This document shows, piece after piece, positions 1 to 33,150 of a stretch of 33,150 bases of DNA (position 1 is its first letter; every line of letters begins with the position of its first letter). A program made the translations under genes and the position numbers. Under the pieces are notes generated by a model that was not told the DNA's origin, did no database searches, and was given only the letters and a program-made list of their open reading frames with translations. This DNA comes from Piscinibacter caeni (GTDB lineage Bacteria; Pseudomonadota; Gammaproteobacteria; Burkholderiales; Burkholderiaceae_C), in the NCBI GenBank assembly GCA_003265685.1, contig KZ836130.1, positions 1 to 33,150 of the forward strand, read 5' to 3'.

Positions 1-262
1 AGCCGCGCGGCTGCGCGCCGAGCAGGCGGCCGCCGCAGCCAAGGCGGCGGCTGCGGCCAAGCCGGCACCGGCCCCGCCGCCGCCCCCGCCCGCCCCGGCG
101 CCGGCCCCGCGCCAGACCGTGGCCGAGATCTGCAGCGCCACCAACCTGCTGCTGCGCGGCGCCTGCGAGCAACGCGAGTGCGGCAAGCCCGGCACGGCGG
201 ACGACGCGACCTGCATCAAGCTCAAGGAGCGCGAGCAGCGCCGCTTGTTCAACCAGCCGTGA
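1..262 (+). CDS. C-terminal end of an unidentified Cys-containing protein (partial)
   Basis: The frame is open from the left edge (first full codon at base 2) to a TGA at 260-262, giving 86 visible residues. They begin with an Ala-rich, charged stretch, pass into an Ala/Pro linker, and end in a compact tail of about 45 residues with four cysteines (in contexts EIC, GAC, REC and TC) before the terminal residues FNQP. The Ala/Pro region looks like a flexible spacer joining an unseen N-terminal domain to a small Cys-bearing C-terminal module, which might be disulfide-bonded or metal-binding. I do not recognise the family with confidence and cannot name a function. It converges on the Hsp33 gene, with 36 bases between the two stops and no clear terminator there. 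Confidence 0.6.
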   Translation, partial: AARLRAEQAAAAAKAAAAAKPAPAPPPPPPAPAPAPRQTVAEICSATNLLLRGACEQRECGKPGTADDATCIKLKEREQRRLFNQP

Positions 263-298
263 TGTCCGCCCCCGGCCACTCACTCCGGCGCAGCAGCG

Positions 299-1261
299 CT
301 AGTTGACGGCGTCCGAGCCGGGCGGCCGCTGGCCGGCCGGGGCGAACAGCCCGCCGACGTCGATGGCGTCGAAGTGGTACTTCTGGCCGCAGAAGTCGCA
401 GCCGACCTCGGCGCGGCCCTGCTCGGCAATGATGCCGTCGACCTCCTCGCGCCCGAGCCCGCGCAGCATGCCGGCCACGCGCTCGCGCGAGCAGGTGCAG
501 GCGAAGCGCGGTGCGAGCGGCTCGAAGCGCCGCACGTCCTCCTCCCAGAACAGGCGGCGCAGCAGCGTGTCGGCGTCCAGGCCGAGCAGTTCCTCGCGCG
601 TCAGCGTGGCGGCCAGGTGGGCGATGCGGTTGAAGTGCTCGTTCAGCCCGATCTCGTCCTCGTTGCGGGCCGAGCCTGCCAGGTTGCCGGCGCCCTCGAC
701 CGGCAGGCGCTGGATCAGCAGCCCGGCGGCGACCCGCTCGTCGGCGGCGAGCACCAGCCGGGTGTCGAGCTGCTCGGACTGCAGCATGTAGTGCTCCAGC
801 ACCTGCGAGAGCTGCTGCAGCGGCTCGCGCCGGTCGCCATGCAGCGGCACGATGCCCTGGTAGGGCTGCTGCCCGGGCTTCTTGTCCTTCGGGTCGAGCG
901 TGATCGCGCAGCGGCCCTGGCCGTGCAGGTTGAGCATCGCCTCCAGGCGAGCATCGGCCAGCACCTCGCCCACCACCTTGGCCGTCACGCGGAAGGCCAG
1001 GTCGGGCTGCACCTCGGCCACCGCGAGCTTGACCGGCCCGTCGCCGAACACCTGCAGCACCAGCGCCCCGTTGAACTTGATGTTGGCCTGCATCAGCGCG
1101 CCTGCCGCGGCCATCTCGCCGAGCAGCTGCTGCACCGGCGGCGGGAAGGCGTCGTTCGCCCGGACCCGGCGCGCCAGCACCTCCTGCCAGGCATCGTCGA
1201 GTCGCACCAGCATGCCGCGCACCGGCAGGCCCTCGAACAGGAACTTGTGCAGCTCCGACAT
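299..1261 (-). CDS. hslO: Hsp33 redox-regulated molecular chaperone
   Basis: The 320-residue product matches Hsp33, a cytoplasmic holdase chaperone activated by oxidative unfolding. The C-terminal zinc centre is intact: Cys255 and Cys257 form the CxC pair and Cys288 and Cys291 the CxxC pair (GCDFCGQ). In the family these bind zinc when reduced and form disulfides on oxidation. The N-terminal region has the expected opening (FLFEGLPVRG) and the substrate-binding core. Length is slightly above the E. coli protein (about 290), partly from a short tail after the zinc domain. The ATG shares one base with the upstream stop (TGATG), so translation is probably coupled to the carbonic anhydrase gene. 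It appears to be the last gene of a three-gene operon. Confidence 0.95.
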   Translation of the reverse strand: MSELHKFLFEGLPVRGMLVRLDDAWQEVLARRVRANDAFPPPVQQLLGEMAAAGALMQANIKFNGALVLQVFGDGPVKLAVAEVQPDLAFRVTAKVVGEVLADARLEAMLNLHGQGRCAITLDPKDKKPGQQPYQGIVPLHGDRREPLQQLSQVLEHYMLQSEQLDTRLVLAADERVAAGLLIQRLPVEGAGNLAGSARNEDEIGLNEHFNRIAHLAATLTREELLGLDADTLLRRLFWEEDVRRFEPLAPRFACTCSRERVAGMLRGLGREEVDGIIAEQGRAEVGCDFCGQKYHFDAIDVGGLFAPAGQRPPGSDAVN

Positions 1262-1785
1262 CAACCGATCTTCTTCAGCCCGCGGCGGTAGCGCAGCACC
1301 TTCTCCGCGTAGTGCACCGCCCCCTGGCGGAGGCGCTCGAACTGCTCGGGGCTGAGCTGGCGCACCACCTTGGCCGGCGAGCCGACGATCAGCGAGCCGT
1401 CCGGGAATTCCTTGCCCTCGGTGACCAGCGCGCCGGCGCCGACCAGGCAGTTGCGCCCGATCTTCGCGCCGTTCAGCACCACCGCCTGGATGCCCACCAG
1501 CGAGCCGTCGCCGATCGCGCAGCCGTGCAGCGTGACCTGGTGGCCGATGGTCACGTCGGCGCCGATCACCAGCGGGAAGCCGATGTCGGTGTGCAGCACG
1601 CTGCCGTCCTGCACGTTCGAGCCGCGCCCGACGGTGATCCACTCGTTGTCGCCGCGCAGGATCGCGCCGAACCAGGCGCTCGCCCCCTCCTGCAGCTCGA
1701 CCTTGCCGATCACCTGCGCGCTGTCGGCCACCCAGGCCGTGTCGGCGATGCGCGGGGTGTCGTCGCCCAGTTGATAAATGGCCAT
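1261..1785 (-). CDS. Gamma-class carbonic anhydrase family protein
   Basis: This 174-residue protein has the hexapeptide-repeat pattern of a left-handed beta-helix (repeats such as [18 protein letters not shown]) and a C-terminal helix (from about residue 145). His65, His82 and His87 match the three zinc-ligand histidines of gamma carbonic anhydrases (CamH/YrdA/PaaY-like group), which act as trimers with zinc at subunit interfaces. Whether it hydrates CO2 cannot be told from sequence, because many YrdA-like members show little or no measured activity. The gene starts 9 nt after the decarboxylase stop and its TGA overlaps the hslO ATG, which argues for co-transcription. I infer a link to handling CO2 released by the decarboxylase; this is not shown by the sequence. 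Confidence 0.9.
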
Positions 1786-1794
1786 GGCCGGAGT

Positions 1795-3735
1795 TTAGAG
1801 CCGGCGGTTGGCGGCCTCGTCGGCGCGGGTCATCACGCGCAGGCAGGGCGTGTAGCCGTCGTGCACCACGCCGTGCAGGTCGGTGCGCTTGTGCGAACGC
1901 ATCAGCGAGAGCAGGAACTGCACGATCTCGCGCGTGATCACCTGCCCCGGCACCAGCGCCGGGATGCCCGGCGGGTACGGCGTGATCTGGTCGGCGCAGA
2001 TGCGGCCGTCGAGCGCCGGATTGGCGTGTTCGTCGTCGTCGATCAGCGGCAGCAGTTCGCCCTCGCAGTAGAAGGCGTCGCGCGGCAGGTAGTGCAGCTC
2101 GGTGAAGCCGGCGATCTCGGGCGCGCGCACCAGCTTGCGCGGCGCCCTCGCCTCGCGCGCCAGGCGCAGCAGCGCGTCGTGCAGGCGCGAGACCTTGCTG
2201 CGCGTGGTGCCGATGGTCAGCAGCAGCGTCACGGTGTTGAAGGTCGACTTCTCCACCTGGATGTTGAAGCGCTCGAACAGCACCTGCTGGAACTCGGCCA
2301 CCGTGAAGCCGGATTTCGAGATGTCCACGGTGATCTTGGTCGGGTCCAGCCGGATGCCGTCGCCGTGCACCTCGGCCGGCAGCAGGTCGGTCAGCGTCAG
2401 GGCCTGGAACGCGTTGGTCGCATCGATCGCCTCGCGCAGCTCCTCGGCCAGCTCGAGCGTGCGCTGCAGCAGCTTGTAGCCTTCCATCATGGCCTGCTGG
2501 CGACCGACGTCCAGGCTGGCGATGATCCCGTACTGCGGGCTGGTCGACGCGTGCATGTTGAAGTTCTCGCGGAACAGGTGCGCGTCGAAGTCCGGGTCGT
2601 TCACGTGGATCATGCTCGCCTGGCTGAGCGCCGAGAGCACCTTGTGGGTCGACTGCGTCGCGTAGTCCGCGCCGGCCTCCATGGCGGTGGGCCGCAACGC
2701 CGGGTGGAAACGCGCGTGGGCGTACCAGGCCTCGTCGATGATCACCTTGATGCCCTTGGCGTGCGCCGCGGCGATGATGGGCGGCAGGTCGTAGCGCAGG
2801 CCGTCGTAGGTGCAGGAGGTCAGGATCAGCGCCTTGGCGTCCGGGTGCGCCTCGATGGCCTCGAACAGCGTCTTCTTCGGCACCGGCCCGAACAGCCCGT
2901 AGGTGCGGTTCACCGAGCTGTTCAGGTAGACCGGCCGTGCGCCCGACAGCACCACGCCGTGGTGCACCGACTTGTGGCAGTTGCGGTCCAGCAGCAGCTT
3001 GTCGCCCGGCGCGAGCAGCGTCTGGAAGATCACCTTGTTCGCCGTCGAGGTGCCGTTGGTCGCGAAGAAGGTGCGCTGCGCGCCGAAGGCACGTGCGGCC
3101 ATGTCCTGCGCCTGCGCGATCACGCCTTTCGGGTCGAGCAGCGAGTCGAGCATGTCCACCGAGACGGACAGGTCGGCGCGCAGCAGGTTCTCTCCGACGA
3201 ACTCGTGGAAGCCCGCGGCCCAGGGGCTGGCACGCAGGCTGTCGCCCGACGAGTGGCCGGGGGTGTGCCAGGCGTCCTTGGCCATCAGCACGTACTCGCG
3301 CAACGCGTCGAAGAAGGGCGTGCGGGACTTCTCCTGGATCTCGGCCTGGATGATGCGGAACCAGCCGCGCGGGTCGGCCTCGTCGCGGATGAAGAAGCCG
3401 TCGATCGCCTCGCGGATCAGCTCGCCGACGGTCTCCTCGTCGCGCGCGCTGTCGACCAGCACGTACAGGTCGAGCTCGGGGCGCAGGGCGTGCAGCGCGC
3501 TCACCAGCTCGTCGGCACGCCAGCCCTCGCCGCCCAACCCGTCGATCAAGACACTCTGCAGGTCGCCGTCGCCACGCGCGATCTCCAGCGCCTCGGCCGC
3601 GCTGCCCACGCCGCTGAAGGCGATGCCATAGGGGTTGTCGAGGCTCTTCGCGGCGGCCGTCAGGCCCTTGAGCAGGCCGCGGCGCAGCGTGGCATCGGCG
3701 AGGACGAGCAGGACGTGGCTGTGCGGGCGCGGCAT
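1795..3735 (-). CDS. PLP-dependent Orn/Lys/Arg-type decarboxylase
   Basis: The 646-residue protein belongs to the fold-type I family of bacterial biodegradative ornithine, lysine and arginine decarboxylases, which convert a basic amino acid to a diamine or agmatine plus CO2. Residues 1-125 resemble the receiver-like N-terminal wing domain. The PLP domain contains HTPGHSSGD (157-165), the DEAW motif with Asp334 expected to pair with the pyridine nitrogen, and STHK with Lys365 as the predicted Schiff-base lysine. The C-terminal domain begins near residue 505. It is shorter than the classic enterobacterial inducible enzymes (about 710-755 residues). Substrate cannot be assigned from sequence. 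It heads an operon with carbonic anhydrase and hslO and is divergent from the DUF455 gene, 60 nt away. Confidence 0.92.
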   Translation of the reverse strand: MPRPHSHVLLVLADATLRRGLLKGLTAAAKSLDNPYGIAFSGVGSAAEALEIARGDGDLQSVLIDGLGGEGWRADELVSALHALRPELDLYVLVDSARDEETVGELIREAIDGFFIRDEADPRGWFRIIQAEIQEKSRTPFFDALREYVLMAKDAWHTPGHSSGDSLRASPWAAGFHEFVGENLLRADLSVSVDMLDSLLDPKGVIAQAQDMAARAFGAQRTFFATNGTSTANKVIFQTLLAPGDKLLLDRNCHKSVHHGVVLSGARPVYLNSSVNRTYGLFGPVPKKTLFEAIEAHPDAKALILTSCTYDGLRYDLPPIIAAAHAKGIKVIIDEAWYAHARFHPALRPTAMEAGADYATQSTHKVLSALSQASMIHVNDPDFDAHLFRENFNMHASTSPQYGIIASLDVGRQQAMMEGYKLLQRTLELAEELREAIDATNAFQALTLTDLLPAEVHGDGIRLDPTKITVDISKSGFTVAEFQQVLFERFNIQVEKSTFNTVTLLLTIGTTRSKVSRLHDALLRLAREARAPRKLVRAPEIAGFTELHYLPRDAFYCEGELLPLIDDDEHANPALDGRICADQITPYPPGIPALVPGQVITREIVQFLLSLMRSHKRTDLHGVVHDGYTPCLRVMTRADEAANRRL

Positions 3736-3782
3736 GGACGGTGGGCGGTTCGAGGGTGCGCGAGCTTAACAAGGCCCGCCGC

Positions 3783-3788
3783 GATAAT
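3783..3788 (+). promoter_or_regulatory. Candidate -10 element positioned for a near-leaderless transcript
   Basis: GATAAT matches the sigma-70 -10 consensus at five of six positions and stands out in a GC-rich 60-base gap between divergent genes. It ends 7 bases before the ATG at 3796, so transcription starting at the usual distance would begin at or next to the start codon. No Shine-Dalgarno sequence precedes that ATG, which fits. I see no convincing -35 box. Confidence 0.4.
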
Positions 3789-3795
3789 CGGTGCG

Positions 3796-4578
3796 ATGGA
3801 ACTGCGCACCGAGGCCCTGCGGCTGCTTCGCCTCGCCGACCCGGCCGCCAAGGCGCAGGCGGTGCGCGAGCGCTTCGCGGCGCTGCCCGCGGCCGACCCG
3901 GCGCTGGACCTGCCCGAACCCGCCGGCCTGCCCGGTCGCCCCGAGCGGCCACGCCTCGTGCAGCCCAAGGACGTGCCGACCCGCTCGCCGTTCACGCGCG
4001 AAGGCCGTGCCGCGCTGCTGCACGCCATCGCGCACATCGAGTTCAACGCCATCAACCTGGCGCTGGATGCCTGCTGGCGCTTCCCGGGCTTCCCGGCGGC
4101 CTTCTACGCCGACTGGTTCCGCGTCGCCGCCGAGGAGGCGCTGCACTTCACGCTGCTGCGCGGGCACCTGCGGACCCTCGGCGCCGACTACGGCGACTTC
4201 GACGCCCACGACGGCCTGTGGCTGATGACCGCGCGCACCGCGCACGACCCGGTGGCGCGCCTCGCGCTGGTGCCGCGCACGCTCGAGGCGCGCGGGCTGG
4301 ACGCCACGCCGCCGCTGCAGGCCAAGCTGGCGAGGGCCGGCGACGCGCGGGCGGTCGAGATCCTCGACGTGATCCTGCGCGACGAGATCGGCCATGTCGA
4401 GATCGGCAACCGCTGGTACCGCTACGCCTGCGAACGCGCCGGGCTGGACCCGGAGGCGCTCTACCCGACGCTGGTCGAGCGCTACGCGGCGCCTCGCCTG
4501 CGCCCGCCGTACAACGAGGCCGCGCGCCGCGCCGCCGGCTTCAGCCAGGCGGAGATCGACTGGCTCACCCGGTCATGA
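3796..4578 (+). CDS. DUF455 family ferritin-like protein
   Basis: The 260-residue protein matches DUF455, a group with a ferritin-like four-helix bundle. Candidate metal ligands occur in the expected spaced pattern: Glu82 in AHIEFNAIN, Glu113/Glu114 with His117 in AAEEALHF, Glu164 in RTLEARG, and Glu197 with His200 in DEIGHVEIG. This Glu/ExxH layout suggests a carboxylate-bridged di-iron site like that of bacterial monooxygenases and MiaE-type enzymes. The reaction is not known to me. Residues 1-70 form a Pro/Ala-rich lead-in that usually precedes the bundle in this family. The start at 3796 has no ribosome-binding site but lies just after a -10-like sequence. Its TGA overlaps the next gene in an ATGA arrangement. 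Confidence 0.9.
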   Translation: MELRTEALRLLRLADPAAKAQAVRERFAALPAADPALDLPEPAGLPGRPERPRLVQPKDVPTRSPFTREGRAALLHAIAHIEFNAINLALDACWRFPGFPAAFYADWFRVAAEEALHFTLLRGHLRTLGADYGDFDAHDGLWLMTARTAHDPVARLALVPRTLEARGLDATPPLQAKLARAGDARAVEILDVILRDEIGHVEIGNRWYRYACERAGLDPEALYPTLVERYAAPRLRPPYNEAARRAAGFSQAEIDWLTRS

Positions 4579-6089
4579 CGCGCATCTTCGTCGCCGGTTT
4601 CCACCACGAGACCAATACCTTCGCGCCTTCGGTCGCGGACTGGGCGGCCTTCGAGACCGGCTCCGGCTACCCGCCCTTTCTGCGCGGCGCGGCGATGCTG
4701 GAGGCGCACCGCGCCGGACCGCTGGCGCTGGCCGGCTTCGCCGCCGAGGCCGACCGGCGCGGCTGGACACTCCTGCCCTCGGCCTGGGCCGGCGCGATGC
4801 CGAGCAACCGCATCACGCGCGACGCCTTCGAGCGCATCGCCGGCACGATCGCCGACGACCTGCGCGAGGCGCTGCGCGATGGCGTCGACGCGCTCTTCCT
4901 CGACCTGCACGGCGCTGCGGTGGCCGAGGGCTGCGACGACGCCGAGGGCGAGTTGCTGGCGCGCCTGCGCGCGCTGGCCGGGCCGGCGCGGCCGATCGTC
5001 GTCTCGCTCGACCTGCACGCCAACCTGAGCGCGGCCATGCTGCGCCACGCCAGCGCGCTGACCGCGTACCGCACCTACCCGCACGTGGACATGCGCGAGA
5101 CCGGCGCGCGTGCCGCGGCGATGCTGGCGCGGCGTCTGGCGGGCGCGTCCGGCGGCTGGCACACCGCGGCCCGCCGCGTGCACTTCCTGCTGCCGCTGAA
5201 CGCACAGTGCACGCTGGTGGAGCCGGCCGCCTCGGTGATGGCGCGGCTCGCGGCGCTGGAGGCGCGCCACGGGCTCGAGCTCGGCTTCGCGATGGGCTTC
5301 TCGGCCGCGGACATCGCCGACTGCGGGCCGGTGCTGTTCGGCCATGGCCGCGACGCGGCGGCGCTGCAGGCGGCGCTCGACGAACTGCACGAAGAGGTGA
5401 CCGGCCGCCGGCGCGAGTGGGCCGTGCCGCTCCTCGCACCGGCCGAGGCGGTGGAGCGCGCGCTCGCGCTGGCCGCCGGCGCCGGGCGCCCGGTGCTGAT
5501 CGCCGACACCCAGGACAACCCGGGCGCCGGCGGCGATGCCAACACCACCGGGCTGCTGCACGCGCTGCTCGCAGCCCGCGCCGGCGAGCGCCTCGGCGGC
5601 GCGGTGGCGCTGGGCCTGCTGTTCGACCCCGAGGCGGCGCGTGCGGCCTGCGCCGCCGGCGTCGGGGCGCGGCTGGCGCTGTCGATCGGCCGGGCCGTGC
5701 CCACCTGGGGCGGCGCGCTCAGCGATCCGCCCGTCCAGGCCGAGGTGCGCGTGCAGGCGGTGCACGACGGCGAACTGCACCTGCACGGGCCGATGACCGA
5801 TGGCCTGCACGCCCGCCTCGGGCCCTGCGCGCGCGTCGAACTCGGCGGCGTGCAGGTGCTGCTGGCCAGCGCGAAGATGCAGATGCTGGATGCCGACCTG
5901 TTCCGCTTCCTCGGCGTCGAGCCGGCGCGCATGAAGCTGCTGGTGCTGAAGAGCTCGGTGCATTTCCGCGCCGCGTTCGCGCCGCTGGCCGGGCCCATCC
6001 TCGTGGCCAAGGCGCCCGGCCCGATGGCTGCCGACCCGGGCGAGCTGCCCTGGACGGCGCTCGATCCACGCACCGCGGTACGCCCGTGA
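4575..6089 (+). CDS. M81 family metallopeptidase, MlrC (microcystinase C)-like
   Basis: The 504-residue protein matches the MlrC/M81 family throughout. It opens with the typical FHHETNTFAP (9-18) and contains FLDLHGA (108-114) and SLDLHAN (144-150), whose Asp and His are the predicted metal ligands. The second domain ends with SSVHFRAAF and an Ala/Pro-rich tail. MlrC of microcystin-degrading sphingomonads hydrolyses the linear peptide products. Most relatives are widespread in proteobacteria, lack the mlrA/B/D partners and have unknown substrates, and I see no such partners here. It overlaps the DUF455 gene by four bases and lies 112 bases before an amino-acid-type ABC transporter, so a role in using a small peptide or amide-like compound is plausible but unproven. 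Confidence 0.92.
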   Translation: MTRIFVAGFHHETNTFAPSVADWAAFETGSGYPPFLRGAAMLEAHRAGPLALAGFAAEADRRGWTLLPSAWAGAMPSNRITRDAFERIAGTIADDLREALRDGVDALFLDLHGAAVAEGCDDAEGELLARLRALAGPARPIVVSLDLHANLSAAMLRHASALTAYRTYPHVDMRETGARAAAMLARRLAGASGGWHTAARRVHFLLPLNAQCTLVEPAASVMARLAALEARHGLELGFAMGFSAADIADCGPVLFGHGRDAAALQAALDELHEEVTGRRREWAVPLLAPAEAVERALALAAGAGRPVLIADTQDNPGAGGDANTTGLLHALLAARAGERLGGAVALGLLFDPEAARAACAAGVGARLALSIGRAVPTWGGALSDPPVQAEVRVQAVHDGELHLHGPMTDGLHARLGPCARVELGGVQVLLASAKMQMLDADLFRFLGVEPARMKLLVLKSSVHFRAAFAPLAGPILVAKAPGPMAADPGELPWTALDPRTAVRP

Positions 6090-6101
6090 AAGCCCGGGCC
6101 C

Positions 6102-6117
6102 GCGGCTTGCAAGCCGC
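6102..6117. repeat. 16-bp perfect palindrome between mlrC-like and ABC genes
   Basis: GCGGCTTGCAAGCCGC is a perfect dyad that can fold as a 6-bp stem with a TGCA loop. It starts 12 bases after the mlrC-like stop. No T-tract follows, so it is not a standard intrinsic terminator. A -10-like TACACT at 6133-6138 lies downstream, so the dyad could alternatively be an operator for the ABC genes. Both roles are inference. Confidence 0.4.
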
Positions 6118-6201
6118 CCCGCGAGGCGCGCTTACACTCCCGGCCACGCCCGCACGCGCCACCGCGCCGAGGCGCACGAGAACATCCCCATCGAGGACTC
6201 C

Positions 6202-7077
6202 ATGACCACCTTCACCACCCGTCGTTTCCTGCAATCGCTCGGCCTGCTGGCCGTGGGCACGCTGCTCGCGGCCTGCGGCAAGAAAGAGGCCGAGACCCCG
6301 GCCGCCGCCTCGGCACCCGCGCCCGTCGCCGCCGCCTCCGAGGCGCCGCCGCCGGCACCCGCGCCCAAGGTCATCGTGGTCGGCACCGACGCGGCCTACG
6401 CACCGTTCGAGTCGCAGAACGAGAAGGGCGAGATCGTCGGCCTGACCATCGACGTGGTGACCGCCGTCGCGCAGAAGGCGGGCATCGAGGTCAAGTTCGT
6501 CAACACCCCGTGGGAAGGCATCTTCAACGCGCTGGCGCAGGGTGACCGCGACATGCTGGCCTCGTCGATCACGATCACCGACGAGCGCAAGCAGACGATG
6601 GACTTCACCAACCCGTACTTCGACGCCTATCAGCTGATCGCCGTGAAGGCGACGTCCAAGGTCGCCAAGTTCGACGACCTGAAGAAGCTCAAGGTCGGCG
6701 TGCAGACCGGCACCACCGGCGACGAGGCCGTCACCAAGCTGCTGGGCAAGAACAGCACCGCGATCAAGCGCTTCGAGTCGACCCCGTTGGCGCTCAAGGA
6801 GCTGGAAGCCGGTGGCGTGGACGCCGTGGTGGCCGACAACGGCGTGGTGATCAACTACGTGACCAACAACCCGGGCGCCAAGTTCAAGACCGTCAGCGAC
6901 AAGGCCTTCGTGCCCGAGCAGTACGGCTTCGCGGTGAAGAAGGGCAACACCGAGCTGCTCGAGAAGCTGAACAAGGGCCTGGCCGACATCAAGGCCGACG
7001 GCACCTACGACAAGATCTACGCCAAGTACTTCGGCGCCGCTGCCGCCGCCGCGCCGGCCGAGGCCGCCTCGAAGTAA
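6202..7077 (+). CDS. ABC transporter substrate-binding lipoprotein, polar/basic amino-acid type
   Basis: The 291-residue protein is a periplasmic binding protein of the SBP_bac_3 family (ArtJ/HisJ/FliY-like). It has a lipoprotein signal with lipobox LAAC (Cys25), so it is probably anchored to a membrane, followed by an Ala/Pro-rich tether to about residue 53. The mature domain begins VIVVGTDAAYAPFES and contains GLTIDVVTAVAQ, DRDMLASSITIT and the hinge-crossing strands typical of the family. The N-terminal TRRFLQ resembles a twin-arginine motif but lacks the spacer residue, so Sec export seems more likely. The C-terminus is Ala-rich after the final helix. The permease gene begins 15 bases after the stop. 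Ligand is unknown; the family binds mainly polar or charged amino acids. Confidence 0.93.
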   Translation: MTTFTTRRFLQSLGLLAVGTLLAACGKKEAETPAAASAPAPVAAASEAPPPAPAPKVIVVGTDAAYAPFESQNEKGEIVGLTIDVVTAVAQKAGIEVKFVNTPWEGIFNALAQGDRDMLASSITITDERKQTMDFTNPYFDAYQLIAVKATSKVAKFDDLKKLKVGVQTGTTGDEAVTKLLGKNSTAIKRFESTPLALKELEAGGVDAVVADNGVVINYVTNNPGAKFKTVSDKAFVPEQYGFAVKKGNTELLEKLNKGLADIKADGTYDKIYAKYFGAAAAAAPAEAASK

Positions 7078-7092
7078 GCCGGGACGGTCGGC

Positions 7093-7845
7093 ATGGACCT
7101 GCGCTGGGAGATCCTGGCCGGCTACGGGCCGCTGTTCCTTGGTGGCCTGTGGATGACGATCCAGCTGACCGTCGTCTCGATCGGCGCGGGCCTCCTGCTG
7201 GGCGTGCTGCTCGGGCTGGTCAGCAGCTCGCGCGATGCGCCCGCGCCCCAGTCCGTGCCGCTCGCCTGGGGACTGGCCGCGGCGCGCCTGCTGACGCGGG
7301 CCTACGTCGCGTTCTTCCGCGGCACGCCGCTGTTCGTGCAGATCCTGCTGGTGCATTTCGCGCTGATGCCTACGCTGGTGCACCCCGACCACGGCCTGCT
7401 GCTGGCCGGCGAGGCGGCACGCGAGTTCCGCCAGAGCCACGGCGCCTTCTTCTCCGGCGCGTTGGCGATGACGCTGAACGCCGGGGCCTACATCTCCGAG
7501 ATCTTCCGCGCCGGCATCCAGAGCATCCACCTGGGCCAGACCCAGGCCGCCTACAGCCTGGGCCTCACCCATGCGCAGTCGATGCGCTACGTGGTGCTGC
7601 CGCAGGCCTTCCGGCGCATGGTGCCGGCGCTGGTCAACGAAGGGGTCACGCTGATCAAGGATTCCTCGCTGGTCTCGGCGATCGGCCTGGCCGAGCTGGC
7701 CCTCGCGGCCCGCACCGTCGCCGGGGCGTATTCCCGCTACTGGGAGCCCTACCTGGCGATCTCGGCGGTGTACCTGGTGCTGACCTTGCTGCTGTCCACC
7801 CTGGCCAAGCGCCTGGAAGCGCCGTCCCACCTGCGCGGCCGCTGA
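7093..7845 (+). CDS. ABC transporter permease, His/Glu/Gln/Arg/opine family
   Basis: The 250-residue inner-membrane protein matches HisM/GlnP-type permeases. It has about five hydrophobic segments, the early motif FFRGTPLFVQILL (74-86), and the EAA-type loop around residues 151-172 (AYSLGLTHAQSMRYVVLP), which docks on the ATPase. An insertion of roughly 30 residues between the third and fourth segments (about 92-118) makes it longer than GlnP. It is co-directional with the binding-protein gene. No ATP-binding subunit is encoded before the porin gene, so the transporter must borrow an ATPase from elsewhere or have lost it. Confidence 0.93.
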   Translation: MDLRWEILAGYGPLFLGGLWMTIQLTVVSIGAGLLLGVLLGLVSSSRDAPAPQSVPLAWGLAAARLLTRAYVAFFRGTPLFVQILLVHFALMPTLVHPDHGLLLAGEAAREFRQSHGAFFSGALAMTLNAGAYISEIFRAGIQSIHLGQTQAAYSLGLTHAQSMRYVVLPQAFRRMVPALVNEGVTLIKDSSLVSAIGLAELALAARTVAGAYSRYWEPYLAISAVYLVLTLLLSTLAKRLEAPSHLRGR

Positions 7846-7926
7846 CATCTCGAAAACACCCTGTCGCGGCAACGCAACGATCCGGGGGTTTTCCTGGGCG
7901 GAGGCCCTAACATTCGAAGCCTCGCT

Positions 7927-7947
7927 CCGGCACTTGTCATGTGCCGG
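7927..7947 (+). promoter_or_regulatory. Leader-region hairpin upstream of the porin
   Basis: CCGGCAC and GTGCCGG form a perfect 7-bp stem around a 7-base loop (TTGTCAT). The hairpin lies about 30 bases before the porin ATG, and the Shine-Dalgarno tract (AAGAAGGA, 7963-7970) follows it, so it is probably in the 5' untranslated region. Porin leaders are common targets for small RNAs and stability control, but no specific regulator can be read here. The rest of the gap 7846-7976 holds a weak -10-like TAACAT at 7908-7913 with no well-spaced -35. Confidence 0.35.
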
Positions 7948-7976
7948 CCAAACTTTCAAACGAAGAAGGAATCCGC

Positions 7977-8999
7977 ATGAAGCGTTCCATCGCCCTGGCC
8001 GCCCTGGCCACCCTCGCCAGCGGCGCCGCCCTGGCGCAGAGCAACGTCAACATCTACGGCCGCCTGAACGTCTCGGTCGAGCGTCAGAAGACCGAGACGA
8101 CCACCGTCACCGAAGGTGGCACGGTCACCGACAGCCAGAGCATCTGGGCCCTGCAGAACAGTTCTTCGCGCATCGGCTTCAAGGGCTCGGAAGACCTGGG
8201 TGGCGGTCTGAAGGCCTCGTTCCTCATCGAGCATGGCTTCAACCCGGACACCGGAGCTGCCAGCGGCACGTTCTGGGGCCGTGAAAGCTGGGTCGGGCTC
8301 GAAGGCGGCTTCGGCCGCGTTCGCCTGGGCAACGTCGGCTTCGGCACCGCGGCTTACTTCGCCACCGCCGACTACATCAGCATGCACAACCACGACACGG
8401 GCACGTCGTCGGATGCGTTCTACCTGTACCCGGGGGCGCCGCTGGATAACATGATCGCCTACAACACGCCGAACTTCGGCGGGTTCACCGGCGAGATCCA
8501 GCTCGGCCTGAAGGAATCGACCGCCGACGGGTCGAAGCACAGCGTCGTGCTGGCCGGCAACTACGACGCCGGTCCGCTGCATCTGGGCGTGGGCTACGTC
8601 AACGCCAATGCCGACGTGGCCCTGCTGACGGGCAAGGCCACCGAATTCGGCGTGCGCGCGCTGTACGAGTTCGGCCCGCTCGTGGTCGGCGCGTACTTCA
8701 TCAACAACAAGGTCGAGGACGGCGCCGACGAGACCAAGCGCAACGCGTATCGCCTGTCGGCGATGTACACGATGGGTGCGAGCGAGTTCCACGCGAACTT
8801 CGGTGTGGCGGGCAAGCTGAAGGAAAACGGCCAGACCCTGGACGGTACCGACGCGAAGCAGTTCACGCTGGCCTACAACTACAACCTGAGCAAGCGGACC
8901 AAGGTCTATGCGTTCTACACGGCCTTGAGCGGCGATGGGCGCGAGAACTACACGTCGCTGAAGAACGCCTTCGCGCTGGGCGTGCGCCACAACTTCTGA
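7977..8999 (+). CDS. Gram-negative general porin, burkholderial trimeric type
   Basis: The 340-residue outer-membrane protein has a clear Sec signal peptide (KR, hydrophobic core, cleavage after ALA near residue 20) and the typical mature start QSNVNIYGRLNVSVE. Alternating hydrophobic beta-strands run throughout, including SSRIGFKGSEDLGGGLKA and WVGLEGGFGRVRLGN, and the C-terminus is an aromatic RHNF, the usual Bam recognition signal. It should form a 16-stranded channel for small hydrophilic solutes. The start at 7977 is set by the strong AAGAAGGA site seven bases upstream; an in-frame ATG further upstream would add residues before the signal peptide. A strong terminator follows. It may supply substrate to the preceding ABC system, which is inference from position only. 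Confidence 0.95.
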   Translation: MKRSIALAALATLASGAALAQSNVNIYGRLNVSVERQKTETTTVTEGGTVTDSQSIWALQNSSSRIGFKGSEDLGGGLKASFLIEHGFNPDTGAASGTFWGRESWVGLEGGFGRVRLGNVGFGTAAYFATADYISMHNHDTGTSSDAFYLYPGAPLDNMIAYNTPNFGGFTGEIQLGLKESTADGSKHSVVLAGNYDAGPLHLGVGYVNANADVALLTGKATEFGVRALYEFGPLVVGAYFINNKVEDGADETKRNAYRLSAMYTMGASEFHANFGVAGKLKENGQTLDGTDAKQFTLAYNYNLSKRTKVYAFYTALSGDGRENYTSLKNAFALGVRHNF

Positions 9000-9019
9000 T
9001 CGCGGTTCTCTCCGCATCG

Positions 9020-9048
9020 AAGGGCCGGTCGCGAGACCGGCCCTTTTT
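9020..9048 (+). terminator. Rho-independent terminator after the porin gene
   Basis: An 11-bp perfect stem (AAGGGCCGGTC / GACCGGCCCTT) with a GCGA tetraloop runs into a T-tract at 9044-9048. It begins 20 bases after the porin stop. The convergent marC-like gene ends at 9067, so the same stem may also impede minus-strand transcription, though that side has only two Ts. Confidence 0.9.
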
Positions 9049-9066
9049 CGTTGGGCTTGCGGGCTG

Positions 9067-9660
9067 TCAGCCCAGGAAGTAGCGCTTCAGCCCGGCCAGG
9101 ATCATCTCGACCGCGATCGCGGTCAGCACCAGGCCCATCAGCTTCTCCGTCGCCGCGACCACCGAATCGCCGACCCAGCGGCGGATGCGCTCGCACAGCA
9201 GCAGCACCGCGCCCGACACCAGCATTGCGCAGGTGAGCGCGCCGACCCAGGTCATCAGCTTGTCCGGCTGGCGCGAGGCCAGCAGCAGCACCGTGGCCAT
9301 TGCCGACGGCCCCGCCAGCAGCGGCACCGCGAGCGGGAAGATCAGCGGCTCGCGCCCCTCCGGCGTGCCGTACACCCCGCCCTCGTGGCTGAAGATCATG
9401 CGGATCGCCACCATCAGCAGGATCACGCCGCCGGCCACCTCCAGCGAGCGCTCCGACAGGCGCATCACGCGCAGGAACTGCTCGCCCACCAGCATGAAGC
9501 CGACCAGCACGACGTAGGCGATCGCCACCTCGCGCAGCGCCACCCACCGGCGCCGCGGCGCGGGCACGCTGGCCATCACGGGGATGAAGATCGGCAGGCT
9601 GCCCAGCGGGTCGAGCACCAGCAGCAGCAGGATCAGCGCGGAGACGAAGCCATGGTCCAT
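9067..9660 (-). CDS. MarC family integral membrane protein
   Basis: The 197-residue protein matches the MarC (UPF0056/YchE-like) family: six hydrophobic segments, the early motif LLVLDPLGSLPIFIPV, and the conserved AVPLLAGPSAMATV half-way along. Members sit in the inner membrane; a role in amino-acid export has been suggested for some, but function is not settled. The open frame extends further upstream, but that extension is hydrophilic and unlike the family, so I place the start at the ATG at 9660, directly before the first membrane segment. It is transcribed divergently from the hemerythrin-like gene across a 155-base gap in which I find no clear promoter. Confidence 0.88.
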   Translation of the reverse strand: MDHGFVSALILLLLVLDPLGSLPIFIPVMASVPAPRRRWVALREVAIAYVVLVGFMLVGEQFLRVMRLSERSLEVAGGVILLMVAIRMIFSHEGGVYGTPEGREPLIFPLAVPLLAGPSAMATVLLLASRQPDKLMTWVGALTCAMLVSGAVLLLCERIRRWVGDSVVAATEKLMGLVLTAIAVEMILAGLKRYFLG

Positions 9661-9815
9661 GGGGGCGGCATTCTCCCCCAGCCTGTCCGGCGGTGGCCCG
9701 CCACGATGCGGGCCATGGCTCCTTCGGCCGATGCCGGCGCGGCCGGCGACGGGAACACTGACGTCCATGCCGCAGACCGAGCGGCCCCACCGACGACACC
9801 CCACGAGGAAGCGCC

Positions 9816-10565
9816 ATGACCAACGTCGCCACCACCGCCACGATCCCGCCCGTCCGCCCTGCCGCGCACACCGCCCCGCGCTTCGACATGTACGTGTCGA
9901 TCCACAAGGCGCTGCGCCACTTCATGACCGACACGCTGCACCGCGTCGGCCGCCTGGACGTCGAGGACGCCGCCGAGACCGGCCAGGTGCTCGGCCAGCT
10001 CGACAGCCTGCTGACGCTGTGCATCGACCACGTGCACAACGAGAACCGCTTCGTGCACACCGCGATCGAGGCGCGCCAGCCCGGCGGCGCCGGCCGCACC
10101 GAGCAGGAGCACGTGGAGCACCTGGAGAGCATCGAGGCGCTGCGTGCCGAGGGCCGCGCCCTGGCGGATGCGCCGGCGACCGAGCGCCCGCTGCTGGCCT
10201 TGCGCCTGTACCGCCACCTCGCGCTGTTCGTCGCCGAGAACCTGCAGCACATGCACTTCGAGGAGACGCACAACAACGCCGTGCTGTGGGCCTGCTACAG
10301 CGATGCCGAGCTGTTCGCGCTGCACCAGCAGATCATCGCCAGCCTGCCGCTTGACGAGACCCTGCTGGTGGCGCGCTGGATGATCCCGGCCAGCACGCCG
10401 GCCGAGCGCGCCGCGATGGTCGGCGGCATGAAGGCCGGTGCGCCGGCGCCGGTGTTCCAGCAGGTGGTGGATGCCTTCCGCCCGCACCTGGACGAGACTG
10501 CCTGGGACCGGCTGGCGCGCGCCGTCGGCGTCGCCCAGCAGCCCGGGCTGGTCGACTTCCGCTGA
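9816..10565 (+). CDS. Hemerythrin-like domain protein
   Basis: The 249-residue protein has the His/Glu spacing of a hemerythrin-type four-helix bundle. Candidate ligands are His30 in SIHKALRH, His72/His74 with Glu76 in DHVHNENRF, His99/His102 in EHVEH, and His134, His145 and His147 with Glu149/Glu150 in LQHMHFEETH. Such proteins bind a di-iron centre and are used for oxygen or nitric-oxide sensing and for iron-repair chemistry. The bundle occupies about residues 25-160. The remaining 90 residues are a helical C-terminal part of unknown role. The Shine-Dalgarno tract is GAGGAAG, suitably placed before the ATG. The lipoprotein gene follows 26 bases after the stop, probably in the same transcript. 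Confidence 0.8.
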   Translation: MTNVATTATIPPVRPAAHTAPRFDMYVSIHKALRHFMTDTLHRVGRLDVEDAAETGQVLGQLDSLLTLCIDHVHNENRFVHTAIEARQPGGAGRTEQEHVEHLESIEALRAEGRALADAPATERPLLALRLYRHLALFVAENLQHMHFEETHNNAVLWACYSDAELFALHQQIIASLPLDETLLVARWMIPASTPAERAAMVGGMKAGAPAPVFQQVVDAFRPHLDETAWDRLARAVGVAQQPGLVDFR

Positions 10566-10591
10566 GCCGGCCGGCGCACGAGGAGCATGCG

Positions 10592-10972
10592 ATGCACTAC
10601 CTGATCCAGGCCGGCGCCTCGCTGGCCGCAGCGATCGTGCTGGCCGCCTGCGGTGGCGGCGGCGAATCGCTGCCGTCCGCGCAGGCCGCCGTGCTGCCGG
10701 CACCCGACGCCGCGCAGGCCGCCCCGGCCCGCGTGACGATCGAAGGCTGCGTCGACGGCGCTGGCGCCCACGGCGTGCCGGTGCGCGCCACCGACCGCGA
10801 CGGGCGCCTGCTCGGCGATGCCCGCAGCGATGCGGGCGGCGTGTTCCGGCTCAGCGTGTCGCCCGGCCAGGAGGTGCGCCTGGCCAGCGAGGCGGACCCG
10901 GATGGCGCGCTGACCCTGCGCGTCGGGGCCCACCCGGTCAGCATCGGCGGATGCCTGCGCACTGCAGGCTGA
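10592..10972 (+). CDS. Small predicted lipoprotein, unknown function
   Basis: The 126-residue product has a lipoprotein signal ending in the lipobox LAAC (Cys20) followed by a Gly-rich tether (GGGGES) and an Ala/Pro-rich spacer to about residue 45. The mature domain (about 46-126) has a small beta-rich look: VTIEGCVDGAGAHGVPVRATD, then DARSDAGGVFRLSV. This resembles carboxypeptidase-regulatory-like or CNA-B-type beta-sandwich repeats, in which a variable 'G.PV.A.D..G....TD..G.F.L' pattern recurs. Two cysteines (in EGC and GGC) could form a disulfide. The AGGAG site at 10581-10585 fixes the start. I assign no function. Confidence 0.7.
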   Translation: MHYLIQAGASLAAAIVLAACGGGGESLPSAQAAVLPAPDAAQAAPARVTIEGCVDGAGAHGVPVRATDRDGRLLGDARSDAGGVFRLSVSPGQEVRLASEADPDGALTLRVGAHPVSIGGCLRTAG

Positions 10973-11073
10973 GGCGGCATCCCTCGTTGTGGTGTGGCCG
11001 CACCCCGCGGCTGGGGCAGTGCCGGCGCCCGCCGCGGCGGCAATCATGCGCTCACCTGCTTCGGGAGCCGACC

Positions 11074-11313
11074 ATGCATGACGCCACCCGCCTCGCCCCC
11101 CTGAACTCCGGCATCCGCCTGCGCGAGACCACGCCGCCGGTGGAGATCCCGCCGGGCCATGTCGGCCCGGTGGTGCTGCCCGGCAGCGGGCGGCTGATCT
11201 GGTGGACCGGCCGCGTCGCGATCGGCCTGCGCCACGAGCCGCCGCGCCAGCACGACATGCCGTCGCGCTCGGCCCTGTGGGTGCAGGAGCTGATGCTCTC
11301 AGCGCGGCACTGA
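11074..11313 (+). CDS. Conserved-looking 79-residue protein, unknown function
   Basis: This short frame starts at the ATG at 11074, preceded by a GGGAG site, and encodes a soluble protein with a Pro/Gly-rich centre (PPVEIPPGHVGPVV), a WWTGRVAIGLRHEPP segment and an amphipathic C-terminus ending WVQELMLSARH. It has no signal peptide or membrane helix. The reading frame and ribosome-binding site support a real gene. The last 15 bases overlap the 3' end of the convergent mscS-like gene. It lies 101 bases after the small lipoprotein gene, a gap with no clear element. I do not know its function. Confidence 0.65.
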   Translation: MHDATRLAPLNSGIRLRETTPPVEIPPGHVGPVVLPGSGRLIWWTGRVAIGLRHEPPRQHDMPSRSALWVQELMLSARH

Positions 11314-12627
11314 GCCCGCCGCCGGCCCCGGCAGCGCGCCCGGCGGCTGAGGCTCGCCGGGCACCGCCCGGTGGTGCATCACGCGCTGCGGGAACGGGAT
11401 CTCGATGCCCTCGCGGTCGAACAGGTCGAGCACCGCGAGGTTGACGTCGGAGCGCACGTTGCCCTGCCCGTTCTCCGGGTCGGCGATCCAGAAATTGATG
11501 GTCAGGTTGATGCCGTCGGCGGCGAACTCGGCCAGCTGGCAACCCGGCGCCGGATCGGCCACCACGCGCGGCACGCGCGACACCACGTCCACCACCTTGG
11601 GCTGCAGGTCGCGGATCGGCGTGCCGTAGGCCACCTGCACGGTGGTCGACAGCAGCACCTTCATGTCGGCCAGCGAGAGGTTCTCGACGCGCTGCGTGAT
11701 CAGCAGCTCGTTGGGCACGATGGCCTCGCGGCCGTTGAGCGCGCGGATCACGGTGTAGCGCGTGCGGATGTCGGTGATGCGGCCGTCGAAGCCGTCGACC
11801 CGCACCATGTCGCCGATGCGCAGCGAGCGCTCGGCCAGGATCACGAACCCGCTGACGTAGTTGGCCGCGATCTTCTGCAGGCCGAAGCCCAGGCCCACGC
11901 CGAGCGCGCCGCCGAGCACCGACAGCGCCGTCAGGTCGATGCCCACCGCCGACATCGCCAGCAGCAATCCGACGAACAGCAGCACCACACGCACCAGGTT
12001 GGCGGCGATCTTGCGGATCGACAGGTCGTCGCCGCTGCCGCGCAGCAGCTGCTTCTCGATCGCCGCCGAGATCCACAGCGCGACCACCAGCACGAGGCCG
12101 GCGGTGAGCGCGCCCTCGATCGCGTTGCGCAGCGTCAGCCGCGTGGCCCCGACCTTCCAGCTGATCTCATCGGCCGCCTCCAGCAGCAGCGGCAGGATGC
12201 CGGTGATCCACAGCACCACCGCCAGCCAGGCCAGCCAGGAAATGCTGCGCTCGACCATGCGCACCCAGCCCGCGTGCGGGAAGGTCACCTGCAGCACTCG
12301 CACCGCCAGGCGGATCACCACCAGCGACAGCAGGATCGGCACCGCCAGGCGCAGCACGGCGATCGGCAACGCTCCGGCCAGCAGTGCCCGCGCACCGAAG
12401 GCGAGCGCCAGCGCGGTGACCGGGAACAGCACGCCGTCGATGATGCGTTCGCCGAACCAGATCGAACCGGCAGGCAACTGCGCGCCGCGCAGCAGCCGCA
12501 CCAGCGCCCAGGCGAGCACCAGGCAGCCGATCAGCACGCCCAGCTCGGCCAGGGCGGCGGGCTGGGTCAGCTCACGCAGCAGCAGCTGCAGGTCGTCGGC
12601 GATCGCAGGCGGGGCGGCGGTGGTCAT
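11299..12627 (-). CDS. MscS-type mechanosensitive ion channel family protein
   Basis: The 442-residue inner-membrane protein has about four extra N-terminal hydrophobic segments (residues 25-190) before the conserved MscS core. The pore helix and following beta domain are clear: residues 233-275 include VLGGALGVGLGFGLQKIAAN and FVILAERSLRIGD, the glycine/alanine-rich helix that lines the channel and the start of the cytoplasmic beta domain. The C-terminal alpha/beta vestibule follows, then a Pro-rich tail. MscS channels release solutes upon osmotic downshock; MscS-like relatives with added N-terminal helices vary in gating. It starts 36 bases after the deacetylase stop on the same strand, so the two may be co-transcribed. 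Confidence 0.92.
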   Translation of the reverse strand: MTTAAPPAIADDLQLLLRELTQPAALAELGVLIGCLVLAWALVRLLRGAQLPAGSIWFGERIIDGVLFPVTALALAFGARALLAGALPIAVLRLAVPILLSLVVIRLAVRVLQVTFPHAGWVRMVERSISWLAWLAVVLWITGILPLLLEAADEISWKVGATRLTLRNAIEGALTAGLVLVVALWISAAIEKQLLRGSGDDLSIRKIAANLVRVVLLFVGLLLAMSAVGIDLTALSVLGGALGVGLGFGLQKIAANYVSGFVILAERSLRIGDMVRVDGFDGRITDIRTRYTVIRALNGREAIVPNELLITQRVENLSLADMKVLLSTTVQVAYGTPIRDLQPKVVDVVSRVPRVVADPAPGCQLAEFAADGINLTINFWIADPENGQGNVRSDVNLAVLDLFDREGIEIPFPQRVMHHRAVPGEPQPPGALPGPAAGSVPR

Positions 12628-12663
12628 GGCCGCGCATTGTGCCCAGCACCTGCAACGCGGCCG

Positions 12664-13599
12664 TTACACCCCGGTCAAGACCCTCAGGTGCGCGGCGACG
12701 CTGCGCGCCAATGCGCTCAGGTTGTAGCCGCCCTCGAGGCAGGAGACGATTCGACCCTTGGCATGCCGGTCGGCCGCGTCCTTGATGCGCAGCGTGATCC
12801 ACTCGTAGTCGGCCTCGACCAGGCCGAGCTGCCCGAGGTCGTCCTCGCGGTGCGCATCGAAGCCGGCCGAGACGAAGATCATCTCGGGCTTGAAGGCGTC
12901 GAGCGCCGGCATCCAGTTCGCCTCGATCAGCTCGCGCAGCTCGCCACCGCGCGTGTACGGCGGGATCGGCAGGTTGACCATGTTGGTGCCCTTGGGCACC
13001 GCACCGCTGTAGGGGTACAGCGGGTGCTGGAAGAAGCTGACCATCAGCACCCGGTCGTCGCCGGCCAGGATGTCCTCGGTGCCGTTGCCATGGTGCACGT
13101 CGAAGTCGATCACCGCGACGCGCTTCAGGCCCCGCACGTCCAGCGCATGGCGTGCCGCCACCGCGACGTTGTTGAAGAAGCAGAAGCCCATCGCCTCGTC
13201 GCGCGTGGCGTGGTGGCCGGGCGGACGCACGGCGCAGAAGGCGTTCTCGGCCTTGCCGTCGAGCACCAGGTCGGTGGCGGCCACGGCGGCCCCGGCCGAG
13301 CGCAGCGCGGCGCGCCAGGTGCCCGGGCAGGCGGCGGTGTCCGGGTCGAGCGCGCGGCGTTCGCCGCTGGCCTCGATCTGCTCGAGCAGGTCCTTCAGCT
13401 CGGCCACGTAATGGTGGGTGTGCGCGAGCTCGACGTCCTTCAGGTCCACCAGCGGCGCGTCGTGCCGCTCCAGCGCGATGTCCAGGCCGATCGCGAGCAG
13501 ATGGTCGTCGATTGCGTCCAGCCGCTGCGGGCATTCGGGGTGGCCGGCGCCCATGTCGTGACGCCTGCAATCCGGATGGCTGAAGAACGCGGTGGTCAT
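12664..13599 (-). CDS. Histone deacetylase family protein (zinc amidohydrolase)
   Basis: The 311-residue protein carries the complete active site of the arginase/deacetylase fold: RPPGHHA with catalytic His129-His130, DFDVHHGNGT with zinc ligands Asp167 and His169, SAGFDAH with Asp248, and EGGYN with Tyr292. The N-terminal MGAGHPECPQR motif is also standard. In bacteria this family includes acetylpolyamine amidohydrolases and lysine deacetylases; the length and motifs fit the HDAC-class II-like bacterial group, but substrate cannot be read. The ATG at 13599 matches the conserved N-terminus; the frame extends upstream without family similarity. It is divergent from the moxR gene, 37 bases apart, so both promoters must share or overlap that short gap. 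Confidence 0.93.
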   Translation of the reverse strand: MTTAFFSHPDCRRHDMGAGHPECPQRLDAIDDHLLAIGLDIALERHDAPLVDLKDVELAHTHHYVAELKDLLEQIEASGERRALDPDTAACPGTWRAALRSAGAAVAATDLVLDGKAENAFCAVRPPGHHATRDEAMGFCFFNNVAVAARHALDVRGLKRVAVIDFDVHHGNGTEDILAGDDRVLMVSFFQHPLYPYSGAVPKGTNMVNLPIPPYTRGGELRELIEANWMPALDAFKPEMIFVSAGFDAHREDDLGQLGLVEADYEWITLRIKDAADRHAKGRIVSCLEGGYNLSALARSVAAHLRVLTGV

Positions 13600-13636
13600 G
13601 TCTCGGGGGTCTTCTAATTCGGTTATGGTCGGGCGC

Positions 13637-14563
<927 letters not shown>

Positions 14564-14576
14564 CCGGGGCGCTCCG

Positions 14577-15578
14577 GTGAGTGCCGTCCTGCCCCGTGCC
14601 GCGCTGGCGCCGGTGGCCACGCTGCGCACCTGGTGGCGGCGCTGGTGGCAGGCGCGCCTGCCGCGCACCGACACGCTGCTGCTGACCCAGCGCAACGTCT
14701 ACATCCTGCCCACGCGCGCCGGCATCGCCTTCGCGATCACGCTGCTGGTGCTGCTGCTGGCGTCGATCAACTACCAGCTCAACCTCGGCTACGTGCTGAC
14801 CTTCCTGCTGGCCGGCAGCGCGGTGGTGGCGATGCACGTCACGCACAACACGCTGCGCACGCTGACGCTGCGCCTGCGCCCGCCCGCCCCGGTGTTCGCC
14901 GGCGAGGCCGCGCTGCTCGAGGTGGTGCTGGCCAGCCCGACGCACGCCCGCTTCGGCGTCGGGCTGCGCGTGCTCGGCGCGGCCTGGGACACGCTGTCCT
15001 GGACCGACGTGCCGGCCATGGGCCAGGCCAGCGCGCGGGTTGGCTTCGTGCCGGCGCAGCGCGGGGTGCACGAGCTGCCCGCGCTCAGCGTCGAGACGCG
15101 CTTCCCGCTCGGGCTGTTCCGCGCCTGGGCGATCTGGCGCCCGGCGGCCACGCTGCTGGTCTACCCCGCGCCCGAGAAACCCGCCGCGCCGCTGCCGCCG
15201 CCGCTGCCGCACCCCGGCGGCCCGCAGCACGGACGGCGCACCGACGGCGGCGAGGTCGAGGGCGTGCGCAGCTACCGGCGCGGCGACGCGCTCAAGCTCG
15301 TCTACTGGAAGAAGGCGGCCAAGTCGCTGGCCAGCGGCGGCGAGCTGGTCAGCCGCGACACCACCGGCACGGTGCAGCAGCAGCTCTGGCTGGAGTGGCA
15401 GGCTTGCGCCCCGCTGGCGCCGGAGCACCGCCTCGAGCGCCTGGCCGCCTGGGTCCTGGCAGCGCAGCGCGCCGGCATCGACTACGGTCTGCGCCTGCCC
15501 GGGGTGCCCGCCATCGAGCCGGCAGAAGGCGACGCGCAGCGGCGCCGCTGCCTGGAGGCGCTGGCGCTGTGGCAGTGA
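14577..15578 (+). CDS. DUF58 domain-containing membrane protein
   Basis: The 333-residue protein has two adjacent hydrophobic segments (about residues 50-90), then a beta-rich region and the DUF58 signature near residues 222-258: EVEGVRSYRRGDALKLVYWKK, followed by LVSRD. It belongs with MoxR and TgpA as a conserved partner, and the segment is probably a short von Willebrand-like or adaptor domain facing the cytoplasm. The start is a GTG at 14577, 13 bases after the moxR stop. The stop TGA at 15576-15578 overlaps the GTG start of the next gene. Molecular role is not established; DUF58 proteins are thought to link MoxR ATPases to membrane partners. Confidence 0.9.
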   Translation: MSAVLPRAALAPVATLRTWWRRWWQARLPRTDTLLLTQRNVYILPTRAGIAFAITLLVLLLASINYQLNLGYVLTFLLAGSAVVAMHVTHNTLRTLTLRLRPPAPVFAGEAALLEVVLASPTHARFGVGLRVLGAAWDTLSWTDVPAMGQASARVGFVPAQRGVHELPALSVETRFPLGLFRAWAIWRPAATLLVYPAPEKPAAPLPPPLPHPGGPQHGRRTDGGEVEGVRSYRRGDALKLVYWKKAAKSLASGGELVSRDTTGTVQQQLWLEWQACAPLAPEHRLERLAAWVLAAQRAGIDYGLRLPGVPAIEPAEGDAQRRRCLEALALWQ

Positions 15579-17587
15579 CGCCGCGCTTCTGGGCCCGCCT
15601 GCCGCGCGAGGGCCGCGACACGCTGTTCCTGCTCGGCGTGATCGGCTGGACCATCCTGCCGCACCTGCCGCACTTGCCGGGCTGGTGCATCGCGTTGACC
15701 ACGCTGGTGCTGGCCTGGCGCGCCCAGCTGGCCGTCAGCAACGGCCCGCTGCCCAGCCGCTGGCTGCTGGTGGGCGTGCTCGCGGTGGCGCTCGGGCTGA
15801 CGCTCTTCAGCTTCCGCACCCTGTTCGGCAAGGAGCCGGGGGTCACGATGGCCGTGGTGCTGATGGGCCTGAAGACGCTCGAGCTGCGTGCCCGGCGCGA
15901 CGCCTTCGTGATCTTCTTCCTCGGCTTCTTCCTGGTGCTGACGCACTTCCTCTACTCGCAGTCGCTGCCGGTCGCGCTGGCGATGCTGGTGTCGGTCTGG
16001 GGGCTGCTGACGGCGCTGGTGCTGGCGCACATGCCGGTCGGCCAGCCCAGCCTGCGCCAGGCGGCGCTGCTGGCCGGACGCACCGCGCTGCTCGGCGCGC
16101 CGGTGATGGTGCTGCTGTTCCTGCTCTTCCCGCGCATCGGCCCGCTGTGGGGCGTGCCGCAGGACGGCCAGGCCGGCACCGGGCTGTCCGAGCGCATGCG
16201 CCTGGGCAGCATCGCCGAGGCGGTGCTGGACGACCGCATCGCGCTGCGGCTGCGCTTCGACGGTCCGGCCCCCACGCCCGAGACGCTGTACCTGCGCGGC
16301 CCGGTGCTGTCGCGCTTCGACGGCCAGGAGTGGCGCCCGATGGAGCCGCTGGTGGCGCGGCGCTCCGGCAGTGCCGACCCGCTGCAGCCGCTGGGCCCGG
16401 CGCTGCGCTACGAGGTCACGCTCGAGCCGAACCGCCTGGCCCTGCTGCCGCTGCTCGAGATGAGCACCCAGGTCGACGAGATCGAGGGCCACCGCGTGCG
16501 CCGCACCGACGAGCTGGTGTGGATCACCGAGCGCCCGGTCACGGAGCGGCTGCGCTTCGACGCCCAGGCGCACGTGCGCTGGCGGATCGCCGCCGCCCCC
16601 GGGCCGCTGCGGCTGCGCGAGTACCTGCAGCTGCCGCCCGGCTTCAACCCGCGCACGCTGCAGTGGGCGGCCGAGCTGCGGCGCGACCCGCGCTACGCGA
16701 ATGCGCCACCCGGCGTGCTGGTGCAGGCCGTGCTGGCCCACATCCGCAGCGGCGGCTACAGCTACACGCTGGCGCCCGGCACCTACGGCCGCGACGGCAT
16801 CGACGAGTTCTGGCTCGACCGCAAGGAGGGCTTCTGCGAGCACTTCGCGGCCGCCTTCGTGGTGGTGATGCGCGCGCTGGACGTGCCGGCGCGCATCGTC
16901 ACCGGCTACCAGGGTGCCGACCCGGCGCCGGTGGACGGCTTCCTGATCGTGCGCCAGAGCGCGGCCCATGCCTGGGCCGAGTACTGGCAGGACGGCCTCG
17001 GCTGGGTGCGCGCCGACCCGACCGCCGCGGTGGCGCCGGACCGCATCGAGCGCAGCCGCCGCCTGGCGCCCGCACCCGGGCTGGTGAGCGGGGCGATCGG
17101 CGCGGTCAGCCCGGCCCTGGTGCAGCGCCTGCGCCAGGCCTGGGAGGCGCTGGACAACCGCTGGAACCAGTGGGTGCTGAGCTACTCGCGCGGCCAGCAG
17201 TTCGCGCTGCTCAAGGACATCGGCTTCTCCACTCCCGACTGGGCCGACCTGGCGCTGCTGCTGACCGGCACGCTCAGCACGCTGGCGCTGATCGGCGCCG
17301 GCTGGGCCTGGTGGGACCGCCGCCGCGTCGATCCCTGGGTGCGCCAGCGCGAGGCGCTGCTGGCCGGTCTGGCCCGGCTGGGCGTCGCCGCCTCGGCGCA
17401 GGATGCGCCGGCCGCGCTGGCACGCCGCCTGCACGAGCGCTACGGCGCGTCGGCGCAACCGCTGGCCGAGCTGCTCGCCACGCTGGAGCGGCAACGCTAC
17501 GGCCGCGACGCGCTGCGCCGCCCCGACCCCGAACTGACCCGTGCCTTCGGCGCCGCCGTGCGTGCACTGGCAGCCCATTCCGCCTGA
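15575..17587 (+). CDS. tgpA: TgpA-type membrane transglutaminase (DUF3488-transglutaminase-DUF4129)
   Basis: The 670-residue protein begins with about six hydrophobic segments (residues 15-190, DUF3488), then a large periplasmic part with a transglutaminase-like core, a late membrane segment (about 560-580) and a C-terminal cytoplasmic DUF4129 tail. The catalytic triad is complete: Cys421 in EGFCEHFA, His465 in AAHAWAEY, Asp481 in RADPTAAV. Pseudomonas aeruginosa TgpA, encoded beside moxR and DUF58 genes in the same order, has a periplasmic domain with transglutaminase activity and is essential there. The start is inferred as the GTG at 15575, overlapping the DUF58 stop (GTGA); a GTG at 15569 is an alternative. 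Substrates are unknown. Confidence 0.92.
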   Translation: MTPRFWARLPREGRDTLFLLGVIGWTILPHLPHLPGWCIALTTLVLAWRAQLAVSNGPLPSRWLLVGVLAVALGLTLFSFRTLFGKEPGVTMAVVLMGLKTLELRARRDAFVIFFLGFFLVLTHFLYSQSLPVALAMLVSVWGLLTALVLAHMPVGQPSLRQAALLAGRTALLGAPVMVLLFLLFPRIGPLWGVPQDGQAGTGLSERMRLGSIAEAVLDDRIALRLRFDGPAPTPETLYLRGPVLSRFDGQEWRPMEPLVARRSGSADPLQPLGPALRYEVTLEPNRLALLPLLEMSTQVDEIEGHRVRRTDELVWITERPVTERLRFDAQAHVRWRIAAAPGPLRLREYLQLPPGFNPRTLQWAAELRRDPRYANAPPGVLVQAVLAHIRSGGYSYTLAPGTYGRDGIDEFWLDRKEGFCEHFAAAFVVVMRALDVPARIVTGYQGADPAPVDGFLIVRQSAAHAWAEYWQDGLGWVRADPTAAVAPDRIERSRRLAPAPGLVSGAIGAVSPALVQRLRQAWEALDNRWNQWVLSYSRGQQFALLKDIGFSTPDWADLALLLTGTLSTLALIGAGWAWWDRRRVDPWVRQREALLAGLARLGVAASAQDAPAALARRLHERYGASAQPLAELLATLERQRYGRDALRRPDPELTRAFGAAVRALAAHSA

Positions 17588-17594
17588 TCCCGCG

Positions 17595-18626
17595 ATGTCC
17601 CGACCGTTCGTCCACCGCTTCCTGGCCGGCCTGCTGCTGGCCGCCTGCAGCCTCGCCGCCGCCGCGCCCCGCACCCCGGAACCCCAGCCCTACGGCGAGC
17701 GCGAGGACGTGATGCGCTTCGCCGACGCCGCCGCGCAGCGGCTCGAGGCCGAGCCGCAGTGGGTGCGCGGCGTGCTCGCGCAGGCCCGCCTGGTGCCGGC
17801 GGTGGCCCGGCTGATCATGCCGCCCCCGCCCGGCACGGCCAAGGACTGGGCGGCCTACCGCGCCCGCTTCGTGGAGCCCAAGCGGATTGCCGCAGGCCTG
17901 GCCTTCTGGCGCGAGCACGAACGCTGGCTGAACCTCGCCGAGGAGCGCTGGGGCGTGCCGCCGGCCATCGTGGTCGGCATCGTCGGCGTGGAGACGCTGT
18001 ACGGCCAGCACACCGGCAGCTTCCGCGTGCTCGACGCGCTGGCCACGCTGTCGTTCGACTTCCCGCCCGGGCGGCGCGACCGCAGCGAGTTCTTCCGCAG
18101 CGAGCTGGAGGCCTTCCTGCAGCTGGCGCGCCGCGAGGCGCTCGACCCGCTCGAGGCCAAGGGCAGCTACGCGGGCGCGATCGGCCTGCCCCAGTTCATG
18201 CCCTCGAGCGTCCTGAAGTACGCGGTCGACTTCGACGGCGACGGCCGCATCGACCTGCTCGGCAGCCCGGCCGACGCGATCGGCAGCGTCGCGCGTTACC
18301 TGGCCGAGTTCGGCTGGCAGCGCGGCGCGCCGACCCACTTCGCCGTGGCCGCGCCGGTGGAGGTGCGCGACCGCGCGCTGCTGCTGGTGCCCGACATCCT
18401 GCCGAGCTTCGACACCGCCGGGTTCGCCGAGCGAGGCGCGAAGCTCGACGAGGCCGGTGCCGCCTGGCCCGGCAAGCTGGCGCTGATCGAGCTGCAGAAC
18501 GGCGACGACGCGCCGAGCTACGTGGCCGGCACCACCAACTTCTACGCCATCACGCGCTACAACTGGTCGAGCTACTACGCGATGGCGGTGATCGAGCTGG
18601 GCGAGGCGGTGCGCCGCCAGCGCTGA
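17595..18626 (+). CDS. mltB: Lytic murein transglycosylase, MltB family
   Basis: The 343-residue protein matches membrane-bound lytic transglycosylase B, which cleaves peptidoglycan glycan strands to form 1,6-anhydromuramyl ends. The predicted catalytic acid is Glu133 in IVGVETLYGQ; SYAGAIGLPQFMPSS and the DFDGDGRIDLL segment are also family hallmarks. The N-terminus has a hydrophobic signal with LAAC (Cys18), consistent with a lipoprotein, though a later AAA cleavage cannot be excluded. The ATG at 17595 lies 7 bases after the tgpA stop. A longer frame would begin inside tgpA and is unlikely. Its position directly after the membrane transglutaminase suggests shared work in the cell envelope. 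Confidence 0.92.
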   Translation: MSRPFVHRFLAGLLLAACSLAAAAPRTPEPQPYGEREDVMRFADAAAQRLEAEPQWVRGVLAQARLVPAVARLIMPPPPGTAKDWAAYRARFVEPKRIAAGLAFWREHERWLNLAEERWGVPPAIVVGIVGVETLYGQHTGSFRVLDALATLSFDFPPGRRDRSEFFRSELEAFLQLARREALDPLEAKGSYAGAIGLPQFMPSSVLKYAVDFDGDGRIDLLGSPADAIGSVARYLAEFGWQRGAPTHFAVAAPVEVRDRALLLVPDILPSFDTAGFAERGAKLDEAGAAWPGKLALIELQNGDDAPSYVAGTTNFYAITRYNWSSYYAMAVIELGEAVRRQR

Positions 18627-18636
18627 CGGAGCGACG

Positions 18637-20373
18637 ATGCACCACGAGATCGGCCTCATCACCACCGTCGCGGTCGGCCTCGGCCTGGCGCTGGTGCTGG
18701 GCTTCGTGGCGGCGCGGCTGAAGCTGCCGGCGCTGGTGGGCTACCTGGCCGCCGGCATCCTGATCGGCCCGGGCACGCCCGGCTTCGTGGCGGACGTGGA
18801 CATCGCCGCGCAGCTGGCCGAGATCGGCGTGATGCTGCTGATGTTCGGCGTCGGCCTGCACTTCTCGCTCGACGACCTGATGGCCGTGAAGCGCATCGCC
18901 GTGCCCGGCGCGGTGGTCCAGATGGCCGCCGCCACGGTGCTCGGCGCCGCGCTGGCCACCTGGTGGGGCTGGAGCCTCGGCGCGGCGCTGGTGTTCGGGC
19001 TCGCGCTCTCGGTGGCCAGCACGGTGGTGCTGCTCAAGGCGCTCGAGCAGCGCGGCGTGCTCGATTCGATGAACGGCCGCATCGCGGTCGGCTGGCTGGT
19101 GGTCGAGGACCTGGCGATGGTGCTGGTGCTGGTGCTGCTGCCGGCGCTGGCGCCGATGCTGGGCGGCGCGACCGGCACGTCCGCCGGCGGCAACCTCTGG
19201 CTGGCGCTCGGCCGCACGCTGCTCGAGGTGACGCTGTTCGTCGCGCTGATGCTGGTGGTGGGCCGGCGCCTGTTCCCCTGGCTGCTGTGGCAGGTCAACA
19301 AGACCGGCTCGCGCGAGCTGTTCACGCTGTGCGTGGTGGCCGCGGCGGTGACCATCGCCTACGGCTCGGCGGCGCTGTTCGGCGTCTCGTTCGCGCTCGG
19401 CGCCTTCTTCGCCGGCATGGTGCTGCGCGAATCGGAGTTCAGTCACCGCGCGGCGCAGGAGACGCTGCCGCTGCGCGACGCCTTCGCGGTGCTGTTCTTC
19501 GTCTCGGTGGGCATGCTGTTCGATCCGGCCGTGCTGCTCGAGCAGCCGCTGCAGGTGCTGGCCGTGGTGGCCATCGTGATCGTCGGCAAGTCGCTCGCCG
19601 CCTTCGGCCTGGTGCTGCTGTTCCGCTACCCGCTGAACACCGCGCTGACTGTCTCGGCCAGCCTGGCGCAGATCGGCGAGTTCTCGTTCATCCTGGCCGC
19701 GCTGGGCGTGTCGCTGCAGCTGCTGCCGCAAGAGGGGCAGAGCCTGATCGTCGCCGGCGCGCTGTTCTCGATCGCCCTGAACCCGCTGGTGTTCTCGCTG
19801 GTCGAGCCGGCCTCGCGCTGGATGCGGGCGCGCTCGGCGCTGGCGCGCCGGCTCGACGAACGCGACGACCCGCTGGCCGAGCTGCCGCTGCACACCGAGC
19901 AGAAATACCTGGCGCGCCAGGTGGTGCTGGTCGGGCACGGACGGGTCGGGCGGCACATCGCCGGGGCGCTGCGCGTCGCCGGCGTGCCGGTGGTGGTGGC
20001 CGAGCGCAATCGCGAGCGCGTCGAGGAGCTGCGCGCCCAGGGGCTGCCGGCGGTCTCGGGCGACGCGGCCGAGCCGGCGGTGCTGATCCAGGCCCACATC
20101 GCCAACGCGGCGCTGCTGGTGATCGCCGTGCCCGAGACGATCGGCGTGACGCAGATGATCGAGACCGCCCGCACGCTGAACCCGGCCATCCGGGTGCTGG
20201 TGCGCGCCCCCAGCGAGGAGGAGGCCCGCCTGCTCGAGGCCGGCAGCGCGGCCCGCGCCTTCGTCGCCGAGCACGAGCTGGCCGAGGCGATGCTGCGCGA
20301 GGTGCTCGGCGCCGCCCGGGCCGAGCCGCGCTCGGCCGCGGCGGCGCAGCCCGCCGCCCACCCCTTGCCCTAG
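18637..20373 (+). CDS. ybaL: CPA2 cation:proton antiporter, YbaL/KefB-like
   Basis: The 578-residue inner-membrane protein aligns by eye with E. coli YbaL along its length: LMFGVGLHFSLDDLMAVK, FGLALSVASTVVLLKALE, SRELFTL, FALGAFFAGMVLRESEFSHRAA..LPLRDAFAVLFFVSVGMLFD. About 12 hydrophobic segments are followed by a TrkA-N/RCK nucleotide-binding domain from about residue 425, with the Rossmann motif GHGRVGRHIAG. CPA2 transporters of this kind move K+ or Na+ against protons and are gated by nucleotide or glutathione adducts; YbaL itself is poorly characterised. It starts 10 bases after the mltB stop and may be in the same transcript. Confidence 0.93.
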   Translation: MHHEIGLITTVAVGLGLALVLGFVAARLKLPALVGYLAAGILIGPGTPGFVADVDIAAQLAEIGVMLLMFGVGLHFSLDDLMAVKRIAVPGAVVQMAAATVLGAALATWWGWSLGAALVFGLALSVASTVVLLKALEQRGVLDSMNGRIAVGWLVVEDLAMVLVLVLLPALAPMLGGATGTSAGGNLWLALGRTLLEVTLFVALMLVVGRRLFPWLLWQVNKTGSRELFTLCVVAAAVTIAYGSAALFGVSFALGAFFAGMVLRESEFSHRAAQETLPLRDAFAVLFFVSVGMLFDPAVLLEQPLQVLAVVAIVIVGKSLAAFGLVLLFRYPLNTALTVSASLAQIGEFSFILAALGVSLQLLPQEGQSLIVAGALFSIALNPLVFSLVEPASRWMRARSALARRLDERDDPLAELPLHTEQKYLARQVVLVGHGRVGRHIAGALRVAGVPVVVAERNRERVEELRAQGLPAVSGDAAEPAVLIQAHIANAALLVIAVPETIGVTQMIETARTLNPAIRVLVRAPSEEEARLLEAGSAARAFVAEHELAEAMLREVLGAARAEPRSAAAAQPAAHPLP

Positions 20374-20386
20374 GGGCCCCTGCAAG
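20364..20386. repeat. Nested inverted repeats at the ybaL stop
   Basis: CTTGC (20364-20368) and GCAAG (20382-20386) flank a 10-bp palindrome AGGGGCCCCT. The structure straddles the TAG stop at 20371-20373. There is no T-tract, so it is at best an imperfect transcription barrier. Confidence 0.3.
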
Positions 20387-20453
20387 ACCTGACAGATGAC
20401 CCGCTGCGCCGGGCTCGGTAAGTTCGCGCCCGGGCCGTTCCACGGAGCACAGG

Positions 20454-20897
20454 ATGTCGCTGGAGACCGACGAAGGCACGCTGAAGCTGTTCGTGACGCT
20501 GGGGGCGCGTCGCCAACGTCGGCTGCTGCTGGTGCAGTACGAGGTGCCGCCGAGCGCCGACAAGCCGGGCTGGTGGATCCCCGCGCCGGAACTGGCCTGG
20601 GGCCGCGACCCCTACGAGCAGGCGCTCGCCGAGGCCGTCCGCCTCGGCTACCCCGGCGAGACGCCACGCCTGATGGACGTCGAGAGCTTCATGCTCGGCG
20701 ACGGCCTGTGGCAGGTGATCGTGCACTACGTGATGGACGTCGAGACCGACCCGGCGCCCGGGCCCAACGTGCGCGAGTGGCGCTGGTTCGCGGCGCACGA
20801 GCTGCCCGAGGCGGCCAGCTTCGCGCATCGGCGCTGGGACGCCGAGCTGGCGCGCCGCATGCTCGCCTTCGAGGCGCTGGGCACGACGCCGGCCTGA
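20454..20897 (+). CDS. NUDIX-fold protein with degenerate Nudix box
   Basis: The 147-residue protein has the overall beta-alpha-beta layout of a small Nudix hydrolase: RRLLLVQYEVPP, a WWIPAPELAWGRDPYEQAL segment where the Nudix box should be, then DGLWQVIVHYVMDVE and EWRWFAAHELPEA. The canonical box (GX5EX7REUXEEXGU) is eroded: the segment reads DPYEQALAEAVRLGYPG, with the RE and EE metal-binding residues absent. It may therefore be catalytically dead, or use other acids, as in some regulatory Nudix proteins. The ATG at 20454 follows a weak AGGA. Its stop lies one base from the stop of the convergent 78-residue gene, with no terminator between them. Confidence 0.75.
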   Translation: MSLETDEGTLKLFVTLGARRQRRLLLVQYEVPPSADKPGWWIPAPELAWGRDPYEQALAEAVRLGYPGETPRLMDVESFMLGDGLWQVIVHYVMDVETDPAPGPNVREWRWFAAHELPEAASFAHRRWDAELARRMLAFEALGTTPA

Positions 20898-20898
20898 G

Positions 20899-21135
20899 TC
20901 ACGCGCCGGCCGGCGCCGGCAGCGGCTGGCGCATCGCCTCCAGCCAGTCGTCCAGCGCCGCGCCCTCGCAAACCTGCAGCCCGTGCTGCAGCTCGCGGCT
21001 GGACTCGAACCAGCCGGGGCCGGCGTCGTCCGCGTCGTCGGTCGCCAGGCGCATCATGCGGAAGCGGCGCAGCAGCGCCTCGTCGGCGCCGCGCGGCCGG
21101 CACAGCGTGGCAATGCGGGTGATGAAGCGGGCCAT
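20899..21135 (-). CDS. 78-residue soluble protein at the tail of the ligase/transglutaminase operon
   Basis: The frame starts at an ATG at 21135 with a strong GAGGAG site seven bases upstream, so it is very likely translated. The product has a basic N-terminal helix (MARFITRIATLCRPRG), an Arg-rich centre and the segment GWFESSRELQHGLQV, followed by an acidic WLEAM stretch and a Pro/Ala-rich end (PLPAPAGA). There is no signal peptide. A similar WFESS..L..GL pattern recurs, to my recollection, in short uncharacterised burkholderial proteins. It lies 107 bases after the last transglutaminase on the same strand. That gap is G/C-rich and has no clear terminator. Function unknown. Confidence 0.75.
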   Translation of the reverse strand: MARFITRIATLCRPRGADEALLRRFRMMRLATDDADDAGPGWFESSRELQHGLQVCEGAALDDWLEAMRQPLPAPAGA

Positions 21136-21242
21136 CGGCGGCTCCTCGTGATCTCGATGGAGCCAGTGTTCCGGCCGCCGCCGCAGCCGGAAATCCCGCC
21201 GCGGTCGGCCCCCGGCGGCGGGCCACCCGGCGGGGGGACGTT

Positions 21243-22127
21243 TCAGCCGACCGGGATCACGCTGACCGCCACGTCCATGGTCTGCGTGCCGCCGCCGAGG
21301 ATCACGCCGCGCAGCGGCACGACGTCGGCAAAGTCCGCGCCCCAGGCGAGCGTGATGTAGCGCTGGTCGGCCAGCTGGTCGTTGGTGGGGTCGAACTCGA
21401 CCCAGCCGTGCTGCGGCGAATGGGCGGCCACCCAGGCGTGCGAGGCGTCCACCCCCATCAGGCGGGGCTGGCCGGCCGGTGGGTCGGTCAGCAGGTAGCC
21501 GGAGACGTAACGCGCCGGCAGCCCCAGGCCGCGCAGGCAGGCGAGCATCAGGTGGGCGAAGTCCTGGCAGACGCCGCGGCGCTCCTTCAGCACCTCGTCG
21601 ACCGAGGTGCTGACGGTGGTGGCGCCGGCCTCGAACTCGAACTCGGCATGGATGCGGCGCATCAGGTCGGTCACCGCCTCGAGCCAGTCGCGCCCGGCGG
21701 AGAACGAGGGCCGCGCATAGGCCAGCGCGGCGTCGGACAAGGGCAGCAGCGGCGTGCGCTCGACCATGCGAAGCGCGTCGAGGTCGACCGGCGCGGCCGG
21801 CTGGCGCACCGCCTGGCGCACCGCCTCCCAGGGCTCGGCGGCCTGCGGCTGCAGCTGCGCGCGGGCGCCGACCTCCACCTCGCACTGCATGCTCACGCGC
21901 AGGCGGCGGTGCGCGACATGCAGGCCGAAGTGGGTAACGGTGTTGCCGAAGCTGTCCGGCGCGTCGTGGCGCTCGTCCGGGCGCGGGTCGATGTTCAGGC
22001 GGTGCACCAGCACCTTCTGCCAGGGCAGCTCGCGCGGCGTCAGGCGCGCCAGCTGCCACGACTGCGAGACCGGCGCGTCGTAGGCGTAGCGCGTCTCGTG
22101 TTCGACCTGGTACCTCTGACCTTTCAT
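21243..22127 (-). CDS. Transglutaminase-like cysteine peptidase, second module
   Basis: The 294-residue cytoplasmic protein has the bacterial transglutaminase N-terminal beta domain (YQVEHETRYAYDAPVSQSWQLARLTPRE) and the catalytic core. The triad is complete: Cys187 in RRGVCQDFAH, His230 in DASHAWVAA and Asp246 in EFDPTND. It has no signal peptide. Proteins of this group are usually predicted to be peptidases or amide-transferring enzymes rather than protein cross-linkers. Its ATG overlaps the stop of the ATP-grasp/alpha-E fusion (ATGA), which implies translational coupling and a functional tie to that ligase. This is the last catalytic gene of the operon. Confidence 0.93.
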   Translation of the reverse strand: MKGQRYQVEHETRYAYDAPVSQSWQLARLTPRELPWQKVLVHRLNIDPRPDERHDAPDSFGNTVTHFGLHVAHRRLRVSMQCEVEVGARAQLQPQAAEPWEAVRQAVRQPAAPVDLDALRMVERTPLLPLSDAALAYARPSFSAGRDWLEAVTDLMRRIHAEFEFEAGATTVSTSVDEVLKERRGVCQDFAHLMLACLRGLGLPARYVSGYLLTDPPAGQPRLMGVDASHAWVAAHSPQHGWVEFDPTNDQLADQRYITLAWGADFADVVPLRGVILGGGTQTMDVAVSVIPVG

Positions 22128-24607
22128 GCGACCAGCGACAGCACGCTGCGCGAGGCCGCATGCGAGAAGAACTTGAGCGTCAGCTCGTCGGACACCTGGT
22201 GGGCCATGCGCTGCAGCTGCTCCAGCAGCGCGGCGAGTGCCTCGCTCTCGGGGTGCAGGTCGGCCGGCGTCAGCGCCGCCAGCGCCGCCTGCGCCGGGCC
22301 GATCGCGGCGCCGGCGAAACGCCCGTGGCGCGCCTCGAGCTTGGCGATGTACTCGGCCAGGCCCTTGACCTGGAAGGCCAGTGCGCGCGGCACGGCGTCG
22401 TCGCGCACCAGCAGGTCGAGCACCGGCAGCCACTCGGGCGCGACCAGGTAGCGGGCCCGGTAGGTGACCGACGAATCGGCCCAGTCGAGCAGCCACTCCA
22501 GGCCCTGCGCGCGGCCCTCGTCGGTGGCCACCTGCAGCGCGGCGCACAGGTGCCAGAGCCGCTCGATGCGCCGGCCGATCGACAGGAAGCGCCAGCCCGT
22601 GCCGCGTGTCATGCCGTCCAGCACGAAGCCCGACAGCGTGACCATCGCGGCGACCGCACGATCGAGCCAGGCCAGCGCCAGCGGCAGGCGCATCGTGGCC
22701 GAGGGCACGCTGCGCTGGAACACCGGGTCGCCGATCAGCTGGTTGAGGGTGCGCCAGTGGTCGGCCGACAGCCGGTCGCGCAGGCTGAAGGCCACCTGCG
22801 AGAGCTGGCGCAGCCGCTGCGCCAGCGCGCCCTCGGGGTGCGTGGCGGCGCGCAGCAGCGCCAGCGCCGGGCTCTCGCCCTCGTCGACCAGGCCGAGCCG
22901 CTGCGCCAGCACGAAGGCCGGCGAGACGCCGCCGGCCGCGTCGGCGCCCTCCTCCAGCAGCGCGTCGATGGCCACGCGCAGCAGGCGCATCGCGGCATCG
23001 CAGCGCTCGCCGTAGCGGCCGAACCAGAACAGGTTCTCGGCGGTGCGCGAGGGCAGGTTGGCGCGCGAGCTGACCAGGTCGGCCGGCGTCACCGTGGACG
23101 ACAGCAGCGAGAACGACGCGTTGACCGGCGCGTCGGACAGCACCCAGGTGTCCTTCGAGCGGCCGCCGCGCTGCATCGCGATCACGCGCGGCGTCTCCTC
23201 GCCGGCCACGCGCGTCAGCCCGCCGGGCATCACGCGGTAGCCGTCCGGCGTGGCGACGGCGAACACGCGCAGGCCGACGGTGCGCGCGGCGAGTGTCTCG
23301 CGCGGGCGGCCGTGCCCGGCGCGCTCCAGCACCGGCGCCTGCGACACATGCACCCACTCCTGCGCGACGTAGCGCTGCGGCCGCGCCGCCACGCGCGCCT
23401 TCAGCTCGGCGCGCTGGCGCGCATCCAGGTCCGCGCCGAACACCGCCGGCTCGCGCGCCGAGCGCTCGATCGGCTTGATCAGCACCTGGTCGAGCCGGGC
23501 CCAGGCGTCCTCGAAGGCGGCCGGCTCGCCCAGCCACCAGGTGGCCACCGAGGGCAGGCGCAGCGGCTCGCGCAGTAGTTGCTCGCACAGCCGCGGCAGG
23601 TAACCCAGCAGCGCGCCCGACTCGATCACGCCCGAGCCGAGTGCGTTGGCGATCAGCACGCTGCCGCGCCGCGCACATTCGGTCAGCCCCGGCACGCCGA
23701 GCGCGGAGTCGGAACGCAGCTCGAGCGGATCGCAGTAGTCGTCGTCCTGCCGGCGCAGGATGGCGTGCACACGCTGCAGGCCCTCGACCGTCTTCATCCA
23801 GACGCAGCCGTCGCGCACCGTCAGGTCGCTGCCCTCGACCAGCGCGAAGCCGAGGTAACGCGCCAGCAGCGCATGCTCGAAGTAGGTCTCGTTGAACGGG
23901 CCCGGCGTCAGCAACGCGACCTGCGGCACGCCGTCGCCCGGGCCGTGGCGCGGCGCCCAGTGCAGCAGCGATTCGCGCATCGCGGCGAAGAACGAGGCCA
24001 GGTGCTGCACGCGCAGGTCGCGGAACAGCTCGGGGAACACCCGCGCGACGATCAGCCGGTTCTCGAGCGCATAGCCCGCGCCGGAGGGCGCCTGGGTGCG
24101 GTCGCTCGCCACCCACCAGCGGCCGTCGGGCGAACGCGCCAGGTCGGCGGCGTAGTGGAACAGGTGCACCCCGCCGTTCGGCCGGATGCCCTGCGCCGGG
24201 TGCAGGAAGCCGCCGTGGCCGAAGATCACCGAGGCGGGCACCGCGCCGCTCCTGAGCAACTGCTGCTCGCCGTACACGTCGGCCAGCACGCGGTTCAGCA
24301 GCTCGGCACGCTGCACGATGCCGGCCTCGATCTCGCGCCACTCGTCGGCCGAGATCAGCAGCGGCAGCGGGTCCACCTCCCACGGGCGGTCCTTGCCCTT
24401 CGGATCGGCATACACGTTGTAGGTGATGCCGTTCTCGTGGATCTCGCGCTCCATCAGCGCGAGCGTGTCGCCGATCGCCCCGCCGCCACGCTGCTCCAGC
24501 CCGCGCAGGAAACCCTCCCAGTGCGGACGCGGCTGCTGCGCTGCGGCGAGCATCTCGTCGTAGCGGCCCGGCTGCGCGGCGTAGGCGGCGAGCAGTCTCT
24601 TGAGCAT
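22124..24607 (-). CDS. Circularly permuted ATP-grasp ligase fused to alpha-E domain
   Basis: The 827-residue protein joins two domains encoded separately elsewhere in the same operon. Residues 1-495 are a circularly permuted ATP-grasp (DUF404/DUF407 type): ENGITYNVYAD, GPFNETYFEHALLARYLG (236-253), VMPGGLTRVA (459-468) and SKDTWVLSD (484-492). Residues 517-827 are an alpha-E (DUF403) helical domain, starting SRTAENLFWFGRYGERCDAAMRLLR-like. ATP-grasp enzymes form amide bonds through acyl phosphates. The glycine-rich loop of the stand-alone paralogue (HGAGGYG) is replaced here near residue 378 by KPIERSAREP, marking a different subfamily. Product and substrate are unknown. The 57-base gap to the upstream DUF2126 gene contains a strong inverted repeat. 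Confidence 0.92.
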   Translation of the reverse strand: MLKRLLAAYAAQPGRYDEMLAAAQQPRPHWEGFLRGLEQRGGGAIGDTLALMEREIHENGITYNVYADPKGKDRPWEVDPLPLLISADEWREIEAGIVQRAELLNRVLADVYGEQQLLRSGAVPASVIFGHGGFLHPAQGIRPNGGVHLFHYAADLARSPDGRWWVASDRTQAPSGAGYALENRLIVARVFPELFRDLRVQHLASFFAAMRESLLHWAPRHGPGDGVPQVALLTPGPFNETYFEHALLARYLGFALVEGSDLTVRDGCVWMKTVEGLQRVHAILRRQDDDYCDPLELRSDSALGVPGLTECARRGSVLIANALGSGVIESGALLGYLPRLCEQLLREPLRLPSVATWWLGEPAAFEDAWARLDQVLIKPIERSAREPAVFGADLDARQRAELKARVAARPQRYVAQEWVHVSQAPVLERAGHGRPRETLAARTVGLRVFAVATPDGYRVMPGGLTRVAGEETPRVIAMQRGGRSKDTWVLSDAPVNASFSLLSSTVTPADLVSSRANLPSRTAENLFWFGRYGERCDAAMRLLRVAIDALLEEGADAAGGVSPAFVLAQRLGLVDEGESPALALLRAATHPEGALAQRLRQLSQVAFSLRDRLSADHWRTLNQLIGDPVFQRSVPSATMRLPLALAWLDRAVAAMVTLSGFVLDGMTRGTGWRFLSIGRRIERLWHLCAALQVATDEGRAQGLEWLLDWADSSVTYRARYLVAPEWLPVLDLLVRDDAVPRALAFQVKGLAEYIAKLEARHGRFAGAAIGPAQAALAALTPADLHPESEALAALLEQLQRMAHQVSDELTLKFFSHAASRSVLSLVA

Positions 24608-24634
24608 CGGCCGATTGTCCGCGGTGGAGGTGGG

Positions 24635-24663
24635 CCCCGCCCTGCCGGAAACGCGGGGCGGGG
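24635..24663 (-). repeat. 8-bp inverted repeat between DUF2126 and ATP-grasp/alpha-E genes
   Basis: CCCCGCCC (24635-24642) pairs perfectly with GGGCGGGG (24656-24663) around a 13-base loop. It begins just after the DUF2126 stop in transcription direction. No T-tract follows on the minus strand, so it is not a standard terminator. It could attenuate or process the transcript and is at the largest gap between catalytic genes in this operon. Confidence 0.5.
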
Positions 24664-24664
24664 T

Positions 24665-28075
<3,411 letters not shown>

Positions 28076-28909
28076 TCAGGGCTCCAGGGTGATCTGTTCT
28101 TCTGCTTCGCGGACGAGCACATGCACGCGCATCGATTCCTCGCCGCCGCCCTCGCGCACGCCGCGCACCGGCGCGCAGGCGCGGTAGTCGGGCCCGACCG
28201 CCAGGCGCACGTGGCGCTCGTCCATCAGCGCGTCGTGCGTGATGTCCACGCTCAGCCAGCGGCGCGCGGCGGCGTCGATGCAGACATCGGCCCAGGCGTG
28301 GCTGGCCAGCTCGGCGGCGCGCGGCGAGTGGAAATAGCCGCTCACGTAGCGCGCCGGCACGCCGGCCGCCCGGCAGGCGGCGATGAAGACATGCGCCTGG
28401 TCCTGGCACACGCCGGCGCCCAGGTCCAGCGCCTCGCGCGCGCTGGTGCGCACGTGGGTCACCCCGGCCTCGTAGCGCACCGCCGCGCGCACCGCGGCAG
28501 CCAGGCCCAGCACGGCAGCAACGTCGGGCGCGCCGGCCAGGTGCGCGCGGCCGAGCGCACTCAGCCGCGCGTCGGCCGCGGTCAGCGGCGTCGGGCGCAG
28601 GTACAGCGCGGGGTGCGGATCGCCGGGGCCGTCCTCCAGCCAGGGTGAACCGCGCGTGGCCACCAGCCCGTTCGCACGCACGCTGCCGCGGTACAGATTG
28701 CGTCCGTGGCGCTGGCGCGCCAGGCTCCAGCTGTGCGCGAGGTTGCCGTAGCCGTCACGCTGCGCGTACAGCGGCGCCGGCGCGCAGAGGCTCCACTCGA
28801 GCACCTCCTGGTGCGCGCTGCCCTGCGGCGTCAGGCACAGGTGCTGCAGCGCGTACTGCAGCGGCGCGCTGTACTCGTAGTGCGTCTCGTGCTCGATGCG
28901 CAGCTTCAT
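28076..28909 (-). CDS. Transglutaminase-like cysteine peptidase, first module
   Basis: The 277-residue cytoplasmic protein has the N-terminal beta domain (IEHETHYEYSAPLQYALQHL) and the catalytic core with Cys168 in GAGVCQDQAH, His204 in ASHAWADV and Asp222 in SVDITHD. The acid motif differs from the usual DPTND of its paralogue at 21243-22127, so the pair have diverged. There is no signal peptide. Its stop lies against the ATG of the transglutaminase-DUF2126 gene, and it begins 14 bases after the alpha-E gene, so it is embedded in the operon. A peptidase or amide-transfer role is predicted from the fold; no substrate is known. Confidence 0.93.
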   Translation of the reverse strand: MKLRIEHETHYEYSAPLQYALQHLCLTPQGSAHQEVLEWSLCAPAPLYAQRDGYGNLAHSWSLARQRHGRNLYRGSVRANGLVATRGSPWLEDGPGDPHPALYLRPTPLTAADARLSALGRAHLAGAPDVAAVLGLAAAVRAAVRYEAGVTHVRTSAREALDLGAGVCQDQAHVFIAACRAAGVPARYVSGYFHSPRAAELASHAWADVCIDAAARRWLSVDITHDALMDERHVRLAVGPDYRACAPVRGVREGGGEESMRVHVLVREAEEQITLEP

Positions 28910-28923
28910 CGGCCGACACGGCG

Positions 28924-29901
28924 TCACTGCACCGGGACCAGGAAGTCGCGGCTGATGCCCGCGCCGATCGTGTTGACGCGCTCGAGGAACTGCGTGAGGA
29001 AGGCGTGCAGCCCGGTCGACAGGATCTCGTCGATGCGGCCGTACTGCAGGTCGGCGCGCAGGCGCCCTGCCCGGCGCAGCGTCTCGCCGGACTGCTCGTT
29101 GGCGACGAACTCGAGGTTGGTCACGACCTCGTTCATGCACGCCGCCAGCGAGCGCGGCATGTCGGCGCGCAGGATCAGCAGCTCGGCCACCTTCTCGGGC
29201 CGGATCACGTTGCGGTAGGCCTTGCGGTATACCTCGAATCCGGAGACGGAGCGCAGGATCGCCGACCAGTGGTAGAAGTCGTACTCGACGTCGCGGCCGT
29301 TGGCCACGCCCTGCGACTGCGAGGCGCCGAAGAACTCGCTCTCGACGGCGTGGAACTTCACGTCCAGCAGCCGCGCGGTGTTGTCGGCACGCTCGAGGAA
29401 GCTGCCGATGCGCAGGAAGTGGAAGGCCTCGTCCTGCAGCATCGTGCCGACCGTGACGCCGCGCGAGAGGTGCGAGCGGAACTTGACCCACTCGAACAGC
29501 GCGCTCGGGTCCTTCTGGAAGTCGCTCTCCGCGACCATGCGCTGGAACTCGAGCCAGGTCTGGTTCTGCGTCTCCCACACCTCGGTGGTGAGCGTGCCGC
29601 GCACCGCGCGTGCGTTCTCGCGCGCGGCCATCAGGCAGGAACGGATGCTCGACGGGTTCTTGTCGTCGGCCACCATGTACTGCATGACGTTGCGCGCCGT
29701 CACCTCGTGGCCGTGGCGCGCGGCGAAGTCGCCGCTCAGCTCGGAGATGCCCAGCAGGCCCTTCCAGCCCTTCTCGGCCGCATCGGCCGACTGCGGCAGC
29801 AGCGAGGTCTGGTAGTTGACGTCGAGCATGCGGGCGGTGTTTTCGGCCCGCTCCATGTAGCGCGACATCCAGAACAGGTGATCGGCGGTTCTCGACAGCA
29901 T
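28924..29901 (-). CDS. Stand-alone alpha-E (DUF403) protein
   Basis: The 325-residue, almost wholly alpha-helical protein matches the alpha-E family: MLSRTADHLFWMSRYMERAENTARMLD at the start (given here in outline), then FLRIGSFLERADNTARLLDVKFH in the middle, two copies of an ERA/ERAxNTAR motif that suggest an internal duplication. The family carries conserved Glu and Arg residues and always travels with circularly permuted ATP-grasp enzymes. It may bind the substrate or hold partner enzymes, but has no established reaction. It lies 12 bases after the ATP-grasp gene and 14 before the transglutaminase gene. Confidence 0.93.
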   Translation of the reverse strand: MLSRTADHLFWMSRYMERAENTARMLDVNYQTSLLPQSADAAEKGWKGLLGISELSGDFAARHGHEVTARNVMQYMVADDKNPSSIRSCLMAARENARAVRGTLTTEVWETQNQTWLEFQRMVAESDFQKDPSALFEWVKFRSHLSRGVTVGTMLQDEAFHFLRIGSFLERADNTARLLDVKFHAVESEFFGASQSQGVANGRDVEYDFYHWSAILRSVSGFEVYRKAYRNVIRPEKVAELLILRADMPRSLAACMNEVVTNLEFVANEQSGETLRRAGRLRADLQYGRIDEILSTGLHAFLTQFLERVNTIGAGISRDFLVPVQ

Positions 29902-29913
29902 GTTGTGCGCTCC

Positions 29914-31350
29914 TCAGGCCTCGAGAACCCAGGTGTCCTTGGTCCCGCCGCCCTGCGACGAGTTGACCACCAGCGAGCCCTCCTTCAGCGCCACGCGCGT
30001 CAGGCCGCCCGGCACCATCTGCACCTCCTTGCCCGACAGCACGAAGGGCCGCAGGTCGATGTGGCGCGGCGCGATGCCGCTCTCGACGAAGGTCGGGCAG
30101 GTCGACAGGCTGAGCGTGGGCTGCGCGATGTACCCGGCCGGGTTGGCCTCCAGCGCCTTGCGGAAGTCGGCGATCTCGGCCTTGGTCGCGGCCGGGCCGA
30201 CCAGCATGCCGTAGCCGCCCGCGCCGTGCACCTCCTTGACGACCAGCTCGCCGAGATGGTCGAGCACGTACTTCAGGTCGTCGGCCTCGCGGCAGAGGTA
30301 GGTGGGCACGTTGTTCAGGATCGGCTTCTCGCCGAGGTAGAACTCGACCATCTTCGGCACGTAGGGGTAGATCGACTTGTCGTCGGCGACGCCGGTGCCG
30401 ATGGCATTGCACAGCGTCACGTTGCCGGCCCGGTAGACCGACAGCAGCCCGGCGCAGCCGAGCGTGGAGTCAGGCCGGAAGGCGAGCGGGTCGAGGAAGT
30501 CGTCGTCGACGCGGCGGTAGATCACGTCCACCCGCTTCGGCCCCTGGGTGGTGCGCATGTAGACGAAGTTGTCCTTGACGAACAGGTCCTGGCCCTCGAC
30601 CAGCTCGACGCCCATCTGCTGCGCGAGGAAGGCATGCTCGAAGTAGGCGCTGTTGTACATGCCCGGCGTCAGCACCACCACGGTCGGCTCGTTGACCGCC
30701 GCCGGCGCCACCGCGCGCAGCGTCTCGAGCAGCATGTCGGGGTAATGCGCCACCGGCTCGACGCGGTGCTGGCTGAACAGCTCGGGAAACAGCCGCATCA
30801 TCATCTTGCGGTTCTCGAGCATGTAGCTCACGCCGCTGGGCACGCGCAGGTTGTCCTCCAGCACGTAGTAGCTGCCGCTGCCGTCGGCATTCGCGGCGCG
30901 CACGATGTCGATGCCGGAGATATGCGAGTAGACGCCGCCGGGCACGTCCACGCCCATCATCTCGGGGCGGAACTGCGCGTTCTTGAAGATCTGGTCGGCC
31001 GGCACCAGCCCGGCGCGGATGATCTCCTGGTCGTGGTAGACGTCGTGGATGAAGCGGTTCAGCGCCGTCACGCGCTGCGCCAGGCCCTTCTCCATCTCGA
31101 CCCACTCGTGCGCCGGGATCACGCGCGGGATCAGGTCGAACGGGATCAGGCGCTCGGTGCCGGAGCCGTCCTCGTCCTTCGCGCCGTAGACCGCGAAGGT
31201 GATGCCGACGCGGCGGAAGATCATCTCCGCCTCCTCGCGACGCGACTTCATCACGTCGCGCGGCTGCTGCGCCAGCCAGCGGTCGTAGCCGCGGTAATGC
31301 TTGCGCACCACGGCGCTGGTGGCATGCATCTCGTCGAAACTCGGTCTCAT
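29914..31350 (-). CDS. Stand-alone circularly permuted ATP-grasp ligase
   Basis: The 478-residue protein is a DUF404/DUF407-type ATP-grasp enzyme. Motifs in order: GITFAVYG (49-56), VLEDNLRVPSGVSYMLENR (163-181), TPGMYNSAYFEHAFLAQQMG (228-247), a glycine-rich VKEVHGAGGYG loop (371-381), MVPGGLTRVA (445-454) and GGGTKDTWVLEA (467-478). ATP-grasp enzymes activate a carboxylate as acyl phosphate and join it to an amine, so peptide or amide synthesis is predicted; the product is unknown. The ATG at 31350 is supported by a GAGGAG site and by family starts; the frame continues upstream into the terminator. It is the first gene of the seven-gene minus-strand operon. Confidence 0.94.
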   Translation of the reverse strand: MRPSFDEMHATSAVVRKHYRGYDRWLAQQPRDVMKSRREEAEMIFRRVGITFAVYGAKDEDGSGTERLIPFDLIPRVIPAHEWVEMEKGLAQRVTALNRFIHDVYHDQEIIRAGLVPADQIFKNAQFRPEMMGVDVPGGVYSHISGIDIVRAANADGSGSYYVLEDNLRVPSGVSYMLENRKMMMRLFPELFSQHRVEPVAHYPDMLLETLRAVAPAAVNEPTVVVLTPGMYNSAYFEHAFLAQQMGVELVEGQDLFVKDNFVYMRTTQGPKRVDVIYRRVDDDFLDPLAFRPDSTLGCAGLLSVYRAGNVTLCNAIGTGVADDKSIYPYVPKMVEFYLGEKPILNNVPTYLCREADDLKYVLDHLGELVVKEVHGAGGYGMLVGPAATKAEIADFRKALEANPAGYIAQPTLSLSTCPTFVESGIAPRHIDLRPFVLSGKEVQMVPGGLTRVALKEGSLVVNSSQGGGTKDTWVLEA

Positions 31351-31381
31351 CAGTCGCGTCTCCTCGACGAGGCGGGGTAGC

Positions 31382-31402
31382 AAAAAACAGGCCACGGGCC
31401 CG
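31382..31402 (-). terminator. Rho-independent terminator after comEC
   Basis: Read on the minus strand, a 6-bp stem (one G-T pair) closes on a CGT loop (31388-31402) and runs straight into TTTTTT (31387-31382), beginning 12 bases after the comEC stop. A second, upstream hairpin (GCCCGG / CCGGGC, 31398-31413) overlaps its 5' arm and cannot form at the same time. It separates comEC from the ligase operon. Confidence 0.75.
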
Positions 31403-31413
31403 GGGCGCCGGGC

Positions 31414-33150
31414 TCATTCCGGCACGTCGGCAGCGCGATGGTGCCAGTAGCGGCGAGCCGCGTCACGCTCGCACTGCGTGCCCTCGGGCTGCCACCGCCA
31501 GGCTCCGCAGGACGGGCTGGCCACCACCGCGGCACCGGCGGCCCGGTAGCGCGCCAGTACCTCCGGCGCCGGGTGGCCGAAGCGATTGCGGTAGCCGGCC
31601 TGCACCACCACCACCTGCGGCTGCACGAGGGCCAGGAATTCCTGCGACGACGAGCTGCGGCTGCCGTGATGCGGCGCGAGCAGCAGATCGGTCTTCAGCG
31701 CCGCGCCAACCCGCTCGACCAAAGCCAGCTCCTGCTCGCGCTCGATGTCGCCGGCCAGCAGGGCGCTGCGCCCGGCGGCATCGACGACGCGCAGCACGCA
31801 GGACACGGCATTCGGCTTCACCGCCAGCGCCAGCTCGGCGGGCCGCGGGTGCAGCACCTCGAAGCGCACGCCGTCCCAGGTCCAGGCCTGCCCGGCCCGG
31901 CAGGGACGTTCGCGCACGGCGAGCGCGCGCAGCGGGTGGCCGTCTTCCAGCGAGCTGAGCAGTTCGCCCACCGGCAGCGCGCCCAGCAGGGCACGCGCGC
32001 CGCCGACATGGTCGCTGTCGCGGTGACTCAGCACCAGCGTGTCGATGCGCGGCTCGCCGCGGGCGCGCAGCAGGGGCAGCAGAACGCGCTCGCCGGCGTC
32101 GCTGTCGCGTCCGTACAGCGGCCCGGCGTCGTACACCAGCAGGTGCCGCGCGGTACGCACCAGCACCGCGTTGCCCTGCCCGACGTCCACCGCCAGCAGT
32201 TCGAAGCGCCCCGGCTCGGGCCGCACCGGCATGCCGAGCAGCATCGGCAGCGCCAGCGGCAGCGCGAGCGCGCGCAGGCGCCAGGGCAGCGGCATCACCA
32301 GCAGCGCGCCCGCCAGCAGCGCCGCGCCCTGCGCCCAGGGTGCGGCGGCCGGCACCGTCCATACCGCCCAGGGCCAGGCCGCCAGCGCGGCGAGCAGCAG
32401 CGTCAGCCCCTGCAGCAGCGCGGCCGCTGCGGTCCACAGCCACGGCAGCACGGCACCGGCCAGCGCCAGCGGCGTCACCACCAGCGTGATCAGCGGGATG
32501 GCCACCAGGTTGGCCAGGAAACCGACCACCGACACCTGCTGGAAAAACAGCAGCGTCAGGGGCGCCAGGCCGACGCTGGCGACCAGCTGGGTGCGGCCCG
32601 CGCCGCGCAGCAGCGCCAGCGCCCGCCCGGTCCAGGGCTGCCCGGCCGCCGGCGGCGCGGCGGCCTGGGCGGGTTCCGAGGCCATCAGCAGGCCGACCGC
32701 CGCGAACGACAGCCAGAAACCCGCCTGCAGCAGCGCCCAGGGGTCGACCAGCGTCACCGCCGTCGCGGCCGCCAGCAGCACCAGCGGCCAGGGCCAGCGG
32801 CGGCCCAGGGAGCGCAGCAGCACGGCACTGGCCAGCATCAGCACGGTGCGCTGCGCCGGCACGCCCCAGCCCGCGAGCACGGCGTAGGCCGCCGCTGCCG
32901 CCAGCCCGCCCCAGCGCGCCGCCTGCGCCGCCGGCACGGCATGCACGGCGCGCGCGCTGCGCCGCCACAGCGCGCCGATCAGCCCGCCGGCGAGCCAGGC
33001 GAACATCGTGACGTGCAGCCCGCTGATCGACATCAGGTGCCCCAGGCCGGTGGCGCGGAACAGCTCCCAGTCCTCGCGCGCGATCGCCGCCTGGTCGCCC
33101 ACCGTCAGCGCGGCCAGCACGCCGGCCGCCCGTGCATCGCCCACCTGCGC
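31414..33150 (-). CDS. comEC: ComEC/Rec2 DNA-uptake channel, C-terminal part (partial at right edge)
   Basis: The frame is open through the window edge, so the N-terminal part is missing; the 578 visible residues carry the competence membrane domain and the metallo-beta-lactamase domain. The hallmark GHLMSISGLHVTMF lies near residue 36-48 of the visible part, followed by several hydrophobic helices. The MBL domain begins VDVGQGNAVLVRT (319-331), with LSHRDSDHVGG (372-382) holding the metal-ligand motif, and a later LAGDIE and APHHGS. ComEC carries single-stranded DNA across the inner membrane in natural transformation, and the MBL domain has been proposed to degrade the non-transported strand. 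This supports a capacity for DNA uptake, although the rest of the machinery is outside the window. Confidence 0.93.
   Translation of the reverse strand, partial: AQVGDARAAGVLAALTVGDQAAIAREDWELFRATGLGHLMSISGLHVTMFAWLAGGLIGALWRRSARAVHAVPAAQAARWGGLAAAAAYAVLAGWGVPAQRTVLMLASAVLLRSLGRRWPWPLVLLAAATAVTLVDPWALLQAGFWLSFAAVGLLMASEPAQAAAPPAAGQPWTGRALALLRGAGRTQLVASVGLAPLTLLFFQQVSVVGFLANLVAIPLITLVVTPLALAGAVLPWLWTAAAALLQGLTLLLAALAAWPWAVWTVPAAAPWAQGAALLAGALLVMPLPWRLRALALPLALPMLLGMPVRPEPGRFELLAVDVGQGNAVLVRTARHLLVYDAGPLYGRDSDAGERVLLPLLRARGEPRIDTLVLSHRDSDHVGGARALLGALPVGELLSSLEDGHPLRALAVRERPCRAGQAWTWDGVRFEVLHPRPAELALAVKPNAVSCVLRVVDAAGRSALLAGDIEREQELALVERVGAALKTDLLLAPHHGSRSSSSQEFLALVQPQVVVVQAGYRNRFGHPAPEVLARYRAAGAAVVASPSCGAWRWQPEGTQCERDAARRYWHHRAADVPE

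What the first reader, a model, noticed from the sequence alone, without database searches (positions are those of the whole stretch)
20899..31350. Seven-gene locus with three predicted amide-bond ligases and three transglutaminase-type peptidases
All genes lie on one strand, mostly 0-14 bases apart or overlapping: ATP-grasp, alpha-E, transglutaminase, transglutaminase-DUF2126, ATP-grasp/alpha-E fusion, transglutaminase, 78-residue protein. Seen directly: complete Cys-His-Asp triads in all three transglutaminase domains and intact family motifs in the ligases. Known: Iyer, Aravind and colleagues predicted from gene neighbourhoods that circularly permuted ATP-grasp, alpha-E, transglutaminase and GS-like amidoligase families cooperate in peptide synthesis or peptide tagging; I know of no demonstrated product. 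Inference: the locus makes, attaches and trims a short peptide or amide conjugate, with ligases forming and cysteine peptidases breaking or transferring the bonds. None of the catalytic proteins has a signal peptide, so the chemistry is cytoplasmic.
Basis: partly seen in the sequence, partly recalled or inferred. Interest (0 to 1): 0.8.

Follow-up and report, generated by a model that had tools for sequence, protein, structure and literature searches.

The report
Nitrogen-starvation amide ligase and peptidase operon
A bacterial gene cluster of bond-making and bond-cutting enzymes looks like part of the response to nitrogen starvation and is the partner of a little-understood proteasome-like protein; one of its three supposed bond-making enzymes appears to be catalytically dead, and what the cluster makes is still unknown.

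Summary
The seven genes are real and all on the minus strand. They are a known kind of locus: Anbu-operon genes (ATP-grasp, alpha-E, transglutaminase) joined to a second module (TG-DUF2126, ATP-grasp/alpha-E fusion, transglutaminase). Additions and corrections: (1) A sigma-54-like site lies 29 bases before the first gene and is kept in the eight genus genomes examined. Such sites precede 32 of 49 related ATP-grasp genes and 43 of 78 named DUF2126 operons, against 21 of 517 neighbour genes. Published: NtrC/sigma-54 dependence in Burkholderia cenocepacia; nitrogen-limitation induction in Pseudomonas putida, which however persisted in an rpoN mutant. (2) The fusion is a predicted pseudo-ligase: the ExN metal motif is gone in 76 of 76 named homologues, with conserved alpha-E residues. 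So two ligases, not three. (3) DUF2126 resembles YbdK and glutamine synthetases in predicted fold, weakly. (4) Anbu is in the genome but unlinked; across 143 genomes alpha-E and Anbu co-occur (34 both, 99 neither). Most likely: a starvation-switched amide-ligation/cleavage system for nitrogen salvage. Substrate unknown.

The parts
31379..31394 (-). sigma-54 (-24/-12) promoter-like site TGGCCTGTTTTTTGCT, 2 of 12 consensus letters off
   Evidence: kept in the 8 genus genomes examined while the bases just upstream vary; class-wide enrichment
31430..31444 (-). possible NtrC-binding palindrome GCACCATCGCGCTGC (1 letter off), inside the comEC 3' end; weak, not conserved in all genus members
   Evidence: exact NtrC boxes upstream of 10 of 77 related operons vs 11 of 2310 random stretches; alignment
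29914..31350 (-). circularly permuted ATP-grasp ligase, 478 aa, probably active
   Evidence: Pfam; PDB 3n6x E 8.7e-228; the diagnostic residues are kept
28924..29901 (-). alpha-E protein, 325 aa, all-helical model, no solved relative found
28076..28909 (-). TG1, transglutaminase-type cysteine hydrolase of the Anbu-operon type, 277 aa, triad C168/H204/D222
24665..28075 (-). transglutaminase domain + DUF2126 (GS/GCS2-like amidoligase), 1136 aa, triad C180/H229/D245
22124..24607 (-). ATP-grasp/alpha-E fusion, 827 aa, predicted pseudo-ligase (metal and ATP-loop residues lost)
21243..22127 (-). TG2, transglutaminase-type cysteine hydrolase, 294 aa, triad C187/H230/D246; overlaps the fusion by ATGA
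20899..21135 (-). p78, small protein linked to the operon, found in the genus and one relative (motif GPGW[FY][ED]SS..L..GL.V.E)
   Evidence: no Pfam match

Best explanation
The locus is an NtrC/sigma-54-type nitrogen-starvation operon that carries the ligase/hydrolase side of the Anbu system. Steps supported by calls here: gene content, promoter-like site, presence of NtrC, RpoN and an unlinked Anbu in the genome, two ligases with their conserved residues, one degenerate ligase, three intact cysteine triads. Steps inferred: under nitrogen limitation NtrC-P and RpoN switch the operon on. The ATP-grasp (working with alpha-E) and the DUF2126 GS-like domain each activate a carboxylate with ATP and join it to an amine or peptide. 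The transglutaminase-type hydrolases, and probably Anbu, cut or transfer the bonds. The fusion is a non-catalytic scaffold or regulator for module B. The net purpose is salvage of nitrogen from peptides or amides when ammonium runs out.
For: Sigma-54-like site before the first gene, kept in 8 of 8 genus genomes examined. Sites before 32 of 49 ATP-grasp genes vs 141 of 6000 random stretches, and before 43 of 78 named operons vs 21 of 517 unrelated neighbour genes; module B on its own has them too (32 of 64 loci whose first gene is TG-DUF2126). Exact NtrC boxes in 10 of 77 operons vs 11 of 2310 random stretches. NtrC and RpoN genes in this genome. Published: B. cenocepacia I35_5080-83 (DUF404/407, DUF403, TG, large TG) have fold changes of -8.2, -9.4, -9.4 and -6.0 in an ntrC mutant and are named among the shared sigma-54 and NtrC targets (PMC5491218, passages). 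P. putida PP_2686-2688 rise 12.6-, 11.0- and 14.7-fold in the wild type under nitrogen limitation and NtrB/NtrC is given as putative regulator (PMC7801951, passages and table section); PP_2685 and PP_2688 rise log2 4.4 and 4.0 on nitrate vs ammonium (PMC8050072, passages). Yersinia Anbu-operon ATP-grasp releases phosphate from ATP (PMC6376114, passages). Alpha-E and Anbu co-occur: 34 both, 7 and 3 discordant, 99 neither of 143; each of the 26 DUF2126 genomes has alpha-E. DUF2126 model: the ten best PDB matches are YbdK and glutamine synthetases.
Against: In P. putida the induction persisted in an rpoN mutant: PP_2686-2688 rose 14.2-, 16.0- and 19.6-fold there, and Anbu (PP_2685) only 1.1-fold in the wild type (PMC7801951). 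The urea transporter genes, which the paper also assigns to NtrB/NtrC, persisted likewise (6.9- to 16.7-fold). No substrate, product or mutant phenotype was seen in the papers. Anbu standing alone lacks the site (2 of 20 loci have one), so in this lineage Anbu may not be co-induced. The window's NtrC box is weak and not conserved across the genus. 17 of 49 and 35 of 78 related operons have no site at the chosen threshold. DUF2126 fold matches are weak (best E 7.5e-3, TM-scores of the ten best at most 0.36). Nitrogen salvage as purpose is inferred from regulation only; Yersinia Anbu showed no peptidase activity and no specific partner binding (PMC6376114).
Confidence: 0.46

Rival explanations
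1. Gamma-glutamyl-type scavenging: the ligases attach glutamate (or another carboxylate) to amines taken up as nitrogen sources, as PuuA or GmaS do, and the cysteine hydrolases release the carboxylate at the end.
For: Nitrogen response; DUF2126 fold resembles GS and YbdK, with GmaS among the matches (rank 12); polyamine and amino-acid transporter genes are in the same B. cenocepacia regulon table.
Against: No oxidase, dehydrogenase or aminotransferase is among the operon's Pfam hits; neighbouring genes in relatives were clustered but not annotated systematically. Two ligase types and three cysteine hydrolases are more than that cycle needs.
Confidence: 0.2
2. Synthesis of a dedicated peptide or small conjugate made on starvation (signal, storage or protective compound), with the hydrolases as editing or recycling enzymes: the first reader's view.
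For: Ligase plus hydrolase content; Iyer et al. 2009 predicted peptide synthesis (seen only as cited).
Against: No exporter or carrier among the operon's Pfam hits; making a nitrogen-rich product under nitrogen starvation is uneconomic unless it is small (inference).
Confidence: 0.17
3. Pup-like protein tagging: ligases attach a tag to proteins, transglutaminases edit, and Anbu degrades.
For: A GS-like ligase beside a proteasome relative parallels PafA and the proteasome (recalled); tight co-occurrence with Anbu.
Against: p78 was found only in the genus and in one relative (plus one weak, interrupted hit) among 40 relatives, and its C-terminus varies, unlike Pup. No unfoldase among the operon's Pfam hits. 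Yersinia Anbu showed no peptidase activity.
Confidence: 0.08
4. The sigma-54-like site in this lineage is fortuitous, or another factor drives the operon, and the genes are housekeeping enzymes unrelated to nitrogen.
For: The site has 2 mismatches; a 120-base stretch of this window has a site this good in 0.3-1.3% of draws. P. putida induction persisted without rpoN.
Against: Footprint in 8 of 8 genus genomes; class-wide enrichment; published nitrogen response.
Confidence: 0.07

Closest known systems
Anbu operon (ATP-grasp, alpha-E, transglutaminase, Anbu) of Pseudomonas, Yersinia and others (Iyer 2009, Fuchs 2017; PMC5666114, PMC6376114)
   Same: First three genes in the same order and of the same families; Anbu present in the genome; nitrogen-limitation response in P. 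putida
   Different: Anbu gene unlinked and without a sigma-54-like site of its own (beside a gene I take for mutS by eye); joined to the DUF2126 module and to p78
Burkholderia cenocepacia I35_5080-83 (BCAM1233-1236)
   Same: By annotation the same first four genes in the same order, NtrC and sigma-54 dependent (PMC5491218). Burkholderia sp. TSV86 (L143) has the same six gene types in the same order here, its third gene matching TG2 better than TG1
   Different: No p78 homologue found in L143; the genes downstream of I35_5083 are not described in the passages I saw, and that its large protein carries DUF2126 is my inference
Glutathionylspermidine synthetase/amidase (GspSA)
   Same: ATP-dependent amide ligase paired with a cysteine amidase (recalled); PDB 3n6x, the closest solved ATP-grasp, is titled putative glutathionylspermidine synthase
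   Different: Profile comparison with E. coli GspSA finds no alignment; the hydrolase is of another family
RimK/RimB and RloABC systems
   Same: ATP-grasp ligase plus peptidase; RloB carries a transglutaminase-like domain (PMC12239564, passages)
   Different: No retropepsin-type protease among the operon's Pfam hits, and a CP_ATPgrasp rather than a RimK-type hit; the transglutaminases here have complete triads, RloB's is described as inactive

Membership tests
Anbu operon system | CP ATP-grasp, alpha-E and transglutaminase genes adjacent in this order | tested here: met
Anbu operon system | Anbu gene adjacent to the operon | tested here: not met
   Anbu is at G000:C4:1143-1874, another contig; in the class sample 28 of 34 genomes with both have them within 10 kb
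Anbu operon system | Anbu encoded in the genome | tested here: met
NtrC/sigma-54 regulon | -24/-12 promoter element upstream | tested here: met
NtrC/sigma-54 regulon | NtrC-binding palindrome upstream | tested here: inconclusive
   1-mismatch box, not kept in all genus members
NtrC/sigma-54 regulon | transcription depends on NtrC, RpoN and nitrogen limitation in this species | not testable with these tools
   other species only: dependent in B. cenocepacia, induction kept in an rpoN mutant of P. putida
GS/GCS2-like amidoligase (DUF2126) | Pfam DUF2126 match over the whole profile | tested here: met
GS/GCS2-like amidoligase (DUF2126) | glutamine-synthetase-like fold | tested here: inconclusive
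   the ten best PDB matches are YbdK or glutamine synthetases, but best E is 7.5e-3 and TM-scores are low
Active CP ATP-grasp ligase (the fusion protein) | conserved D/ExN metal residues and glycine-rich loop | tested here: not met
   E165 and N167 equivalents kept in 0 of 22 and 0 of 76
Active CP ATP-grasp ligase (first gene) | conserved D/ExN metal residues and glycine-rich loop | tested here: met
Glutathionylspermidine synthetase | sequence profile similarity to E. coli GspSA | tested here: not met
   hhalign probability 0.1%
Pup tagging | small tag with conserved C-terminal Gly-Gly-Glu/Gln (recalled) | tested here: not met
   p78 C-terminus is variable among homologues
Gamma-glutamylation amine pathway | oxidase or dehydrogenase genes alongside ligase and hydrolase | tested here: not met
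   none among the operon's Pfam hits

The most novel reading that the evidence does not exclude
Alpha-E is not a mere adaptor but contributes a catalytic or substrate site to the ATP-grasp ligase. In the fusion paralogue the ATP-grasp residues (E165, N167, R169, D323-D324-K325, H430, D432) and a specific set of otherwise near-invariant alpha-E residues (E95, N96, E110, R177, W212, H299) are lost together, while the alpha-E scaffold residues (W11, R14, E17, R18, R101, G166, E170, R171, P249) stay. The operon would thus be a starvation-switched amide cycle of one composite ATP-grasp/alpha-E ligase and one DUF2126 ligase, the latter controlled by a pseudo-ligase.
Probability: 0.3. Interest if true: 0.75.

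Novelty: new member of a known kind. Interest (0 to 1): 0.5.

Why it matters
As far as the papers I saw go, these families have had no demonstrated product since they were predicted in 2009, and Anbu, a proteasome relative, has no known substrate. Finding nitrogen-starvation-type promoter sites before both modules, the Anbu-type and the DUF2126-type, across a class of bacteria points to the growth condition in which to look for the product. Naming one 'ligase' as catalytically dead, and alpha-E residues that vanish with it, gives concrete point-mutant tests.

Tried and rejected
Script error: my first sigma-54 scan used a wrong column for the -12 GC and found nothing; corrected. In one search two loci (L133, L161) whose operon starts beyond the contig end were wrongly scanned; 44 of 80 as printed becomes 43 of 78 (recounted, where none of the 43 has its site only inside the gene). 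In one search no distance filter was applied (-300 to +30), so at least one hit (L024, inside the gene) is spurious. Its 49 loci include 7 of the window's genus and one gene fetched twice (L038/L078, no site in either). The co-occurrence sets and coordinates were typed by hand.

Pfam Proteasome search of the own genome reported an HslV-length hit and another Ntn-type protein on C97 and missed Anbu; the search with an Anbu sequence found it. Pfam scores own Anbu at 19.1 bits, below its 22.4 cut-off.

Expected sigma-54-like sites before stand-alone Anbu genes: not found (2 of 20). A loose NtrC-box scan (2 mismatches) was barely informative: 58 of 77 vs 893 of 1540; exact boxes were enriched. Profile comparison with GspSA gave nothing. 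Alpha-E model against PDB: best E 0.54. NCBIfam: no match for the 8 proteins submitted. A hairpin over the p78 ribosome-binding site recurs, but alignment support is thin: 1 of 5 pairs with two-sided change. The recurring-neighbour search showed mainly lineage-specific synteny.

Residue roles given to E165/N167 (ATP-grasp ExN motif), the GS-type motifs of DUF2126, the Pup C-terminus and the mutS and TgpA labels are recalled or by eye, not from a call. Caveat on the pseudo-ligase count: sequences were sorted by best match to the window's fusion or to its ATP-grasp, so an active ATP-grasp/alpha-E fusion would have been sorted with the active group. In one search internal stops in matched stretches were written as X (3 of 332 candidate stretches have one; not all of these entered the table).


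Full report
WHAT IS THERE. Seven genes run on the minus strand from 31350 to 20899, with gaps of 12, 14, 0, 57, -4 and 107 bases. Pfam places them as CP-ATP-grasp, alpha-E, transglutaminase (TG1), transglutaminase + DUF2126, CP-ATP-grasp + alpha-E fusion, transglutaminase (TG2), and an unassigned 78-residue protein. Upstream is a comEC gene (Pfam Competence) on the same strand. Downstream, on the other strand, are a possible NUDIX protein (E 0.018, below the cut-off) and a Na_H_Exchanger + TrkA_N transporter.

TWO MODULES. In relatives the cluster falls apart into recurring units. Module A is ATP-grasp, alpha-E, TG1, followed by Anbu in for example L030, L042, L043 and L044. Module B is TG-DUF2126, fusion, TG2. 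In many relatives B is a transcription unit of its own, divergent from A or within about 20 kb of it (L060, L076-L079, and many of the named loci), or without A in the stretch fetched (for example the Pseudomonas loci). The window's genus has A and B run together and ends with p78. One genus member (L026) has A and p78 without B; DUF2126 was not found in that genome (G149). Burkholderia sp. TSV86 (L143) has the same six gene types in order, and A joined to B without TG1 occurs in Ideonella, Thiomonas and others. So the composite is not unique.

ANBU. Searching with an Anbu sequence shows Anbu in this genome on another contig (C4:1143-1874), with the family's N-terminal MTYCVGIKLDAGLVFLSDSRTNAG. 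It sits beside a gene I take for mutS by eye and has no sigma-54-like site of its own (2 of 20 stand-alone Anbu loci have one). Across 143 genomes of the class, alpha-E is in 41, Anbu in 37 (two of these weak or partial), DUF2126 in 26. Alpha-E and Anbu: 34 both, 7 alpha-E only, 3 Anbu only, 99 neither (Fisher 1.6e-22). Each of the 26 DUF2126 genomes has alpha-E. Of the 34 with both, 28 have them within 10 kb. Among 40 closer relatives: 31 both, 1 and 1 discordant, 7 neither (test). The tests ignore relatedness among genomes.

CONTROL BY NITROGEN. A -24/-12 site, TGGCCTGTTTTTTGCT, lies at 31394-31379; its GC is 29 bases before the ATG. In an alignment of the eight genus genomes examined the site is kept in all eight, with two variable letters, both at positions free in the consensus, while the stretch between it and the comEC end varies in sequence and length. 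Using the consensus TGGCACG-N4-TTGCW with GG and GC fixed and at most two other mismatches, 32 of 49 ATP-grasp loci have a site, against 141 of 6000 random stretches. In an independent named set, 43 of 78 operons have one (44 of 80 printed; two dropped), against 21 of 517 upstream regions of unrelated neighbour genes and 148 of 6000 random stretches; tests. By first gene: TG-DUF2126 32 of 64, ATP-grasp 9 of 12, TG1 2 of 2, so module B carries sites of its own. Fifteen Pseudomonas module B operons have TGGCATAA-N3-TTGCG near the same distance; these have three mismatches and were counted as misses. Exact NtrC boxes occur upstream of 10 of 77 operons against 11 of 2310 random stretches. The window's own box is one letter off and not conserved. 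The genome encodes NtrC (686.6 bits summed, over the cut-off) and RpoN.

PUBLISHED EVIDENCE, as seen in passages unless noted. For: Burkholderia cenocepacia I35_5080-83, by annotation the same first four genes, are among the shared sigma-54 and NtrC targets (fold changes -8.2, -9.4, -9.4, -6.0; PMC5491218). P. putida PP_2686-2688 rise 12.6-, 11.0- and 14.7-fold in the wild type in nitrogen limitation, with NtrB/NtrC named as putative regulator (PMC7801951; table section read whole). PP_2685, PP_2686 and PP_2687 rise 11.1-, 6.6- and 7.1-fold in the first fold-change column of another data set (PMC3325844). PP_2685 and PP_2688 rise log2 4.4 and 4.0 on nitrate relative to ammonium, and the PP_2688 promoter responded 3.7-fold to nitrogen depletion (PMC8050072). 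Marine metagenome domain networks link the transglutaminase N-terminal domain, DUF403, DUF404 and DUF407 with urea metabolism domains (PMC3597751). [quoted passage not shown] the COG numbers I recall for alpha-E, CP-ATP-grasp, transglutaminase and DUF2126 do not occur in its main text (PMC12316311). Against: in the same P. putida table the rpoN mutant still shows 14.2-, 16.0- and 19.6-fold induction of PP_2686-2688, and PP_2685 (Anbu) rises only 1.1-fold in the wild type and 1.5-fold in the rpoN mutant, 4.8-fold in a relA/spoT mutant. The urtABCD genes, also assigned to NtrB/NtrC there, keep 6.9- to 16.7-fold induction in that mutant, so the result may concern the strain or the time point rather than these genes; I cannot tell. 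So nitrogen response of module A, and of a large transglutaminase protein that is probably TG-DUF2126, is in print. I found no statement about promoter sites of stand-alone DUF2126 modules or about a pseudo-ligase fusion in ten literature searches of an open-licence library, which lacks most subscription papers.

THE FUSION IS A PREDICTED PSEUDO-LIGASE. Aligned to 48 ATP-grasp proteins (window included), 22 fusion homologues (window included) all lack E165, N167, R169, D323, D324, K325 and D432, which are 100% conserved in the ATP-grasp group; none has the intact GGYG loop and 2 of 22 keep H430. In the named set (33 ATP-grasp, 76 fusion) the ATP-grasp group keeps each of the 30 tabulated residues in 33 of 33 and the fusion group keeps E165, N167, R169, D323, D324, K325, H430, D432, N463 and S465 in 0 of 76, while D148, R280, D282, D283, N315 and R434 stay in 76 of 76. 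The ExN pair is, from recall, the metal-binding motif of ATP-grasp enzymes. The fused alpha-E half also lost E95 (0 of 71), E110 (0 of 71), W212 (0 of 71), R177 (1 of 71), H299 (1 of 71) and N96 (3 of 71), while W11, R14, E17, R18, R101 and P249 stay in 71 of 71; in 31 separate alpha-E proteins these residues are kept in 30 or 31. This joint loss is the basis for the novel case.

DUF2126. A model from 51 sequences has mean pLDDT 74 and pTM 0.79. The best PDB match is YbdK (E 7.5e-3, probability 0.97); ranks 2-10 are glutamine synthetases and rank 12 is GmaS. TM-scores of the ten best are 0.36 or less, so the fold is supported, not proven. Conserved motifs around GGEPTF, TGTGGGNH and EMRAFEMPP are of a kind found on GS/GCS2 active-site strands (recalled).

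ALPHA-E. The model is good (pLDDT 87.8, all helix), yet Foldseek finds no solved relative (best E 0.54).

P78. Found in the 8 genus genomes examined and in one relative (L041/G154), where it lies upstream of ATP-grasp; a further weak hit (G173) carries a stop. Its C-terminus varies, so it is unlike a Pup tag. A hairpin over the ribosome-binding site is predicted in all nine, with little covariation.

MECHANISM. Best reading: nitrogen-starvation operon, two ATP-dependent amide ligases, three cysteine hydrolases, a pseudo-ligase scaffold, and Anbu acting from elsewhere, together salvaging nitrogen from peptides or amides. Shown: genes, motifs, promoter-like sites, co-occurrence. Inferred: chemistry, partners, purpose.

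NOVELTY. A new member of a known kind; the added points are the promoter-site pattern for both modules, the pseudo-ligase, the joint alpha-E loss and p78.

Noticed in passing
window 13592-18626 (+): MoxR-type AAA ATPase (13592-14563), a transglutaminase-core match at 16721-17020 (TgpA-like by position, recalled), and a lytic transglycosylase (17541-18626): a further transglutaminase region a few kb from the locus.
   Followed up: no
window 1795-3735 (-), 6202-7845 (+): Orn/Lys/Arg decarboxylase gene and an amino-acid-type ABC transporter (binding protein and permease) in the same window.
   Followed up: no
L142:8808-9869 and its cluster in 10 of 80 named loci: A putative zinc metallopeptidase (Peptidase_Mx with zinc ribbon; Pfam run on the L142 member only) recurs near the DUF2126 operon in Caballeronia, Paraburkholderia, Achromobacter and Marinobacter.
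   Followed up: partly
window 21133-21177 (-): Predicted hairpin covering the p78 ribosome-binding site, in eight genus members and in L041; the 107-base TG2-p78 spacer folds at -68.4 kcal/mol, z -3.4.
   Followed up: partly
L005:6293-7081 (own genome C97): A further proteasome-like protein (262 aa, 21.1 bits to PF00227, under its cut-off), different from Anbu, next to a 171-aa protein.
   Followed up: no
own genome C4:1137-1874: Pfam's Proteasome model scores this Anbu at 19.1 bits, under its 22.4 cut-off, so a Pfam-only survey misses it.
   Followed up: yes
L049 (genome G147): Frames of comEC and the whole operon are broken many times in this 77%-complete genome, probably sequencing error; left as found.
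   Followed up: no
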